Below are positions 1 through 64,000 of a DNA stretch of 64,000 nucleotides, one piece after another (the stretch's first letter is position 1; each line of letters opens with the position of its first letter). The stretch lies in contig NZ_JAGGMN010000001.1 of the NCBI RefSeq assembly GCF_017875325.1, positions 186,001 to 250,000 of the forward strand, given 5' to 3'. Below the pieces are notes generated by a model, which ran no database searches, was not told the DNA's origin, and saw only the letters and a program-made list of their open reading frames with translations. The stretch comes from Methanofollis sp. W23 (lineage in GTDB: Archaea > Halobacteriota > Methanomicrobia > Methanomicrobiales > Methanofollaceae). The position numbers and the translations under genes were made by a program.

Positions 1-1
1 C

Positions 2-862
2 GAGATGATCACCACCGGGGCGATCACCTCGATGCCGCTCAAACCCAACACCCCGACCGGGTGCCCGACGCCGGCGGTGATCACCAGGGCGATGACGGCG
101 CTCACCGGGATCGACCCGGTCTTTGTGAATGCCGGACTTTTCAACCTTCCGACGGTGCCATGCGTCGATGTCTATGGGGCACCGGGCGGCGACCCGCGCG
201 AGGGCGACGCCGTCCCTGCGGCCGGAGATCTTCTTTTGGCCGGCGAGCGGGTCGGCCGCCTCCTCTCCAGGTGCGCCGACTTCCTGGTGCTCGGGGAGTG
301 TGTGCCTGGCGGGACGACGACTGCCCTCTGTGTCCTGCGTGCCCTCGGATACGAGGCCAGGGTCTCGAGCAGTTTTGTCGAGAACCCCGTGCACCTGAAG
401 GAGGAGATCTGTAGATCTGTGGTAGACCGGGTAGAGCGTGAAGGGGTGACCGACGCCCTTGACGTGGTGCGGATCGGGGGTGACCCCATGATGCCGGTGG
501 CCGCGGGGATCGCGAGTACCTTTGAAGGCACGCTCGTCTTTGCCGGAGGCACCCAGATGCTTGCCGTCGATGCCGTGCTCAAGGGGCTTGGCAGGCAGAT
601 GGTCCCGCTTGCCACGACCGAGTATGTGCGCACCGATGCCTCGGCAAACTTCGAGGAGGCCGTGGCCGCAGTGGGGGCGAAGGCCTATTATGTGGACCCG
701 GACTTTGGGACCATCGGCGACGCGGGGATCGGCAGGTACTGCGAGGGCGAGGTGAAGGAAGGGATGGGTGCTGGCGGCGCCATGTTCCTTGCCCGCGTGA
801 TGGGATACTCGGAAGAGGAGATCAGGGCGGCCATCCTCTCCACGGTCATATCATTCAGATAA
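2..862 (+). CDS. cobT: CobT-family nicotinate mononucleotide-dependent phosphoribosyltransferase (5' partial)
   Basis: The frame is already open at the window edge, so the start codon lies upstream; 285 residues plus stop are visible from the first in-frame ATG at base 5. The product matches the archaeal CobT-like family, which activates the lower-ligand base as an alpha-riboside phosphate for the nucleotide loop of cobamides. The glycine-rich LGECVPGGTTTAL near residue 96 of the visible part and the later FAGGTQMLAVDAV segment are typical of the archaeal branch. It lies 4.8 kb ahead of the corrin-ring operon, which fits a cobamide role. Family assignment is by recognition; the exact base used cannot be read from the sequence. 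Confidence 0.85.
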   Translation, partial: EMITTGAITSMPLKPNTPTGCPTPAVITRAMTALTGIDPVFVNAGLFNLPTVPCVDVYGAPGGDPREGDAVPAAGDLLLAGERVGRLLSRCADFLVLGECVPGGTTTALCVLRALGYEARVSSSFVENPVHLKEEICRSVVDRVEREGVTDALDVVRIGGDPMMPVAAGIASTFEGTLVFAGGTQMLAVDAVLKGLGRQMVPLATTEYVRTDASANFEEAVAAVGAKAYYVDPDFGTIGDAGIGRYCEGEVKEGMGAGGAMFLARVMGYSEEEIRAAILSTVISFR

Positions 863-1095
863 TGCACCGGTCGTGTAGGGTCCTTATCGGGTTTGCACCC
901 CCGGGCCCTCAACACACGATAAGAGGGGGGAACAGCGGCACCCTCGTCATGGTCGACAGTGTGCCTTCCTGGCATAGGTGAGGGGTATTCCTCCAGAAGA
1001 AGAGTTATCCTGGCCCTTTCTTCGCTCAGGAGGAGTTCGTGCTTCACCTGACCATGAGGAGATCTCCAGGACCAGCGCACCGCGGCCCAGATTCC
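863..1095. other. gene-free gap with decayed repeat fragments
   Basis: No convincing gene. Around 890-930 there is a stretch resembling the C-rich / GATAAG / G-rich core of the dispersed element described for 3992-4224, and around 958-972 a fragment like its TGTGCCTTCC motif. Likely an eroded copy. Confidence 0.4.
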
Positions 1096-1105
1096 CTATA
1101 AAAAA
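1096..1105 (+). promoter_or_regulatory. TATA box of the guaA operon
   Basis: CTATAAAAAA lies about 32-41 nt before the guaA ATG at 1137, the normal archaeal TATA position for a leaderless or very short-leader transcript. No Shine-Dalgarno sequence is seen before that ATG, which agrees. Confidence 0.6.
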
Positions 1106-1136
1106 GGCTATACCCTCACCCACCCATACCTTTCTG

Positions 1137-1691
1137 ATGCGTCCCATTTTTGTCGTGAACAACCATGGGCAGTTCAACCACCTCATCCACCGTAAACTGC
1201 GGGATATGGAGATCGAGGTGGCGATGGTCCCGAACACCACCCCGCCCGAAGAGGTCGCCGCGGGGTGCCGGGGGATCATCCTGGGCGGCGGCCCCTCGCT
1301 TGAGCGGGCCGGGAACTGTGCCAAGTACCTCGACCTGGGCCTGCCGGTGCTTGGGGTCTGTCTTGGTCTCCATATCATCGCGACCGCACGGGGCGGCGCC
1401 GTCGGGCCTGGCGCCCATGGCGGGTATGGCGGTGTCAATGTCGAGATCACAGGGGAAAGCGAGATCCTCACCGGGTATCCTGGGCAGATCCAGGTCTGGG
1501 CCTCCCATGCCGACGAGGTAAAAGAGGTGCCTGCGGGTTTCACCGTCTATGCACACTCTGATATCTGTCCGGTCGAGGCGATGGGGTCGGCGGAAGACCG
1601 GATCTATGGGGTCCAGTGGCACCCTGAGGTGAGTCATACCGAGGACGGAGACCTGCTCTTCAGGAACTTTGAGCGTATATGCGAGGAGTAG
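1137..1691 (+). CDS. guaA: GMP synthase, glutamine amidotransferase subunit
   Basis: A 184-residue class I glutamine amidotransferase. In archaea GMP synthase is split, and this subunit releases ammonia from glutamine for the separate ATP-pyrophosphatase subunit that turns XMP into GMP. Seen: nucleophile Cys75 in LGVCLG, the His-Glu pair in the QWHPEV motif near residue 164, and AHSDICPVEAM, which is characteristic of archaeal GuaA rather than of anthranilate or carbamoyl-phosphate synthases. The start at 1137 gives the usual subunit length and sits behind a TATA box; an in-frame extension to 978 is not family-like. The usual GHQ after the nucleophile elbow reads GLH here. It overlaps the next gene by 13 nt. 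Confidence 0.93.
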   Translation: MRPIFVVNNHGQFNHLIHRKLRDMEIEVAMVPNTTPPEEVAAGCRGIILGGGPSLERAGNCAKYLDLGLPVLGVCLGLHIIATARGGAVGPGAHGGYGGVNVEITGESEILTGYPGQIQVWASHADEVKEVPAGFTVYAHSDICPVEAMGSAEDRIYGVQWHPEVSHTEDGDLLFRNFERICEE

Positions 1692-2221
1692 ACGAACTCG
1701 CCGTGGAGATCAAGGAGGTGGGCTTCCAGTGCACGCGCTGCGGGGCCTGCTGCAGCGAGATCTCGGAGGGCTCGAACCTGGTCATCGTCTCCCCTGGCGA
1801 GGTGCGGCAGGTGGCGAAGGCTGCAGGTCTTCCCCGCGACGAGGTTGCAGAGCCGTACCCGGAGTTCCTTGAGGGTTCTGAAGGCTCATGGTATACCTTT
1901 GACTGGTGCCTTAGCCGTGAGGGGGGGCACTGCCGGTTCTTGGACGGCGAAAAGTGCCGGGTGTATGCCGCTCGCCCCTGGATCTGCCGGACCTATCCGT
2001 TCATGCTGGAGGACGACCGCCTCATTGTCTCTGAGTGTCCGGGGATCGGGGGGGCAATGACGATGGAAGAGGGGCGTGCCATTGCCCGCGCACTCCTTGC
2101 GCGGCAGGCAGCCGAAGTGGCCGAGGAGGAGGGGATCAGACGCGTCCTCTCCACGACTTCTCCCCCGTCAGGGGAGAGTGTGGTCGTCGACAGCGAGGGG
2201 GTGTGGCCGGTCCATGGGTGA
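1679..2221 (+). CDS. YkgJ-family cysteine-cluster protein
   Basis: A 180-residue protein of the YkgJ / Fe-S or zinc-chelating cysteine-cluster family (COG0727 type). The diagnostic N-terminal cluster is C18xxC21xxC24C25 (CTRCGACC). Further cysteines follow in CRFLDGEKCRVYAARPWICR and ECPGIGG, giving the usual eight-cysteine layout for metal or cluster binding. The role of the family is not established. The ATG at 1679 overlaps the guaA end by 13 nt, and the stop overlaps the TraB start by 8 nt, so the three genes are probably co-transcribed. Nothing links it functionally to GMP synthesis beyond position. Confidence 0.85.
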   Translation: MRGVDELAVEIKEVGFQCTRCGACCSEISEGSNLVIVSPGEVRQVAKAAGLPRDEVAEPYPEFLEGSEGSWYTFDWCLSREGGHCRFLDGEKCRVYAARPWICRTYPFMLEDDRLIVSECPGIGGAMTMEEGRAIARALLARQAAEVAEEEGIRRVLSTTSPPSGESVVVDSEGVWPVHG

Positions 2222-3419
2222 GATCAGACTGGTCGGCACGGCCCATGTCTCTGAGAAGAGCATCGCCGAGGTGCGCGCCGCGATCGAGGAGTTCGAGCCC
2301 GACATCGTCGGGGTGGAACTCGACGCCGGGCGCTACCAGGCTCTCAGGAACGGGGCGCCGCCCCCGAAGGTCGACGAGGTGCTGAAAGGCGGGAACTTCT
2401 CCCAGTTCCTCTTCCAGTGGACGCTTGCCTATCTCCAGCGAAAGATCGGGATGGACGTCGGCGTCGAACCAGGTGCCGAGATGATGGCGGCCATCGACGA
2501 GGTGGAGAGCCGCGGCCTGCCCCTGGGCCTCATCGACCGCGACATCAGGATCACTCTCTCCAGGTTCTGGGAAGGGATGAGCCTCTGGGAGAAGATAAAG
2601 ATGCTCTACGCCCTTGCAGTCTCGGTCTCGGGAGGAGCGGACGAGAAGGTCGACATCGACGCCCTGACCAGACAGGACGTCGTCTCGATGGCCCTGGAGG
2701 AGTTCAGGAACTTCTCGCCGAACGGGGCCAGGGCCCTCATCGACGAGCGCGACGCCTTCATCGCCCGCCGGGTCCTGGAACTCTCGACCAGGTACGAGAA
2801 GGTGCTGGCCGTGGTCGGTGCCGGGCATGTGCGGGGGGTGGGGCGCTACCTCTCTTCGCCAGACCTCCTTCCGCCTGAGGCGGCACTCACTGCTGCCCCC
2901 AAGAAGCGCTATCCCTGGGGAAAGATCATCGGCGTCCTGGTCATCGCCCTCTTTGCCCTCCTCCTCATCTCAATCGCCTTTGCGGGGGTTGGGATCGAGG
3001 TGCTTGCCTGGGCGGTGCTGTACTGGGTGGTGATCAATGGGGTGCTCGCCGCCGGGTGCACCATCGCCGCCGGGGGCCACCCGCTCTCTGCCCTCACGGC
3101 CTTTGGGGTGGCATGGATGACTTCTCTCAACCCCCTGATGGCTGCCGGGTGGTTTGCCGCCATCGTGGAGGCGAAGGTCAGGAAACCCTCGGCCGCCGAC
3201 TTTCAGCAGATCATGGATGCCGAGACTTTCACTGAGATGCGGAAGGTGCCGATCTTCAGGGTGGTGCTCGTCGCCGCTCTGGCAAATGTCGGGTCGACCA
3301 TCGGGACGTTTGCATACTTCCTCTTCATCGCCCCGATCCTCGGGATCGATCCCACGGTGATCATCCCGCAGGGCTTTGGGAACTTTGTGGAGTGGCTGGG
3401 GGGGCTGCTTCACCTCTGA
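2214..3419 (+). CDS. TraB-family membrane protein
   Basis: A 401-residue protein of the TraB/PrgY family, named after the enterococcal pheromone-shutdown protein and also widespread in archaea. The N-terminal domain carries the signature GTAHVSEKS (residues 7-15) and GVELDAGRYQAL; family members resemble TIKI/EreA-like hydrolases. The C-terminal third (about residues 235-400) holds four or more hydrophobic segments, so the protein is membrane-anchored. The ATG at 2214 begins with the family-typical MGEIRLVGTAHVS and overlaps the preceding gene by 8 nt; a longer in-frame reading back to 2076 is only a shadow of that gene. The substrate in archaea is unknown. Confidence 0.88.
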   Translation: MGEIRLVGTAHVSEKSIAEVRAAIEEFEPDIVGVELDAGRYQALRNGAPPPKVDEVLKGGNFSQFLFQWTLAYLQRKIGMDVGVEPGAEMMAAIDEVESRGLPLGLIDRDIRITLSRFWEGMSLWEKIKMLYALAVSVSGGADEKVDIDALTRQDVVSMALEEFRNFSPNGARALIDERDAFIARRVLELSTRYEKVLAVVGAGHVRGVGRYLSSPDLLPPEAALTAAPKKRYPWGKIIGVLVIALFALLLISIAFAGVGIEVLAWAVLYWVVINGVLAAGCTIAAGGHPLSALTAFGVAWMTSLNPLMAAGWFAAIVEAKVRKPSAADFQQIMDAETFTEMRKVPIFRVVLVAALANVGSTIGTFAYFLFIAPILGIDPTVIIPQGFGNFVEWLGGLLHL

Positions 3420-3424
3420 ATTTT

Positions 3425-3600
3425 CGACTCTGTAGAAACTATCCTGATGGTTCTTTTCGCCAGAGGGCGTGCCGTTCGAAGACCTGCAGGTCTTCTCAAG
3501 TTCGCTCCGCTCACCCCTCCCAAACCCCCCGCACGAAGATAGGGGGAGGACGGCTGAATCATGCTTGAGCCAAGAAAAGGTGAGGTTTTCTACAGAGCCG
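3425..3600 (+). repeat. copy A of the TGTAGAA inverted-end element, internally deleted
   Basis: Left end CGACTCTGTAGAAA and right end TTTTCTACAGAGCCG are imperfect inverted repeats. The interior has the GGCGTGCCG motif and CCCCCCGCACGAAGATAGG. It is 176 bp, shorter than the roughly 233-bp full copies, with the central GCCTTCCC / GC-hairpin part missing. Confidence 0.7.
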
Positions 3601-3617
3601 AATTTTCTTTTATAGGC

Positions 3618-3991
3618 TCTGGCCCTTGTAGAAGACCGTACCAATTCCTGGTTGAGCGCGACTCCCTCATCTATCATTTTCATCGATCGCGCCGGGGGCT
3701 CTCTCGAAGATCAAAGATCTTCTCAAGCTTGTTATTACTCGCATCCCCCAGACCCCTGTGATGACGATGAAGTCTGAGGGCATGGTAGATGAACATGAAG
3801 AGGGGGTTATCTCCTCCCCCACAAACGATAGGGGTAAAGGTTGTTGGATCGCCTTTATGATGATCATGTGTTCTATCGCTTGAATGTCCCACGATATCGT
3901 TCAGGTGCTGAATGAGGGTGTTGCCGTCCTTCTCTCTCTTCGCGCGGCGGGTCCGGGGACGAGAATCCCGACGTAAGATTAAGGGAGAGTT
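3618..3991. repeat. fragmentary repeat copy B and gene-free remainder
   Basis: GGCTCTGGCCCTTGTAGAAG followed by TTCCTGGTTGAGCGCGACTC matches the left part of the copy at 24683 (same order, same orientation). The right end cannot be found; the remaining bases up to 3991 hold no gene that I can support. Confidence 0.45.
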
Positions 3992-4224
3992 CGGCTCTGT
4001 AGAATTCCTCTTGATGGCTATCTCTGCGGGGGCCTGGCTGCCTCTCGACCCCCCCCGGCGAGCGAGAGGTGTCGGAGGCATCTCTCTCATCGGGTCCATT
4101 GATTTTGCCTTCCCAGCCCTATCTTCATCCCGGGGATCCGGGGGCAACGCTCCCCCCGCTGAAGAGACCGGACGGCGAGCGACACGCATTCTCCCCACAA
4201 GAGGGGAGGCTCTCTACAGAGCCG
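3992..4224 (+). repeat. copy C of the 233-bp inverted-end element
   Basis: A complete-looking 233-bp copy. The left end CGGCTCTGTAGAATTCCTC and right end CTCTACAGAGCCG form a fold-back. Internal order: G/C-rich stem region, TTGATTTTGCCTTCCCAG, CCCTATCTTCATCCC, then a GC-rich hairpin region (GGATCCGGGGGCAACG). It is the same length as copy E at 25031, which lies in the opposite orientation. No open reading frame of note. It behaves like a MITE-type or structured non-coding repeat. Confidence 0.75.
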
Positions 4225-4376
4225 AATGGATGGTCATAAAGGGGGTATGCCGTTCATCACCTCTCTTCAAGCCCGTTTCCTGACAGGAAATCCATCCCGA
4301 GGAGTTCTTCCACAAACCCCAACAAACCCCTTCTTTCTTCGCAAAGATTATCCATTTTCACTCCCTAGTGAGGAAC

Positions 4377-4895
4377 ATGTATCTTGGTCCGAATCTTGGG
4401 CTTACCATCCTTAAGACGCGTCATTCTATCCGGAAGTACAAGGACGACCCCATCGAGGAGAAGATCATCAAAAATGCCCTCGAATGTGCTCATCTTGCTC
4501 CGACCGCCAGGAACGAACAGCCCTGGCTCTTCGGGGTGGTGAAGGAGAAGGAGACCCTCGAAAAGATCGCCGACCTCGCCGACCACGGGAGATTCATCAA
4601 GGATGCCCCGATCTGTTTTGCAGTCTTTGGCAAGAGGGACGCAGAGTACTATCTTGAGGACTGCTCTGCGGCTACGGTCCAACTTATCCTTGGACTCTGG
4701 GCCTATGGCGTGGGTTCGTGCTGGGTGGCGGGCGAGAAGAAGGAGTATGCCGAGGCAGTCCGCGAACTCCTTGACGTCCCGGAGGAGTACACTCTTGTCT
4801 CTCTCCTCCCGGCCGGGTATCCGATGGATGTGAAGATCGCCGATAAGAAGATTCTTGATGACATCGTCTTTGAGGAGAAGTATTCGCAGGAGTGA
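4377..4895 (+). CDS. nitroreductase-family FMN oxidoreductase
   Basis: A 172-residue protein of the small archaeal/anaerobe nitroreductase type, expected to be a flavin enzyme that passes two electrons from a nicotinamide or F420-type donor to an acceptor that cannot be named. Seen: the opening RHSIRKYKDDPIEEKII (FMN-phosphate-binding Arg/Ser region), the APTARNEQPW motif near residue 42, and AYGVGSCWVAG in the second half. The ATG at 4377 has GTGAGG just upstream as a Shine-Dalgarno; a GTG at 4368 in frame is an alternative. It stands alone, with repeat-filled gaps on both sides. Confidence 0.88.
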   Translation: MYLGPNLGLTILKTRHSIRKYKDDPIEEKIIKNALECAHLAPTARNEQPWLFGVVKEKETLEKIADLADHGRFIKDAPICFAVFGKRDAEYYLEDCSAATVQLILGLWAYGVGSCWVAGEKKEYAEAVRELLDVPEEYTLVSLLPAGYPMDVKIADKKILDDIVFEEKYSQE

Positions 4896-4913
4896 GTTCT
4901 GGGTTTCCCGTCC

Positions 4914-4935
4914 CTTTTTTTGTTTTTATTTCTTT
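4914..4935 (+). terminator. T-tract terminator after the nitroreductase gene
   Basis: About 20 nt after the stop codon is a run of T with few interruptions (CCCTTTTTTTTGTTTTTATT), the usual archaeal termination signal. Confidence 0.5.
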
Positions 4936-5203
4936 GGATCCGCTCATATCATAGAGTATCGGTGATTAGACCTGGGGACTTCTTGTATCTCCAGGCAAAG
5001 ACGTGGCCCAACCGCCTTCCCTCGTGTTCGCGCCGGGGGCTCTCGAAACATTTCTTGTTTCTCAAAATCGCTGTCGCTCGTTTCCACCTGGATGACGAAG
5101 GATGAGAAGGCAGAATAGACGAACATGAGGGGGTTGCTGTCCCTTCTTCTCTCCTGATGCGGAGGGTATGGGGGGACGACAGGAAGAAATCGAGAAGATC
5201 TTT
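4936..5203. other. gene-free stretch with degenerate repeat pieces
   Basis: No supported gene. Pieces such as CGCGCCGGGGGCTCTCGAAA near 5030 also occur near 3683, so this is probably decayed repeat DNA. Confidence 0.4.
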
Positions 5204-5441
5204 GGGCTCTGTAGGATTCCTCTGGATGATATTCTCAATATCGCTGTCGCTCGCACCTCCCCCCGGACCCTCGCCACACGATAGGCGGTGGACGGCAATC
5301 CCCTTTTCATATCCGTCGATTATGCCTTCCCAGGCTTATCTTGCTCCCTGGGGTCCGGGGGCAGCGCCCCCGGCAAGAGACTATGGGAAGGGGGGTGAGT
5401 CACGCGTGCACCCATAATGGGTGAGGATCTCTACAAAACTG
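5204..5441 (+). repeat. copy H of the inverted-end element
   Basis: 238 bp. Left end GGGCTCTGTAGGATTCCTC, right end GAGGATCTCTACAAAACTG. The interior shows TTATGCCTTCCCAGGCTTAT and then the perfect GC hairpin CCGGGGGC-AGC-GCCCCCGG. The 60 bp from about 5373 to 5425 (GGCAAGAGACTATGGGAAGG, then GTGAGTCACGCGT) are nearly identical to copy I at 16100-16140. Confidence 0.72.
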
Positions 5442-5700
5442 TATTCTAATACTCGTTTCCCCCTGTTCCTCTGGATGACAATAGGGTCAGAAGGATTGAG
5501 GGAACAACCTGAGACCTGGCATGCGGTCCGCTCCTTTCTCTGTGTGAGTCCGGGGCGGGGAGACCCCTCAGGATATCACTGTGCCTTCCTATCCCTCACT
5601 TCCCCCAGGAGCCCGGGGGACAGCGTCCAGGTGCGAGCATGCAGGAAGGCGACTACGCCGCTGAACAAATGTTAATTAGTCTGTGCAAGTGAATTTTACA
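5442..5700. other. gene-free leader region upstream of the cbi operon
   Basis: No gene supported. Includes further fragments of repeat type (CCCCAGGAGCCCGGGGGACA near 5605). The last 60 nt before cbiT are AT-richer (AAATGTTAATTAG at 5668-5680) and are the likely promoter area. I see no cobalamin-riboswitch box, which agrees with the rarity of that riboswitch in archaea. Confidence 0.35.
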
Positions 5701-5703
5701 TAC

Positions 5704-6234
5704 ATGGATAAGGGACTTCGAGGCGGACCGACGCAGGACGAAGTGGCAGCGGTCGCCCTCTGGCACCTGAGGCTTGCGCCTGGATGTGCCTTTGCAGATG
5801 TCGGGTGCGGGACCGGGACAATCGCTGTGGCCGCGGCCAGGACCGCTGGTCGGGTGGTTGCCATCGACCGTCGGCCCGAGGCGGCGGCCTGCACAAGAGA
5901 GGCGGCGGAGACGGCAGGTGTCGAGAACATCGAGACAGTCTGCGGCGAGGCCGCCGAGGTCCTTGAGGGGTGCGGTCCCCTTGACGCCGCCTTTGTCGGG
6001 GGGTCGCAAGACCTTGAACGCGTGCTCGGCGTGCTTGCCGGGGAGGTGCACGGCCGGGTGGTTGTCGACTGCGTCCTCCTCGAAACGCTCCACCGGGCAG
6101 TGGACACGATGCAGGCTCTCGGGATCTTCAAGGAGGTCATCTCCCTCCAGGTGGCACACTCTCACGCCCTCGGGCAGGGGATGATGATGCGCCCGGCCAA
6201 CCCTGTCTGGCTTGTCATCGGGGAGGTGGCCTGA
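5704..6234 (+). CDS. cbiT: cobalt-precorrin-6B C15-methyltransferase (decarboxylating)
   Basis: A 176-residue SAM-dependent class I methyltransferase that methylates C15 and decarboxylates the C12 acetate side chain of the corrin ring in the anaerobic pathway. Seen: the glycine-rich SAM loop FADVGCGTGTIAVAAAR, the acidic residue in VVAIDRRPEA, and the family-typical opening GGPTQDEVAAVALWHLRL. The ATG at 5704 gives the usual CbiT length; GTG codons at 5683 and 5689 are in-frame alternatives. It is the first gene of an eight-gene operon in which every junction overlaps; its TGA shares a base with the cbiL ATG. Confidence 0.92.
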   Translation: MDKGLRGGPTQDEVAAVALWHLRLAPGCAFADVGCGTGTIAVAAARTAGRVVAIDRRPEAAACTREAAETAGVENIETVCGEAAEVLEGCGPLDAAFVGGSQDLERVLGVLAGEVHGRVVVDCVLLETLHRAVDTMQALGIFKEVISLQVAHSHALGQGMMMRPANPVWLVIGEVA

Positions 6235-6842
6235 TGCTGGTCGGCGTCGGGATCGGCCCTGGCGACCCTGAACTCCTGACCGTCAAGGCCGTGCGTCTGA
6301 TCCAGGAGGCCGAGGTGGTCTATGTCCCGGGCCGGGTGGCCGCCAGGATCATCGCCCCGTACCGCACCGATGTCGAGGTTCTCTCCTTCCCCATGACCGG
6401 GGACGAGGTCGAGATCGCACGGTGCATGGAGAAGAACGCCGATACCGTGGCGGGACCGGCGGCGAACGGGCTCTGCGTCTTCTGCATCCTCGGCGACCCG
6501 AACTTCTACGGGACCTTTGGGAGGCTCTCGGCCGTCCTCGCCGAACGTCACCCCGCGGTCAGGTGCGCGACCGTCCCAGGCATCAGCGCGATCACCGCCT
6601 TTGCCTCGGTCGCGGACGTCCCGGTCTCAGGCGGGATCGGGGTGAGCGACGGGTCTGAGGAAGAGAGCCGTCTCCTCCTCAAGGTGACGCACCCCAAGGA
6701 GACGGCCGCACGTCTCCGTGCCGAGGGGTTCACCGACTTTGTCCTGGTGGAGCGGATGTATATGGACGGCGAACAGGTCTATCAGGGCGATGAACTCCCT
6801 GAGAAGAGCAGTTATTTTAGTGTACTCTTTGCGAGGCGGTGA
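6234..6842 (+). CDS. cbiL: cobalt-factor II C20-methyltransferase
   Basis: A 202-residue class III (tetrapyrrole) methyltransferase. The N-terminal GVGIGPGDPELLTVKAVR is the proline/glycine loop typical of the CobI/CbiL branch, and ILGDPNFYGTFG and VPGISAITAFA are the second and third binding loops. In the cobalt-early pathway it adds the C20 methyl that marks the later ring contraction. The start overlaps the cbiT stop (ATG at 6234, TGA at 6232-6234), so translation is probably coupled. The separation from other methyltransferases of the operon rests on the ILGDPNFYGTF segment. Confidence 0.93.
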   Translation: MLVGVGIGPGDPELLTVKAVRLIQEAEVVYVPGRVAARIIAPYRTDVEVLSFPMTGDEVEIARCMEKNADTVAGPAANGLCVFCILGDPNFYGTFGRLSAVLAERHPAVRCATVPGISAITAFASVADVPVSGGIGVSDGSEEESRLLLKVTHPKETAARLRAEGFTDFVLVERMYMDGEQVYQGDELPEKSSYFSVLFARR

Positions 6843-7561
6843 CGATGGAAAAGATCTATTTTGTCGGGGCCGGGCCCGGGAACCCGGACCTGATCACGGT
6901 GAAGGGAAACGCCCTCCTGATGCAGGCCGATGTCCTCATCTATGCAGGGTCGCTCGTGAACCCGGCGCTGGTCGAGAGGTCGCCGGCGCCTGAGAAGTAT
7001 GACTCCTGGGGAATGAAACTCGCTGAGATGGTGAAGGTGATGGTCGATGCGGCGCGGGCTGGAAAGAAGGTCGTCCGTCTCCACTCCGGTGACCCGTCCC
7101 TGTATGGGGCGATCGTCGAGCAGATCGCCGAACTGGAGCAGGCCGGGATCGAGGTCGAGGTGGTCCCTGGGGTCTCCTCGATGTTCGGGGCGGCGGCGGC
7201 CCTCAAGACCCAGTACACCCTCCGTGGGGTATCAGAGTCGGTGGTCATCACCAGGCCTGCAGGGGCGACGCTGGAGGCCGACCAGATCGCCGAACTCTCG
7301 CGGACCGGGGCGACGATGATCGTCTTCCTCGGCACTGCGCATATGGAGGAGGTGCTCGCAAAGGTCGAGTGCCCGCCTGAGACGCCGGCGGCGGTCGTCT
7401 ATCATGCCACCTGGCCTGACGAGCAGGTGGTGCGTGGCACGGTCGCCGACCTTGCGGCAAAGGCGCGGGCGGCCGGGATCGAACGCTCGGCCCTGATCAT
7501 CATCGGGGACGTGGTAAATGCCGCCGCATCTGACTACACCAACTCAGACCTCTACGGATGA
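6839..7561 (+). CDS. cbiF: cobalt-precorrin-4 C11-methyltransferase
   Basis: A 240-residue class III tetrapyrrole methyltransferase. FVGAGPGNPDLITVKG is the first SAM loop; YAGSLVNPALVE, RLHSGDPSLYGAIVEQ and VVPGVSSMFGAAAALK mark it as CbiF/CobM, which methylates C11 of cobalt-precorrin-4. A GTG at 6839 overlaps the cbiL stop (GTGA); the ATG at 6845, with GAGGCGG upstream, is equally plausible and would shorten it by two residues. Its stop overlaps the cbiG start in ATGA. Confidence 0.94.
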   Translation: MTMEKIYFVGAGPGNPDLITVKGNALLMQADVLIYAGSLVNPALVERSPAPEKYDSWGMKLAEMVKVMVDAARAGKKVVRLHSGDPSLYGAIVEQIAELEQAGIEVEVVPGVSSMFGAAAALKTQYTLRGVSESVVITRPAGATLEADQIAELSRTGATMIVFLGTAHMEEVLAKVECPPETPAAVVYHATWPDEQVVRGTVADLAAKARAAGIERSALIIIGDVVNAAASDYTNSDLYG

Positions 7562-8430
7562 AGACGGCAGTCATTGCGCTGAGGCGTTTTGAAGAGGAGG
7601 GACACCTGGTCGCCGACGCCCTCGGCGGCGAGTTTCTCCCGTACTCCCCACAGGTTTTTGAAAAGGCCTTCGCCGCCTACGAGGCGATCGTCGCCGTGAT
7701 GTCGGCAGGGATCGCAGTCAGGAAGTGCGGCCCTCTCCTCACCACCAAGTGGCAGGACCCGGCGGTGGTGGTGGTCAGCCCTGATCTGGGGTTTGCAGTC
7801 CCGGTCCTCGGCGGGCACCATGGGGCAAACGATCTCGCCCGCGAGATCGGGGAGAAGACCGGTGCGGTCCCGGTGATCTCGACCGCTACCGAAGCCCTGG
7901 GCCGCCCGTGCGTCGAGGGCGTTGCGGCGTCGGTCGGGGGCGAGATCGCAAACCCGGCCTCCACTCTTCCGGTGAACGCGGCGATGCTCGACGGCGAGGT
8001 TCCGGTCTATACCGTCGGAGGCCCGGCGGTCGTCGTCGCCTCCCCGGGCGTCTCGGTCCTGGTGGAGGGTGGGGAATATGTCGTCGGGATCGGGTGCCGG
8101 CGCGGGACGTTGGCCGCGGCGGTCGTGGCGGCGGTCAGGGCGGCCCTCAGGACGACCGGGATCGGGGCCGACGAGGTGCTCGTCTATGCCACGACCACGA
8201 AGAAATCCGACGAGCCCGGGCTGCGGGATGGGGTCGCCGCGCTGGGGGGTATCCTCCTGTACCTCGGCGACGAGACGCTCAACGCCCAGACGCCCCCTTC
8301 GCCCTCGCGGGCCGGGCTGATCGGGCTTGCCGGCGTGGCTGAACCGGCGGTGCTTGCGCTTGCACGTCGCGGCGAACTGATAATGAAGAAAAAAGTCTAT
8401 GGGGATGTGACAGTTGCAATCGGACGATAA
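7558..8430 (+). CDS. cbiG: cobalt-precorrin-5A hydrolase
   Basis: A 290-residue CbiG, which opens the delta-lactone of cobalt-precorrin-5A and releases the C20 carbon as acetaldehyde, the step that defines the anaerobic route. Seen: the N-terminal half with IVAVMSAGIAVRK and the LGGHHGANDLARE motif, and a C-terminal half with GIGCRRGT and LGGILLYLGDETLNA. Both halves of standard CbiG are present in one chain. ATG at 7558 overlaps the cbiF stop by 4 nt; it ends 17 nt inside cbiH. Confidence 0.94.
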   Translation: MKTAVIALRRFEEEGHLVADALGGEFLPYSPQVFEKAFAAYEAIVAVMSAGIAVRKCGPLLTTKWQDPAVVVVSPDLGFAVPVLGGHHGANDLAREIGEKTGAVPVISTATEALGRPCVEGVAASVGGEIANPASTLPVNAAMLDGEVPVYTVGGPAVVVASPGVSVLVEGGEYVVGIGCRRGTLAAAVVAAVRAALRTTGIGADEVLVYATTTKKSDEPGLRDGVAALGGILLYLGDETLNAQTPPSPSRAGLIGLAGVAEPAVLALARRGELIMKKKVYGDVTVAIGR

Positions 8431-9181
8431 AAGAGGGAAACTCTCTATTGTGGGCATCGGCCCGGGTGGGATTGCGCAGATGACAGGGCAGGCGTCGGAC
8501 ACGATCCGCGACGCTGAGTATGTCATCGGCAATGCCTTTTATCTGGAACAGATCGCCCCCCTCCTCGGGGGCCAGGAAGTGATCAAGAGTTCGATGGGTA
8601 AGGAGGTTGACCGGGCGCAGAAGTGTGTTGACCTCGCCCGCACCCATCGGGTCGTCATGGTCAGCGGGGGCGATCCAGGAGTGTACGGGATGGCGAGCAT
8701 CGTGCTCGAGGTGATGGACCGGGCAGGTGCGTCGGTGGAGTATGAGGTGGTGCCTGGCGTCACGGCCTCGTGCGCCGGGGCCTCGCTCCTCGGTTCCCCC
8801 CTCGCCGGGGACCATGTCACCCTCTCGCTCTCAGACCTCCTCACCCCATGGGAGACGATCGAGAGAAGACTCGACCTCGCCTTCCAGATGGGTGTACCGG
8901 TGGCCCTGTACAACCCGAAGAGCCATGGCAGGCCGAAGAACCTCTCCAGGGCACTTGCGATCGCCCTCAAACACCGCTCCCCTGAAACCCCGGTGGGGCT
9001 GGTGCAAAACGCCTACCGCGACGGAGAGGAGACAGAGGTGACAAGCCTCGGCGCCCTGGCAGAGGACGACTCGGCCGTCGACATGCGCACGCTCGTCATC
9101 GTCGGCGGGATCGAGACCTTCAGGATGAAGGACGGCGGGATGCTCACGCCGAGAGGATATGGGAGGAAATATGTATATTGA
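8414..9181 (+). CDS. cbiH: cobalt-precorrin-3B C17-methyltransferase
   Basis: A 255-residue class III methyltransferase that adds the C17 methyl with ring contraction. IVGIGPGGIAQMTGQA, VVMVSGGDPGVYGMAS and YEVVPGVTASCAGASLLGSP are the SAM loops, and LYNPKSHGRPKNLSRAL is the family-typical CobJ/CbiH segment. The proposed start is a TTG at 8414 (LQSDDKRGK), which overlaps cbiG by 17 nt; a GTG near 8449 would cut into the first loop and is less likely. Close packing with cbiG and cbiC supports one transcript. Confidence 0.93.
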   Translation: MQSDDKRGKLSIVGIGPGGIAQMTGQASDTIRDAEYVIGNAFYLEQIAPLLGGQEVIKSSMGKEVDRAQKCVDLARTHRVVMVSGGDPGVYGMASIVLEVMDRAGASVEYEVVPGVTASCAGASLLGSPLAGDHVTLSLSDLLTPWETIERRLDLAFQMGVPVALYNPKSHGRPKNLSRALAIALKHRSPETPVGLVQNAYRDGEETEVTSLGALAEDDSAVDMRTLVIVGGIETFRMKDGGMLTPRGYGRKYVY

Positions 9182-9797
9182 TCCAGGCGCCGACACCCCC
9201 GAAGGGTATGCGATCTCGCGGACGAGTAGATCCCTGGCCCGCCAGGTGATCGGCGACCAGACGCCTGAAGACCGGATCAGGCAGCGGTGTGCGATCTCGG
9301 TCGGCGACTTCGTGATGGCCGACCTGGTGCGGTTCTGCGGCGATACGGTCGAGGCTGGGCTCTCAGCCCTGGAGCAGGGCGCCCCCATCATCACCGACAT
9401 CCATATGGTGCAGATGGGGATCAGGAAGAAGGAGCACCATTCAGAGGTGCTCTGCGCCCTCGATTATGGGCAGGAGATCGCTGCGGCGCGCGGGATCACC
9501 CGCTCGTCCGCGGGCTTCCTCGCCCTCCGTGATCAGTTGGGGGGTGCGGTCGTGGTGATCGGGAACGCTCCTTCGTCGCTCCTCGCCCTCTGCGAGATGG
9601 TCAGGGAGGGCGTGCGGCCCGCACTGGTCATCGGGATGGCGGTCGGGTTTGTGAATGCCGCGGAGTCCAAGGAGGAGTTGCGCACTCTCGACATCCCCTC
9701 GATCTCGACGCAGGGGACGCGGGGCGGGACGCCGCCGGCGGTCGCGGCGATGAACGAGATCGTCACGATGTATGTGGAGCGGACGCGTGAGACATGA
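9171..9797 (+). CDS. cbiC: cobalt-precorrin-8 methylmutase
   Basis: A 208-residue precorrin-8X methylmutase, moving the methyl from C11 to C12 to give cobyrinate. Seen: the ISRTSRSLARQVIG opening, RCAISVGDFVMADLV, ITDIHMVQMGI with the conserved histidine, and the C-terminal GMAVGFVNAAESKEEL. The ATG at 9171 is chosen because GGGAGG lies 4 nt upstream; an ATG at 9159 is in frame but sits in the Shine-Dalgarno. It overlaps the end of cbiH by 11 nt and the start of cbiD. Confidence 0.94.
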   Translation: MYIDPGADTPEGYAISRTSRSLARQVIGDQTPEDRIRQRCAISVGDFVMADLVRFCGDTVEAGLSALEQGAPIITDIHMVQMGIRKKEHHSEVLCALDYGQEIAAARGITRSSAGFLALRDQLGGAVVVIGNAPSSLLALCEMVREGVRPALVIGMAVGFVNAAESKEELRTLDIPSISTQGTRGGTPPAVAAMNEIVTMYVERTRET

Positions 9798-10806
9798 GAG
9801 GATCGCCGACCCGGTGACCGGCTTCGTCTATCTTGCAGAGTGGATCGGGCGCTGTACCGATCCCGATGCCCTCGCCCTCGCTGCATCCGGCCTTGGCGTC
9901 CTCACCGCCGACGGCTCGGTGTTGCGCCGGGGGTTTACGACCGGCACGACGGCCGCGGCGGCATGCCGGGCGGCGGTCCTCTCCCTGGCCGGACCGGTGG
10001 ACGAGGTCACGCTTCTCCTGCCATGCGGGCTTGAGGTCGTCGTCCAGGCAAAGGGCGTCGGCGGCCGCGGCGAGGCCAGGAAGGACTCTGGCGACTATCA
10101 TGCAGATGTCACCGCAGGCCTCGAGTTTGTCGCCCTGGCAGAGCAGGTCCAGTCAGGGGTGGAGGTTGAGTACGGCGAAGGGGTCGGGCGGTTCACCCGC
10201 GAGACCCCGAGGTACCGCACCGGAGCGCCGGCGGTCAGTCCCACGGCCCGCGAGACGATCGAGGCGGGGGTCAGGTCGGCCGCGGCATCGGTCGGCCTCC
10301 CTGGCGTGCGGGTCAGCCTCTCCATCCCTGAAGGCGCTGCGGTGGCGACACAGACCCTCAACCCGCGCATCGGGGTGGAGGGCGGGCTCTCGGTCCTCGG
10401 GTCCACCGGCCTCGTGGAACCCTGGGACGACCACCTCTCAGAGTCGGCGCTGGGACGGGTGGAAGACGCCGAGCGGGTGGTGCTCACTACCGGCAGGCTC
10501 GGTCTGCGCTATTCCCGCCTCCTCTTTCCAGAGCATGAGGTCGTGCTCGTCGGGGTGCACCTCGCCGACGCCCTTGCGGTGGCAAAGGGTGAGGTGGTCG
10601 TCTGCGGGCTCCCTGGACTGGTCATGAAGTTCATGGACCCTGAGGTGCTTGCCGGGACCGGGTGTGCGACGGTGGAGGAACTGACCGGGACGCCAGCGTG
10701 GCGGGGTGTCATGGAGAGGACGTTTGCCTCGTTCAAGGCGGCGCACCCTGAGGTGCAGGTGGTGGTCGTGGCCAGGGGCGGCACGGTGCTGGGGGACTCG
10801 GGATGA
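9787..10806 (+). CDS. cbiD: cobalt-precorrin-5B C1-methyltransferase
   Basis: About 339 residues. CbiD is a non-canonical SAM enzyme that methylates C1 of the ring in the anaerobic pathway. The signature RRGFTTGTTAAAACRAAV lies near residue 49 (bacterial forms read RTGYTTG), followed by SIPEGAAVATQTLNPRIGV and GGLSVLGSTGLVEP. It carries about 40 residues before the signature. GTG at 9787 behind GGAG is my preferred start; ATG at 9772 is in frame. It overlaps cbiC by 11 nt and cbiE by 4 nt. Confidence 0.92.
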   Translation: MRHERIADPVTGFVYLAEWIGRCTDPDALALAASGLGVLTADGSVLRRGFTTGTTAAAACRAAVLSLAGPVDEVTLLLPCGLEVVVQAKGVGGRGEARKDSGDYHADVTAGLEFVALAEQVQSGVEVEYGEGVGRFTRETPRYRTGAPAVSPTARETIEAGVRSAAASVGLPGVRVSLSIPEGAAVATQTLNPRIGVEGGLSVLGSTGLVEPWDDHLSESALGRVEDAERVVLTTGRLGLRYSRLLFPEHEVVLVGVHLADALAVAKGEVVVCGLPGLVMKFMDPEVLAGTGCATVEELTGTPAWRGVMERTFASFKAAHPEVQVVVVARGGTVLGDSG

Positions 10807-11372
10807 AGGTCGTCGGCGTGGGGTGCGGTCCAGGGATGCTCACCGACAAAGCGGCCTGCGTTATCTCAAGTGCCACACTCATCTATGGTTCGGCGAGGGC
10901 GATCGATCTCGCACGACCGGTGATCAGGGACAGATGTGAGGTGCACGAGATCACCGATTACAGAGCCCTCCGCGCCCTCCCGGCCGACGCCGTCGTCCTC
11001 TCGACCGGCGACCCGATGCTTGCGGGCCTGGGCTACCTGGGCGGCGAGGTGGTGCCAGGCATCTCCTCGATGCAGGTCGCCTTCGCCCGTCTGGGTCTCT
11101 CCCTCGTGAAGGCGGCGGTCGTCACCGCCCATGGCAAGGACCACGCGGCGGCGGTGAGAGAGACGGCAGAGGAGGTCGGCCGCGGCCGGATCGTCTTCCT
11201 CATCGCCGACCCTGAGTTTTCGGTCCAGGGCCTTGCGGCGGCCCTGCCTGAAGAGACCGGACTTGCCGTCTGCGAGAACCTCGGCTACCCTGAAGAGCGG
11301 ATCGCTCTCGGGACCGCGGCCAGACCCCCGTCGCCGGTGTCAGGGCTCTTTGTGGTCGTCGCCGGGTGCTGA
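10803..11372 (+). CDS. cbiE: cobalt-precorrin-7 C5-methyltransferase
   Basis: A 189-residue class III methyltransferase matching CbiE (N-terminal half of bacterial CobL), which methylates C5 while CbiT acts on C15. Seen: VVGVGCGPGMLTDKAACVI, VVLSTGDPMLAGLG and VVPGISSMQVAFARLGL. The ATG at 10803 overlaps the cbiD stop (ATGA). It is the last gene of the operon; no clear T-tract follows. CbiE and CbiT are separate genes at opposite ends of the same operon here. Confidence 0.93.
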   Translation: MKVVGVGCGPGMLTDKAACVISSATLIYGSARAIDLARPVIRDRCEVHEITDYRALRALPADAVVLSTGDPMLAGLGYLGGEVVPGISSMQVAFARLGLSLVKAAVVTAHGKDHAAAVRETAEEVGRGRIVFLIADPEFSVQGLAAALPEETGLAVCENLGYPEERIALGTAARPPSPVSGLFVVVAGC

Positions 11373-11755
11373 AGGCATATCGAAGAGAAATGAGGGATAC
11401 TTTCCTCATCGCTCTCTCCTATACAATTCCAGTGTTGCGAGGAAGAGTGATGGGGGCCGCCATGGTCAGGGGGAGACTCGACAGATCTGTCTTTATTTCG
11501 GGATCAGGGCCATATATTCAGGGCCAGATCCGGGTCTTTTGTGATCTCGAAAATATGGAGGTGTTTCATAAATTGCCGAGAAATGCTGCAGGTATCCTGC
11601 CCCCTCTAGTGGTCGATATTATCAGCAGAGATGTTTCCCCCATCTTCCCGCAGTCCGCTCCTCTACGGGCCGTGAGTCTCGCCGGAAATCGGCGCGATTT
11701 TTCGAGACCATATCTACGGTTTCTGGATGAAAAACGCTATATATGGGCCAAATTT
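11373..11755. other. gene-free stretch with a weak open frame
   Basis: A 136-codon frame (11366-11776, +) exists but I do not support it as a gene. It starts inside cbiE with no ribosome-binding site, its composition is unlike the neighbours and its product matches nothing I know. The stretch contains TATA-like runs (CGCTATATATGGGCC near 11740) that could serve a small RNA, without further evidence. Confidence 0.3.
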
Positions 11756-12090
11756 AGGTTTTGTAGATTTTTATAGGTGGTTCTCTCTGGTGGGAGGCGT
11801 GCCGCTCGAAAGCTTCCGCCTTTCTCGACCGATCGAAGATTTCCAATCTTCTTGATGGCTTGAAAATTAGAAATTTTCTCAATTCTCTCCTGTCGTACCC
11901 CCCAACCCCTGCATCAGGATAAGGGTAAGAACAGAAACACTCTCTTCAGGTCCATCGATATTGCCTTCCTGATTCTCTCTTCCTTCCGGGGGTCCGGCAG
12001 AGCCGTGCCCCCAACACGATCAATCTGGGAAGGCGATTGAATCACGCCCATACCAAGAATAGGTGAGAGTTTACCATGAAAATGATCCTG
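11756..12090 (+). repeat. degenerate copy G of the inverted-end element
   Basis: It begins with GGTTTTGTAGATTTTTATAG and contains GGAGGCGTGCCGCTCGAAAG, CGATATTGCCTTCCTGATTC, GGGGGTCCGGCAGAGCCGTG and GGAAGGCGATTGAATCACGC in the same order as the full copies. The right end GAGAGTTTACCATGAAAATG has diverged but matches 52424-52442. It is longer than typical, so other sequence is probably inserted. Confidence 0.55.
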
Positions 12091-12212
12091 AATATTGTTC
12101 TTATAGGTTTTCATGGTGTTTTTAACTCATTTAATCCATTCTAAGTCGATACGGTAGAGGTATAGTCTCCCTATGGGTGATCAGCTCCCTCCAATCCTGA
12201 ATATCCACTATC

Positions 12213-12340
12213 ATCTTGCGCCAGGGGGTTGCACCCCCCTGAACCCCCAAGATGAGGATAGGTGGGGGAAGGTGATTGAACAAGGTCTCCACCGGTATTC
12301 CTGTCTTGAAAAGAGAGAGAAAGCAAGTGATGAGAAATTT
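12213..12340 (+). repeat. repeat module 4, copy 1
   Basis: GGTGGGGGAAGG, TTGAACAAGGTCTCCA and GTCTTGAAAAGAGAGAG followed by AAGCAAGTG and GAAATTT match 28630-28753 in order. Ahead of it a C-rich/G-rich stretch with GATGAGGATA resembles the G/C core of the main element. A TGTAGAA end (GGCTCTGTAGAAACC) abuts it at 12344. Confidence 0.55.
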
Positions 12341-12444
12341 ATGGCTCTGTAGAAACCTTCATTTGTCGTGGGGGACCACAAGAAGAGAATCTTTACTTCC
12401 AACTCTATAATATTTCAAGACTGACCCTCAGACCGGCGTTCCCC

Positions 12445-12764
12445 TCACGAGATCTGCACATTGATCCAGTAATAGTTCCCGCGGTACTCGACGTACCGGT
12501 CAGGCCCCTCAGCGGTCCCCCACGTGAACCTCTCGATAAATTCTTTGGCTTCTTCTGGGTCTTCGATCGGCCCTTTGGCATAGAGTTGTGGACGATGGTC
12601 CCGTCTCTGGCCTCGCGTTCATCGACCTCACGTACATAGATCTGATATGCACCTTTCCCGGTAAGGCCGACGATGGAGCCGAGGATATATGGGGTGAGGA
12701 TGATGATCCTATTCTGATCTGTTCATTCTTTATGACCGGCCCTGCAAAATCTGACGATGGTCAT
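12445..12764 (-). pseudogene. decayed minus-strand gene of unknown family
   Basis: Read on the minus strand, an ATG at 12764 opens MTIVRFCRAGHKE and meets TGA at 12725-12723. The same frame continues with ILTPYILGSIVGLTGKGAY and REVDEREARDGTIV. A one-base frameshift near 12585-12595 is then needed to read YAKGPIEDPEEAKEFIERF and YVEYRGNYYWINVQIS, ending in TGA at 12447-12445. The protein-like character of the segments, each in a different frame or behind a stop, points to a gene about 105 codons long broken by one stop and one frameshift. I do not recognise the family. A TGA read as an amino acid is unlikely in this group. Confidence 0.6.
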
Positions 12765-12920
12765 TTCACTCGCCTCTCTGGGACCTCCATGTCATGCATT
12801 GCCGGGCTTCAGAAGTATACTGTTGTCTCACTCGAGCCCAATGTGGCCTGGGACGACGCTTTTTCTGACTGCCGGCACGGGCCATATCTTCATTTTGTCT
12901 TCTCCCAAAGATCCTCCATC

Positions 12921-14243
12921 ATGATCCCGGCAATTGTCATCGCGGGCACCCACTCAGGGTGCGGAAAGACCACCCTTGCCTCTGGCATCATGGCGGCCCT
13001 GCAGGCGAGAGGTCTGCAGGTCCAGCCCTTCAAGGTCGGCCCTGACTTCATCGACCCCTCGCACCACACCGCCATCTGCGGCCGTCCCTCGCGCAACCTC
13101 GATCCCTTCATGATGGGGGAGGACGGGGTGGCCAGGACCTTTCTGGCGGCCTCGGCAGGGGCCGACATTGCGGTCATCGAAGGGGTGATGGGGATGTACG
13201 ACGGGCTTGAGGGTGGCGACCTCGGTTCCACGGCCCATGTCGCTCGCATCCTCGGAGCCCCGGTGGTGCTGGTCGCTGATGTCGGCGGGATGTCGAGGAG
13301 CGTCCATGCCCTGGTCCGCGGCTATACTGGCTACGATGCCGCCGTCCGGTTCGCCGGTGTGATCTTCAATCGGGTCGGGAGCCCGCGCCACCGTGAGATG
13401 ATCGAGGAGGAACTCTCGGTCCCGGCCCTGGGCTGGGTGCCGACCGAGAGGGAAAAAGCCGTCTCCAGTCGCCATCTCGGGCTTGCGATGGCAGGAGAGG
13501 CGAGCATGGCCGCCTTTGGCGAGGTCTGCGAGGCGCACTGTGACCTCGACGCCCTCATCGCCTCGGCCGCTTCGGCCCCCGCGGCAATGCCTGTTCCGGG
13601 CGGTGCCGACGCATCCTCTCGCGTCCGCCTCGGAGTGGCACGCGACGCCGCCTTCTGCTTCTACTACCAGGACAACCTTGACCTCCTCCGCCGGGCAGGG
13701 GCCGACCTGATCTTCTTCTCCCCATTCACTGACTCCCTTCCTGAGGTCGACGGACTCTACCTTGGCGGCGGCTACCCGGAACTCCATGCCGAAGCGCTCT
13801 CGGCCTCCGCCTGTACCTCCCAGATCAGGGCGGCCGCAGAGGACGGGATGCCGGTCTATGCCGAGTGCGGCGGCCTGGTCTATCTCTGTGAGGGACTGGA
13901 GGCCGACGGCCAGGAGTACCGGATGGCAGGCGTCCTCCCGGCGGAGGCGCGGATGCACGGGCGTTTTCAGGCGCTTGGCTATGTGGAAGCCGCCGCCACC
14001 GGGGCCTCCCCTCTCCTCCAGGCGGGGGTGGGATTCCGCGGCCATGAGTTCCATTACTCCTCAGTCGACCCGGCGGCAGACGCACGCTTTGCGCTCTCGC
14101 TCAGGCGCGGGAAGGGGATCGCCGACGGCCGTGACGGGCTCTGCGAGCACGCGGTGGTGGCGGGCTACAGCCACGCCTATCTGAACGAGACCTTTGCCTC
14201 GGCATTTGTCGGGGCCATGGAGCGGCGGCAGCGGGGTCGGTGA
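12921..14243 (+). CDS. cbiA: cobyrinate a,c-diamide synthase
   Basis: A 440-residue enzyme that amidates the a and c acetate side chains of cobyrinate (and, in some methanogens, Ni-sirohydrochlorin as CfbB) with ATP and glutamine. Seen: the deviant P-loop IAGTHSGCGKTTLASGIMAAL at residues 5-25, VGPDFIDPSHH, GVMGMYDG, and the C-terminal amidotransferase domain with YAECGGLVYLCEGL carrying the nucleophile Cys. The ATG at 12921 gives the normal length; the open frame back to 12588 only covers the decayed gene on the other strand. It lies 1.5 kb after cbiE and is followed 1 nt later by the Gate protein. CbiA and CfbB cannot be separated by eye. Confidence 0.92.
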   Translation: MIPAIVIAGTHSGCGKTTLASGIMAALQARGLQVQPFKVGPDFIDPSHHTAICGRPSRNLDPFMMGEDGVARTFLAASAGADIAVIEGVMGMYDGLEGGDLGSTAHVARILGAPVVLVADVGGMSRSVHALVRGYTGYDAAVRFAGVIFNRVGSPRHREMIEEELSVPALGWVPTEREKAVSSRHLGLAMAGEASMAAFGEVCEAHCDLDALIASAASAPAAMPVPGGADASSRVRLGVARDAAFCFYYQDNLDLLRRAGADLIFFSPFTDSLPEVDGLYLGGGYPELHAEALSASACTSQIRAAAEDGMPVYAECGGLVYLCEGLEADGQEYRMAGVLPAEARMHGRFQALGYVEAAATGASPLLQAGVGFRGHEFHYSSVDPAADARFALSLRRGKGIADGRDGLCEHAVVAGYSHAYLNETFASAFVGAMERRQRGR

Positions 14244-14244
14244 G

Positions 14245-15201
14245 ATGCCTGAGGTCGCCCTCTCGCTTGGTACGGTAGGAGCATACCTGCTCAGGGCGAC
14301 GCTTCTCATCACTATCGGCATCCTCATCGCCAGCATCATCACCGAGACCGGGATCTTCTCCCGTCTTGGTTTTCTCTCGCGGCCGATCTCCAGGCTCTCG
14401 GCACTTTCAGAACCCTGTTCTGTTGTCCTCCTCACGATGGTCGCAAATGCCACTGCTGGCAAGGCGATGCTGGCGCAGTTTCTTAACGAAGGGAAGGTGC
14501 GCAAGGGGGAGGTGGTCCCGACCCTCCTGATGGGCACCTTCCCGACAGTGCTGGGGGAGTCGCTCTTCAGGGTCCATCTCCCGACGGCGGTGGTCCTCCT
14601 CGGTCCGGTCGTCGGCGTGATCTATACCCTCCTCAATCTCCTCTCCACTCTCATCCAGGTCGGTGGTGCGGTGATCTATATGCGCCTCTTTGTAGGAAGG
14701 GGGGATGAGGGCACTCTGGCCCAACCTCCCGAACCGATCCCGGTTCGATTCGATCGGGAGACCCTCAGGGAGGGCGTCGCCAGGGCCCTCCCCTCCCTGC
14801 GCCGCATCGTCCCGGTCGCGGTCCTTGCTACTCTGGTTTTTTTTGCGCTCTATGCGGTCGGCGCAGTGACGGCGGTCGCGGCGATCTTCGGCCCGGTCTT
14901 CGGGCTGGTCGGGATACCCGGCGAGAGCATCGCCGCCATCGTTGCTCATGCCACCCATTTTTCCGCAGGCTATGCGGTCGTCGGTTCGCTCCTTGCAGAG
15001 GGTGTACTCGATCTGGAAGAAGCGCTCGTCACTCTCATCATCGGTTCGATGGCGGTGATCACTCTCATCTACTTCAAGTACTCCGCCCCCCTGTACCTCT
15101 CCCTCTTTGGGCGGGAGGGGGTGAAGGTTACGATAAAGACCTATGGGACGAGTATGGCGGCCAAGGTCGTCACGATTTTCATTGTACTCATGATCTTTTA
15201 A
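14245..15201 (+). CDS. nucleoside-recognition (Gate) domain membrane protein
   Basis: A 318-residue integral membrane protein with about eight hydrophobic segments in two similar halves. TMVANATAGKAML near residue 70 and IVAHATHFSAGYAVVGSLL near residue 235 are the paired motifs of the nucleoside-recognition / Gate family (COG3366 type). The transported substrate is not known for the archaeal members. The ATG at 14245 directly follows the cbiA stop and is preceded by GGTGAG, so it is probably co-transcribed with cbiA; a link to corrinoid or cobalt handling is only a guess from position. No T-tract follows. Confidence 0.82.
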   Translation: MPEVALSLGTVGAYLLRATLLITIGILIASIITETGIFSRLGFLSRPISRLSALSEPCSVVLLTMVANATAGKAMLAQFLNEGKVRKGEVVPTLLMGTFPTVLGESLFRVHLPTAVVLLGPVVGVIYTLLNLLSTLIQVGGAVIYMRLFVGRGDEGTLAQPPEPIPVRFDRETLREGVARALPSLRRIVPVAVLATLVFFALYAVGAVTAVAAIFGPVFGLVGIPGESIAAIVAHATHFSAGYAVVGSLLAEGVLDLEEALVTLIIGSMAVITLIYFKYSAPLYLSLFGREGVKVTIKTYGTSMAAKVVTIFIVLMIF

Positions 15202-15253
15202 TGCAGATCGCTCATACTAATATTGATAATAGTAATCATTGTTCATACAAATG

Positions 15254-15266
15254 AAAAAATATATAA
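15254..15266 (+). promoter_or_regulatory. TATA box for the RHH-like gene
   Basis: AAAAAATATATAA in an AT-rich patch, about 70 nt before the ATG at 15334. The upstream 15215-15250 is also AT-rich. Confidence 0.45.
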
Positions 15267-15333
15267 TACTTGTAGACAATGATCCTGCATGCATCACCGG
15301 AGAGCAGGGCCGGTGGTGCACGGGGGAGATCCT

Positions 15334-15870
15334 ATGACTGGAGCAACGATGGAGCATTTTGTTCCCGGAAAGGTGACCGGGACACGGACCGTAAGGGTGC
15401 GGGACCGCGAGTATGCACGGTTGCGCGCCCTGGGTTCTGTGCGCGACTCATTCAGTGACGTCATCGAGCGTCTGCTCGATTTCTACGAAGCCTACAATGG
15501 CGGCGTCCACTCGAACGACCCGGAGGGGTTTGAGGGAGCAGACCTTCCCGACCACCCGGTCTACCGTCGGGTCGCCCTTGATCACTTTACCAGGACTCTG
15601 GCCCTGGGTGAGGACGTCTCTTTCACCATTGGGTTTGACCCGCTTGCACGTCCGCTCGGACGGCGCGGGAAGGGTCTGGTCGCCTTTTACAAGGACGGCA
15701 GGAGATTTTGTTTATTCCGGGTTGGAAAAGAACACCTCTGGCTCTATTTCCCGACCGAACGAAAGGAAACCGAACTTGAGGGATGGGAACTGGTGCAGAA
15801 TGTGTTCCTTGACAACTACCTGGAAGACGGGGGGATGCATCTTATCAAGCGTCAGTATCAGACGATGTGA
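15334..15870 (+). CDS. ribbon-helix-helix (DUF217-like) N-terminal protein of unknown function
   Basis: A 178-residue protein. Residues about 13-50 (TRTVRVRDREYARL, then SFSDVIERLLDFYEA) resemble the archaeal VapB-like antitoxin / DUF217 ribbon-helix-helix fold, which binds DNA as a dimer. The rest (about 60-178) is a soluble domain I do not recognise, with conserved-looking LPDHPVYRRVALDHFTRTL and FCLFRVGKEHLWLYFP segments. The ATG at 15334 is chosen for GGGGGAG upstream; an ATG at 15289 is in frame. No VapC-type PIN toxin sits next to it, so a stand-alone regulator or a restriction-like DNA-binding role is possible but unproven. Confidence 0.6.
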   Translation: MTGATMEHFVPGKVTGTRTVRVRDREYARLRALGSVRDSFSDVIERLLDFYEAYNGGVHSNDPEGFEGADLPDHPVYRRVALDHFTRTLALGEDVSFTIGFDPLARPLGRRGKGLVAFYKDGRRFCLFRVGKEHLWLYFPTERKETELEGWELVQNVFLDNYLEDGGMHLIKRQYQTM

Positions 15871-15950
15871 TAGGTGAAGCACGTCCATCAGGAGGGACGG
15901 GTATGCACAAACCCCCTTGGTTTATTTTTTCTCTTGAAAATTGAAGAAAG

Positions 15951-16166
15951 GGCTCTTTATAGAACCCTCCAGGATGGATCTTTCTGGCGGGGGACGTGCC
16001 ACACCACGATAGGTCAGGGACTGTAACCCCTTTGTCGTGGTCATCTATGCTTACCTCCTTGCTCATCGTGGTCCTGGGGATCCTGGGGCAGAGTTCCCGG
16101 CAAGAGACTATGGGAAGGGGAGTGAGTCACGCGTACACAGGAACTGAAAAGATCCTCTAAAGAGCT
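15951..16166 (+). repeat. copy I of the inverted-end element
   Basis: 216 bp. Left end GGCTCTTTATAGAACCCTCC, right end AAGATCCTCTAAAGAGCT. The central GGCAAGAGACTATGGGAAGG and GTGAGTCACGCGTACAC are almost the same as in copy H at 5204. The GC hairpin has decayed (CTGGGGCAGAGTTCCCGG). Confidence 0.65.
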
Positions 16167-16410
16167 ATGTGTTGAAGGGTTCTTGATCACGTTCATCATG
16201 ATTGAGCAGTGGGCAGGATCACATTTTCTCCCCGCTCTTGTCTAACTTTGTCGTGAGGGGAAGAGCGTCGGCCCATCCCTGGTAGAGATCCCTGTTCATG
16301 CGATCTCTGTAGGGTCTTTAGTTTAAAAATTCGAATTCTTATATTTTCTCATTAGACTATGTTAGATAAAGAAGAACCTAGATATTATTTGAGATTACAA
16401 TTTAGAATAT
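16167..16410. promoter_or_regulatory. AT-rich upstream region of the DUF3344 operon
   Basis: No gene. From 16320 the DNA turns AT-rich, with TTATATTTTCTC near 16340 and GATATTATTTGAG at 16381; one of these is probably the TATA box for the five-gene operon that starts at 16411. No clear ribosome-binding site lies before the ATG. Confidence 0.4.
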
Positions 16411-18186
16411 ATGTGTTACCTATTGCGCTACAATTCCATTATATGTATCTTTCTCGCCCTCCTTCTGATCGGACCTTCCTCGGCTCTCTACGATTTTGAG
16501 GGAGTCCCCTTCGACGTAACGGCGCAAGGGGAGGTGCAGGGGGATTTCCGCACCTTCGGGACCTATGGACTTGCCATCCCGCCGGTCGAATGCACCTTCT
16601 CCCTCAACCAGACTCCCAGATGTGCCCGTGCCTACTGCGGGGTCTGGGGCGGGAATGAGCGGTACACCGGGTGGGTGGAGATGACGGTGAACGACCGGCC
16701 GCCGGTCCGCGTCTCCCTCGGAGGTGTCGACGACGTCGACGCCGCCGCCCTCATCTCAGGCCATGGGGTTGCCTGGGTGGGGTGGGACCTCACCGGTCTG
16801 CTCGGGCCCGGCGAGAACACCGTGACGGTCACGACCAGTCGGGGCGAGACCGGGAATCGCCTGGACGGCCGCGTCTATGCCCTGCAGGTCGTCGCCGTCG
16901 AGGAAGACCCCGCCCGCCCTCTCACCTGCTACTGGATCGCGGAGGGCAACGAGAACCTCCATGGGGAAGGGTGGGCCGGCGATCTCCAGACCAGAAAAGA
17001 CGAGACCTCCATCTCGTTCGGAGGGGTGAAAGAGCAGGTCGATTGGGCGCGCCTCTCCCTCCTCCTCCTTGCCACCCAGAAGGGACAGCCCGACTACGCC
17101 ACCTTCAACGGCCATGACCTGGGGAGCGTGGCCGGCGGCGAGTATCTCCCGGGCGCTCGCGACATCGGCGACGAGTGTTCCTTCAATGCAGACGGCGGCG
17201 AAGGGACGCGCTCCAGGTACGTCGACGCCGAGACCTTCGACGTGACCGACCTGGTGGGCGAGACCAACACCCTCACTATTGCACGGGGCAGAGACCTCGA
17301 CGGCGACGGTTCGATCTCGTCCACCGGGGCGACGCCTGAGGGCGAGGACTATCTCCATCCGGTCCTGGCGGTCCTCGCGGTACAGCCGGCCGACGCCTCC
17401 CCGGCCCCTGACTTCTCTCTCAGCGACCTCGCGGTCTCGGGGGCGTACACCGGGAGGACTGCCGACCTCCGGGCCGTCCTGAGGAATGCCGGGTCGCCGC
17501 CCGAAGCCCCGGTGACAGTGCGGTGGACGGTGGACGGTGCGGTGATCGCGGAAGAGACGGTCGTCCCGGCAGCACGCGGTGTCCAGACAGTGCACGCCAC
17601 CTGGGACGCCGTCGAGGGGCGGCACGAGATCGCCGCCGCCGTCTCGACGGCGGGCGACCGGGACACCGGCGACAACCATGTCGCCCGGAGTGCGACGGTC
17701 GGGGCGCTCCCTGACCTCGCGGTCGACGTCGGCGAACCGTATCGGGCGGACGGCGCTGGCCCGGCCCCGACCTCCTCGCCTCTCCCCTTCCCGCTCGCGG
17801 CCTGGGCACTCGGGGTCGCCGCGCTTGCGGCGGGCAGGAAGTCGAGAGGGACATGTCTCCTCGTGCTCCTCCTCGTCGCCGCGGTGACGGTGGTGCCGGC
17901 CGGCGCCGCCGGAGCGTATGAGCAGTATGAAGTCCCGGTCGAGGTGAAGAATCTCGGCGGGAGCGACGCCGCGCCCTTCCAGGTCACGGTCTACCTGGAC
18001 GGCGAGAAGGTCGCCGCACTCTCTCTGGAGGCCGGACTTGCGGCCGGCGGCACCGAACACCTGAAGGTCCCGCTCTCCACCACGTCCGGCGACCATACCC
18101 TCAGGGTCGTCGCCGACGAGAACGGGGTGATCGAGGAGAGCGACACGAACAACAACGCAGCGGAGGGTCGGTATGCGTTCCCGTGA
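16411..18186 (+). CDS. secreted DUF3344/CARDB surface protein with an internal double hydrophobic segment
   Basis: A 591-residue exported protein. The signal peptide (about residues 9-26, SIICIFLALLLIGPSSA) is followed by a DUF3344 region to about 325 and a CARDB domain (about 330-430). A second CARDB begins with LPDLAVDVGEPY near 435 but is broken by two hydrophobic stretches (PFPLAAWALGVAALAAGRKS, then GTCLLVLLLVAAVTVVPAGA) before it resumes with VPVEVKNLGGSDAAPF near 510. The first stretch looks like a C-terminal anchor and the second like a new signal peptide. It overlaps the next gene by 14 nt and heads an operon with a MacB-type transporter. Ligand unknown. Confidence 0.8.
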   Translation: MCYLLRYNSIICIFLALLLIGPSSALYDFEGVPFDVTAQGEVQGDFRTFGTYGLAIPPVECTFSLNQTPRCARAYCGVWGGNERYTGWVEMTVNDRPPVRVSLGGVDDVDAAALISGHGVAWVGWDLTGLLGPGENTVTVTTSRGETGNRLDGRVYALQVVAVEEDPARPLTCYWIAEGNENLHGEGWAGDLQTRKDETSISFGGVKEQVDWARLSLLLLATQKGQPDYATFNGHDLGSVAGGEYLPGARDIGDECSFNADGGEGTRSRYVDAETFDVTDLVGETNTLTIARGRDLDGDGSISSTGATPEGEDYLHPVLAVLAVQPADASPAPDFSLSDLAVSGAYTGRTADLRAVLRNAGSPPEAPVTVRWTVDGAVIAEETVVPAARGVQTVHATWDAVEGRHEIAAAVSTAGDRDTGDNHVARSATVGALPDLAVDVGEPYRADGAGPAPTSSPLPFPLAAWALGVAALAAGRKSRGTCLLVLLLVAAVTVVPAGAAGAYEQYEVPVEVKNLGGSDAAPFQVTVYLDGEKVAALSLEAGLAAGGTEHLKVPLSTTSGDHTLRVVADENGVIEESDTNNNAAEGRYAFP

Positions 18187-19132
18187 CCTGGCGCTGACCC
18201 TCTTCCTGCTCTCCGTGGTCGTCGTCCCGGTCTCGGCCACCTATGCCGCCGACCATCCCCTGACCCCGGTGTATGCGGAGACCGTCCATGGCGGGTACCT
18301 CTACACCCTGGGTAACAGCACCTATTCGGGCACCCTCGAACCCGGCGCCACCTATACGGTCGCGTACGAGGACCTGCTCCCCGAGGGTGCTGAGGTCGGG
18401 TTCGCCCGCCTGTACCTCTACTGGGCATGGAGCAAAGACGGGCAGGCCGCGGTCTATCCGGCGGTGGACGTCGCGGTAGACGGCACGCCTCTCGAGCGGG
18501 TCGCCCGCTATACCGACTCCAAGGGTTTTGTCTCAAAGAACGACTTTTTCTCCGGCGTCGATGTCTATGCCCTCCCCACCCTCGCCTCGGGCCGCCCACT
18601 CACGGTGACCGGGACGAACGCGGCCGAAGGAAACGCCACCTTTGTCGTGCAGGGTGCGGCGGTGCTGCTGGTCTACGTAGATCCCGCCGCCCCCGAGAAG
18701 ATGCTCTGGGTGCAGGAGGGCGCCGACCTCCTGTACAGCAACTATGGCATCACCCCTGAGATGGCCACGGCGCAGGCGACCTTCGATGGCGAGATCGATA
18801 CGGGCAGGGTGAAGTCGGCCACCCTCTTCCTGGCGGCCCCCTCCGCTGGGTACACCACCGCCGACCTCCCCGAGAAGAACCGCATCGCCATGAACCGCGG
18901 CGGCGAGAGCGGTCTGCCGTCTTTTATCCAGTCCATCATCGACCTCGTTTTCCCCTCGGCCAACGGCAAGACCTGGATCGACGCCTTCGATGCCGACGAA
19001 GAACGGCAGGTGGGCACCGACCGGCGGGACGTCACCCCCTGGCTCCGTTCGTCAGGGAACACCGTCGAGGTGCAGGACCATGGAGACTACCTCCAGTTCA
19101 CCAACGCCGTCCTGGAGGTGGAGATGCGATGA
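18173..19132 (+). CDS. secreted DUF3344 protein
   Basis: A 319-residue protein with a signal peptide (RSRDLALTLFLLSVVVVPVS) and one DUF3344 domain filling the rest: FARLYLYWAWSKDGQ, VDVAVDGTPLERV, KNDFFSGVDVYALP and LWVQEGADLLYSNYGITPE follow the same order as in the neighbouring paralogues. There is no C-terminal anchor, so it may be released or held by partners. DUF3344 proteins are common on the surface of Methanomicrobiales and have no known function. It overlaps the preceding gene by 14 nt and the ABC ATPase by 4 nt, which ties it to the transporter. Confidence 0.82.
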   Translation: MRSRDLALTLFLLSVVVVPVSATYAADHPLTPVYAETVHGGYLYTLGNSTYSGTLEPGATYTVAYEDLLPEGAEVGFARLYLYWAWSKDGQAAVYPAVDVAVDGTPLERVARYTDSKGFVSKNDFFSGVDVYALPTLASGRPLTVTGTNAAEGNATFVVQGAAVLLVYVDPAAPEKMLWVQEGADLLYSNYGITPEMATAQATFDGEIDTGRVKSATLFLAAPSAGYTTADLPEKNRIAMNRGGESGLPSFIQSIIDLVFPSANGKTWIDAFDADEERQVGTDRRDVTPWLRSSGNTVEVQDHGDYLQFTNAVLEVEMR

Positions 19133-19794
19133 CCGCCGCGATCGAGGTGACGGGCCTGGGCAAACGCTACCCCCCTGCCGTCGAGGCCCTGCGGGACGTG
19201 GACCTCCGGGTCGAGAGCGGTGAGTTCGTCGCACTCCTCGGGAAGAGCGGGAGCGGGAAGAGCACCCTCTTGAACATCCTCGGCGGCCTTGATCACCCTG
19301 AACGCGGCAGCGTCAGGATCGCCGGGGCCGGGGTTGACTATACCGACCGCACCGCCCTGGTCGCCCTCCGCCGGCAGACAATCGGTTTTGTCTTCCAGGA
19401 CTTCTCGCTCATCCCGACGATGACGGCCCTGGAAAATGTGGCCTACCCGCTCCTCTTCAACTATCAGGATCGAAAGATGCGGGAGGCGCGGGCCGCCGCC
19501 CTCCTCGAGCGCGTTGGCCTGGCGCACCGGCGCGGCCACTACCCGCATCAGATGAGCGGCGGCGAGCAGCAGCGGGTGGCGGTGGCGCGGGCACTGGTCG
19601 GCCGCCCTTCCATCATCCTCGCCGACGAACCGACCGGGAACCTCGACACCGTCACCAGCGCGGAGATCATCGGTCTCCTCAGGGAGATCAACCGGGAGGA
19701 CGGGACCACGCTCCTCGTCGTCACCCATGACCCGGACGTCGGGGCCGAGGCCGACCGCGTCGTCGTGATGCAGGACGGGCAGGTGGTCGCATGA
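19129..19794 (+). CDS. ABC transporter ATP-binding protein, MacB/LolD type
   Basis: A 221-residue ATPase. Walker A is GKSGSGKST at residues 38-46, followed by the Q-loop in IGFVFQDFSLIPTMTALENV, the signature MSGGEQQRVAVARAL, Walker B IILADEPTGNLD and the switch His in VVTHDP. The FSLIPTMTALENV and DEPTGNLD wording is that of the MacB/LolD/FtsE branch, which works mechanically on extracytoplasmic substrates. It overlaps the upstream DUF3344 gene and the downstream permease by 4 nt each. Confidence 0.94.
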   Translation: MTAAIEVTGLGKRYPPAVEALRDVDLRVESGEFVALLGKSGSGKSTLLNILGGLDHPERGSVRIAGAGVDYTDRTALVALRRQTIGFVFQDFSLIPTMTALENVAYPLLFNYQDRKMREARAAALLERVGLAHRRGHYPHQMSGGEQQRVAVARALVGRPSIILADEPTGNLDTVTSAEIIGLLREINREDGTTLLVVTHDPDVGAEADRVVVMQDGQVVA

Positions 19795-21005
19795 AGGTCC
19801 TCGACTTTTTCCTTCTTGCCGCCAGGCAGGTCTCGCGCAAACGGATGCGGGCGTGCCTGACCATCATCGGGATCGCCGTCGGGATCGCCGCGGTCATCGG
19901 CACGGTCTCGCTCGGCGAGGGGATCAGGGCCCAGGCGATCAGTGCGATCGAGGCGCAGTCAGACCTCACCCTCCTCGAGGTGACGGCCGGCCAGCAGGGA
20001 GGGGTCGTCCAGTTCGTGACGCCTTCCAGGGCGCAGGCCGTCGCCGGCATCCCGGGTGTCGCCGCCACCGCCCCGATCCTGAGGGACGCCTTCGCCTCTG
20101 AACGGCAGACCTATCTCGCGGTCATGGGGGTCGACGCCGGACCCTTCGAGGCGGTGGTCTCGTCCTCCTATGCACAGGGCCTTGCCCCGCGACCCGGCAC
20201 CAACGAGGTCGTGCTCGGTGCCGACCTCGCCGAGAGCCTGCGCCGGTACGAGGGCGTGCGGGTCGGCGATCCCATGACCGTGCTGGTGCGCGAGTACGCC
20301 GATACCGGGTCGCCCGAAGACCGGCGGGTCACGCTTCTCCCGGTCGGCGTCCTCGCTGAAAGAGGCGACGCCCTGGACACCACCCTCGTCTGCGACCTCT
20401 CGTATCTGGAAGGGGTCCGGGACCGGTCGGGCACCTATGACGGCGTCCTGGTCAGGACCGCCACCACCGCCGACGTCTTCCCGGTCGTGGCCGAGGTGAA
20501 GGCGCTGGGCCTCGGGGTCGAGGGGTCCTTTGAGGAGATCGATGCGGTGAACCGCCTGATGGACCTGGTGATCCTCGTCCTCGCGTTCTTTGCCGCCGTC
20601 TCCCTGGTGGTTGGGGCGCTGATGATCATGACCACGATGGTCACCTCGGTCTATGAACGTCGGCACGAGATCGGGATCGCCATGGCGGTCGGGGCCTCGC
20701 CGCGCGAGGTGCTGGCCCTGGTCCTCATGGAATGTGCGACGATCGGGCTGGTCGGCGGGATCGTCGGCGACGTGCTCGGTCTCGGGTTCGCCGGGGTGAT
20801 CGAGACGGTCGGCAAACCCCTGCTCGTCTCCGCCCTCGGCGAGGGCTTTGCCGGGCTTGCGGGATCGTCGATCACCCTGGTCACGCCGCCACTCCTCCTC
20901 CTCGGGGTCGTGGCGGCGGTGGCGCTCTCGGTGCTCTCTGGACTGTACCCAGGGCTGCTTGCGGCCAGGCAGGACCCGGTCGAGGCGATCAGGTCGAGGG
21001 GGTAG
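19791..21005 (+). CDS. ABC transporter permease, MacB/FtsX family
   Basis: A 404-residue permease with the MacB topology: an N-terminal membrane helix (about residues 22-42, ACLTIIGIAVGIAAVIGTVS), a long extracytoplasmic domain (about 45-265), then three helices in the C-terminal FtsX domain (about 268-295, 320-345 and 365-392). The motifs RMRACLTIIGIAVGIAA and YERRHEIGIAMAVGASPREV are typical. MacB-type systems extrude or release proteins rather than import nutrients, and here the permease is flanked by exported DUF3344/PEGA proteins, so release or assembly of those proteins is the likely job. The start overlaps the ATPase stop by 4 nt. Confidence 0.92.
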   Translation: MKVLDFFLLAARQVSRKRMRACLTIIGIAVGIAAVIGTVSLGEGIRAQAISAIEAQSDLTLLEVTAGQQGGVVQFVTPSRAQAVAGIPGVAATAPILRDAFASERQTYLAVMGVDAGPFEAVVSSSYAQGLAPRPGTNEVVLGADLAESLRRYEGVRVGDPMTVLVREYADTGSPEDRRVTLLPVGVLAERGDALDTTLVCDLSYLEGVRDRSGTYDGVLVRTATTADVFPVVAEVKALGLGVEGSFEEIDAVNRLMDLVILVLAFFAAVSLVVGALMIMTTMVTSVYERRHEIGIAMAVGASPREVLALVLMECATIGLVGGIVGDVLGLGFAGVIETVGKPLLVSALGEGFAGLAGSSITLVTPPLLLLGVVAAVALSVLSGLYPGLLAARQDPVEAIRSRG

Positions 21006-21010
21006 ATGAG

Positions 21011-24000
21011 ATGATGAAAGAGAGAATGAAAAGAAAAGAACGATTCGGAGTGCTGTTCTGTATCCTTGCTCTCCTCCTGCTCCCGGCGGCGGCGGCCGAC
21101 TCCTATGTCGGCGGGATCCCACTCTCGACCGAGGAGCAGGGAACGGTCTCGGGCGGGGTGTATATCGACGCCTACCCGGGATTTGCGACTTCAGCCGAGA
21201 AGACTTTCAGTCTCCCTGCCGGGGCCGAGGTGAAATGGGCCAGGCTCTATGTCGCAGTCTACTGCGGCAACCAGCAGGAGAACTATGCCGGGACGGTGAC
21301 CGTCTCTGTGGACGGAGGGCCGCGGTACACCGATGACTTGAATGTCGAGTACGTTTTCCCTGGCGATGATGGTGATGGCCCTGTCTGGGTGAACGATCAC
21401 TGCACCAGGGTGACGAGCGACTACCTGGCATGGTATGACGTGACGTCCTGCATCCGGGATGACGGCCTGAAGGTGAAAGTCGCGACCGAGAAGATCGACG
21501 CGAAGTTCGACGGTCGGATCAAGTGCGTCGCCCTTGTCGCCGCCTATGACGACGGTGACGGCGACATGGTGCACTACTGGATCAACCAGGGGCATGACAC
21601 CGACTCGTACAAGACCGACGAGAACGGGAAACCGTACGTCGGCGAGACCGAGTTCGGGACCGGCGTACTGGAGACCGAAGGGGACGAGGCTACGCTCTCG
21701 GTGCTGTACCTCGCCTCTGAGAATGGGATCTATCGGTTCGGCGGCGAGACGTTGGACGGCGATGGGTCGGAAGGCGCATATTTCGGGTCTGAGCGCTGGG
21801 ATGTCCTCGACCTCCTCGAACCGGGCAGAGATGTTGCCCTCACCTATGACCGGAAGGACTCGGAGACCTTCTACAAGATCTTCCTCTCGACCCTGACGGT
21901 GCGGTACGCCGAGCGCGATGTCGGGGCCATCGCGGTGAACTCGGTTCCCGCCGGTGCGCTCGTCTATATCGACGACGAGGAGCAGGAGGAGGAGACCAAC
22001 ACCACGGTTTCAGGCCTGGAGACCGGCACCCATACCGTCAGGGTGGAGATGGAAGGCTACCCGGTCCCTGAGGAGCGGGAGGTCGAGGTCGAGAAAGGTG
22101 AGACCGCGACGCTGACGTTCGTCCTGGAGCGGCCGTCCGGTTCGATCAGCGTTTCGTCCGAACCTGTCGGGGCGGCGGTCTATCTTGACGGCGAAGAGAC
22201 CGGGGTCACGACCGACACGCTCCTTGAAGAGGTTCCGGCCGGTGGACACACCATCATCCTCAAGCGTGCCGGCTATGACGACTATACCGAAGAGGTGGTG
22301 GTCGTCGAGGGCGAGACGGCCGAGGTCGCGGCCACCCTTACCGCTTCTTCCTCCTCGCCGGGTGGCGGGGGAGGTTCTGACGACGGCGGGGACGACGGGG
22401 CAGATGATGAAGGCACCGGGTATGCCGGCGGTCAGTTCGGGGTGGTCGCCCGCGGTGCGGTCGCCGGTAATCTCAGCCTGACCACCGCCGGGGCGTACAC
22501 CGGTCTGCTCGCTCCCGGCGACAGCGCGACCTTCACCGTCCCCCTCGACCCGTCGGCGGACGCCCGTCTCACCTGGGGCCGCCTGTACCTCTTCACCACC
22601 TGGGGACATGACGAGGAGCAGCGCGCTGGCCAGCAGGCAGAGGCCGCGGTGAGCGTGGACGGGACGCCGGTCCCGATAGACCGGCGGTACAGCGACCAGA
22701 AGGGGGAGGGGGCCTACGACTATCCGGTCGAGACCCTGGCGTACAATGTTACCCCTTATCTTGACGACCACGACCTCGCGGTCGCGGTCACCAACACCGG
22801 GAAGGAGGGGGCGACCTTTGCCCTGTACGGGTGTGCCCTCCTGACACTCTCTGAGGAACCTGGTGCGCCGCTGAGGGAGTACTGGGTGGCGGAAGGGGCG
22901 GACGCCCTCCGTGCCGACGAAGGTGCCGGGATCACGTCTGAGGAGGCCTCCACCACGGCCAGGTTCACCGGCATCCCCTCACCCGAGACGGTCTCCGCCG
23001 CCCATATGATCGTCGCGAGTACGGCAGCGACCGGGATGGAGGGAGAGGAGCATGTGGTCATCTTCAATGGGGCCGAATGGGAGAACCCCCTCCAGGGGGG
23101 GTCGTCGGTGGTCAGCACTGCCACCTTTGACGTCAGGCCCTATCTTGAGGAGGGCGAATCGTCGGCCGCGATCCGGAGCGTCGACACCGGGAAGAAGGGC
23201 GACTATATGGAGAACCGGGTGGTGGCCCTGGTCCTGACGCGGGGCGCCCCCTCGTCGTCGGCGACCCCTGCACCTGGTTCGACGCCGTCGTCGGTTGGGG
23301 GCATGTCTGAACTGGATAGCCCGCCGACCTCCACAGACGCTGACCGCACTGCAGTCGATGAAGAGGAGGAGAACCCGTTCTTATCCTGGCTGTTCTCATT
23401 GTGGTCGGCATTCTTGAGTCTACTCGGGTTCCAGGTCGAAGATCAGGCCCCTGACCCGGAGGCCCGAACGGTGGAGGAGAAAGAGGCGCCGGTCCCGACC
23501 ATCAGCGTGGCTCCTCTAACCCCTCAAGACGCCATGCTTGCCCTCACCTCCACACCCTCATCCGCCCTCATCTCACTTGATGGAGAATACATCGGTAGGA
23601 CCACACCCTGCACCCTCGGCCCCCTCACATCGGGTCGTCACACTATAAGGCTTGACCACGAAGGGTGCCCGGCCTTTGAATCGGTCTTCGACCTCGCGGG
23701 TGAACAGACACTTTCCGTTGACCTCGAAGCCGGGACGCCTGTCCTCTCTGAAGAACTTACCGACACCGAACGTGACGGTACCGGGTGCATCCTGGTGGAC
23801 TCGAAGCCTGACGGGGTGAAGATCGTCTTTGACGGCCGGACACTGCCGGTGAAGACACCTTATCTGATCTGTGGGGTGAAGCCGGGCCTTCATACAGTGA
23901 AGGTGAAGGGGAAAAGGGGTCAGTTCGAGGTGGACAAAAAGAAGTGCTCGGTCGAACCTGGTGTGGTGACACCCCTCCTCTTTACCGCAGAGAAAACGGC

Positions 24001-24655
24001 TTCCCACACCCTGAATGTCAGGTCAGAACACTTTGAAGGAGTTGAGGTCTCTGTCGACGGTCGACGGTGCAATGCAAAAATTCCAGGCAAAGTGGAGGTC
24101 CAGGGGTCCAGTTCCTATCTCTCTCTCCGCGACGACCAGGGCTACTTCACCTTCCAGATCCTCAGGTGTCTTGATGACGGCGCCGACCTCTGGATCGAAT
24201 CCTCTGAACAGCCTGGTGCCGGGGTGATGGTGGAGTCCGACCCCTCTGGGGCTGACATTTTGGTGGACGGGTTTGTGACCGGATACGCGACTCCCTATCT
24301 TGTCACCAATCTCTCGAAAGGCTCGCACCTGATCGGGGTCTCTCGGCCAGGGTATCTCCCCCAGGAAAAGAGGATCCCGCTCGTCGACCGCCAGAGCACA
24401 CCTGCGGACGCAGCGGTCTCGTTCCAACTGGAGGGCTATTCTTGTGGTGCTCTCCAGGTCACCACGCCGCAGGAGGGAGCGCGGATATATCTGCATGGCA
24501 AGAACACCGGAGAAAAGACTCCTTACATCTTTGAATATATGAAGATCGGCACCTATGAGGTGAAGGTGAAGGACGGGAACACCGCCCGGGAGCAGGACGT
24601 GACCGTCCTTCCTGGCAGGACCGTACTCTGCTCGTTCGTGGACGGAGCGGAATAG
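21011..24655 (+). CDS. large secreted protein with two DUF3344 regions and multiple PEGA domains
   Basis: A 1214-residue exported protein. The signal peptide is near residues 10-30 (RFGVLFCILALLLLPAAAAD). Order: DUF3344 (about 30-300), PEGA repeats from about 306 and 376, a Gly/Asp-rich linker, a second DUF3344 (about 475-745), a hydrophobic segment NPFLSWLFSLWSAFLSLLGF near 793, then four or five PEGA or PEGA-like units (from about 840, 925, 1000, 1074 and 1145). PEGA beta-domains such as VESDPSGADILVDGFVTG are surface or S-layer associated. There is no C-terminal anchor, so the mid-chain hydrophobic segment is the only candidate membrane span. ATG at 21011, 5 nt after the permease stop. Confidence 0.85.
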   Translation: MMKERMKRKERFGVLFCILALLLLPAAAADSYVGGIPLSTEEQGTVSGGVYIDAYPGFATSAEKTFSLPAGAEVKWARLYVAVYCGNQQENYAGTVTVSVDGGPRYTDDLNVEYVFPGDDGDGPVWVNDHCTRVTSDYLAWYDVTSCIRDDGLKVKVATEKIDAKFDGRIKCVALVAAYDDGDGDMVHYWINQGHDTDSYKTDENGKPYVGETEFGTGVLETEGDEATLSVLYLASENGIYRFGGETLDGDGSEGAYFGSERWDVLDLLEPGRDVALTYDRKDSETFYKIFLSTLTVRYAERDVGAIAVNSVPAGALVYIDDEEQEEETNTTVSGLETGTHTVRVEMEGYPVPEEREVEVEKGETATLTFVLERPSGSISVSSEPVGAAVYLDGEETGVTTDTLLEEVPAGGHTIILKRAGYDDYTEEVVVVEGETAEVAATLTASSSSPGGGGGSDDGGDDGADDEGTGYAGGQFGVVARGAVAGNLSLTTAGAYTGLLAPGDSATFTVPLDPSADARLTWGRLYLFTTWGHDEEQRAGQQAEAAVSVDGTPVPIDRRYSDQKGEGAYDYPVETLAYNVTPYLDDHDLAVAVTNTGKEGATFALYGCALLTLSEEPGAPLREYWVAEGADALRADEGAGITSEEASTTARFTGIPSPETVSAAHMIVASTAATGMEGEEHVVIFNGAEWENPLQGGSSVVSTATFDVRPYLEEGESSAAIRSVDTGKKGDYMENRVVALVLTRGAPSSSATPAPGSTPSSVGGMSELDSPPTSTDADRTAVDEEEENPFLSWLFSLWSAFLSLLGFQVEDQAPDPEARTVEEKEAPVPTISVAPLTPQDAMLALTSTPSSALISLDGEYIGRTTPCTLGPLTSGRHTIRLDHEGCPAFESVFDLAGEQTLSVDLEAGTPVLSEELTDTERDGTGCILVDSKPDGVKIVFDGRTLPVKTPYLICGVKPGLHTVKVKGKRGQFEVDKKKCSVEPGVVTPLLFTAEKTASHTLNVRSEHFEGVEVSVDGRRCNAKIPGKVEVQGSSSYLSLRDDQGYFTFQILRCLDDGADLWIESSEQPGAGVMVESDPSGADILVDGFVTGYATPYLVTNLSKGSHLIGVSRPGYLPQEKRIPLVDRQSTPADAAVSFQLEGYSCGALQVTTPQEGARIYLHGKNTGEKTPYIFEYMKIGTYEVKVKDGNTAREQDVTVLPGRTVLCSFVDGAE

Positions 24656-24666
24656 GCGCCCCTAAC

Positions 24667-24682
24667 TTAATTTTTCTTTTTT
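24667..24682 (+). terminator. T-tract after the DUF3344/ABC operon
   Basis: TTAATTTTTCTTTTTT lies 12 nt after the stop codon of the PEGA gene. Confidence 0.5.
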
Positions 24683-24917
24683 GGGATTTGTAGAAACCTT
24701 CATTCATTCCTGGTATGAGCGTGACTCATCCGTTTTCCCCCCACGCTCGCACCGGTGGCGAGTGCTGCCAGATTCCCGGGATGACGATGGAGTCAGGAAG
24801 GCACATTCGATGTCCTTGAAGAGGATTCTGCGATCTCCGACTAATCGTGTGGTGGGGGGTTGAGGGGGCGGCCAGCCCCCAGCCAGAAGATTCATCAAGA
24901 GGATCTCTACAGAACCG
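24683..24917 (-). repeat. copy D of the inverted-end element
   Basis: 235 bp. On the plus strand it runs from GGGATTTGTAGAAACC to CAAGAGGATCTCTACAGAAC and then CG; the internal order (GGAAGGCAC after the GC-rich part) shows it lies opposite to copies C, F, H and I. It shares CTGGTATGAGCGTGACTCAT with the neighbouring copy E. Confidence 0.75.
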
Positions 24918-25030
24918 AAAATCTTTGATTTTCAGGATGGGGGCGGAGCGAGATGAGAGGGCTGGAAGCCTTTGATTGCTATCCCCCTGCAGAGAGGCTC
25001 TGGGGGTCATCCTGAAGAATTATGGATAAT

Positions 25031-25263
25031 CGGTTTTGTAGAAACCCTTGCGTATCCTGGTGTGAGCGTGATGTATCCGCCTTCCCCCTTCTTCGGCCGG
25101 GGGCTCTGCCCCCGGACCCCAGGGATGACGATAGGGCCGGGAAGGCACCATCAAAAACTATAAGGAGGACATTGCTGTCTGCCACCTATCTTCACGCGGG
25201 GGGACCGGGGGGTGGCCAACCCCCCCGCGAAGAGAACGATCAAGAGGATTTCTACAAAGCCGG
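25031..25263 (-). repeat. copy E of the inverted-end element, best preserved
   Basis: 233 bp, bounded by CGGTTTTGTAGAAACCC and AGGATTTCTACAAAGCCG. Its reverse complement reads CGGCTTTGTAGAAATCCTC, then a G/C stem region, GTGCCTTCCCGGCCCTATCG, CCGGGGGCAGAGCCCCCGG and GGGGGAAGGCGG. This is the best reference copy for a consensus. Confidence 0.78.
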
Positions 25264-25396
25264 ACAATCATTTTTTGAGATATATCTTTTCATCGGTTAC
25301 ATTTTGTAGGTAAATTTATAAATTTAGTAACAAAAGTCGTGAATAATGGTACATTTGTTCAAACTATGTACTTGAAAATGAATGTGAGATGATGAA
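25264..25396 (+). promoter_or_regulatory. AT-rich promoter region of the duplicated DUF3344 gene
   Basis: AT-rich DNA with several TATA-like runs (GAGATATATCTTTTC near 25277, AAATTTATAAATTTAG near 25311). GTGAGATGATGAA just before the GTG at 25397 can act as ribosome-binding site. Confidence 0.4.
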
Positions 25397-28114
25397 GTGA
25401 AACGAAATGACAGGTTTGTCCAGGTCCCCCTTCTTTTTCTCTCTGTCTTGCTCTGTCTGGCCCTCGTCCTGGTGCCGGCAGCGAGTGCGGAGAAGGAGAT
25501 GGCGGTCACTACCGAAGAGTCCCTGCAACCAGATCTTGAAATCTCTTTTGTGGCCCCGAACATGGGAAAAGGGAATGAGTTCTTCGCCCTTGGACCAAAC
25601 ACCGTCACCGCGACGGTGAAGAACAACGGCACCGCGGCCGCACCTGATTTCAAGGTGCGTTTCCAGATCAATGACACCGAAGAGATGGTGGACGTCCAGG
25701 GCCTTGGTGCGGGTGACGAGACCAGGATCGAGGTCACTGATCCAGTGCTCAGGAATTATGACGACGAGGTGACGGTGACGGTCACCGTCGATCCAGATGG
25801 TGCGATCGACCCCGCCACTCCAGGAGAAAATTTCCTCTCTATTACGAAGAAGGTCGTGTACAACGGCTACAGGGGCAAGCGGTACACTGACGGGGACGAT
25901 CTCAAGACCCTGACATCCGAGACCTTCAATGGTGGTCTTGTGTACTCCTTCGGCGACTCTGCATACAAGAGCGGGAAAGGCGGTTGGACTGCGTACACCG
26001 CCAACTGGACCAGTGCTGATCTCGCTCTCCCTGAGAACGCGACCGTGAAATCCGCCTATCTTGGTGTTGCCTATACCTGGGACGTCGAAGAGGTCGTCCC
26101 TGACGACGTCTCCATGACCTTCAACGGTGCCGATGCCGGCGCCCCGGACCACTTCAGCGACCAGAAGATGTACGGTTCCTATGATCACCCCGCCGGGATG
26201 GCGGTCTATGATGTGAGCGACCACTTTGACCGGACCGGCAACGCCGCCGTGTTCACGAGGCCTGCCGAGAGCCAGGCCAGCTTCAACGGCATGGTGCTCA
26301 TCGTTGTCTATAACGATCCCGACGCGAGCATGAAGCAGGTTGTCCTCAATGCAGGTTACGACATCATCTCGGGCAAGGAGAAGTACTCCTCAACGCCCGA
26401 ACAGGCGACGGCCTATGCTCCCTTCATATTCACCGCGCCTGAAGGTGCCGGGGTGGGCGCCGCCCGCCTGATCACCATTGCCCCAGGCGCTGCGTCCGAA
26501 GGCACGCTGCTTTTCGGTGACGGCACCTGGACCGACGTCTGGGACTATGCCGGGAGTTCGAATATCGGGCTTGACGACCGGTTCGTTACTGGATATCTCA
26601 ATGAAACCCCGGTCGTGGCATTCAGGAGCGAAGAGGACGACTACTTCGATGCGGCCGCTGCCATCCTTGTCCTGGACTATGGCACTGCCGACCTCGAAGT
26701 CGCGGCCGTCAAACCGAATGCCGGCCAGATCTTTGCCAACGAACCGAACACCATCACCGCGACGGTGAAGAACAACGGCACCGCCGACCTCGGTGCCTTC
26801 ATCGTCAGGTTTGAGATCGATGGTGAGGTGCAGGACGTGACCGTCCCCTTCCTTGCCGCTGGTGAGACACTCGACCTGACCGTCACCGACGAGACCATCC
26901 GCGCCCTTGACGATGGGGTGACGGTGAGCGTGAGCGTGTACTCCACCGGCGAAATCGACGAGTCCGACGAGATGGACAACATGCTCACGATCGAGAAGGC
27001 CGTCGTGTACAACGGTTACAAAGGGAAGCGGTACACCGACGGCGATGACATCACGACCATGGAGACGGTGACCGTCACCGGCGACCTTGTGTACTCCACC
27101 GGCGACTCGGTGTATAAGAGTGGGAGGGGCGGTTGGACCGGGTATACGGCCAACTGGACTGCCGCTGACCTCCCCATACCTGAGGGTGCGGTCGTGGACT
27201 CCGCCTTCCTCGGCATGGCCTATACCTGGGACGTCGAAGAGGTGGTCCCAGAGAATGTCTCCCTGACCTTCAACGGCGAGGAGGTCGAGTCCACGGCATA
27301 TTTCAGCGACCAGAAGATGCATGGGTTCTATGACAATCCCGCCGGGATGGTCGTGTATGACGTGAGCAACCACTTTAACCGGACCAGCAATGCCGCTGTG
27401 CTTACCAGACCGGCTGAAAGTAAGGTCTGTTTCAACGGCATGGTGCTCATCGTCGTCTATGCCGATTCTTCTGCCGGGAAGAAACAGATCCTCTTCAATG
27501 CAGGTTACGACATCCTCTCCGCGAAGGAGAAATATGCCACGACGCCAGAAGAGGCAACAGCCTACGCTCCCTTCGACGTTGCCCTAGCCTCAGGTTACCG
27601 AGTGGACGCGGCCCGCCTGATCACCGTTGTCCCGGGCGCCGAAGCGGAAGGCACGCTGTTCTTCGGTGATGGCACCTGGACCGACGTCTGGAACCATACC
27701 GGGGATTCGCACATCGGGATCGCAGAGCATGACGTGACCAAATATGTCGGCAGGAATCCGGTCGCTCAGTTCAGGAGTGAAGAGGACGACTACTTCGATG
27801 TCGCCGCCGCCATCCTGGTGGTCTCCCAGCACCGGGTGTGGAGCAGCGATGGTGGAGACTGGGATCCGGTCCCGAGAGATCAGGGTGAGAAAAAGAGCGA
27901 TGAAAAGATCGTCGACACCGAAGCAGGTCCTGAGGATGCTGAGGGTGATGACGGTGCCGAACCGACCGAGACCGAACCTGTCCCCACCGCGACCCTGCCG
28001 GTGACGACGGCGACCACCACTTCGACCACGGTGCCGACGACACAAGCCACCCCCCTCCCTGCGGTGCTGCCCTTTGCAGCACTCGGCCTGCTGCTTCTGA
28101 TGAAGCGTCGGTGA
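25397..28114 (+). CDS. surface protein with duplicated CARDB-DUF3344 units and C-terminal anchor
   Basis: A 905-residue protein with signal peptide (about residues 9-31), two tandem units each made of a CARDB domain and a DUF3344 domain (about 45-430 and 431-810), an Asp/Glu- then Thr/Pro-rich stalk and a C-terminal hydrophobic anchor (LPAVLPFAALGLLLLMKRR). Each unit repeats VVYNGYRGKRYTDGDD, AYTWDVEEVVP, FSDQKM, NGMVLIVVY and RSEEDDYFD. The two halves are close even at DNA level, so the duplication is recent or kept alike by gene conversion. Start is GTG at 25397 (MKRND). It is the only anchored member of the local DUF3344 set, so it could dock the released ones; that is inference. Confidence 0.85.
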   Translation: MKRNDRFVQVPLLFLSVLLCLALVLVPAASAEKEMAVTTEESLQPDLEISFVAPNMGKGNEFFALGPNTVTATVKNNGTAAAPDFKVRFQINDTEEMVDVQGLGAGDETRIEVTDPVLRNYDDEVTVTVTVDPDGAIDPATPGENFLSITKKVVYNGYRGKRYTDGDDLKTLTSETFNGGLVYSFGDSAYKSGKGGWTAYTANWTSADLALPENATVKSAYLGVAYTWDVEEVVPDDVSMTFNGADAGAPDHFSDQKMYGSYDHPAGMAVYDVSDHFDRTGNAAVFTRPAESQASFNGMVLIVVYNDPDASMKQVVLNAGYDIISGKEKYSSTPEQATAYAPFIFTAPEGAGVGAARLITIAPGAASEGTLLFGDGTWTDVWDYAGSSNIGLDDRFVTGYLNETPVVAFRSEEDDYFDAAAAILVLDYGTADLEVAAVKPNAGQIFANEPNTITATVKNNGTADLGAFIVRFEIDGEVQDVTVPFLAAGETLDLTVTDETIRALDDGVTVSVSVYSTGEIDESDEMDNMLTIEKAVVYNGYKGKRYTDGDDITTMETVTVTGDLVYSTGDSVYKSGRGGWTGYTANWTAADLPIPEGAVVDSAFLGMAYTWDVEEVVPENVSLTFNGEEVESTAYFSDQKMHGFYDNPAGMVVYDVSNHFNRTSNAAVLTRPAESKVCFNGMVLIVVYADSSAGKKQILFNAGYDILSAKEKYATTPEEATAYAPFDVALASGYRVDAARLITVVPGAEAEGTLFFGDGTWTDVWNHTGDSHIGIAEHDVTKYVGRNPVAQFRSEEDDYFDVAAAILVVSQHRVWSSDGGDWDPVPRDQGEKKSDEKIVDTEAGPEDAEGDDGAEPTETEPVPTATLPVTTATTTSTTVPTTQATPLPAVLPFAALGLLLLMKRR

Positions 28115-28124
28115 AGAGTTTTTC

Positions 28125-28150
28125 AGGAGGAATGGTCCTCCTCGTTTTTT
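28125..28150 (+). terminator. hairpin plus T-run terminator
   Basis: Stem AGGAGGA / TCCTCCT with a 4-nt loop, followed by CGTTTTTT, starting 11 nt after the stop of the duplicated DUF3344 gene. Confidence 0.6.
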
Positions 28151-28367
28151 GTGAACGGCGTGGAGGAGAACGATCGACTTTTTTCCGGGGGGAAAGGCCA
28201 CGCTGATCAGCCATGCAGCCTCCTATCGCAAGATCTTCACTGCCTCACTGCCATCTCGCGAGAGGATAGGCGGGGGCGGCAATGAAGTGGTGGTCCCATG
28301 TGGTGTCCAACTCAGAAGAGGGAGCATGGATCCACACATCGGAAACCAATCGGAATTATTATAGAAC
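28151..28367. other. gene-free stretch
   Basis: No gene supported. A fragment near 28238-28285 (CCATCTCGCGAGAGGATAGG, GGGGGCGGCAATG) resembles part of repeat module 4. Confidence 0.35.
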
Positions 28368-28424
28368 ATATCCCAAAACTCTCTGAGGCTTGAACTGAAA
28401 CACTCCTTTCCAGAAATTTTGAGT
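28368..28424 (+). repeat. repeat module 3, partial copy
   Basis: ATATCCCAAAACTCTCTGAG, TTGAACTGAAACACTCCTTT and CCAGAAATTTT match the module at 53113-53180 in the same order. Confidence 0.55.
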
Positions 28425-28600
28425 GCGGCTCTTCCGCCGGGGGGGCTTGCCGCCCCCCGGTCCCCCTGCAGAAGATATGAAGGAGGACGGTCGTCGCCTT
28501 TTCAGGATAATCAGGGGTGCCTTCCCGTCCCTATCGCCCTCACGGGGGTCCGGGGGCAGCGCCCCCGGCACGGTGGTGTGGGAAGGCATGATGATCAGAA
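28425..28600 (+). repeat. partial copy J of the inverted-end element
   Basis: CGGGGGGGCTTGCCGCCCCC, GGGTGCCTTCCCGTCCCTAT, the perfect hairpin CCGGGGGC-AGC-GCCCCCGG and GTGGGAAGGCATGATGATCA appear in family order, but no TGTAGAA ends are present. Confidence 0.6.
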
Positions 28601-28629
28601 CGGCCACCCCCCATCGTCAAAATTTCCCT

Positions 28630-28753
28630 GCCATCTCGCGCCGGGGGAACCCCTCCGGACCCCCCACGATGAAGATTGGTGGGGGCGGCAATGGAACAAG
28701 GTCTCCATCAAGTCTCCAGTCTTGAAAAGAGAGAGTAAGCGACAAGAAATTTT
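28630..28753 (+). repeat. repeat module 4, copy 2
   Basis: Matches 12213-12340: GGTGGGGGCGG, GGAACAAGGTCTCCATC, GTCTTGAAAAGAGAGAG, AAGCGACAAGAAATTT. Confidence 0.55.
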
Positions 28754-28804
28754 CATCCCGTATGCTTGAGGCGTGCTCTTGCCTCATGCAAAATTCTACA
28801 CCGC

Positions 28805-28813
28805 AAAAAAAAA
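28805..28813 (-). terminator. T-tract terminator of the phosphoglycerate mutase gene
   Basis: Nine consecutive A on the plus strand (T on the transcript) lie 3 nt beyond the stop codon of the minus-strand gene. Confidence 0.55.
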
Positions 28814-28815
28814 GA

Positions 28816-29565
28816 TTATTTCTTCGCCGCGCCCTGCTTCTTCACGCCCTCGATCGCCGCCTTCACCTTCGCCTCGTCGGCAAGATAGTAGTGGCGGATG
28901 GGGGTGAGGTCGTCGTTGAGTTCGTAGATGAGCGGGATGCCGGTCGGGATATTGACCCGGGCGATCTCGTCGTCAGAGACCCCATCCAGGTGCTTGACCA
29001 GGGCGCGGAGACTGTTGCCGTGGGCGGCGATGAGCACCCGTTTCCCGGCCTTCAGTTCTGGGACAATCTCCTCTTCCCAGAGCGGGAGGAAACGCTTCAC
29101 CGTATCGGCCAGGCACTCGGTCGCCGGGAGTTCGTCGGCGGGCACCTCGGCATATCGGCGGTCGTGACCTGGGAAGCGCGGGTCCTCGGCCTCCAGGGGC
29201 GGCGGCGGGGTGGTGTAACTCCGGCGCCAGACAAAGACCTGCTCGTCGCCGAATTTTTTTGCGGTCTCGGCCTTGTTCAGGCCCTGGAGACCCCCATAGT
29301 GCCGCTCGTTCAGCCGCCATGACCGGCGGACCGGGATCCACATCAGGTCCATCTCATCAAGCGTGATCCAGAGCGTGCGGATGGCACGCTTCAGGACCGA
29401 GGTGTGGGCGAGGTCGAAGGTGAACCCGGCATCTTTGAGGGCCTTCCCTGCCTCATGGGCCTCGGCGACTCCCTTCTCAGAGAGGTCGACGTCGGTCCAC
29501 CCGGTGAACTTATTCTCCTTGTTCCAGAGGCTCTCGCCATGGCGTAAGAGGACGAGTTTGATCAT
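28816..29565 (-). CDS. gpmA: 2,3-bisphosphoglycerate-dependent phosphoglycerate mutase
   Basis: A 249-residue histidine-phosphatase enzyme interconverting 3- and 2-phosphoglycerate. Seen: [18 protein letters not shown] with phospho-acceptor His9, [15 protein letters not shown], the VFVWRRSY(TTPPPP) cofactor-mutase segment and [14 protein letters not shown] with the second His. These longer inserts mark a true mutase rather than a generic phosphatase. Start ATG at 29565 has AAGGAG upstream. Most archaea use the cofactor-independent mutase, so this bacterial-type enzyme may be acquired. It is divergent from the HPS gene, about 100 nt away. Confidence 0.93.
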
Positions 29566-29664
29566 GATATCTCCTTGTCTTGAATCGTTTGCCCGGAGAT
29601 CTCTTATGTCTGACGCCCCCTGCCTGAGCAACTCTTAACAGGTCTCCGGCCCAATCTCCTCCCC

Positions 29665-30951
29665 ATGACACGCCCAAAACTCCAGGTGGCGCTTGATATC
29701 CTCGAGCTCCACCGTGCGGCCCAGATCGCCCGCGAGGCGGTCGCCGGCGGTGCTGACTGGATCGAGGTGGGGACGCCACTCATCAAGAGCGAGGGGATGG
29801 CGGCGGTGCGTGAACTCCGTGAAGCCTTCCCTGATCATGAGATCGTGGCCGACATGAAGATCGCCGACACCGGGACGATGGAGGTGGAGATGGCGGCCAA
29901 GGCCGGGGCAAGCATTGTATGTGTCCTGGCCGACGCCGACGATACGGTCATCGCCGAGTCGGTGCGGGCGGCCCGTCTCTATGGGGTGCGGATCATGGCC
30001 GACCTGATCAATGTGGCCGACCCCGTGAAGCGGTCACGGGACCTCGAAGGCCTGGGGGTGGACATCATCAATGCCCATGTCGGGATCGACCAGCAGATGA
30101 TAGGGAAGAGTTCGGTCGAGCTTCTCAGGTCCATCGCCGGCGAAGTCTCGATTCCGCTGGCGGTCGCCGGGGGGCTGAACGCCGCGACCGCCGCCCAGGC
30201 CGTGGAGGCCGGGGCCGAGATCGTCATCGTCGGTGGATGGATTGTCAAGTCAGGGGACGTCGAGGACTCGGCACAGAAGATCAGGACTGCGCTCGATGAC
30301 CCCTCTCTGGTGCAGCCAGAGAAGAAGAGCCTGGACGAGGAGATCAGGGCACTCCTGATGGCTGTCTCGGCGCCCAATGTCACCGATGCGATGCATCGGA
30401 AAGGGGCGATGAGCGGTCTCTTCCCGCTCACGAGAGGCGTGAAGGCCGTCGGCCCCGCGGTGACGGTCCAGACCTTTGGTGGGGACTGGGCGAAACCCGT
30501 GGAGGCGATCGACCTCTGCAGGCCTGGCGACATCCTCGTGATCAACAATGACGGCAGGACAGAGATCGCCCCCTGGGGCGAACTCGCCACCCACTCGGCG
30601 AAGATCCAGGGCATCAGCGGCATCCTCATCGACGGCGCTGTGCGGGACGTCGACGACATCAGGGCGATGAAGTATCCTCTCTTTGCCCGTGCCTGCGTCC
30701 CGAACGCCGGCGAGGCAAAAGGGTTTGGCGAGATCAATGCCGAGATCACCTGCTGCGGCCAACATGTCAGCCCTGGCGACTGGATCATCGTCGACGAGAG
30801 CGGCGCCGTCGTCATCCCGAAGGAGCGGGCCTACGAGATTGCCCGCCGCGCCCTTGAGGTGAAGAAGATGGAGGACCGCGTGCGCGAGGAGATCGAGCGC
30901 GGGAGCACCCTGGCGCAGGTGCAGGAATTGTATAAGTGGGAGAAGAAGTGA
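29665..30951 (+). CDS. fused 3-hexulose-6-phosphate synthase / RraA-like protein
   Basis: A 428-residue fusion. Residues 1-210 are hexulose-6-phosphate synthase (KLQVALDILELHRAAQIA, EIVADMKIADTGTMEVE, DLINVADPVKR, PLAVAGGLNAATAAQAVEAG), an orotidine-decarboxylase-fold enzyme that joins formaldehyde and ribulose 5-phosphate. In archaea without the oxidative pentose route it runs in reverse to make ribulose 5-phosphate. Residues about 225-425 match RraA / demethylmenaquinone methyltransferase-like proteins (VSAPNVTDAMHRKGAM, GILIDGAVRDVDDI); the role of this half in archaea is uncertain. This fusion is standard in methanogens. ATG at 29665. Confidence 0.94.
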   Translation: MTRPKLQVALDILELHRAAQIAREAVAGGADWIEVGTPLIKSEGMAAVRELREAFPDHEIVADMKIADTGTMEVEMAAKAGASIVCVLADADDTVIAESVRAARLYGVRIMADLINVADPVKRSRDLEGLGVDIINAHVGIDQQMIGKSSVELLRSIAGEVSIPLAVAGGLNAATAAQAVEAGAEIVIVGGWIVKSGDVEDSAQKIRTALDDPSLVQPEKKSLDEEIRALLMAVSAPNVTDAMHRKGAMSGLFPLTRGVKAVGPAVTVQTFGGDWAKPVEAIDLCRPGDILVINNDGRTEIAPWGELATHSAKIQGISGILIDGAVRDVDDIRAMKYPLFARACVPNAGEAKGFGEINAEITCCGQHVSPGDWIIVDESGAVVIPKERAYEIARRALEVKKMEDRVREEIERGSTLAQVQELYKWEKK

Positions 30952-30974
30952 GGGGCGCCTGAAGTCCTCTTCCC

Positions 30975-30980
30975 TTTTTT
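30975..30980 (+). terminator. T-run after the HPS-RraA gene
   Basis: CCCTTTTTT 20 nt after the stop codon. Confidence 0.45.
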
Positions 30981-31388
30981 ATGAGATTTATTCTGGATCA
31001 TTTCTGTCCCTGGCATTCTGTTATGGATCGGTGTTGGTGGAGACAAGAGATTGGGATCACAGAAGAAAGAGATGGATGATGGTGGAGAGACTCTCACCTC
31101 TTCTTCGCTCAAATATGCATCCATGGCAAATCAAAGATTCTCGAGTTTTTAGGAGCACAGCCTCCCGGCGGGAGATATGCCTTTGGTTTGAGTGAGTGTG
31201 CTCAAGCCTCAGATCGTTTGGGGATCCGCGTATAGTCTCACTGGAAGCACTATTTCATGAGTGATCCACAGGGCCGCGATCTCGTGTGTCAAACCCTGCT
31301 GAGATTTTCTTTTCAGACCCGATCGATGCAGGACGTTTCGTGATACCTGGAAGTGATTAAGTAATAGGTCGTGTGAAAAAAAAGAACG
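30981..31388. other. gene-free stretch upstream of the subtilase
   Basis: About 400 nt with no gene I can support and no TGTAGAA-type repeat. Moderately AT-rich. Minus-strand frames here are short and not protein-like. Confidence 0.4.
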
Positions 31389-31397
31389 ATTATATGC
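31389..31397 (+). promoter_or_regulatory. TATA box of the subtilase gene
   Basis: ATTATATGC lies 30-38 nt before the ATG at 31427, consistent with a leaderless or short-leader transcript. Confidence 0.5.
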
Positions 31398-31426
31398 TAA
31401 AGCCGCTTACCTAATGAACAGGTATT

Positions 31427-33541
31427 ATGAGCTATAATGACGTGAATATGATTTTAAATCCTCCAATGAGAACATCGGGGATATTCCCCGCTCTTCTGGT
31501 CCTCATCTCCCTCCTGTCTCTTGTCACTCTGGTACAGGCTACAGGCTTCAGCGACGATGTCGTGCCTGATGCCTCCCTGTACCAACCTGACACAGTCATT
31601 GTACGGTTCGTTGTCCAGGCAGAGGATGGCCCTGCGCTCTGTTCTGTCTCGGAAAATGCCCATTCTGCACTCGGTGCAGACGTGGCCGACGATCTGAGCG
31701 ACCTTGTGCCTGGCATGCAGGTTGTTGAACTTCCTGAAGATGTCTCTGTCGAAGAGGCTGTCGACTACTATAACAGACTCTCCAACGTCGAATATGCCGA
31801 ACCGAACTATTATGTGCACGCCCTGAAGGAACCGGACGACCCCTACTTCGAGAAATTGTGGGGTATGAAGAACACCGGCCAGGTTCTGCAGGACGGCCAG
31901 AGTTTTGATGGCATGCTGATCTACTACAATGGTCAGGCCGGGACGCCAGGTGCCGACATGAAGGTCCCTGAGGCATGGAACATCACCACCGGTTCATCCA
32001 ATGTGACCATTGCCGTCATCGATAGTGGGGTCATGTATACCCACACCGACCTCGCGGCCAACATTTGGAAAAATCCTGGTGAGATCTCGGATAACGGCAT
32101 CGACGACGACGAGAATGGGTATGTCGACGATGTCTATGGCTGGGACTTTGTAGATGACGACTGGGATCCTATGGACTTCAATGGGCACGGGACACACTGT
32201 GCAGGTACCATCGCCGGTGTCGGGAACAACAGTGCCGGTGTCGCTGGGGTGATGTGGAAGGCAGAGATCATGCCTGTACGCGCCCTTGACACCCAGGGGT
32301 ACGGGACGGTCTATCACTCCATTGCCGCCATCAAATATGCAACTATGATGGGGGCCGATATCATCAGCTGCTCGTTTGGCGGTGCCGAAGGGAGCCAGGC
32401 ATACCGGGATGCGATCAGGGCCTCGTCGGCCCTGGTGGTCTGTGCCGCAGGCAATGACGGCACCGATAACGACGCCCTCCCCATGTACCCGGCAAATTAC
32501 AACAGCCCCAATATTCTGTCGGTCGCTGCACTGGACAACCAGGATAAATTTGCTATCTTCTCCAATTATGGGGCGATCAGTGTCCATGTCGCGGCACCGG
32601 GCGTCGGGATCCTCTCCACAGTCCCACAATGGCCGGCGGCATATGAAGACGAGATCACTGAGTCGTCAGTGAATGACTGGAAGACATGCTCATATCTGGA
32701 GAGCGCAAACTGGAGCGGGGGCTACATGAGCGGGACAGACCGGTACGCGATGGGAGTGTCTGGAGTGAATGTCTCGTTGACTTACTTCAACGCCTCGTTT
32801 TGCGATCTGGAGGACGCCGAGTTGGAGTTTGTCACTGCATACACCCTCAAGGAGGGGACCGACAAACTTCAGATCCTTGTTTCCTCCAGGGATTTCAGCA
32901 CCTATGCGTTGTATAATGATATGATCGAGAGCGACGATTGCTATATCGCCGACGTCGTTACCGGGAGTTCGCACCGGGCGGTCGTCTCAAGAACGGTTGG
33001 CCTGGACCGATATGCCACGATGCTTGATGGCGCACCCCTCTACATCGGGTATCTCTATTATTCCAGGAGCCCTGACAGCTTTGCCTGGCTTGATCGCTTT
33101 GCCATTACCAGATATACAGAGCCAGATGAAGGATATGCATACTACAGCGGCACGTCCATGGCGACGCCCATGGTCTCGGGCGTTGCAGGCCTGATAAAGT
33201 CGGTGAACCAGAGTCTGACCGCGGAGGAGACGAAGCAGATCCTGATCGACTCGGTGGACGTCCTCCCCTCTCTTGAAGGGAAAGTCTCCTCTGGTGGGAG
33301 AGTGAACGCAACCAGGGCGGTGCTGATGGCGCGGTCGACTCTAAATTCCTCGACTTTCGACCTCAATGAGAATGGGATTGATGTTGATATCGGGGATGTT
33401 GCGTATGTGTATCGCCTGGCCCGGGACACCGAATCTGAACCCGACCTTCGTGCCGATTATGTCGAGCCCTATGGTGTCGTCGACCTCGCCGACGCACAGT
33501 ACATCTCAGACCGCTATGTGGTTGGTGTGATGTTAGACTGA
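31427..33541 (+). CDS. secreted subtilisin-like serine protease with dockerin-like C-terminus
   Basis: A 704-residue exported S8 peptidase. Signal peptide about residues 15-39 (TSGIFPALLVLISLLSLVTL), inhibitor-like propeptide to about 130 (DTVIVRFV...NVEYAEPNYYVHAL), catalytic domain with Asp199 in IAVIDSGVMYTH, His254 in NGHGTHCAGTIAG and Ser577 in GTSMATPMVSG. About 130 residues of beta-rich insert (about 412-550) separate the His and Ser parts. The last 65 residues hold two EF-hand-like dockerin segments (FDLNENGIDVDIGDV and EPYGVVDLADAQYI). ATG 31427 follows a TATA box; ATG 31448 is an alternative. Cohesin-like proteins encoded 6-8 kb downstream are possible docking partners. Confidence 0.9.
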   Translation: MSYNDVNMILNPPMRTSGIFPALLVLISLLSLVTLVQATGFSDDVVPDASLYQPDTVIVRFVVQAEDGPALCSVSENAHSALGADVADDLSDLVPGMQVVELPEDVSVEEAVDYYNRLSNVEYAEPNYYVHALKEPDDPYFEKLWGMKNTGQVLQDGQSFDGMLIYYNGQAGTPGADMKVPEAWNITTGSSNVTIAVIDSGVMYTHTDLAANIWKNPGEISDNGIDDDENGYVDDVYGWDFVDDDWDPMDFNGHGTHCAGTIAGVGNNSAGVAGVMWKAEIMPVRALDTQGYGTVYHSIAAIKYATMMGADIISCSFGGAEGSQAYRDAIRASSALVVCAAGNDGTDNDALPMYPANYNSPNILSVAALDNQDKFAIFSNYGAISVHVAAPGVGILSTVPQWPAAYEDEITESSVNDWKTCSYLESANWSGGYMSGTDRYAMGVSGVNVSLTYFNASFCDLEDAELEFVTAYTLKEGTDKLQILVSSRDFSTYALYNDMIESDDCYIADVVTGSSHRAVVSRTVGLDRYATMLDGAPLYIGYLYYSRSPDSFAWLDRFAITRYTEPDEGYAYYSGTSMATPMVSGVAGLIKSVNQSLTAEETKQILIDSVDVLPSLEGKVSSGGRVNATRAVLMARSTLNSSTFDLNENGIDVDIGDVAYVYRLARDTESEPDLRADYVEPYGVVDLADAQYISDRYVVGVMLD

Positions 33542-34008
33542 ACTCCCGTACCCCCATGCATCCCTCTCCCACTTTTTTGAATCGAGTGCCACGTGCTGTC
33601 CTGACTGTGAAAAATGATTTTTTGTGGGGCCGGCCCTCGAAGAGATTCGATCTTCTTATGCTCCTTCTGGTTGCATCTCGAAAATTGAAAATTCTCTCGA
33701 CTCTCTCAGTTTGTCCCCTGTGATGGGCTGGATCAAGAGGCGGTGCGGATGTGCGTCCCCCCTGCTGCCCGGTCGTGAGGAGGTCTCTCAAGGTTTTCTA
33801 CAGGGCCTTTCATGGACTTATTTGTGTATCTTTCCTGTGAGGATTTCTGCATACGGTAAAGAGGATGTCTTACCTCTCAGATGTACGATTTGAATCTATA
33901 GGTTATATATCCGATCACGTGTTACGTATATCATATAATTTAGCACCATGTTGCAATAATGTTTGACTGTGTGATATTGATGCGTCCTGCACGATGGATT
34001 GTGATTTG
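33542..34008. other. gap with decayed repeat and AT-rich promoter of the beta-helix gene
   Basis: 33640-33810 has fragments of the TGTAGAA element (right end GGTTTTCTACAGGGCC at 33793). From 33895 the DNA is AT-rich with several TATA-like runs (GGTTATATATCC at 33901, ATCATATAATTT at 33930). No gene supported. Confidence 0.45.
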
Positions 34009-37000
34009 ATGAAACATATGCGATGGATTGTGCTGCTCATTGTGGCGGTAATGATACTGTGCTGCATCTCTGTTGCAGCAACAGAGGAAATGCAAGAGGT
34101 CGATCACGTATTAGAGTCAGGGAATATTTCCGGTGAAGAGGTCTATCTCCCCCCTGGAGTCCTGGACGGGCAGAGTGATGCTGGTGTATCTGTTCTCTCA
34201 GTCACTCCGTCTGAGATCACCCAGAGTGCCTTCATAGACGGTGTCTGCACGATCACCACCCCTGGCACCTACACGCTGCACGAGGATGTGGTAGGGACGG
34301 TCCAGATCTCGGCTGAGGGGAGCGTTGTGCTGGACGGCAACGGCCATACCCTCAGGCCAGACCCTGAGCATGCTGCCGGTCAGAAGTACGGCGTGCAGGT
34401 CACTGAGGGCACGTCTTCTGTGACGATTGAGAATTTTGGGAACATCACAGGATTTAACGGCACAGGCGTCCGTTCAATGGCGTTCAGGACCACCACGATC
34501 CGCAATAATATCATATCAGACTGCGGTGACGAACCCATCACCTCGCTCCGGAGTACGAACTGCCAGGGCATCTACGCGGCCTCCCAGAAGGTTGTGGTCA
34601 CCTCGAACACGGTGAAAGATTGCGGTACTCCTGCGGTCAGCACCACGCCGGGACCGGGGAGTTACGGGATACTGGTCATGGGCTATGACGGCAGTGTCTC
34701 GAAAAACACCGTCACCAGGTGCGGGAAGATTGCCGAGAGCCGCGACGGGCGTACAGGCTCGTATGGGATCTATGCGAAGACCGGTCTTACGGTCTCTGAC
34801 AACACGGTCACCGACTGTGGGAAGGTCACGACGTCTGGTGCCGAGGAGGTCTCAGGTACCGGCATCTATGCCAACGGCGGCATCGTCTCTGGCAACACGG
34901 TCACCGACTCTGGCAAGACCATCGGTGCTGGGGGTGAGAATATCGGGAACGGCATCTCCGGTTCGGCGGGCACAACGATTGAGAAGAACACGGTCATCAA
35001 CAGCGGTTTCAGCAATGGCACAAGCGAACTTGCCTTCGGTTTTGGCATCAGGACTGAAGACGGATCGGTGAGAGACAATGTGGTGATCGGTTGCGGCAAG
35101 GACAGTCCTGGAGGATATGGGATCCAGTCGGTTGCCGGCGCCGAGGTCACGGGCAACACAGTCAGAGATTCAGGGATCAACTGCACACGGAGTGGGTATG
35201 GTATTTTCCTGAACGGAGGATTATCTGACCTGACTCTGACTGACAATCAGGTCACCGACTGTGGGATGACTGAGGCTGACGGGTACGGTATCTTTGCCAT
35301 GAACTCGGGGGTCAGGTCTGGTTCGAAGAGCGTCATCAGGAACAACACGATCACCGGCACGAGTGCCACTGTGAGTCTGAGACTGAACTCGGTCTCTGCC
35401 CTCACCATGACCGAGAACCGCCTGAATGCCAATGGCCCGGCGCTTGCGGTCACCGGCGGCATGCCAGGCTCTTCCAGGATCTACAACAACGCCTTCAACA
35501 CCTCTTCATACTTCCATCCAGACGTCAGGACGGATGCGGTCGAGAAATATGCATGGAATGCGGAGGCCCCGGTCTTTGCGAGAAACATTGTCGGCGGAGA
35601 ATGGATTGCAGGGAACTGGTGGGGGTCGGCGGACGGCACCAGTGGGTACTCGGATACCCACTCCTCGGTGAAAGGGTTCGGCAAAGAGGCATTTGAGGTT
35701 CTTGCCGGGTCTGGCGTCTGTGATGCCATGCCCCTATGTGGTGTCTCTGCATCAGGGGGAGGAGAACTGAAGATCACCGGAGGGGCCGGGTATACCTATG
35801 ACCGGACGACCACGACCTATACGATCACCGCCCCTGGCGAGTACTGGTTTGTCAGTTCGGGTCATGCTAAACCGGTGATCATCGCATCAGATGACGTCAC
35901 CCTCGACGGTGGCTACTGCTCCATCATGGTCTTCAACAGAAAAACCCCGCGCATGACCGGTATCTTTGCTGAAAACCGTTCAAATATCATCGTCAAGAAC
36001 TGTCAGGTAAAATATGGTGATGTCGGGATCAATGTGACTGGAAAAGATATCGTCATCTCAGGCAACACCATCAGCGGCAGTGCTCGGTGCGGGATCTCCA
36101 CTGGCGATGCGACCGTCACTGACAACTCGGTAACCACGAAGGCGGTCGGGATCCATGGGAGCGGTATCATCTCCCGGAATATTGTGATCGCGCCGGTCGG
36201 CATCGAGGTCACCCGTGAGGCAGAGGACGTCTCGATTGCGTCGAACACCGTGACCTCCACGACCACCGGGATCGCTGTCCCTTCAGAATGGGCCGGCAGG
36301 GCGACGCTCTCTGGAAATGTAATCAAATCAGAGGCAACGGCCCTTGAGATCAATGGCGGGACAGGATCGGTTTACAACAATCTCTTCAACGCAGAGACCT
36401 ATGTCGGCGGTCAGGCGGCGGCCTCCTATACCTGGAACCAGACCCCTGACGATCGGTCAGGGCGGAACATTGTCCTTGGAAAGTATATCGCAGGGAACTA
36501 CTGGACGAACGCCACCGGGAATGGATGGTCGGACACGACGACCTCAGAGACCGGGTACTCGCAGACGCCTTTCGAGGTGACGACCGGTGTCTATGACAGG
36601 GCCCCCCTGTGCAGCGTCGAACTGCCCCCGATCGGCGGGGTGGAACTCATCGAGAGCGGGGGTGAGGGATATTCGTATGCCAGCGGGAAATACACCATTA
36701 CCGCGCCTGGATACTATTACTTCGGGGCCCAGCCCCACCGCGTCAGTATCGAGAGCGATGACGTCGTCCTGGACGGGCGCGATATCCTGGTCACCGCCGA
36801 TACCAGGCGCACGGTTGTCTCGACCAAGGCCAGGACACAATTCCGGAACATAACGGTCAGAAACTGCTACATCGACGGTGGGTACACCGGCATCATGGTG
36901 CAGGGAACTGAAGGGACAGACGTCTCGATCATCGACAATACCCTGCGAAATACCAAGTCATATGGTATCTATGTCAAAAACGGCGTTGTCGACGGGAACA

Positions 37001-39549
37001 TCCTGACAAACTGTGCCTATGGCGGCATCGGGTATGAGTCCATCATCGCCTATGACCATGCCAGGGTGACTGACAACATCGTCTGTGGCGCCACCAAGAA
37101 CAGCATCTACTACTCCAATACTCTCTCTGACGGTGCTGGCGGCGCAAATATCTCAAGAAACAAAATACAGGACGGCAGAGGACATGGCATCTATGTTACC
37201 GGGAAGGACGGCAACACCACCATCTCTGTAAACACGGTGGCCACCATGCGCCACTCCGGTATCTTTGTGAAGCCTGGAACAAACAACCCTGACATCGAGG
37301 GCGCCACGGTCCGGGTGCTCGACAATACCGTGACCGACTGCACGATCGGTATCGATTCCACGGTCAAGACTCTCAGACTGGCCGCGGGCAACAGTATTAC
37401 GGACTGCGATACCGGCATCTCAGGTACGGGCGAGATCTCAGGGAACACCGTGCAGGAGTGTATGGTCGGGATCGCGGTATCATCAGGGGCCGCCACTCCT
37501 GCGACCATCACCGGCAACAGGATCTCCAGTGCCAGAGGATGTGCCGTCGAGGTCGACGCCGGCAGCGGTCTGGTTGCCAACAACCTCTTCGCCACCCAGA
37601 CGTATGTTCGTGGGAGCGCCGCGAGTGCGTATGCCTGGAATGTCCCCCCGACGAGGGGAGAGAATGTTGTCGGCGGGGCCTATCACGCGGGCAACTGGTG
37701 GGGTTCTCCTGACGGCACGGACGGATACTCTGAGATGAACTGTGCGGTCAACGGGTATCTCGGGGAAGACCCGGCAAATAGGTATGAACCCGTGCCAGGG
37801 GTCTGCGATCATTACCCACTGGTACAGTCCGCAGACCTGGCTCTTGACCCTGCCCTCTCAGTTGCAGACGGGGACGTGGTCCTTGGCCTGCCGGCGGTCT
37901 TTATCGCAGATTACACCGGCATCGGCATCGACCGGTATGGCCAGTGGACCTGGACCTTTACCGATGCCGCGGGCACCGATACGCAGACTTCTCCCTCTCC
38001 TCAGACAGAGGCTGAGCACACCTTCGCCTCTCCAGGGCCTGCACGCGTCGCCCTGACCGTCACTGACAGGGATGGCCAGACGGCTGGCACTTCGAGGTGG
38101 GAAGGTGTGGTGGGCCGTTCCGCCCTGAAGATCGGGATCGAGAATATCGATGACGGCGAGACCTTTGCTCTCGACACCAGCGTCACCCTGCGGGCCGACG
38201 TCCCCGACCTGAAGGACCCGGCACACGCGACCTATGTCTGGGAGTTTGTCGGGGATGATCTCGGCACGTTCTCATCCGAACATGCGATGGAGACGACGGT
38301 CGTCTTCACCACGCCCGGGGTAAGCGGCATAAGACTCACCGTGACACCGGGTGGCGCTGATGCAGAGCAGTACCCCGCCGGGTCGGTCGTCTGCATGGCG
38401 GTCGTGACCGCCACCCCCTCAGTCCCGACGCCTCCAGAGCCCGTAAACCCGGTGAAGCCAGAGATCGATCCGGTTTCCCCTGACGTCTCGACTCTCCTTC
38501 CGGAGATCTCTGTCGACCAGCAGGATCTCGACGGCGATGCCAGGTTTACTGTGGCCATGGTAACCCCAACAAGCGGAGAAGTTCCGAAATTTGCCACGGG
38601 CATGGGTCGTCTCTCTGATGCGTTCCTCTCCTTCAACATCACGCCTGAGAACCTCAAGGACGAGAAGCATCTCCAGTACAGCGCAGTGATCACCCTCTGT
38701 GTCCCGACGAGCACGGTCCCGGAGAACGAGAAATACAATGTGAGGGTGTATCGTTTCAACACGGTGTCAGGGGCATGGGAGGCATTGCCGACCACCTGGG
38801 TGAAAACGGAAGCAGGCGTGCATCATTACGAAGTGAAGACGCCGGGATTCTCGGTGTTCACCGTGGTGCGTGCCGTCCCGAAGGCTGTTCCGAATTATTC
38901 CGACCATTCTTCCGGGAGTGACGATGGATGGAACGACCAGGAGACGGCTGTCTGTGATGCTGATGGAATTGCTCATTTCAATGGCATGATAAGGACAGTG
39001 TCTCTGGGTGCCGGTGCATCGGGAGCGCTTGTCCTCGTCGATGATGATGCCGCGGTCAGGCCAGAGCAGGAGTACTACCAGGTTGCCACTGTCACCATAC
39101 GGGGTGCATCCACTTCGAACGGAGTAAACATCACCTTCTGCGTTCCAGACGGCATATGCCGGAGTGCAGGGCATACAAAGGACGAAATTGCCCTCGCTCA
39201 CTTCAAGAAGGGAGAATGGACAGTCCGGCCCACCCACTATCTCAGGGAAGAAAAGGGGATGACGTACTATTCGGCGCAGGTTCCTGAGGCCGGCACGGTC
39301 GCCGTCGTGTATGGGAAGAGCGTGAGCGCAAACAGCGGAGAGGTGGCCGCGAACACCACCACCATGACGGTCACCCCCACGATCCCCTCCCCCTCTTCAG
39401 TCTCTGAGGTCGTGGGGAACGCGACCCCGGTGACCGCTGGCACGCCAGCCCCGACCGCAACCAGACCTGCGTCGACTCCAGGCTTTGGCTTCATCGCCGC
39501 TCTTGCAGGGGCAGGTGCAGCAGCCATGCTCGCAGGCCGCAGGGTATGA
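34009..39549 (+). CDS. giant beta-helix surface protein with PKD-like domains and PGF-CTERM tail
   Basis: About 1846 residues. Signal peptide (MRWIVLLIVAVMILCC), then more than 1200 residues of right-handed beta-helix (PbH1/NosD-type) repeats such as VSGNTVTDSGKT and ISGNTISGSARCGI, with three NosD-like GNWWGSADGT / GNYW / GNWWGSPDGT blocks each ending in VCDxxPL. PKD-like domains follow near 1280-1470, then two PGF-pre-PGF-like modules (LQYSAVITLCVP, VYRFNTVSGAWEALPT) and a C-terminal STPGFGFIAALAGAG helix ending GRRV, a PGF-CTERM signal for archaeosortase processing and lipid attachment. ATG 34009 preferred; 33994 is in frame. Likely an adhesin or cell-envelope protein. Confidence 0.85.
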   Translation: MKHMRWIVLLIVAVMILCCISVAATEEMQEVDHVLESGNISGEEVYLPPGVLDGQSDAGVSVLSVTPSEITQSAFIDGVCTITTPGTYTLHEDVVGTVQISAEGSVVLDGNGHTLRPDPEHAAGQKYGVQVTEGTSSVTIENFGNITGFNGTGVRSMAFRTTTIRNNIISDCGDEPITSLRSTNCQGIYAASQKVVVTSNTVKDCGTPAVSTTPGPGSYGILVMGYDGSVSKNTVTRCGKIAESRDGRTGSYGIYAKTGLTVSDNTVTDCGKVTTSGAEEVSGTGIYANGGIVSGNTVTDSGKTIGAGGENIGNGISGSAGTTIEKNTVINSGFSNGTSELAFGFGIRTEDGSVRDNVVIGCGKDSPGGYGIQSVAGAEVTGNTVRDSGINCTRSGYGIFLNGGLSDLTLTDNQVTDCGMTEADGYGIFAMNSGVRSGSKSVIRNNTITGTSATVSLRLNSVSALTMTENRLNANGPALAVTGGMPGSSRIYNNAFNTSSYFHPDVRTDAVEKYAWNAEAPVFARNIVGGEWIAGNWWGSADGTSGYSDTHSSVKGFGKEAFEVLAGSGVCDAMPLCGVSASGGGELKITGGAGYTYDRTTTTYTITAPGEYWFVSSGHAKPVIIASDDVTLDGGYCSIMVFNRKTPRMTGIFAENRSNIIVKNCQVKYGDVGINVTGKDIVISGNTISGSARCGISTGDATVTDNSVTTKAVGIHGSGIISRNIVIAPVGIEVTREAEDVSIASNTVTSTTTGIAVPSEWAGRATLSGNVIKSEATALEINGGTGSVYNNLFNAETYVGGQAAASYTWNQTPDDRSGRNIVLGKYIAGNYWTNATGNGWSDTTTSETGYSQTPFEVTTGVYDRAPLCSVELPPIGGVELIESGGEGYSYASGKYTITAPGYYYFGAQPHRVSIESDDVVLDGRDILVTADTRRTVVSTKARTQFRNITVRNCYIDGGYTGIMVQGTEGTDVSIIDNTLRNTKSYGIYVKNGVVDGNILTNCAYGGIGYESIIAYDHARVTDNIVCGATKNSIYYSNTLSDGAGGANISRNKIQDGRGHGIYVTGKDGNTTISVNTVATMRHSGIFVKPGTNNPDIEGATVRVLDNTVTDCTIGIDSTVKTLRLAAGNSITDCDTGISGTGEISGNTVQECMVGIAVSSGAATPATITGNRISSARGCAVEVDAGSGLVANNLFATQTYVRGSAASAYAWNVPPTRGENVVGGAYHAGNWWGSPDGTDGYSEMNCAVNGYLGEDPANRYEPVPGVCDHYPLVQSADLALDPALSVADGDVVLGLPAVFIADYTGIGIDRYGQWTWTFTDAAGTDTQTSPSPQTEAEHTFASPGPARVALTVTDRDGQTAGTSRWEGVVGRSALKIGIENIDDGETFALDTSVTLRADVPDLKDPAHATYVWEFVGDDLGTFSSEHAMETTVVFTTPGVSGIRLTVTPGGADAEQYPAGSVVCMAVVTATPSVPTPPEPVNPVKPEIDPVSPDVSTLLPEISVDQQDLDGDARFTVAMVTPTSGEVPKFATGMGRLSDAFLSFNITPENLKDEKHLQYSAVITLCVPTSTVPENEKYNVRVYRFNTVSGAWEALPTTWVKTEAGVHHYEVKTPGFSVFTVVRAVPKAVPNYSDHSSGSDDGWNDQETAVCDADGIAHFNGMIRTVSLGAGASGALVLVDDDAAVRPEQEYYQVATVTIRGASTSNGVNITFCVPDGICRSAGHTKDEIALAHFKKGEWTVRPTHYLREEKGMTYYSAQVPEAGTVAVVYGKSVSANSGEVAANTTTMTVTPTIPSPSSVSEVVGNATPVTAGTPAPTATRPASTPGFGFIAALAGAGAAAMLAGRRV

Positions 39550-39640
39550 TCAGGCAAGGTAGCATGACAGGAAAACAGCATGACAGAGACTGGTTTTCTG
39601 ATCTGAAAACCGTCCCCCTTTTTCGTGAGGTGGAATGGCA

Positions 39641-40573
39641 ATGACAAAGATATGCCTGCTCTTGGTTTGCATCCTGACGATGGTTTGCGGAGCGGCATGC
39701 GCGGCAGAGATCTCAGTGCAGGATTCGGTGGCTGAGACCGGGCCAGGGGTGTTTACGATCGCAACCGACGAGATAATAGGGACTGAAGGGATCGGCTTCA
39801 GGCTTTCGTACGATCCTGACGATCTCAACATCACCGGGGTCACGAACATCTCCGACGGGATCGGGGGGTATGTGAACTACCATGCGGATGACGGGAACCT
39901 CTCGGTGGCGCTCATCTTCCCTGGGACAGTGACGGTACCTGCTGGTGAACCCCTGGTCTCGGTCGCATACACCACCCGTTCCTCTGAGCCCAGATCTGTT
40001 CTGATGAGACTGCATGACTCCGAATACAGCGCCAGTTATCAGAACCTGGACTTTGCCCGTGAGAGTGAGGGCATCTTTTCCTTCAGGAAGGTGGTAACCG
40101 ACACGATAAAGAACGGCACCTGGAGTGCACGGACTCCTGCCAGGTATAGGTATGAGATGGTGCCTGGCGCAATTGTGCATGCACCTTATGCCTCCAATGG
40201 TGGGAAGACGGTCTTCCTGAGCGATCTGGCGGTGAGGAAGTGTGTCGAAGGCTCATGGGTGGCGGTCTCCCCGGCAAATGTCAGCGTCGCCGAAGACGGC
40301 AATGTTACTCTCTCTGGAGACCTGGGCGACGTTGCAAAGCTCGATCTGACCTTCACCGGGAGAGTTTCAGGAGACGTCAATGCCAACGGGATCACGAACT
40401 CTGCAGATGCACGGGATATTGCGAGACATGCAAGAGACCTCTCTTCACTCGATGAAATGGGTGTCTTCTACGGCGACGTGAATCGCGACGGGCTCCTGGA
40501 TCAGGCTGATGCACGTGAGGTGGCGGAATATGCCGCCGGCATACTGGACGAACATTTCCACCAGAGATCCTGA
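39641..40573 (+). CDS. secreted cohesin-like / dockerin protein
   Basis: About 310 residues. After a signal peptide (KICLLLVCILTMVCGAACA) residues about 25-150 form a cohesin-like beta-sandwich (GIGFRLSYDPDDLNITGV, SVALIFPGTVTVPAGEPLVSV). A middle domain (about 155-245) is unassigned. The C-terminus is a good type-I-like dockerin with two calcium-loop repeats: SGDVNANGITNSADARDIAR and YGDVNRDGLLDQADAREVAE. A protein with both partners can act as an adaptor. ATG 39641 has GAGGTG 8 nt upstream; ATG 39635 is the alternative. It lies between the beta-helix gene and an anchored cohesin, 2 nt before the latter. Confidence 0.8.
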   Translation: MTKICLLLVCILTMVCGAACAAEISVQDSVAETGPGVFTIATDEIIGTEGIGFRLSYDPDDLNITGVTNISDGIGGYVNYHADDGNLSVALIFPGTVTVPAGEPLVSVAYTTRSSEPRSVLMRLHDSEYSASYQNLDFARESEGIFSFRKVVTDTIKNGTWSARTPARYRYEMVPGAIVHAPYASNGGKTVFLSDLAVRKCVEGSWVAVSPANVSVAEDGNVTLSGDLGDVAKLDLTFTGRVSGDVNANGITNSADARDIARHARDLSSLDEMGVFYGDVNRDGLLDQADAREVAEYAAGILDEHFHQRS

Positions 40574-40575
40574 TT

Positions 40576-41385
40576 ATGAGGAAGACGATGAAATTCATAC
40601 GTTCGATGGTGCTGGTCGCGCTGGTCCTGCTTCTTCTGGGCAGTGCCGGCGTGGTCGGTGCCGCTGAGATTACCGTGAATACCCCGACGACACCTGTACC
40701 TGTCGGTGAGAAAGTCGTTGTGCCGGTCGTTGTTACCGGCGCAGAGAAACTCGATGCATGCGATATCAGCATCACCACTGACGCATCAGATGTCACCATT
40801 GTTGCGAACACGACCAATCCTGTCGATGGAGGGGTGTTGGCGGTGCATACTGTTGATAATGTCGCAAAGATCAGTTTCTACCACTTGAACGGTGTCACCG
40901 GCGACCTAACCCTCTGTTCTGTGGACTGCGTCCCGAAGAAGTCGGGCACATCCGCGCCCGTGAACCTGACGGTCGAGAGTATTGCGGAGAATGGGTCTGC
41001 CGGCACTCCCGGCGATGCGGTCTATGCGAAATATGCTGTCGTGAACGGCACGATCACCACCAAAAGAGACCCGGGATCCCCCTCAAAACCCGGCCGTACG
41101 AGTGGCGGTTCGCCCGGTGGTTCCCATGGCGGCAGTAGCGTGAAGACGCCAGTCTCTCCCCCCACCACACTCGCCCCGAGCAGCGAGTATCTGGCCGTGA
41201 ATGAGACGATCATCCCGACCCAGGTGCCGGGGACCATCGCCCCCGCCACCCCAACGGCTGCGCAGACCGCCGTACCGACGAACGTGACCCCGACGAGACC
41301 GGCACCGAGTCCAGGCTTCGGCGTCGTCGCCGCCCTTGCAGGTGCGATGAGTGCGGCACTCCTCCTGGCAGGCCGCAGGGACTGA
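40576..41385 (+). CDS. membrane-anchored cohesin-like protein with PGF-CTERM-type tail
   Basis: A 269-residue exported protein. Signal peptide about residues 9-29 (SMVLVALVLLLLGSAGVVGA), one cohesin-like domain about 30-155 (EITVNTPTTPVPVGEKVVVP, VAKISFYHLNGVTGDLTL), a Gly/Ser/Pro/Thr-rich stalk, and a C-terminal PSPGFGVVAALAGAM helix ending GRRD like the tail of the giant beta-helix protein. This is the layout of an anchoring cohesin. ATG 40576 directly follows the upstream stop; ATG 40588 with GAGGA before it is an alternative. Co-transcription with the dockerin protein is very likely. Confidence 0.8.
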   Translation: MRKTMKFIRSMVLVALVLLLLGSAGVVGAAEITVNTPTTPVPVGEKVVVPVVVTGAEKLDACDISITTDASDVTIVANTTNPVDGGVLAVHTVDNVAKISFYHLNGVTGDLTLCSVDCVPKKSGTSAPVNLTVESIAENGSAGTPGDAVYAKYAVVNGTITTKRDPGSPSKPGRTSGGSPGGSHGGSSVKTPVSPPTTLAPSSEYLAVNETIIPTQVPGTIAPATPTAAQTAVPTNVTPTRPAPSPGFGVVAALAGAMSAALLLAGRRD

Positions 41386-41390
41386 CCTCT

Positions 41391-41404
41391 CTCTCTCTTT
41401 TTTT
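41391..41404 (+). terminator. pyrimidine/T-tract terminator
   Basis: CTCTCTCTTTTTTT starts 6 nt after the stop codon of the anchored cohesin gene. Confidence 0.5.
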
Positions 41405-41589
41405 GGAGTTCCTTTTAGCCAGACCTCGAAGCCCTCCAGGACGAAGGGGGAGAAGCAGAGGGATGATCATGAAGGGGTTGGTGCCGTCCCCGGATCTATC
41501 TGGTGCGGGTTGGACCTGGAGAATCTTCCCCCACTATAGTTCACTTCTGAAGAGGACTTCACCAGAGTCGAAAAAAGAATAGGTTAGAT

Positions 41590-42024
41590 TCACTGAAACA
41601 GTGACACGTCCAGGAGCGTCCCGCCGGCGGCAAGGATCTTCTTGACCCCCTCCTCCACCTGGTCGACCCGCAGGATGAGCACCGCTCCGTCCTTGCCAGA
41701 GTAGGCATACGAATACTCGATATTGATCCCGGCCTCGCCCAGGATCCTGGCGATCTCGAAGAGCCCGCCCGGTTCGTCGCGCATTGCCACGGCGATCACG
41801 TCGGTGAATGAGACCATGAACCCGAGGCTGGTGAGGGTCGTGTGGGCGAGTTCAGGTTTGTTCACGAGCGCCCGCACGACGCCAAACCCGTTCGCCTCCG
41901 CGATGGAGAAGGCCAGGATGTTCACGCCCGCCTCCTGGAGGGCCCTGGCGATGGCCGCCAGGCGGCCAGGCTTGTTCTCTGAAAAGATCGAGATCTGCTT
42001 GATGAGATACTTCTTCTCTGCCAT
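41590..42024 (-). CDS. tandem ACT-domain protein
   Basis: A 144-residue protein of two ACT domains (about 5-70 and 72-140; ISIFSENKPGRLAAIARAL and VAMRDEPGGLFEIARILGEA), the amino-acid sensing fold. It has no catalytic domain, so it probably binds an amino acid and modulates a partner. Its start (ATG at 42024) lies 1 nt after the stop of the second PaaK-like ligase, and this ACT/PaaK pairing is common in methanogens. An aromatic amino acid or its breakdown product is a plausible ligand, by context only. An in-frame extension to 42045 is less likely. Confidence 0.87.
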   Translation of the reverse strand: MAEKKYLIKQISIFSENKPGRLAAIARALQEAGVNILAFSIAEANGFGVVRALVNKPELAHTTLTSLGFMVSFTDVIAVAMRDEPGGLFEIARILGEAGINIEYSYAYSGKDGAVLILRVDQVEEGVKKILAAGGTLLDVSLFQ

Positions 42025-42025
42025 A

Positions 42026-43324
42026 TCAGTACACTCTCCGGTCAATCACTCTCTGTGCCTTCCCCTCGAAGCGCGGGAGGGCGCCCGGGGCCATCAGTTC
42101 GACTTGCGCGGCGACATTGAGGGAACTCTTGAGAATGTGGGCGACTTTCCCTCTGATCTGCATCAGGTCGGTGATCTTGTCAGAGAAGGCCTCAGGACTC
42201 ATCTCTACCCGCACCAGCATCGAGTCGAGGGCGCCCTTCCGGTCCACCACGATCTGGAAGGCGCTCCCGACCACCTCAGGGATCTCCATGAGGGCGTGCT
42301 CGACCTGTGATGGGAAGACATTGATCCCGCGCACGATGAGCATATCGTCGACCCGTCCCTGGATGCGCATGATCCGCGGCGACGTCCGGCCGCAGGCACA
42401 GGGTTCGTCGTTCAGGACGGTCACGTCCCCGACACGGTAGCGGATCATCGGGAGGGCTTCCTTTTTCAGGACCGTCATCACCAGTTCGCCCTTCTCGCCG
42501 GCAGGAAGCGGCTCGCCGGTCTCGGGATCAATGATCTCCGGGTATGCGAGGTCGCCCCATATATGGATCCCGTTCTGCTCGGTGCACTCGGTGAACATTG
42601 GTCCAGAGAGTTCTGAGGTGCCATAGATGTCGTACACCCTGATCCCGAGGGAATCCTGGAGCTTTGTCCGCATTGCCTCAGACCAGGGCTCAGCGCCCAG
42701 CACCCCGATCCGCAGGTCGGTGTCGTTCTTGATCGAGACCCCCATCTTCTCGGCTGTCTCGCCGATATGCACGAGGTACGACGGCGTGCAGGCGATGGCC
42801 GTCACATGGAGGTCCTGCATCAACTCGATCTGCCGCTCAGTGTTGCCGGTGCTCGACGGGAGGACCGTCGCCCCGATCCGCTCGGCCCCATAATGCATCC
42901 CCAGGCCGCCGGTGAAGAGCCCATAGCCGTAACTCACCTGCATCACGTCGCCGCGTCCCAGGCCGCACGCTGTCAGCGAGCGGGCCAGGGAAGCCGTCCA
43001 GTTCTCCAGGTCGGTTGCCGTGTAGCCGACGACGGTGGGCTTGCCGGTCGTCCCTGAGGAGACGTGGTACCGTACGAGTTCGTCCTGCGTGGCAGTGAAG
43101 AGGTGGTCGGGATAGTGGTCGCGCAGGTCGCGCTTGTACATGAACGGGAGCCTGGTGATGTCGGCGAGCGTCCTGATGTCGTCAGGATGGACGTTCGCCT
43201 CGCGCATCCGCGTATGATAGAAGTCGCTGAAACTGTACAGCCGGTAGACCAGCGTCTTGAGAAGGCGGTACTGAAGCCGCTTTAACTCCTCGACCGGCAT
43301 TTCCTCTGCTCTCGGATCCCACAT
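42026..43324 (-). CDS. phenylacetate-CoA ligase / coenzyme F390 synthetase family (copy 2)
   Basis: A 432-residue adenylate-forming enzyme of the PaaK group. Seen: the AMP-binding motif YHVSSGTTGKPTVVGYT, YDIYGTSELSGPMF, the zinc-type CACGRTSPR and GRVDDMLIVRGINVFPSQVE with the C-terminal PaaK domain ending LPRFEGKAQRVIDRR. PaaK makes phenylacetyl-CoA; the close homologue FtsA of Methanothermobacter makes coenzyme F390 by adenylating F420. The substrate cannot be chosen from sequence. It lies 5 nt after copy 1 and 1 nt before the ACT gene, so the three form an operon. Confidence 0.9.
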   Translation of the reverse strand: MWDPRAEEMPVEELKRLQYRLLKTLVYRLYSFSDFYHTRMREANVHPDDIRTLADITRLPFMYKRDLRDHYPDHLFTATQDELVRYHVSSGTTGKPTVVGYTATDLENWTASLARSLTACGLGRGDVMQVSYGYGLFTGGLGMHYGAERIGATVLPSSTGNTERQIELMQDLHVTAIACTPSYLVHIGETAEKMGVSIKNDTDLRIGVLGAEPWSEAMRTKLQDSLGIRVYDIYGTSELSGPMFTECTEQNGIHIWGDLAYPEIIDPETGEPLPAGEKGELVMTVLKKEALPMIRYRVGDVTVLNDEPCACGRTSPRIMRIQGRVDDMLIVRGINVFPSQVEHALMEIPEVVGSAFQIVVDRKGALDSMLVRVEMSPEAFSDKITDLMQIRGKVAHILKSSLNVAAQVELMAPGALPRFEGKAQRVIDRRVY

Positions 43325-43329
43325 CCGTC

Positions 43330-44622
43330 TTACCAGATCTCTCCCCTCCTGTCGACGACATGACGGGCTTTCCCCTCAAAGCGCGGGAGGGATCCCGGCT
43401 CGACAAGTTTGACCGTCGTCCTGAGGTTGAGGCTCTCCTTGATCGCCCCGGTCACCTTCCGCTGGAGGCCGGCAAGGTCGGCGAGTTCGCCGCTGAAACT
43501 CTCGCGGTTCATCTCCACCTCGATTGTCATCTCGTCAAGATGGTTGATCCTGTCCACATATACCATGAACTGATCTCCCACCTCAGGGATAGAGAAGAGG
43601 GTGTGCTCGATCTGGGACGGGAAGACATTGATCCCCCTGATGACCAGCATGTCGTCGGCCCGTCCGGAGATCCGCGCGAGGCGCTTGCCGCGGCCGCACG
43701 GGCAGTCGTCAGGGATGATGCGGGTGATGTCGCCGGTGCGGTACCTGACCAGGGGCATCGCCTCCTTGACGAGCGGGGTGATGACGAGTTCGCCCTTCTC
43801 ACCGTCTGGCAGACGTTCGCCGGTCTCGGGGTCGATGATCTCGGCAAAGTAGAAGTCATGCCAGAGGTGGAGCCCGTCGTGTTCAGGGCACTCGAAGGCG
43901 GCGCCAGGCCCGTACATCTCGCTCATGCCGTACGAGTCGAAGGCCTCCACCCCGAGACGCGCTTCCAGTTCCTTTCTCATGTTCTCAGACCAGGGTTCGG
44001 CGCCGAAGACCCCGATCCGCAGGGAGTCCAGGGACGCCCCCATCTCCTCGGCCACTTCGGCGAGATGCATCCCATAACTCGGGGTGCAGTGGATCGCGGT
44101 GACACCAAAGTCGTCGATCATCTCGATCTGTCGTTTGGTGTTGCCGGTGGCGCTCGGGATCACCGTGGCTCCGATCTTCTCCGCTCCGTAGTGGAAGCCG
44201 AGCCCGCCGGTGAAGAGCCCGTAGTTCACGGCGTTCTGGAAGATGTCCTCGTCGGTCAGGCCGATCATGGTGAGGTTCCTGGCGATGAGCTCAGACCAGT
44301 TGTCCAGGTCCTGTCTGGTATACCCGACGACCGTCGGTTTGCCGGTCGTCCCTGAGGTGGTGTGGATCCGCACCACCTGTTTCAGGGGCACGGCGATGTT
44401 CCCGAAGGGATACCCGTCCCTGAGCTCTTTTTTGGTGGTGAAGGGGATCTTTACGATATCGTCGAGGCTCTGAATGTCGGCCGGGGTGACCCCGGCCTCC
44501 CTGAATTTCTTCTGGTAGAACTCGACATTCTGGACGTGGTTCACCGTCCACTTCAGCCTGGAGAGCTGCAGTGCTTCGAGGTCGGTCTGGGAAACCGTCT
44601 CCATTTCTTTGTTCCAGAACAT
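43330..44622 (-). CDS. phenylacetate-CoA ligase / coenzyme F390 synthetase family (copy 1)
   Basis: A 430-residue paralogue of the downstream ligase, with IHTTSGTTGKPTVVGYT, FDSYGMSEMYGPGAAFEC, CPCGRGKRLARI, GRADDMLVIRGINVFPSQIE and LPRFEGKARHVVDRR. The two copies are similar but clearly different, so they probably serve different acids or two steps. It is the first gene of the minus-strand operon; start ATG at 44622. A short palindrome (44702-44716) lies in the divergent promoter region it shares with the HTH gene. In methanogens such ligases often accompany indolepyruvate oxidoreductase, which is not in this window. Confidence 0.9.
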   Translation of the reverse strand: MFWNKEMETVSQTDLEALQLSRLKWTVNHVQNVEFYQKKFREAGVTPADIQSLDDIVKIPFTTKKELRDGYPFGNIAVPLKQVVRIHTTSGTTGKPTVVGYTRQDLDNWSELIARNLTMIGLTDEDIFQNAVNYGLFTGGLGFHYGAEKIGATVIPSATGNTKRQIEMIDDFGVTAIHCTPSYGMHLAEVAEEMGASLDSLRIGVFGAEPWSENMRKELEARLGVEAFDSYGMSEMYGPGAAFECPEHDGLHLWHDFYFAEIIDPETGERLPDGEKGELVITPLVKEAMPLVRYRTGDITRIIPDDCPCGRGKRLARISGRADDMLVIRGINVFPSQIEHTLFSIPEVGDQFMVYVDRINHLDEMTIEVEMNRESFSGELADLAGLQRKVTGAIKESLNLRTTVKLVEPGSLPRFEGKARHVVDRRGEIW

Positions 44623-44701
44623 GTGTACCCTATCCTCTGCCAGGCGGCCGCTCCGCCCTGAGATGATACTGAAAATGTTGGTCGTCGCCCCCCAATAACC
44701 T

Positions 44702-44716
44702 TGTCATGGTATGACA
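44702..44716. promoter_or_regulatory. palindrome between divergent PaaK and HTH genes
   Basis: TGTCAT-GGT-ATGACA, a perfect 6-nt-arm inverted repeat in the 177-nt intergenic region. Possible operator for the divergently encoded HTH protein; short enough that chance is not excluded. Confidence 0.35.
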
Positions 44717-44768
44717 TGGCACGGCCCCACCCGGGCAGGTGGCAGCATGTGGCGGTCTCCGAAATGTA

Positions 44769-44777
44769 TTATATATT
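44769..44777 (+). promoter_or_regulatory. TATA box of the HTH gene
   Basis: TTATATATT lies 23-31 nt before the GTG at 44800, the spacing of a leaderless archaeal transcript. Confidence 0.6.
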
Positions 44778-44799
44778 GTCGCCATCGGTGTGTTGACGT

Positions 44800-45186
44800 G
44801 TGTGCCTCAGGCAGGGTGAGCGACAGTTTGCGTTCTGGAACCTGAGACGGAACGGTCTCTCGAACACTGCGATTGCAGATCATTTCACGGTCTCCAGACC
44901 GGCAATCTCGAAGGGCCTCCGTACCATGGACCGAAAAGTAGGGGATCTCCTCGGTGTCCTGGTCTGGCGGTCGGTGCCTCTTGGGGTCGATGCCGTCATC
45001 TTTGTCTCAGAAACGCATGGGATACAGGTATGGTACGAGCATGAGGGCGACTGCACCGGCTGTCCCCGCCATGACGAATGCATGCTCTTTCTCAGTGACT
45101 TTGTGCGGGAGATGAACATCACTCTTCCAGAAAACAGGAATCCGACAGAGGTGGCGGACGAAATCTTCAGAACGGTGAAAGAGTAG
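44800..45186 (+). CDS. HTH transcriptional regulator with C-terminal cysteine cluster
   Basis: A 128-residue protein. The N-terminal third is a helix-turn-helix (FAFWNLRRNGLSNTAIADHF and VSRPAISKGLRTM), and the C-terminal part has CTGCPRHDEC (about residues 86-95), a probable zinc or Fe-S site. The layout recalls the small Tfx-like regulators of methanogens, but I cannot name the family with confidence. GTG at 44800 is supported by the TATA box at leaderless spacing. It is followed after 9 nt by the SdpI-like gene, so it may control that gene and itself. Confidence 0.72.
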   Translation: MCLRQGERQFAFWNLRRNGLSNTAIADHFTVSRPAISKGLRTMDRKVGDLLGVLVWRSVPLGVDAVIFVSETHGIQVWYEHEGDCTGCPRHDECMLFLSDFVREMNITLPENRNPTEVADEIFRTVKE

Positions 45187-45195
45187 ATCTGATTG

Positions 45196-45984
45196 ATGTA
45201 CCGGATAGCCGAGATGATAGGAAAGCTGATGGGCCGGTGTCCGAATCAGGAGATGGTGGCGGCAGCCCAGGCCGGAAAACCTGATCAGAATGCCGCGAGA
45301 GGGGGCAAAAGTGGTCTGCCGACGCTACGATGGTCTCGCCTGGGAATGATCGGAGTCGTCGTCCTTGCATTTCTCCTCGGGATCGCGGTGTACCCGACGG
45401 TGCCCGAAGAGATCCCCTCGCACTGGGACGCCGCTGGCGAGGTCGACGCCTATCTCCCTGCATTCTGGGGTATATTCCTGCTGCCCCTCCTCCTTGCAGG
45501 TGTTGCTGTGCTCTTCCTCTTCGTGGTGCCTGTTCTGGATGTGCGGGTGAATACCGCGGGGGAGTCAAGGTGGCGGTACGATGCCGTCGGGTTGGTCATC
45601 GCTCTCTTCCTCTTTGCGGTCCATGTCGTCGCCATCCTGTGGGCGCAAGGGACCGAGGTCTCGATGCCCGCCTTTTTGGCGGTGATCTTTGGCATTATGG
45701 AGATCGCCATGGGGGCCCTCATAAAGAAGGGACTGAATCAGAATTCTTTTGTAGGGATCAGGACGCCATGGACACTTGCAGACGAACGCGTCTGGGAGAT
45801 TACGCATGAACGGGCCGGGGTCGCCTTCCAGGTGGCGGGAGTTCTCACTCTGCTCACTGCGTTGGCCCCAGAGGTGTACGGGTTCGTCCTGCTGGTCCTG
45901 ATCCTGATCGCCGTCTGCATCTATCTGGTCTGGTATTCCAGGCAGGTGTATCTGAGGGTCGTGGGTCATTCAGAGATGAGATGA
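45196..45984 (+). CDS. SdpI/DUF1648-family membrane protein
   Basis: A 262-residue membrane protein. After a soluble N-terminus (about 45 residues) come six to seven hydrophobic segments. The DUF1648 part includes VYPTVPEEIPSHWDAAGEVD (the typical P-S-H-W/F-D pattern), and the SdpI part includes GLNQNSFVGIRTPWTLADERVW, the hallmark of the family. In Bacillus SdpI gives immunity to the SdpC toxin and works with the SdpR repressor; archaeal roles are unknown. ATG 45196 (TTG at 45193 also in frame). Probably co-transcribed with the HTH gene upstream. Confidence 0.88.
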   Translation: MYRIAEMIGKLMGRCPNQEMVAAAQAGKPDQNAARGGKSGLPTLRWSRLGMIGVVVLAFLLGIAVYPTVPEEIPSHWDAAGEVDAYLPAFWGIFLLPLLLAGVAVLFLFVVPVLDVRVNTAGESRWRYDAVGLVIALFLFAVHVVAILWAQGTEVSMPAFLAVIFGIMEIAMGALIKKGLNQNSFVGIRTPWTLADERVWEITHERAGVAFQVAGVLTLLTALAPEVYGFVLLVLILIAVCIYLVWYSRQVYLRVVGHSEMR

Positions 45985-46120
45985 GGGCTTTGTAGAATCG
46001 GGTATGAACCCCTGACTCAAGCATACGCGATGGAAATTCCTGTTGGCTTCTGTGATGTGCATGGATCAGTGCTCCCTTTGCGAGACAGCGGTGAAGATTC
46101 GACGATTGGGGGCGGCCAAT
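45985..46120 (+). repeat. repeat family 2, copy 1
   Basis: GGGCTTTGTAGAATCGGG, TATGAACCCCTGACTCAAGC and ATACGCGATGG, then GTGAAGATTCGACGATTGGG and GCGGCCA, match 52735-52921 in order. It begins with the same TGTAGAA end as the main family but has a different body. Confidence 0.6.
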
Positions 46121-46290
46121 CAGATCGAGATGCTTTCCCCCATGCTCTCGCCGAGGGCGCCGCCTCCGGACCCCCGCGATGAAGATTGAGCCTGGGAGGC
46201 ATATTCGAACTCCCTGATGAGGGATTGCTGTCCACGACCTCTCGTGGCGCGGGGGGTCAGGGAGACCTGGTCCCCTGGTGGAGGATGGTT
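46121..46290. other. gene-free stretch with repeat fragments
   Basis: Contains a G/C core fragment (GGACCCCCGCGATGAAGATT near 46167, GGGAGGCATATTCG near 46195) of the main repeat type. No gene. Confidence 0.4.
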
Positions 46291-46355
46291 CAGAAACCCG
46301 GAAGGATGCGTTTCAGTTCGAGGAGATATTTGCCCCAGGAGAGTTTTGGGATATG
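46291..46355 (-). repeat. repeat module 3, inverted copy
   Basis: Its reverse complement reads CATATCCCAAAACTCTCCTG, then CTCCTCGAACTGAAACGC and ATCCTTCCGG, a close match to 53113-53180. Confidence 0.65.
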
Positions 46356-46422
46356 GGCGATCCTTCCAATCTCACGTCTTCCTCCTCCATCATCTCGGCG
46401 GGAAGCACCCCTCCAGAGGGTT

Positions 46423-47325
46423 TCAGAGACGCGTTCTCACTCTTGGGTCCCCGGCCGCGAGGGCAAGGGCGCGCAGAGCGCTCTGCTCTTTGTCCTTGAT
46501 CTCGAGCATCAGGTCGAAGTCCTGGGGACGGGAGGCCGCAAGGAAGGCGGCGAAGTGAGCTTCGTCAAGGGTGGCGGCGTGCCGGCCGCGCCGCGCCCCT
46601 GGCGCCTGAGAGGAGTAGTCGGCCATCGGGACGCCGTCCTTGCGTGGGTCCCAGGTCCGCGCGCACGCCGCAAGCGCCTTGCCTACCTCCTCCCCTGAGG
46701 AGCGGCACTCGTGGTGGAGGGTGTCGAAGACGACCGGCACCCCGCAGCCCTGGTGGAGGGTAAGACAGTCATCCACGGGGTACAGCCGGTCGTCGTTCTC
46801 GACGACAAGCCGCCGCTTCACCCCGGTGGGGAGGGCACGGTGGCGCTCGATAAACCGTGCCATCGCCGTCGGTCTGTCCCCATAGACCCCGCCGACATGG
46901 ACCTGGACCTTTGCGGTGGTGTCGAGTCCCATCGCATCAAGGACCGCCGCATGATACATCAACTCGGCGACACTCCGCCTGGTGACCCCCTCGTCAGGGG
47001 AGTTGAGGAGGGTGAACTGGTCAGGGTGCATCGAGATGCGCATGCCGTGGTCCTGGACAAAATTCCCGATCCCGGCACACTCATCTGCAAAGATCTCAGG
47101 CCAGTCAAGGGTGTTCACCGGGTGGGAGGCGAAGGGGACGAGGTCGGAGGTGACCCTGAAGAAGAGAAGGTCGTGCGCTGCGTTGTACTCCAGGATCAGG
47201 GCAAGGCACCGGAGATTTTCTGCAACCGTGGAGAGGAACCGCTCCTCGCTCCAGGACTTCAGCCTGAAGGTCCGGGCAGAGGTGCATCCGATGCCGGTGT
47301 TCACACAAGGGTACCCGATCCGCAT
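46423..47325 (-). CDS. uvsE: UV damage endonuclease UvdE/UvsE
   Basis: A 300-residue TIM-barrel endonuclease that nicks 5' of UV photoproducts. Seen: the opening MRIGYPCVNTGIGCTSARTF, MRISMHPDQFTLLNSP, VQVHVGGVYGD, RLVVENDDRLY and PVVFDTLHHEC, which carry the metal-binding His, Glu and Asp residues. The ATG at 47325 gives the canonical UvsE start and length; the open frame continues upstream to 47673 but that part only mirrors lysS. It is divergent from lysS, 178 nt away. The last residues run into repeat DNA (stop at 46423). Confidence 0.92.
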   Translation of the reverse strand: MRIGYPCVNTGIGCTSARTFRLKSWSEERFLSTVAENLRCLALILEYNAAHDLLFFRVTSDLVPFASHPVNTLDWPEIFADECAGIGNFVQDHGMRISMHPDQFTLLNSPDEGVTRRSVAELMYHAAVLDAMGLDTTAKVQVHVGGVYGDRPTAMARFIERHRALPTGVKRRLVVENDDRLYPVDDCLTLHQGCGVPVVFDTLHHECRSSGEEVGKALAACARTWDPRKDGVPMADYSSQAPGARRGRHAATLDEAHFAAFLAASRPQDFDLMLEIKDKEQSALRALALAAGDPRVRTRL

Positions 47326-47432
47326 CAGGGAGAGATGGAGGGCGGAGGTATATACCTGCTGGAAGGGGTGAGCACATGCCGTGCCCCCCTGCCTGAACGG
47401 CAGGGATGATACCCTTAAGAGCACAGGATAGA

Positions 47433-47442
47433 AAAAATATAA
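47433..47442 (+). promoter_or_regulatory. TATA box of lysS
   Basis: AAAAATATAA lies about 62-71 nt before the ATG, which predicts a leader of roughly 35 nt carrying the hairpin at 47474-47493. Confidence 0.5.
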
Positions 47443-47473
47443 GAGCACGATTTCACCTGGACGCGTCCGCGCG

Positions 47474-47493
47474 CCCGGGTGCCTGTACCCGGG
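47474..47493 (+). promoter_or_regulatory. leader stem-loop just before lysS
   Basis: Arms CCCGGGT and ACCCGGG with a 6-nt loop end 10 nt before the lysS ATG, covering the place where a ribosome-binding site would sit (GGATAGG follows). Possible translational control; function not shown. Confidence 0.4.
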
Positions 47494-47503
47494 ATAGGTT
47501 ACC

Positions 47504-49033
47504 ATGAGCGATTCACAGATCAGTTTTGATGAGGCAAAACTCGCCAAGTACCAGGAGATCCAGGAGGCCGGACTCCCCATGTACCCGGCCCACTTTGAGC
47601 GAGAGGTGACCCTGGCAGAGATCAGGGAACGATACGCCGAGATCGGCCACGACCCGAGCGAAGAAGAGATCACGACCGCCGGCCGGATCTACAGCATCCG
47701 CCGTCACGGCAAGACGATCTTTGTCGATGTCGGTGACGATTCTGCACGGCTCCAACTCTATGTCAGGAAAAACGACATCGGCGACGAACCTTTTGACCGG
47801 TTCAAGAAGTTTGTCGATGCCGGCGATGTCATCGGGATCACCGGCCGGGTATTCAGGACCAAGATGGGCGAGATCACGATCTGGGTCAGCACCTACCATC
47901 TCCTGACCAAGTCGGTCTGCGCCATGCCTGAGAAGTTCCATGGGCTCAAGAACACCGAGATGAGGTACCGCCACCGCTACCTCGACCTGATCATGAACCC
48001 GGAGAGCAGGGAGACGTTCAGGCTCAGGAGCAGGGCCATCGCCGAACTGCGGACTTTCCTCAACTCCCGGGACTTCCTGGAGTTCGAGACCCCGACTCTC
48101 CAGCCGGTCTATGGTGGGGCAAATGCCAGGCCATTCACGACCTACCACAATGCCCTTGAGCAGAAACTCTTCCTGCGGATCGCCCCTGAACTCTACCTCA
48201 AGCGGCTTGTCGTCGGCGGGTTCGAGAAGGTCTACGAGATTGCAAAGAACTTCCGCAATGAGGACATCGACACGCATCACAACCCCGAGTTCTCGATGGT
48301 TGAGATCTATGCCGCCTATCATGACTACAAGGACATGATGAACCTCACCGAGGAGATCGTCACTCACCTGGTCCTCGGCACCTGCGGCACGGCGTCGATC
48401 ACCTTCGACGGGACCGAGATCTCCTTCGAGCGCCCCTGGCGGAGGCTCACCATGGAGGATGCGGTGAAGGAATATGCCGACATCGACGTCTTTGCCACTC
48501 CGGTGGAGGAACTTGCGGCCATCGCCGAGAAGGAAGATATGGAGAAGTGGGAGGCGGCAAAGACTCACGGCGATTATCTCGCGCTCTTCTTCGAGCACTT
48601 CTGTGAGGACAAACTTATTCAGCCGACCTTCATCTACGACTTCCCGGTCGAGAACTCACCGCTTGCCAAGCGCCACCGTTCCAAGCCCGGCTTTACCGAG
48701 CGCTTCGAGCTCTTCGTGAACGGCATGGAACTTGCAAACGGGTTCTCAGAATTGAATGATCCTCTTGACCAGAAGGAGCGGTTTGAGGCGCAGGACCAGA
48801 AACGGCGTCTCGGCGACCTTGAGGCGCAGATGATCGATTACGACTTCATCAACGCCCTCGGCTACGGGATGCCCCCGACCGGTGGGGTCGGCATCGGGAT
48901 CGACAGGTTGGTCATGCTTCTCACCGGCAACGACTCAATCAAAGAGGTCATTCTCTTCCCGTCGATGCGCAGGCTTTCGCAGAACGGCGACGGCGATGGT
49001 GAAGGATCTGCAGAGGATGAAAAGCAGGAATAA
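47504..49033 (+). CDS. lysS: lysyl-tRNA synthetase, class II
   Basis: A 509-residue class II enzyme. N-terminal OB-fold anticodon domain (TTAGRIYSIRRHGKTIFVDV), motif 1 around FLEFETPTLQPVYGGANARPF, motif 2 with FEKVYEIAKNFRNEDIDTHHNPEF, and motif 3 in GVGIGIDRLVMLLTG. Many methanogens carry the unrelated class I LysRS instead, so the class II form is worth noting, though it is known in the Methanomicrobiales relatives. ATG at 47504. A T-tract follows the stop. Confidence 0.95.
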   Translation: MSDSQISFDEAKLAKYQEIQEAGLPMYPAHFEREVTLAEIRERYAEIGHDPSEEEITTAGRIYSIRRHGKTIFVDVGDDSARLQLYVRKNDIGDEPFDRFKKFVDAGDVIGITGRVFRTKMGEITIWVSTYHLLTKSVCAMPEKFHGLKNTEMRYRHRYLDLIMNPESRETFRLRSRAIAELRTFLNSRDFLEFETPTLQPVYGGANARPFTTYHNALEQKLFLRIAPELYLKRLVVGGFEKVYEIAKNFRNEDIDTHHNPEFSMVEIYAAYHDYKDMMNLTEEIVTHLVLGTCGTASITFDGTEISFERPWRRLTMEDAVKEYADIDVFATPVEELAAIAEKEDMEKWEAAKTHGDYLALFFEHFCEDKLIQPTFIYDFPVENSPLAKRHRSKPGFTERFELFVNGMELANGFSELNDPLDQKERFEAQDQKRRLGDLEAQMIDYDFINALGYGMPPTGGVGIGIDRLVMLLTGNDSIKEVILFPSMRRLSQNGDGDGEGSAEDEKQE

Positions 49034-49039
49034 ATCTCT

Positions 49040-49046
49040 TTTTTTG
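49040..49046 (+). terminator. T-tract terminator after lysS
   Basis: CTTTTTTT starts 6 nt after the lysS stop and directly abuts the left end of a repeat copy. Confidence 0.5.
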
Positions 49047-49296
49047 GCTTTGTAGAAACCCTCTGGACTTTTATCTTAGGCGGGGGGCGTGCCGTCCCTC
49101 AGTCCCCCCGAGTGAAGATGGGGGGTGGACGGCATTACGCTCTTCATAGCGATTGAGTGTGCCTTCCCGGCCCTATCTTCATCCCTGGGGTGCGGGCGAT
49201 ACTCGCCCCAGGCATGATGGTCTTGGAAGGCACGCCGATCAGAATTGCCGCCTACTTTCCCGTAGAGATACCCATCCGGAGCGTTTCTACAAGGCC
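49047..49296 (+). repeat. copy F of the inverted-end element
   Basis: About 250 bp, left end GGCTTTGTAGAAACCCTC, right end GAGCGTTTCTACAAGGCCG. Interior: GGGGGGCGTGCCGTCCC, GAAGATGGGGGGTGGACGGC, GTGTGCCTTCCCGGCCCTAT, then a decayed GC hairpin and TTGGAAGGCACGCCGATCAG. Confidence 0.75.
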
Positions 49297-49603
49297 GATC
49301 CACCCTTTAATCGCGTCGATTTCCAGCCGGTTCATACGCCCTTCAGGCCGTGGACCGCGAAATATCTGACCCGGGGCATCTCTCTCAATCATATCACCCT
49401 CTGGGGGCCGGATAGGGGCCATGATTTATCCTTCATTCCTGATAAAATGCCTGTTCTGCTGACATGTCTTGATCACTCTGATCTGGTCAGGGATTGAGTC
49501 GCCTGTTTCTGGATCCCGGGCACATCCAGGCGTATTTCCATCCAGACCAGGGTGCTCCCCCTGACCGGAAGGTCTATTCCATCCCCTCTCCGAGGGAGAG
49601 AGG
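49297..49603. other. gene-free stretch upstream of arcC
   Basis: About 300 nt without a gene. It is less GC-rich around 49380-49470 and probably contains the arcC promoter; GAGGGAGAGAGG just before the ATG at 49604 is the likely ribosome-binding site. Confidence 0.4.
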
Positions 49604-50539
49604 ATGAAGATCGTCGCGGCCCTCGGCGGGAACGCCATCATCAGGTATCGTGAGAAAGGGACGGCAACCGAGCAACTCGGTCACATCGATGCTGCGGTCG
49701 CCCCCCTTGCCAGGATGGTCGCCGCCGGTCATAGCGTCCTTATTACCCATGGGAATGGCCCGCAGGTCGGGGACATCCTCCTCCAGAACGAATGCGCGCG
49801 AGATGCGGTGCCGAGGATGCCCCTTGACGTCTGCGGGGCAGAGAGCCAGGGGATGATTGGGTATATGGTCCAGCAGTGCATGCAGAACCGCCTGGAGGCC
49901 CTGGGAGTCAGGGCACCGGTCGTGGCTGTGCTGACCAGGACCTGTGTCGACAGTGCCGACCCCGCCTTTGCCGTGCCGTCCAAAGCGATCGGACCCTATT
50001 ACACCCGCGCCGAGGCCAGGTCTCTCGGTGAGGCCGAAGGCTGGACCTTCCGGGAAGAACCAGCGAGGGGATGGCGGCGTGTCGTCCCCTCTCCAGAACC
50101 CGCAGCGGTCCTCGAGGCCGGACCGGTGAAAGTGCTCTTCGAGACCGGGGCCGTCGTCGTTGCCGGGGGCGGGGGGGGCGTCCCGGTCGTCAGGACCGCA
50201 GGAGGACTCAGGGGTGTCGAGGCCGTCGTCGACAAGGACCGTGCCGCAGCACACCTGGCCTCCATCATCGGTGCCGACCTCCTCCTCATGCTCACCGATG
50301 TGGAGGGGGTGTACCTGGACTATGGAGGAGCGAATGAGAAGTTGGTCAGGAGCATGGACTCCAGAGAGGCGCGGGATTTCCTTGCACGCGGCGAGGCCGG
50401 GACAGGGACGATGGCCCCCAAGGTCGAGGCTGCGGTCAGGTTCGTGGAGAAAACCGGGGGCATAGCGGTCATCGCCCACCTCGACGCCGCAGAAGATGCG
50501 GGTGCCGGTCTGGCCGGGACGAAGGTCACCCCCGCCTGA
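49604..50539 (+). CDS. arcC: carbamate kinase
   Basis: A 311-residue amino-acid-kinase-fold enzyme that moves phosphate between carbamoyl phosphate and ADP. Seen: VAALGGNAIIRYREKGTATE, LITHGNGPQVGDIL, LDVCGAESQGMIGYMVQQ, GGGGGVPVV, GVEAVVDKDRAAAHLAS, DLLLMLTDVEGVYLDY and GTMAPKVEAAVRF, all in family order. It runs into the convergent arginine deiminase gene with a 14-nt 3' overlap; together they give two of the three arginine deiminase pathway steps. No ornithine carbamoyltransferase gene is in the window. Confidence 0.95.
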   Translation: MKIVAALGGNAIIRYREKGTATEQLGHIDAAVAPLARMVAAGHSVLITHGNGPQVGDILLQNECARDAVPRMPLDVCGAESQGMIGYMVQQCMQNRLEALGVRAPVVAVLTRTCVDSADPAFAVPSKAIGPYYTRAEARSLGEAEGWTFREEPARGWRRVVPSPEPAAVLEAGPVKVLFETGAVVVAGGGGGVPVVRTAGGLRGVEAVVDKDRAAAHLASIIGADLLLMLTDVEGVYLDYGGANEKLVRSMDSREARDFLARGEAGTGTMAPKVEAAVRFVEKTGGIAVIAHLDAAEDAGAGLAGTKVTPA

Positions 50540-51743
50540 TTGGGCAGGTCATACAGTGCGCCCCGCCGTACCCCCCGGTGGCATTGTGCAGGTCGATGGG
50601 GACCATCTCTAATCCTTCGGCATAGACCTCTTTCTTGAACGGGAAAAATTCAGCATCCTGTCTGAGTTTCCGGTAGTCTTCTTCGACCTCTGCAAGGAGA
50701 CGGCCGTATATTCCTGGTCTCGAAGTCGCCCGCCTCTGCAGTCTCTTGATCACCGCCTGTGCGACCAGCCCCGTATCGATCGCGATGCACTCACGGTCAC
50801 GCACACAGAGGAAATTAGGAGCATAACAGAGTTGCTCAAGGGTGGTGACCGGGACGATAGAGAAGTCTTTCTCTTTCAGGTATTCAGAAAGACTCCCTTC
50901 CCACCCAGTCGGGCGATACCTCCCTCCATCGCTGGCGAGCACCTGCACCTCTGCACGGTCGAGAAGTGCCTGGTTCCCGACCACAACACCGTCTCCTGCC
51001 AGGTTACAGTAGGTGTCGAGGTGCATGCTCACCATCGGGTCGGCACCGTTGATGAGGGGATGGACCGGTTCCCTGACCACTGCCACCTCCTCGAAGCCCG
51101 AACCCGACCAGAGGAGTGCGTCGGCACCCTCGCGGTCGGTCCTGGAACCATATCCGAGGAGGGCAAAGGTTCCGGCCGGTATAAAATCCCCTCCTTCAAG
51201 ATGGCCGCGCCTGATCAGCCCCACCGGGCCTGCGCCCAGGGCGGAGAGGGCGATCCTGGTGAGGGTTCCTTCACGTTGCCGTTCAGGTGTTGCCATCCGC
51301 CCCATCACCATCCCCTGGTCGGTGCAGACCTGCTGGTCACGCATGAAATAGAGGTTGTGCATCGTACCCTCCAGGGTGACGTTCCCTCCGTTCTGGCGGG
51401 CCCCCAGGATCGCAAGGGCGAGAAGGTGCTCGTTATCCCTGGAGGAGAGAGGAGGTTCTGCCTCCTGGTTTCCTTCTCCGGCAAGTTCCAGGAGTGCTGT
51501 ACGGTACCTCGGGTGCTCCACCCCTTCGAGAACCACTTTGGTTAGATAATGAACTTTTACATTGAATTCACACTTTAATATCTCACAGAGTCTCTTATGT
51601 TCCCTCGTGGCGGATTCAAGATTAAAATAACGTTCATAAAGGTGATTTTTTGGAGATATCAGCGCAAAAAAAACTTCAATCCCTGGATTGTGCATGAGCA
51701 CATCATGCAGTCTGTGCCATTCGGCGTGGGCCCTGGCACGCAT
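50526..51743 (-). CDS. arcA: arginine deiminase
   Basis: A 405-residue guanidino-modifying enzyme hydrolysing arginine to citrulline and ammonia. Seen: LHDVLMHNPG at the start, LEGTMHNLYFMRDQ (Asp of the substrate pocket), HLEGGDFIPAG, MVSMHLDTYCNLAG with the catalytic His, and GGYGGAHCMTCP with the nucleophile Cys near the C-terminus. ATG at 51743 has AGGGGA upstream and a TATA-like ATAAATA 24-30 nt before it; a GTG at 51758 is in frame. The His-Cys spacing fits deiminase better than amidinotransferase. Convergent with arcC. Confidence 0.93.
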   Translation of the reverse strand: MRARAHAEWHRLHDVLMHNPGIEVFFALISPKNHLYERYFNLESATREHKRLCEILKCEFNVKVHYLTKVVLEGVEHPRYRTALLELAGEGNQEAEPPLSSRDNEHLLALAILGARQNGGNVTLEGTMHNLYFMRDQQVCTDQGMVMGRMATPERQREGTLTRIALSALGAGPVGLIRRGHLEGGDFIPAGTFALLGYGSRTDREGADALLWSGSGFEEVAVVREPVHPLINGADPMVSMHLDTYCNLAGDGVVVGNQALLDRAEVQVLASDGGRYRPTGWEGSLSEYLKEKDFSIVPVTTLEQLCYAPNFLCVRDRECIAIDTGLVAQAVIKRLQRRATSRPGIYGRLLAEVEEDYRKLRQDAEFFPFKKEVYAEGLEMVPIDLHNATGGYGGAHCMTCPIRRG

Positions 51744-51766
51744 ATGTCCCCTAACCACAACGGTAG

Positions 51767-51773
51767 TATTTAT
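51767..51773 (-). promoter_or_regulatory. TATA-like box of arcA
   Basis: ATAAATA on the minus strand, 24-30 nt before the arcA ATG. Confidence 0.45.
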
Positions 51774-51829
51774 GGTTTGTGTTGCCCGGAGAGATGGGGA
51801 GTATTCTGTCTGAACGTGAATAAAAACCG

Positions 51830-52734
51830 TTGAACCGGCTCTGTAAGATCTTCAAGATCGGCTATGGAGACGCTCTCTGGAGAGGCCTCGGCGACCAGGC
51901 CCGGGCTCGCCCGCCGGACCGCCGGACCACCCCGCGTGAAGGATAGGTCGTGGATGGCACCTCCTCTTCATGTCCTTCCATTGTGCCTTCAAACCCCTAT
52001 ACTCGTTCAGGGCACCTCACGAACAAAGACTGCCAGGAGGTGGCATATACACAGTATCCTTCTGATGCCTGTTGCGAGGATAAAAAGTGTCGGGCAGAGC
52101 AATGTTCGACCGCGTATGCGTGAGCCCCGGGTTCATGTCACGTTCTACAGAGTCTCAAGATGGAGTTCTTTCGCAGTCTTCTTGATCATTTCCAGGGGTC
52201 AGGGCGCGCCACTCCTCAGATTTCCTGGGTGATTGATGGGGGGGAGCGTGATGATCTGATGTGTTGCACCATCACAGGATCACCTCTGGAGAACTCTTCT
52301 TGATGGTTCTCTCTTGCGGGTGTGTTCCGCCTCTGGTCACCCCCCCGCCCGAGTGGTCGAAGACGGTAACCCCTGACGCGACTAAATGGGAAGGTGGTTG
52401 ATTCACGTTCATGCCAGGAAGTGGAGAGGTCTTCCCATGACCATAATCGCGAAGATCATCTTTCTGGGTTTTCATACTGGTTTGAATTCGCCAGGTCTCT
52501 TCAAGAGTCCCTGATTGCAGATCCATCTCCTGAATGATCGGGCCTCTGCCTTTCTCTCCCTCTCTTCATCCCGGTGCGGTGGGGGGCGAGTGCTCCCCTA
52601 ACCCCCGCAGATGAAGAGTGGCGGGGGACCGCATTCTCTCTTCATGATCGACTCTTCGCCTCCCTCCCAGGGAGCTGTGGGATATGTTCTCACAGTCAAA
52701 CATTCTCGTGGGTCTCTGGAGTGTGTGAATCCCC
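51830..52734. other. gene-free stretch with decayed repeats
   Basis: No gene supported in about 900 nt. Repeat ends occur at 51837 (GGCTCTGTAAGATCTTCAAG) and 52143 (ACGTTCTACAGAGTCTCAAG). The part 52389-52450 (GGGAAGGTGGTTGATTCACG, then GAGAGGTCTTCCCATGACCA) matches 12020-12080. A G/C core fragment lies at 52600-52635. A short GGGATATGTTCTCACAG near 52679 recalls module 3. Confidence 0.45.
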
Positions 52735-52921
52735 GGGCTCTGTAGAATCAGGCATGAATCCTGGGCCAAGGCATACGAGATGGTAATGATCATGGGTCTC
52801 CTGTTCGTGCACTGATCTGTGTGCCTCCTTCGGGGCATGACACCACAGGCGAACATCATCAAATGGCCTCCCCTGGAGCAGCGAGACGAGGATGAAGATT
52901 CGACGATCAGGAGCGGCCATT
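52735..52921 (+). repeat. repeat family 2, copy 2
   Basis: GGGCTCTGTAGAATCAGG, CATGAATCCTGGGCCAAGGC and ATACGAGATGG, then GATGAAGATTCGACGATCAG and GAGCGGCCA, match 45985-46120 in order; the middle is about 50 bp longer. Confidence 0.6.
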
Positions 52922-53088
52922 TAGAGCGGCGTACCTTCCCACACCGGTGGAAGATAGGCGTTCATAATTTCTGGGAGGACGCGCCCCGACGCGAGGATAT
53001 GGGGAGGCCATGGATGCATGTGTGCGCTACGAAGAGGTGGGAACCTCTCCACCATCATCTCTCTTGATCTTCTGAGAGAGAGAGGCAG

Positions 53089-53129
53089 GAGAGTTTTGGG
53101 ATACCCTCTGAGCATATCCCAGAACTCTC
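53089..53129 (+). repeat. hairpin at the start of repeat module 3
   Basis: GAGAGTTTTGGGATA and TATCCCAGAACTCTC are 15-nt arms with one mismatch around an 11-nt loop. The right arm is the beginning of module 3. Confidence 0.6.
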
Positions 53130-53180
53130 ATGGGGTAACCATCTCCTCGAACTGAAGTGCATCCTTCCAGAAATTCTACA
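53113..53180 (+). repeat. repeat module 3, best copy
   Basis: CATATCCCAGAACTCTCATG, then CTCCTCGAACTGAAGTGC and ATCCTTCCAGAAATTCTACA. Found inverted at 46291-46355 and in part at 28368-28424. GGGATACCCTCTG occurs on both sides, at 53098-53110 and 53246-53258. Confidence 0.65.
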
Positions 53181-53367
53181 CGTCCTCCTCCACCAGGGAG
53201 AGCACTCGCTCCCGGCAGGAGCGTAGGGGAAGGTCAGAATGTTTCGGGATACCCTCTGTATATGTACAGAATCATTCACAGGACCACTACTCTCTGCAAT
53301 CGACAGGAAGATCTGGGGAGTTCTTGGATGTCTTCACGAATTAGAATCAACAAAGGTCTTTCATTTC

Positions 53368-53449
53368 CAGATATAATCGATCTATTCATCTATGGTGAGA
53401 TGCCAGATCAATCAAGGACTACAATACGAGGGAATGGTGTTTGGGTCAT
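53368..53449 (+). promoter_or_regulatory. probable promoter region of the Cas1-like gene
   Basis: AGATATAATCGA at 53368-53379 is the best TATA candidate (70 nt upstream); CTACAATACGAG around 53420 would fit a leaderless start. No direct-repeat array or leader-like CRISPR structure is present. Confidence 0.35.
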
Positions 53450-54391
53450 ATGACTGAGAGGGATCATGTGTGGGTGACAGTCGCTGGTTTTGGCGGGCAT
53501 ATAAAAGCAACCCGGTCAACCCTGACAGTCAGGAAAAGAAATGAAGAAAGGCAATATGACGTCAGGAATGTCGGTCACCTGATTGTCATCGGCGGGCACA
53601 CCATCCACACCTCGGCTCTTGTCTCTCTCCTCAGGCAAGGTGCCATGGTCTCGATCTTTGATGCAGATGGCCAGCTGGCCGGTGTTTTTACCCCCTCTGG
53701 GGAAGGAGATGCCGCGATAAGACTCAAAAGTGTACAACAACAGACATTTGGTCACACCTATGCCCTGACCTTCGTAGAACATGCGATAAACGAGCGTCTC
53801 CTCACTATTGAACGGTATGGCAATGCCCACAGTTGGGACCTCCTCTATGAAGGCGAACTTGAGTTTCTCCATCGTTCGCGCGAGGAATACCCCTTCCTCA
53901 TCAAGATGGACGAACTCCGCCGGCTCCATCAGATGAACACCGACATGTATTATGAAGTGATGGGCCGCACCCTCCCTCCTGAACTGGGGTTTCACCGGCG
54001 GACAAAACGGCCGCATACCGATCCTGTCAATGCGATGCTCTCGTTTGGATATGCCCTTCTCTACAGTGCGGCAAATGTGGCCCTCCTTGCCGCCAGCATG
54101 GACCCTGATCTCGGGGCGCTCACTCCGGGCGCCGGGGGGCTGGTCTATGACGTCATCGACGGGTTCAAGCCGACGATGGTGGATGAACCGGTCTTTGCGA
54201 TCGCCCGTGACGGCCTCGGGCAGGAGGAGTATGAACGCGGGAATGGGCGGTGCCTCCTCTCAGACACCCTGACCGACAGACTCCTCTCGGTGCTCCACCA
54301 GACCATTGAAGAAGAGCAGATAAATGCCGTGGTCAGGAACCTTGTCCGCGCCCTGGAAGATGGGGAACCCTTCTCTCCGGTCTATTCGTGA
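53450..54391 (+). CDS. stand-alone Cas1 homologue, predicted catalytically altered
   Basis: A 313-residue Cas1-fold protein. The N-terminal beta part has VGHLIVIGGHTIHTSALVSL and GAMVSIFDADGQLAGVF; the helical part has RPHTDPVNAMLSFGYALLYS and GGLVYDVIDGFKPTMVDEP, all standard Cas1 landmarks. By my alignment the metal-binding Glu (in the L-R-G-I-E-G region) is His160 and the ligand His (in G-F-x-H-T-G) is Thr225, whereas Asp234 and Asp237 remain. Integrase activity is therefore doubtful. There is no cas2, cas4, effector or CRISPR array nearby; a DNA-binding or structural role is possible. ATG at 53450; an upstream TTG at 53441 is weaker. It converges with the acylphosphatase gene (10-nt overlap). 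Confidence 0.88.
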   Translation: MTERDHVWVTVAGFGGHIKATRSTLTVRKRNEERQYDVRNVGHLIVIGGHTIHTSALVSLLRQGAMVSIFDADGQLAGVFTPSGEGDAAIRLKSVQQQTFGHTYALTFVEHAINERLLTIERYGNAHSWDLLYEGELEFLHRSREEYPFLIKMDELRRLHQMNTDMYYEVMGRTLPPELGFHRRTKRPHTDPVNAMLSFGYALLYSAANVALLAASMDPDLGALTPGAGGLVYDVIDGFKPTMVDEPVFAIARDGLGQEEYERGNGRCLLSDTLTDRLLSVLHQTIEEEQINAVVRNLVRALEDGEPFSPVYS

Positions 54392-54663
54392 CCGATCTCA
54401 CGCACGACCATAAAGTCGGAATAAAATAGGGGGTCAAGGTCTTCGGTCTCGATCTCGGTGATGACCGCCCTCGGACATTCATAAAGCATGGCGACGAACT
54501 TTTCAAGGATCGCCTGGTCGCCGGTGGCGGTGATCTCGACGGTCCCGTCCCTGCAGTTTGCGACTCTCCCGCCGATCCCGAAACTGGTCGCGATTCTTTT
54601 TGTGCATGCCCGGAAACCGACGTGCTGGACTTTGCCTGAGACTTTTATGAGCACGGTCTTCAA
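54382..54663 (-). CDS. acyP: acylphosphatase
   Basis: A 93-residue acylphosphatase, which hydrolyses acyl phosphates such as carbamoyl or acetyl phosphate. The signature GKVQHVGFRACTKRIA holds the catalytic Arg18, and GGRVANCRDGTVEI holds Asn36. The proposed start is the TTG at 54663, which overlaps the TGA of the upstream helical-repeat gene (TTGA), so translation may be coupled. Its 3' end overlaps that of the Cas1 homologue by 10 nt. Confidence 0.9.
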   Translation of the reverse strand: MKTVLIKVSGKVQHVGFRACTKRIATSFGIGGRVANCRDGTVEITATGDQAILEKFVAMLYECPRAVITEIETEDLDPLFYSDFMVVREIGHE

Positions 54664-57600
54664 ACCGCCCGTCCCTCCTGGAGGATCCGGATCGCCACAT
54701 CAAGTTCATTGAAGACCTCGTCACGCAGGTCGTCCTGCCTGATATTTGTCGCCGCGTTCACCGCCATCCCGATGATGTCCCTGCTCTTCTTGCGCTCTCC
54801 TGCCTCATGGAGCGAGAGGGCGAGATCGCAGAGGACATATACTCTCCTTGAGAGCGGCCTGATGATGCTTGCTTCATCAAGACCGATAAGAAGGAGACTT
54901 TCGGCGGTTCGCTCCGCTTCTGCATCGCGGAAGAGGACATAGAGCTCGAAACAGTAGCGCGCTCTCTGCGCACGGTCGGAGATTCCCTCGATAAGGTACT
55001 CAAGGGACGAAGTGTCAGGGTGATTGGTACGAGCGGCAAGGGCCTCATGTGCCGCGTCGATGAGACGGTTGTATGCGGCATCGGTGATCTGCTCTTCAGA
55101 TCCGATCCCGAGTTGCTCGAAGACCCGGTGCCTGATCACCTCGTTTTCAATGCTCTTGATGACTTCAAGCCCTTTTGACTGGAGTTCATCGTTGTTCTCC
55201 GCTGCAGAGAGCATGAAGTACATGTGACTGATGCCTTTCTTCACCATCGCCGCGATGACAGGAACCTTGATCTCTGCGGTAAGGGCATCAGCCTCCTGGA
55301 GAATGGATAAAGCGTCCTGCGCCTCTCCATACTTTTCTGCGAGCGGCACGACTGAAAGAAGCATTGAGGCACGGTCGTATGGAAGCGGGATCTCCTCGAT
55401 ACCGCCATAGATCTGTTCCATGACCTCATGTGTCCGCCCTCCTTCGGTCACCATCGCAAAGGCGGAGACAAGCGAGTTGACGAAGTCGACAGGGTCGATG
55501 ATCTCGTTGATGAGGGTGATGACCTCGCCGACATTTTCCTCCTGTGATCTGATGGCATGGAGGCTGACCAGGGAGAAGACAAGATGTTTACGTACGACTC
55601 CTCCCATTTCAAAGTCTATCAATGGGAGAAGGGTTTTTGCCTCGTTAAAGCAGGTATATGCCTCCTCAACATCCACCTTTGCTAGGAGCCCGGCCAGGTC
55701 TGAGAGGATGAGGCTTTTTTCATGCGGCATATCCATCGCCCCGGCTCCCTTATGAATACTCTTGAGAAGAGTGCCTGCCCGTTCCACGTCATGGGCCTGG
55801 AGGTAACTCTCGGCAAGGTTGCACATCCCCGAATAGCGCGTATATGGATTTTCGATATGAATGAGGAGGGTGCGCGTCAGCTCCATCACTTCAGGGGAGG
55901 TCTTTGCATATTCGAGCCGCTGGAGCAGGTAGGCCATCATCTCGTAGGGGTCGGTGGAGGGGAGGTCGTCGACATATTCCTCGAACTCCGCCGCGATACG
56001 CATGACCATGGCGTCCTGCTCTACCTGGCTCTTGATCTCAAGGAGGAGCATGACCATGGGGATGGCGAAGTAGGGGTTCCGGTTTTTGTTCAGGTATTCG
56101 GTGATGATGTCGATCCCGCGTGCAAGCCTGATCGAGTAGCGCCGCTCGTTGATGGTCTCCCTGAGGATCTCTGAGGAACGGTTGAAGACCTCCATCCTGT
56201 TCTTCAGGATGATCGGGTCTTCTGCGGTGAGGGGTTCTGCCATCATCAGGCACCCGACCCTGATGAATCCCTCGGTGATATCTTCGAAGAGTTGCTGGCG
56301 GAGGGACGGGTCTTCGATCTCGACCGCGATATCATAGGCATTCTCCAGGGCATGGGGTGCCATGGTATCGATCCCGTACTTCACCATGCCCCTCACGATA
56401 TTGCCGGTCGTATACAGTCCATACTCCCGTTCAAGAAGGGGATCGGTCCATCCGCGCATCCTCTTGAGGAGAGTGAGGTCGCCTTCCACCACGGCAAGGT
56501 CGGTGGCGCGGTCGATGACGCTGCACAGCGCCTCTGACCTGCCTTTTTGTCCTCTAATTTCACAGGTTAGGCCGACCGCGCGCTGTAGGACGTCACGATT
56601 GCGGTGCGCAACACCGAAGTCCGCCATGTCTGCGACGATGGTGGCGACGGCGATGCTGCTGATTGTGGGAGTCTTGATCTGTCTGGCGATCTCGATGAGG
56701 TAGGACGGGTCAAGGTGGTCGATGAACCGCCGTTCGATGAGCTGGTTGATCGCGGTGAGAAGTTGTTCATCGCGGTGCCGATGGAGACCGGCAAGGGCCA
56801 CCAGGGAGGAGATGTGATGCACGATCTCGTTGAAGTCCACATCTTTGCTGATATGGGTGATGCTCCGCTGGATCAGGCTCTCCCTGGTGCTGGTGTCCAT
56901 CCGTTCGAAGACCAGACTCTTGACCTGGTCGACCCGGTCGCGCATCACCCCGTTGCTGACCAGCATCACCGAGGTGTCCCAGAACTGCATTCCCACCTGG
57001 GTGATCTCGCTGAACGAGGGGATCTTTGCATAGATGTCGATGGCATGGGAGAATGCCCCTCGTTCAAGGAGGGTGTGGACAAGGGTCAGGTAGATGGTGA
57101 ATGCACGGTGGCCTGAGACCGCTTCTTCAACGAGGGGCACGATCTCAAGGATGAATCGTGCTTCTCCGGTCCGCTCGACCACGGCAATTCCTGCCTTGAC
57201 CACCTCTTTGATCTGGACCTCCTCGTCGGGCCCGAGCATGGTGTTGAACCTGAGGCCAGCTTCAAAGTAGTAGGGGTCGCCGGACCGTTCGGCTGCACTG
57301 AGCAGTTCCTCAATGATCGCCTGGAGGGCGAATGGATAGGTCTTCTCCACTTCTTCAAGGGTGGAGATGACGGCGCCCTTGTCGTGGGCCCTGGCGATCA
57401 TCTCTTCAGTCAGTGCGGCGGTTATCTCGGAGAGTTCTTCGTTTTGAAGGTCTGAAAGTGTCCGAAGTACCGCGTTGACATCTGAGATCTGGGAGCTGAG
57501 CGGCGACTTCCAGGCCTGGTTGATGATGGAGGCAAAACAGTTTGTCCGCCTGATCTTCTGCCTGATCTCGGCGGCGCTTCGCAAGGCGGTGATGATGAGG

Positions 57601-58238
57601 TCGAAATCTCTTTTAATAACCCCGATCCTGCCGATCGCTTTGGTGACCTCGCTCTGGAGGAGCGAGCGTTTGGAAATGTCGCCGATGCCTTCGATGAGCT
57701 CGAGTGACTCGGTGAGGAGCATGGTGTCCCTGGTCGTGATGCTCCAGACGATGTGGAGAGGCACGATATCCATCAGGATAGCAGACCGGTATTTCCTGAA
57801 GCTGATCTCATGGTATACCTCCATGCCCGCCTTGATAAGGTCGGGATCGGCCCTGTCCACCCCTGCCTCGATGAGACTCTTGGTCACCTCTGAGAGGATC
57901 ACGGACTGTGAACTTTTTCGGTCCAGCGAATTGGCGAGGTCAAAGACGGCCTGGAGCCAGGTCTGGTCCTTGGTCTCGGTATAGATCTCGGCGGCATGTG
58001 TGACGTGCTTGAATATGGTCTTTCTCGGGAGTTCCAGGGGCATTCTTGTTAGTTCCGGCCGTCTTTCCTTGAAGGCCGTATCCACGATAGTTGTATAGGT
58101 TCTGTCGAGGAGTTCTTTCTTTTCTTTTCGCCTTGGAATCTGTGAGATATCAGATAATAACTCCTCGATCTCCTCCTGGTCTCCCTTCTCGACCACCCGG
58201 TGGATCCTCTTTAAAAGATCTGCAGCTGTTTCAGGCAA
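54660..58238 (-). CDS. 1192-residue helical-repeat protein of unknown function
   Basis: A very long soluble protein with no signal peptide or membrane segment. Nearly the whole chain looks alpha-helical, in irregular two-helix units of the TPR/HEAT kind; several segments such as RSEALCSVIDRATDLAVVEG and ILSDLAGLLAKVDVEEAYTC have the A/L/A spacing of TPR-like hairpins. No enzymatic motif is visible. It may be a scaffold or regulator. The start is a TTG at 58238 behind GGTAGGATG, with a TATA-like ATTATATTTT about 20-30 nt upstream. It precedes acylphosphatase with overlapping codons and lies beside the Cas1 homologue. I do not recognise the family. Confidence 0.75.
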   Translation of the reverse strand: MPETAADLLKRIHRVVEKGDQEEIEELLSDISQIPRRKEKKELLDRTYTTIVDTAFKERRPELTRMPLELPRKTIFKHVTHAAEIYTETKDQTWLQAVFDLANSLDRKSSQSVILSEVTKSLIEAGVDRADPDLIKAGMEVYHEISFRKYRSAILMDIVPLHIVWSITTRDTMLLTESLELIEGIGDISKRSLLQSEVTKAIGRIGVIKRDFDLIITALRSAAEIRQKIRRTNCFASIINQAWKSPLSSQISDVNAVLRTLSDLQNEELSEITAALTEEMIARAHDKGAVISTLEEVEKTYPFALQAIIEELLSAAERSGDPYYFEAGLRFNTMLGPDEEVQIKEVVKAGIAVVERTGEARFILEIVPLVEEAVSGHRAFTIYLTLVHTLLERGAFSHAIDIYAKIPSFSEITQVGMQFWDTSVMLVSNGVMRDRVDQVKSLVFERMDTSTRESLIQRSITHISKDVDFNEIVHHISSLVALAGLHRHRDEQLLTAINQLIERRFIDHLDPSYLIEIARQIKTPTISSIAVATIVADMADFGVAHRNRDVLQRAVGLTCEIRGQKGRSEALCSVIDRATDLAVVEGDLTLLKRMRGWTDPLLEREYGLYTTGNIVRGMVKYGIDTMAPHALENAYDIAVEIEDPSLRQQLFEDITEGFIRVGCLMMAEPLTAEDPIILKNRMEVFNRSSEILRETINERRYSIRLARGIDIITEYLNKNRNPYFAIPMVMLLLEIKSQVEQDAMVMRIAAEFEEYVDDLPSTDPYEMMAYLLQRLEYAKTSPEVMELTRTLLIHIENPYTRYSGMCNLAESYLQAHDVERAGTLLKSIHKGAGAMDMPHEKSLILSDLAGLLAKVDVEEAYTCFNEAKTLLPLIDFEMGGVVRKHLVFSLVSLHAIRSQEENVGEVITLINEIIDPVDFVNSLVSAFAMVTEGGRTHEVMEQIYGGIEEIPLPYDRASMLLSVVPLAEKYGEAQDALSILQEADALTAEIKVPVIAAMVKKGISHMYFMLSAAENNDELQSKGLEVIKSIENEVIRHRVFEQLGIGSEEQITDAAYNRLIDAAHEALAARTNHPDTSSLEYLIEGISDRAQRARYCFELYVLFRDAEAERTAESLLLIGLDEASIIRPLSRRVYVLCDLALSLHEAGERKKSRDIIGMAVNAATNIRQDDLRDEVFNELDVAIRILQEGRAV

Positions 58239-58255
58239 GGCGCATCCTACCTGAA

Positions 58256-58266
58256 AATATAATCCT
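58256..58266 (-). promoter_or_regulatory. TATA-like box of the helical-repeat gene
   Basis: ATTATATTTTC on the minus strand, close enough to the TTG at 58238 for a leaderless or very short leader. Confidence 0.4.
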
Positions 58267-58434
58267 ACAATACTTAAAAAAGTTACCCTATGGTGACTTT
58301 AGAGATATTTTTAGATAAAACAAATCAAACTATATTTCACCTATTGCTTGGGTGAGGTACTGGGGTTGGATAAGCCATACGCTGATGTGGGGCAATTATC
58401 TGATCAAAAGGATAATAATTATTTTTGAATATTT

Positions 58435-59817
58435 TCACTCATTGCCGAGATCGCTGGCTGAGGCCCTGACAACCTCCATGATCTCAGAAAAGAGGCTATT
58501 GCACCCTTTTTTGTCCCTTGCCTCCACGACCACCCGCATCATGGGTTCGGTCCCTGAAGGCCGGACGAGCGCCCAGGCATCTGGCCGGTTGATCCTGATC
58601 CCGTCCCTGCAATCGGGGTTCTCGTTTGCATACTTCTGTTTCAGGGCATTGATGACTGCGTCTGCCTCTTGCGTCCGTACTTTCTCTTTAATGATCTCAA
58701 ATCCAGGCAGGGCGTCGACGAGAGTGGAGAGGGGGTGGTCTCTTGCGTGGAGGAGGCCGACCATCGTGGCTGCGGTCATGCCGCCGTCCCTGCAGAACTG
58801 GTGTTCTGGATATATGAGCCCCCCATTTCCTTCTCCGCCGAATATCACCTCTTTTCCACGCGCGATGAAGGTGCGCATCTCCCTGGCGACATAGATACTC
58901 CCCACAGGGGTGTACTCCACTGAGCAGTCGTGCCTGGCGGCGATCTCCTCGCAGAGGAGGGAGGTGGAGACCGGGGTGACGACCAGGCCCTTCCCCTTCT
59001 GGCAGACGAAGTCTTCGATAAGGGCGAACTCCTGGTTCTCCTCGATATATCTGCCCCTGTCGTCGATGAAGACTGCACGGTCGGCATCGCCGTCATGGGC
59101 CACCCCGAAGGCCGCGCCGGTCTCCCTGACCATCTCGGAGAGGGGGGCAAGTCCTTCAGGACTCGGCTCGGGCAACCGCCCGGGGAATCTCCCGTCCATC
59201 TGGGCGTTGATGGTATGGACGGTGCATCCCAGGCGGGCAAGGATCGGTGGCGTGGTCGCGGCGGCCGGGCCGGATCCAGGGTCGACCACGACGGTCATGC
59301 CCGCCCCGATGCCTGGCGGGAAATGGGAGACGATGGTCTTGATGTACTCTTCTTTCAGGTCGGGTTCAGACCGCTTGGAGCCGACATGGTCCCATGGGGC
59401 ATGGGTGAAGTTCTCTGAAAAGAGAATCTCTTCGAGCTTCAGGGTCTCTTCGTCACCCATCTCGGTGCCGTCCGGTTCGATGACCTTGACGCCATTGTAC
59501 TCGGGGGGGTTGTGGGAGGCGGTGATCATCGCCCCGCCGTCGAAGTGTTCGCGTACCAGGTACTGGAGGGCGGGGGTGGGGAGGACGCCGCAGTCGACGA
59601 CCTCGCACCCGGCCGCCATCAACCCGGCCGAGACTGCCGAAGTAAGAGCTTCTCCCGAAGTTCTCGTATCTCTCCCCACCGCGATCGTCCCTTTCCGCAT
59701 GGTGCCGAGGGCCATGCCGATCCGCATCACGAGGTCGGGGGTCATCGCTTCGCCGACGACTCCCCGCACACCATTTGTCCCAAAGATCTGTTTCTGCACT
59801 CGTGTCTTGACTCCCAT
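58435..59817 (-). CDS. glmM: phosphoglucosamine mutase-like phosphohexomutase
   Basis: A 460-residue alpha-D-phosphohexomutase. Seen: FGTNGVRGVVGEAMTPDL at the start, the phosphoserine loop MITASHNPPEYNGVKV, the metal loop AHDGDADRAVFID, the sugar loop GGEGNGGLIYPE and the phosphate-binding RPSGTEPMMRVVVEA. FGTNGVRG and the order match archaeal GlmM, which makes glucosamine-1-phosphate for UDP-GlcNAc; a phosphomannomutase cannot be excluded. Third gene of a minus-strand operon after mobB-moaE (18-nt gap). Confidence 0.9.
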   Translation of the reverse strand: MGVKTRVQKQIFGTNGVRGVVGEAMTPDLVMRIGMALGTMRKGTIAVGRDTRTSGEALTSAVSAGLMAAGCEVVDCGVLPTPALQYLVREHFDGGAMITASHNPPEYNGVKVIEPDGTEMGDEETLKLEEILFSENFTHAPWDHVGSKRSEPDLKEEYIKTIVSHFPPGIGAGMTVVVDPGSGPAAATTPPILARLGCTVHTINAQMDGRFPGRLPEPSPEGLAPLSEMVRETGAAFGVAHDGDADRAVFIDDRGRYIEENQEFALIEDFVCQKGKGLVVTPVSTSLLCEEIAARHDCSVEYTPVGSIYVAREMRTFIARGKEVIFGGEGNGGLIYPEHQFCRDGGMTAATMVGLLHARDHPLSTLVDALPGFEIIKEKVRTQEADAVINALKQKYANENPDCRDGIRINRPDAWALVRPSGTEPMMRVVVEARDKKGCNSLFSEIMEVVRASASDLGNE

Positions 59818-59835
59818 CTTCTCGTCTCCTTTTTT

Positions 59836-60591
59836 TTAGTGGTTCGCGTCGTGGACCCTGCTCTTGAGGTCGTCGATCGCGCGGCTCATGGCGGCGAAGG
59901 CTTCCTGCCGGTGCTCGGCAAGGATCGCAAAGTAGGTGATGTCTTCTCCTGCGTATAGTCTGCCTTTCCTGTGGTAAAAGCGTGCGCCGATGATGCCGGG
60001 GGTCTCTTCGGCCTTGCACCTGAGTTCTTCGACGATGGCGTCGACCTCAGGGCCGAAGTCCATGTACTCGGTCCGCTCCTCGCCGGTCAGTTCTCTGACG
60101 ATCCCGTTGAAGGTGAGGATGGCGCCGGCCCGTGCAAGCGGGTGTGAGCGTTTCAGTTCCCTGACGATCCCTTCCATCGTATAGAATTCCTCGAAGGTGT
60201 CGAGGTGGTCGATCACCTCTGCGGGGGTCGGGTCTCTCAGGACGACGTCGTTGCTCTCAAGATCGCCGACGACGATCCTCGGGAAGGGGATGGTCTTGAA
60301 TCCTTCGATGACGCAATACTCGGTCCCGGCGTTGCAGAGTCCCTCAAGTATCTTTGTGAGTTCAGGGGTGTCGCGGATGGTCACTGCCTTCTCGTCGTCG
60401 ATCCCGACCGAGAAGGTGGTGCCTGCCCTGGCATACCTGGTGGTGTCTTTCCCTTCTTCGACGGTGTAGCGGTCATGGGCAAGATGTTTGACGGCGGCAA
60501 CTGATCCACATTTCTTGAGGGCGGGGACCAGCGCTTCGATGAAGGTGGTCTTGCCTGAGTTTGAACTGCCAACGATCTGGATGATTCTCAT
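59836..60591 (-). CDS. MobB-MoaE fusion (molybdopterin cofactor synthesis)
   Basis: A 251-residue fusion. Residues 1-130 are MobB, a GTP-binding helper of molybdopterin guanine dinucleotide formation, with P-loop GSSNSGKTT (8-16) and VIEGFKTIPFPRIVV. Residues about 140-251 are MoaE, the large subunit of molybdopterin synthase (GAILTFNGIVRELTGEE and AEHRQEAFAAMSRAIDDLK). The chain stops at KSRVHDANH, without the usual C-terminal P-x-W-K-K that supplies an active-site lysine. The fusion makes sense for tungsto/molybdo formylmethanofuran and formate dehydrogenases. The ATG is 1 nt after the upstream stop. Confidence 0.9.
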   Translation of the reverse strand: MRIIQIVGSSNSGKTTFIEALVPALKKCGSVAAVKHLAHDRYTVEEGKDTTRYARAGTTFSVGIDDEKAVTIRDTPELTKILEGLCNAGTEYCVIEGFKTIPFPRIVVGDLESNDVVLRDPTPAEVIDHLDTFEEFYTMEGIVRELKRSHPLARAGAILTFNGIVRELTGEERTEYMDFGPEVDAIVEELRCKAEETPGIIGARFYHRKGRLYAGEDITYFAILAEHRQEAFAAMSRAIDDLKSRVHDANH

Positions 60592-60592
60592 G

Positions 60593-61129
60593 TTATTCCT
60601 CTTTGTCTGTGTCTTCTATGATGCGACTTCGTTCTCGCAGGAGTCTGGCAGACTCTCTGGAGACGCTCTTCATCACCTCTGAGACTTTGTCCTCCTGTTC
60701 GATCTCGTCGTCGATGTCGAGGGTGGTGCCTTCCACTTCCATCAGGAAGCGCGCCACTTCACTGGACTCGAAGAGGAGGTCGTCGAGTTCTTCAGGGGTG
60801 AAAAATCCGCACATCGCGCCGTACAGGAATGTCGCCCCGGCCATTCTCACCTTCTTCTTGAAGGCGTCTCTGGCCTGGTTGACTGCCTGAGGGGTGTAGG
60901 GCTCGGTCATGAATGGGACGAGTTCAGGGAGGTTCGCACCGATGAAGGTCATCTCCGCCCCGCTCGTGGTCTGGAAGTCTGCGCAGAGGCGGGCGATGGA
61001 CCATTCGCGCGCGGTGAAGTAGGTGTATCTGCGGAGAAACTGGTTGACCTGTCGGTAGGTGGAGCCTTCGACCTTCTTGAACTTGCGATATTTGTTGATC
61101 TCTTCGGTGCGGTCTTCTGGATCTCCCAT
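60593..61129 (-). CDS. conserved euryarchaeal protein of unknown function (DUF5806-like)
   Basis: A 178-residue soluble protein, strongly reminiscent of a family shared by haloarchaea and methanogens (I believe DUF5806; not certain). Conserved-looking parts are KYRKFKKVEGSTYRQVNQFL, FTAREWSIARLCADFQT, LPELVPFMTEPYTPQAVNQA, GATFLYGAMCGFFTPEEL and an acidic C-terminus. Mostly alpha-helical, with no signal peptide. ATG 61129 is preferred; an in-frame TTG lies at 61162. First gene of the operon with mobB-moaE and glmM. Function unknown; the genomic company says little. Confidence 0.75.
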   Translation of the reverse strand: MGDPEDRTEEINKYRKFKKVEGSTYRQVNQFLRRYTYFTAREWSIARLCADFQTTSGAEMTFIGANLPELVPFMTEPYTPQAVNQARDAFKKKVRMAGATFLYGAMCGFFTPEELDDLLFESSEVARFLMEVEGTTLDIDDEIEQEDKVSEVMKSVSRESARLLRERSRIIEDTDKEE

Positions 61130-61199
61130 TTTCAGTACCGCATTGGTGTGCCTTGGTATCAAGATTACTGGTTCTCCTCTCCACCGCAGGCGTTGCCTA

Positions 61200-61447
61200 C
61201 ATATAGCATCATATGGTGTATGGATCTGCGAACACTTTCTCGCCGCGTCCCCTCATATTATATACTTCTGGGCCTATTCTCTTTCATGGGGCCCGGAACC
61301 GCCTCTGGGTATCCCTTCTAAACCTTCAAAATGTGGTGGAGCACCTTTGCTCGATACTCCTTTAGGGCAGAGTGGGGTGGGGGGCCTTGCCCTCCATCTC
61401 CTCTGCTAGGGATGTCGTTTTCTTCGGGGGGGAAGATCCTGTTTTTG
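61200..61447. other. gene-free stretch
   Basis: No gene supported. A TATA-like TATTATATACTTCTGG near 61256 could be a promoter, but nothing convincing follows it. Confidence 0.35.
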
Positions 61448-61720
61448 CGGCCCTGTAGAAATCTTCTTGATGAATCACTCTGACGGGGGGGCGTGCCGCT
61501 CCCCTGGTCCTCCGCCGACGAAGATTGACTGGGGTTCGCATCCTGTCGTCACGATCGCCGTTCTGCCTTCTCGCTCCAATCACCATTCCGGGGGTCGGGG
61601 TGGCATTCGCTCCTGGTGTGGTGGGGGGACGCATGGTTGGCAATGAAGAGGGGAGGCACGCCCCCCACATCCATTGCTCTCTCCTGCGAGGGGGAAGGGG
61701 GAGAGTGGGGGGATGACCTC
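61448..61720 (+). repeat. degenerate copy of the inverted-end element
   Basis: The left end CGGCCCTGTAGAAATCTTC fits the consensus well. Then come GGGGGGGCGTGCCGCTCCCC and GACGAAGATTGACTGG; GTTCTGCCTTCTCGC and CCATTCCGGGGGTCGGGG follow in family order. No right end found. Confidence 0.55.
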
Positions 61721-62780
61721 AGAGATGGCATGGCCCTGCAGTCTCTCCACGGGCAGATCATGTTGTCGAGGGGTTTTGCGGCTCCCCTGGGGCCATCGTC
61801 CTTTTATCCTGTTATTTCGGTCAGGATAGACGCTGGGGATGCGGTCCTGCCGCAGTGGCGGATATGATGAAAATTCAGGGACCGTAAAAGGTCGACTCTG
61901 TGGAAGTTCTCTGGGGTGTTTTCTATGGTGGCGGGTACCGCAACTCCTCTCCACCATGTCCATTGCGTTTGTTTTCCTGCCCAATCTTTGTCCGGGGGGC
62001 CAGTGACAAGAGGGTGGGGAACGGCATTTGAAGTCGCGCTCACGCTGGGGGAGGTGAGGGGTGTGCCGCCCTCCGAACTCGCGCGCAAAGATGGGCGGAG
62101 GATGGCAATCTGCTCTTCATGGTCATTGATTGAGTCTTCCCGGCCCCATCGTCGTTCTGGGGGTCCGGGGGCGCGGCGCCCCCGACGAGAGTGTGGGGAT
62201 CCCCCCGGGGTGTCCTGCTCCGAAGGGGGAACAAGGACCCTCCCCCCTACGAGCCGCCTTCCTCGTCGCATGTGTCTGGGGCGGTACGCCCCTCGGGCGG
62301 CGGAGAGCGTTTTGAATTTCTAAGAGAGTTGTGGGATATGCTCCATGATACTGATCCTGGCGGCCCTCTCCTCTGGTTTGCATGGGCGTTTGAACTTGCC
62401 ATATCATGTTGAAGCCGATAGAATCGTTAAATCAAAGATGGCCGAGGGGTGGCATGATGCTCGACTTTGGTCCGCTCCTCGAACAAAATGGATGTGGGTC
62501 AGGAATCGATCCAGTTCTGATATGATATTTTCATCCTGTATGTGTGGGCCCAGGGGTCGTGCTCAATTCTACAAAATCATGATCTTCCCATCCGGGGGCG
62601 TGGTTCCCCGGGTGCGGATGATTGGGGCGGTGCGATGGTCGAGGATTTCTATGGGTCGGGTCTGTCTTTGTGGGGGTCCTCTGACTCGCGTGCTTCCCTC
62701 TCGATCACACCCGGGATCGCATCCGGTCCTCCTACTACATGATATGGCCAGGGACTATTGGCCCCCGGCAAGAAGATGCG
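61721..62780. other. gene-free stretch with further repeat fragments
   Basis: Repeat end at 61892 (CGACTCTGTGGAAGTTCTC). A core fragment at 62030-62200 has GTGCCGCCCTCCG, GAGTCTTCCCGGCCCCATCG and the GC hairpin GGGGGCGCGGCGCCCCC. AGAGAGTTGTGGGATATG at 62321 recalls module 3. AATTCTACAAAATCATG lies at 62565. Open frames over this stretch (one of 181 codons at 62345) are not protein-like. Confidence 0.45.
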
Positions 62781-63150
62781 AGAAGGTGATGAAGGCCCCC
62801 TCTGATCTATTCATCGGCGATGTTGGCATGCATTTTTGCCTTGGCTATGTGGCAGGTGCCGGGCCTTCTGGTGTCTGGCCGGGCAACTGATCTCTGAAAT
62901 ATTCTCATATGGGGGGGTAAGGATCCAATCGATTTCCTGCGAGTATATCAGCACGAAGATGGCTTCATTGTCGGAGCTATAATGTACAGATCCTCTATGG
63001 TGGCAAAAAGGGATTTTATGTGGGTTTATGGAGGTCATTTATATGGGGCCTGCCCCGCACCTGTGCGGTGCTCTTCTGGACAGGTGTTCTTTGTTATCCT
63101 CCTGCATGGGATCTTGTCGTGTGTGGGTTCTGATCCTGTGCCGGGACACT

Positions 63151-63174
63151 GTCGCAGAATGTATATTCTGCGAC
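63151..63174. promoter_or_regulatory. perfect palindrome next to the recombinase promoter
   Basis: 10-nt arms GTCGCAGAAT and ATTCTGCGAC around GTAT, ending 4 nt before the TATA box of the recombinase gene. The placement fits an operator that would block or recruit the transcription factors at this promoter. A recombination (dif-like) site is an alternative, but dif sites normally have 11-nt arms and a 6-nt spacer. Confidence 0.6.
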
Positions 63175-63178
63175 AAAA

Positions 63179-63186
63179 TTAAATAC
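63179..63186 (+). promoter_or_regulatory. TATA box of the recombinase gene
   Basis: TTAAATAC lies 24-31 nt before the ATG at 63210, the spacing of a leaderless transcript. Confidence 0.6.
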
Positions 63187-63209
63187 GGTCGAAACAGACA
63201 AAATAATTG

Positions 63210-64000
63210 ATGGAGGAGGCTTCTTTTTCTGAGTGGCTGGAAAGGTTCGAAAACTACCTTCGAATGCGAAATTACTCGCCGAGAACTGTCAGAAGTTATG
63301 CAGAGACAGTCCGGCGCTTCGCCCACTATGTCTGGGCATACCGGCATGCTCCTGTGGGCGATATGCCACAGTTCGACGAACATGATCTCCCGCTTGAGGT
63401 TCTTGAGGCCGACGTTGAGGTGCCCACCTCGGTGGTGACCGATTATTTCACCTGGCTCGCAGGGCGGCATGCCTATAAACCTCGCACGCTCCACCGCATG
63501 ATCTCATCGCTCTCGTCATTTTATTCATATCTTTATGCGCAGGGTGCGGTCAGGGCCGACCCCATGCCCGCGGTGGAACGCCCGCGGATCAAGAACCAGG
63601 AACTGAAATACCTGAAACACAACCAGGTGATGCGCCTCCTCAGGTCGATCGACGACGAACGGGATCGTCTGATCGTGCGGTTGATCTACGCCACCGGCGT
63701 TCGCGTCTCAGAACTCTGCACCATCGACATCGGCGACATCGACTTTGACGAGGGGACCATCAGGGTGCGGGGCAAGGGCGACAAGATCAGAACGGTCTTC
63801 GTGGACGACGAGACGCTTGCAGAGGTCGAGGACTATATCGGAAACGCGATCATAGGACCACTCTTCGAGGGGCAACAGGGCAAGGGCATCTCCCCGCGGA
63901 CGGTCCAGCGGATCTTCCAGAAGTACGCCCCTGAAGGGATCACGCCGCATAAAATACGACATTCCTACGCCTCTGAACTCTACCGACGCTCGCACAACCT
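63210..64000 (+). CDS. xerA: XerA/XerC-D-type tyrosine recombinase (3' partial)
   Basis: 263 residues are visible and the frame runs off the window end. N-terminal SAM-like core-binding domain (FENYLRMRNYSPRTVRSYAE), then the catalytic domain with Arg165 in IYATGVRVSEL, Lys189 in RVRGKGDKIRT and the His247-x-x-Arg250 motif in THKIRHSYASEL-like context. The second His/Trp and the Tyr nucleophile would lie beyond the edge. The length and lack of extra domains fit the archaeal chromosome-dimer resolvase XerA rather than a phage or SSV integrase, though an integrase cannot be ruled out. ATG at 63210; TATA box and palindrome just upstream. Confidence 0.88.
   Translation, partial: MEEASFSEWLERFENYLRMRNYSPRTVRSYAETVRRFAHYVWAYRHAPVGDMPQFDEHDLPLEVLEADVEVPTSVVTDYFTWLAGRHAYKPRTLHRMISSLSSFYSYLYAQGAVRADPMPAVERPRIKNQELKYLKHNQVMRLLRSIDDERDRLIVRLIYATGVRVSELCTIDIGDIDFDEGTIRVRGKGDKIRTVFVDDETLAEVEDYIGNAIIGPLFEGQQGKGISPRTVQRIFQKYAPEGITPHKIRHSYASELYRRSHN

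Follow-up and report, generated by a model that had tools for sequence, protein, structure and literature searches.

A pair of DUF3344 genes, an ATPase gene and a permease gene, which lie together in a 64,000-nucleotide stretch of DNA from Methanofollis sp. W23 (hereafter the window), very probably constitute a four-gene unit that recurs across related genomes. On the basis of gene context we propose, at a probability of about 0.5, that this unit is a type VII ABC motor which would work on surface DUF3344 proteins and serve the acquisition of cobalt, nickel or tetrapyrrole nutrients. The genes concerned, and those that precede them in the window, are as follows.

Cobalamin biosynthesis run, 5683..11372, + strand: methyltransferase, 4 TP_methylases, CbiG, CbiC and CbiD
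CbiA/CobB-type amidotransferase, 12588..14243, + strand: CbiA + GATase_3; could be CbiA or CfbB
Gate-domain membrane protein, 14194..15201, + strand
Candidate regulator, 15289..15870, + strand: 193 aa; weak VapB/ribbon-helix-helix N-terminus
ORF1, 16411..18186, + strand: 591 aa; signal peptide, DUF3344, CARDB, TM hairpin, AxA-type site, second CARDB
ORF2, 18173..19132, + strand: 319 aa; signal peptide and single DUF3344, without membrane anchor; predicted double jelly-roll
ORF3, 19129..19794, + strand: 221 aa; type VII ABC ATPase (LolD/MacB/FtsE-like)
ORF4, 19791..21005, + strand: 404 aa; four-TM permease, MacB_PCD and FtsX
ORF5, 21011..24655, + strand: 1214 aa; signal peptide, 2 x DUF3344, 6 x PEGA
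ORF6, 25397..28114, + strand: 905 aa; 2 x DUF3344 and 2 CARDB, C-terminal TM/basic tail (sorting-signal-like)

An initial annotation had described five genes, the first four overlapping by 14, 4 and 4 nt and the last set off by 5 nt, and all of these coordinates were reproduced by ORF calling, with the start of ORF5 taken as the ATG at 21011 (the longest possible start, 20732, falls within ORF4). The domain content that it gave for them, namely DUF3344, a MacB-type ATPase and permease and a PEGA/DUF3344 protein, was borne out by Pfam, in which ORF3 matched ABC_tran. DUF3344 (PF11824) scored above the gathering cut-off in ORF1, in ORF2 (E=1.7e-66), twice in ORF5 and twice in ORF6, a sixth gene located 741 nt downstream of ORF5; six of the eight DUF3344 domains in the 2.9-Mb genome fall inside the window (G000:C1:186001-250000). 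Each of ORF1, ORF2 and ORF5 carries a signal-peptide-like N-terminus. Of the two DUF3344 proteins described as secreted, ORF2 has a signal peptide and no anchor; ORF1 fits the description only in part, as it contains an internal two-helix TM hairpin. Elsewhere in the window we observed a 1851-aa NosD/right-handed beta-helix protein with PKD-like domains (33994-39549) behind a subtilase (31427-33541), and a 1192-aa ORF on the minus strand (54660-58238) without a Pfam match at E<=1e-5.

By sequence, ORF3 and ORF4 are a type VII (MacB/LolCDE/FtsEX) ABC machine, for which ATP-driven mechanotransmission is predicted. ORF4 is an FtsX-type permease in which TM1 and TM2 flank a large extracytoplasmic domain; hydropathy placed its four TM segments at about residues 21-37, 259-275, 309-325 and 368-384, and Pfam matched MacB_PCD at 23-238 (5e-20) and FtsX at 266-396 (1.7e-19). 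Its closest PDB sequence match was YtrF, followed by MacB (E=1e-31 against MacB structures), LolF and LolE, the last two being full-length homologs with solved structures. The best NCBIfam models for ORF3 were LolD, MacB, FtsE and YbbA. Neither of the NCBIfam Lol cut-offs was reached (230.7 against 307.75 for LolD, 73.3 against 362.45 for LolCE), and ATPase and permease are encoded by separate 221- and 404-aa genes rather than by a MacB-style fusion. No MacA adaptor domain was found in the operon, in the adjacent window genes scanned or among the typed recurrent neighbour families of related loci. Type VII machines typically perform extracytoplasmic work, as opposed to moving a substrate across the cytoplasmic membrane, and it is the partner protein that defines them (PMC12646458). 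The pair described here resembles MacAB-TolC, LolCDE-LolA, FtsEX-EnvC, YbbAP-TesA and BceAB in its separate LolD/MacB-like ATPase, its four-TM FtsX/MacB_PCD permease and the presence of partner proteins outside the membrane (PMC12646458). It differs from them in being archaeal, in lacking MacA, TolC, LolA, EnvC or TesA, and in having DUF3344 proteins as its apparent partners, one of them with a TM hairpin.

The linkage between the ABC pair and DUF3344 was then assessed across genomes. Among 100 genomes of the order, the ORF4 query retrieved about 27 orthologs at >=45% identity, one of them a contig-edge fragment (59% over 75 residues), and the scores of full or near-full matches passed from 284 bits directly to 92 bits. 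All of these orthologs were preceded, at about 650 nt, by a DUF3344 gene, and in about 25 another one followed downstream. The order ORF1-ORF2-ATPase-permease-ORF5 recurred in at least 24 loci from several families of the order, which is beyond chance; this set includes a few loci with contig-edge gaps and three with one extra gene between the permease and ORF5. In profile searches of 393 genomes of the phylum, the permease was found in 41 genomes at >=326 bits, ORF1 orthologs in 43 and ORF2 orthologs in 41. Permease and ORF2 occurred together in 40 genomes, each alone in a single genome and neither in 351 (Fisher p=2e-52, a value that overstates the independent evidence because the genomes are related). 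In the permease-only genome (G225) a truncated ORF2 adjoins the permease, and the genome with ORF2 alone (G338) has a completeness of 60%. A permease that scored 169 bits (G151) lacks DUF3344 and, similarity apart, was excluded as an ortholog. In 75 of 80 fetched bacterial and archaeal loci of generic MacB-like genes, recovered with the permease profile, there was no DUF3344 nearby; of the other five, four were orthologs and one was a split ANME-2 copy. No DUF3344 relatives were found on viral contigs. The initial annotation had described DUF3344 as locked to the MacB-type genes and had named a lack of co-occurrence in other genomes as what would refute it; the two clearly do co-occur elsewhere, and the link, both physical and in evolution, is much stronger than could be seen from the sequence of the window.

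The association also persists where the operon does not. In Methanosarcina-type genomes ORF1, ORF2 and the ATPase lie together, with the permease some kilobases away or on another contig; in G155 the ORF1-ORF2 and ATPase-permease pairs are about 200 kb apart with all four genes present, and in G201 the genes are split too and the set is kept. Retention of four genes that have been split apart makes a functional set likelier than mere operon hitch-hiking. Pairwise divergences of the four proteins were correlated across 40 loci (r=0.88-0.95), as shared ancestry alone would also produce. ORF5 is a partner at the level of the order, and does not lie beside the module in Methanosarcina-type and most other loci of the phylum. 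From these sequence comparisons, the core comprises ORF1, ORF2, the ATPase and the permease, with ORF5 and ORF6 as variable surface partners, and ORF4 represents a distinct orthologous permease group tied to DUF3344. One ortholog-bearing genome is presumably that of Methanosarcina acetivorans, which is genetically tractable; its DUF3344 matches in the control set agree. In this genome ORF1, ORF2 and the ATPase lie at about G418:C1:2104508-2107954 and the permease at about 2096307-2097494. In G134 (L179:6482-8754) a tandem second copy of the module lacks its own ATPase, as if two permeases share one. The window genome holds a second DUF3344 locus (G000:C1:1318124-1327517, L063); weaker DUF3344 pairs of this kind occur in members of the genus without the MacB-type module, so that at least one DUF3344 role is likely to be independent of it.

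Both DUF3344 proteins of the core were analysed further. The hairpin of ORF1 spans approximately residues 458-498, has a basic loop and is followed by the AxA-type site; it was scored by hydropathy in nearly all of 26 orthologs, the first helix being sub-threshold in two, and the invariant motifs of the protein include EGNxNxHGEGW and RGxDxxxDG. The structural model of ORF1 (pLDDT 68, from five sequences) was too weak to be used beyond the helical hairpin, and its fold matches were ignored. The confident model of ORF2 (pLDDT 89, pTM 0.86) consists of two eight-stranded jelly-roll sandwiches, one after the other. Structure prediction drew solely on sequences from the window and from the fetched related loci. 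A search of the PDB gave no close fold for this model, with partial jelly-roll matches only (query TM at most about 0.25), from which no function was drawn, and no sequence relatives beyond weak galectin-like noise (E>=0.09). The ortholog alignment of ORF2 contains no invariant His or Cys, and the protein is therefore not an obvious transition-metal ligand. A lipobox was absent from the 27 ORF2 sequences, the N-termini of which end around A(T/S)YAGD without Cys at the expected site.

The genes surrounding the module were examined by clustering 727 adjoining ORFs and typing them by family. The recurrent neighbours were an unexpected set. They included an importer composed of Peripla_BP_2, FecCD and an ATPase, CobN, ChlI/ChlD-like AAA-VWA proteins, CbiQ together with a fused double ATPase, cobalamin-synthesis genes such as CbiA and CbiD, a Gate-domain protein, and regulators that appear NikR-like from their sequence. 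Of 30 genomes that carry the module, 22 have FecCD and 16 have CobN no more than 25 kb from it; in four of the others the contigs are too short for a decision. Both CobN and a FecBCD-type importer lay within this distance in 14 genomes (e.g. G015, G016, G035, G037, G045 and G064). A test on 14 genomes with long contigs gave 10 with FecCD inside this distance, against 1.1 expected (p=6e-9), and 8 with CobN, against 0.4 expected (p=5e-10). The same test placed none of 10 paralogous MacB-like permeases near FecCD or CobN, although one paralog outside the test, from a fragmented genome (G099:C14), is near FecCD. The operon itself contains a periplasmic-binding-protein gene in three loci (L047, L055 and L199), where it separates the permease from ORF5. 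CbiQ, accompanied by a fused CbiO and a DUF3344 protein, lies within a few kb of ORF1-ORF2 in all eight Methanosarcina-type genomes. The module has cobalamin genes next to it in L036, L038, L183 and L185 and also in the window, where the operon comes after the cobalamin-synthesis run and CbiA. The window genome has no CobN, and its nearest FecCD is about 240 kb away, with none local; in G002 no neighbour of the FecCD, CobN or cobalamin type was found within 25 kb. A nutrient context of cobalt, nickel or tetrapyrroles for the module is moderately probable from the identity of its neighbours, gene proximity being no proof of function.

As to regulation, no shared dyad motif upstream of 34 ORF1 genes exceeded shuffles; the VapB/RHH-like gene of the window is kept directly upstream of ORF1 in two sister genomes. 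Several neighbours were recorded as observations in their own right. The Gate-domain protein (window 14194-15201, cluster 13) recurs beside CbiA/CobN and the module, and is a possible cobalt/tetrapyrrole transporter. A 363-aa multi-TM protein with no Pfam family (L197:11571-12662 and equivalents, cluster 8) comes after the permease and a small DUF3344 protein in Methanosarcina loci. The FecB-type binding proteins L037:1700-2884, L043:1207-2475 and L050:1143-2402 carry an EF-hand/dockerin-like segment at the N-terminus, and a small protein with a C-terminal anchor (cluster 5) precedes them.

We propose that ORF1, ORF2, ORF3 and ORF4 form one envelope machine, with the DUF3344 proteins as extracytoplasmic partners, ORF1 being a membrane-anchored partner held by its hairpin and ORF2 a soluble one. 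ATP hydrolysis by ORF3 would move the outer domain of ORF4, which would in turn act on ORF1 and ORF2. It is moderately probable that the motor acts on DUF3344 outside the cell, both the physical complex and the direction of work being predicted. ORF1 and ORF2 might then handle the large surface DUF3344/PEGA/CARDB proteins ORF5 and ORF6, and the machine would capture or hand over a cobalt-, nickel- or tetrapyrrole-type nutrient, for which the candidate ligands may be Co, Ni, a corrinoid, F430 or heme. Import would fall to a separate FecBCD-type or CbiQO-type transporter, and CobN/ChlID or the enzymes of cobalamin synthesis would process the nutrient. A more specific version, which we consider unlikely, is an archaeal form of TonB-like energy coupling, in which the motor passes ATP-derived force across a single membrane to DUF3344 surface receptors and loads or releases ligand for the FecBCD/CbiQO importer, energising capture at the S-layer. 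The DUF3344 proteins have signal peptides of their own, which makes an ABC export route for them unlikely; together with the usual mode of type VII machines (PMC12646458) and the metal/tetrapyrrole-uptake neighbours, to which the initial annotation drew no connection, this leaves the earlier suggestion of an export or envelope-assembly system unsupported.

Surface assembly nevertheless deserves consideration, and we regard it as rather unlikely: by a Lol-like extraction, the motor would free Sec-exported DUF3344/PEGA proteins or assemble them into surface fibres, and the metal genes would adjoin because metal limitation is the condition in which such fibres are produced. In its favour, proteins of the ORF5/ORF6 type are large and rich in repeats, the ORF1 hairpin could itself be a substrate, LolF and LolE are full-length homologs of the permease, and a DUF3344 cluster of ambiguous function figures in a fibrillar-adhesin survey (PMC9210967). 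However, ORF2 has no lipobox, the operon has no LolA-like gene, and the core four persist without ORF5 when the substrates would be expected within the conserved set; the neighbourhood, moreover, would need a separate explanation.

The FtsX-type permease, with its closest PDB sequence match in YtrF of the same superfamily, and the definition of type VII systems by their partners (PMC12646458) are also consistent with an FtsEX/BceAB-like device that senses envelope or ligand status via its DUF3344 partners without transport or assembly work. This is quite improbable, as no kinase or hydrolase gene was consistently linked among the clustered neighbour ORFs. MacB-like efflux of a small molecule, such as a metallophore or a toxic tetrapyrrole, with DUF3344 proteins in place of MacA, would accord with the MacB_PCD domain, the similarity to MacB structures and the part that MacB relatives take in efflux. 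No MacA or TolC homolog was met among the neighbourhood families examined, however, archaea of this kind have no outer membrane, and giant surface proteins are hard to explain in this way, all of which render efflux very improbable. Nutrient acquisition is the reading with the best support.

DUF3344 has been listed as fibrillar-adhesin cluster 23 with an ambiguous function (PMC9210967), and a study of Methanoperedens plasmids places DUF3344 surface proteins beside NikR and an EcfT/EcfA (ECF-type) transporter (PMC9674854). Domain and surface location are the same as here, and the NikR/ECF setting fits the context of the module; the available parts of these two papers mention neither the set of four genes nor a connection of DUF3344 with a type VII ABC pair or with CobN and FecBCD. 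A further comparison is with the Bacteroidota Hmu system (HmuY-R-S-T-U-V) and BtuS/CobN-like chelatases, which in anaerobes combine surface capture proteins, a CobN-family protein and an uptake transporter in one neighbourhood, an arrangement to which the loci with both CobN and FecBCD, though not that of the window, may correspond. In contrast to Hmu, there is here no outer membrane or TonB receptor, the importers are of the FecBCD/CbiQO type and CobN at the module loci has no signal peptide. According to a 2025 study of HmuS (PMC12583661), complete hmu operons are absent from archaea and the role of archaeal CobN homologs is unclear. Proteomics of Methanosarcina barkeri showed CobN/BtuS to shift with iron source (PMC10846266). 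A literature search that did not extend to most subscription journals turned up no earlier description of the module or of the metal and tetrapyrrole genes around it.

With this module, the orphan surface family DUF3344 acquires a constant partner and a role that can be put to the test, and type VII ABC machines gain an apparently undescribed class of partner. The finding also bears on a stated open question, namely what archaeal CobN/HmuS homologs do (PMC12583661). If the proposal is true, the module would be one way in which methanogens, and the methane oxidisers related to them, obtain the cobalt or nickel required for methanogenesis.
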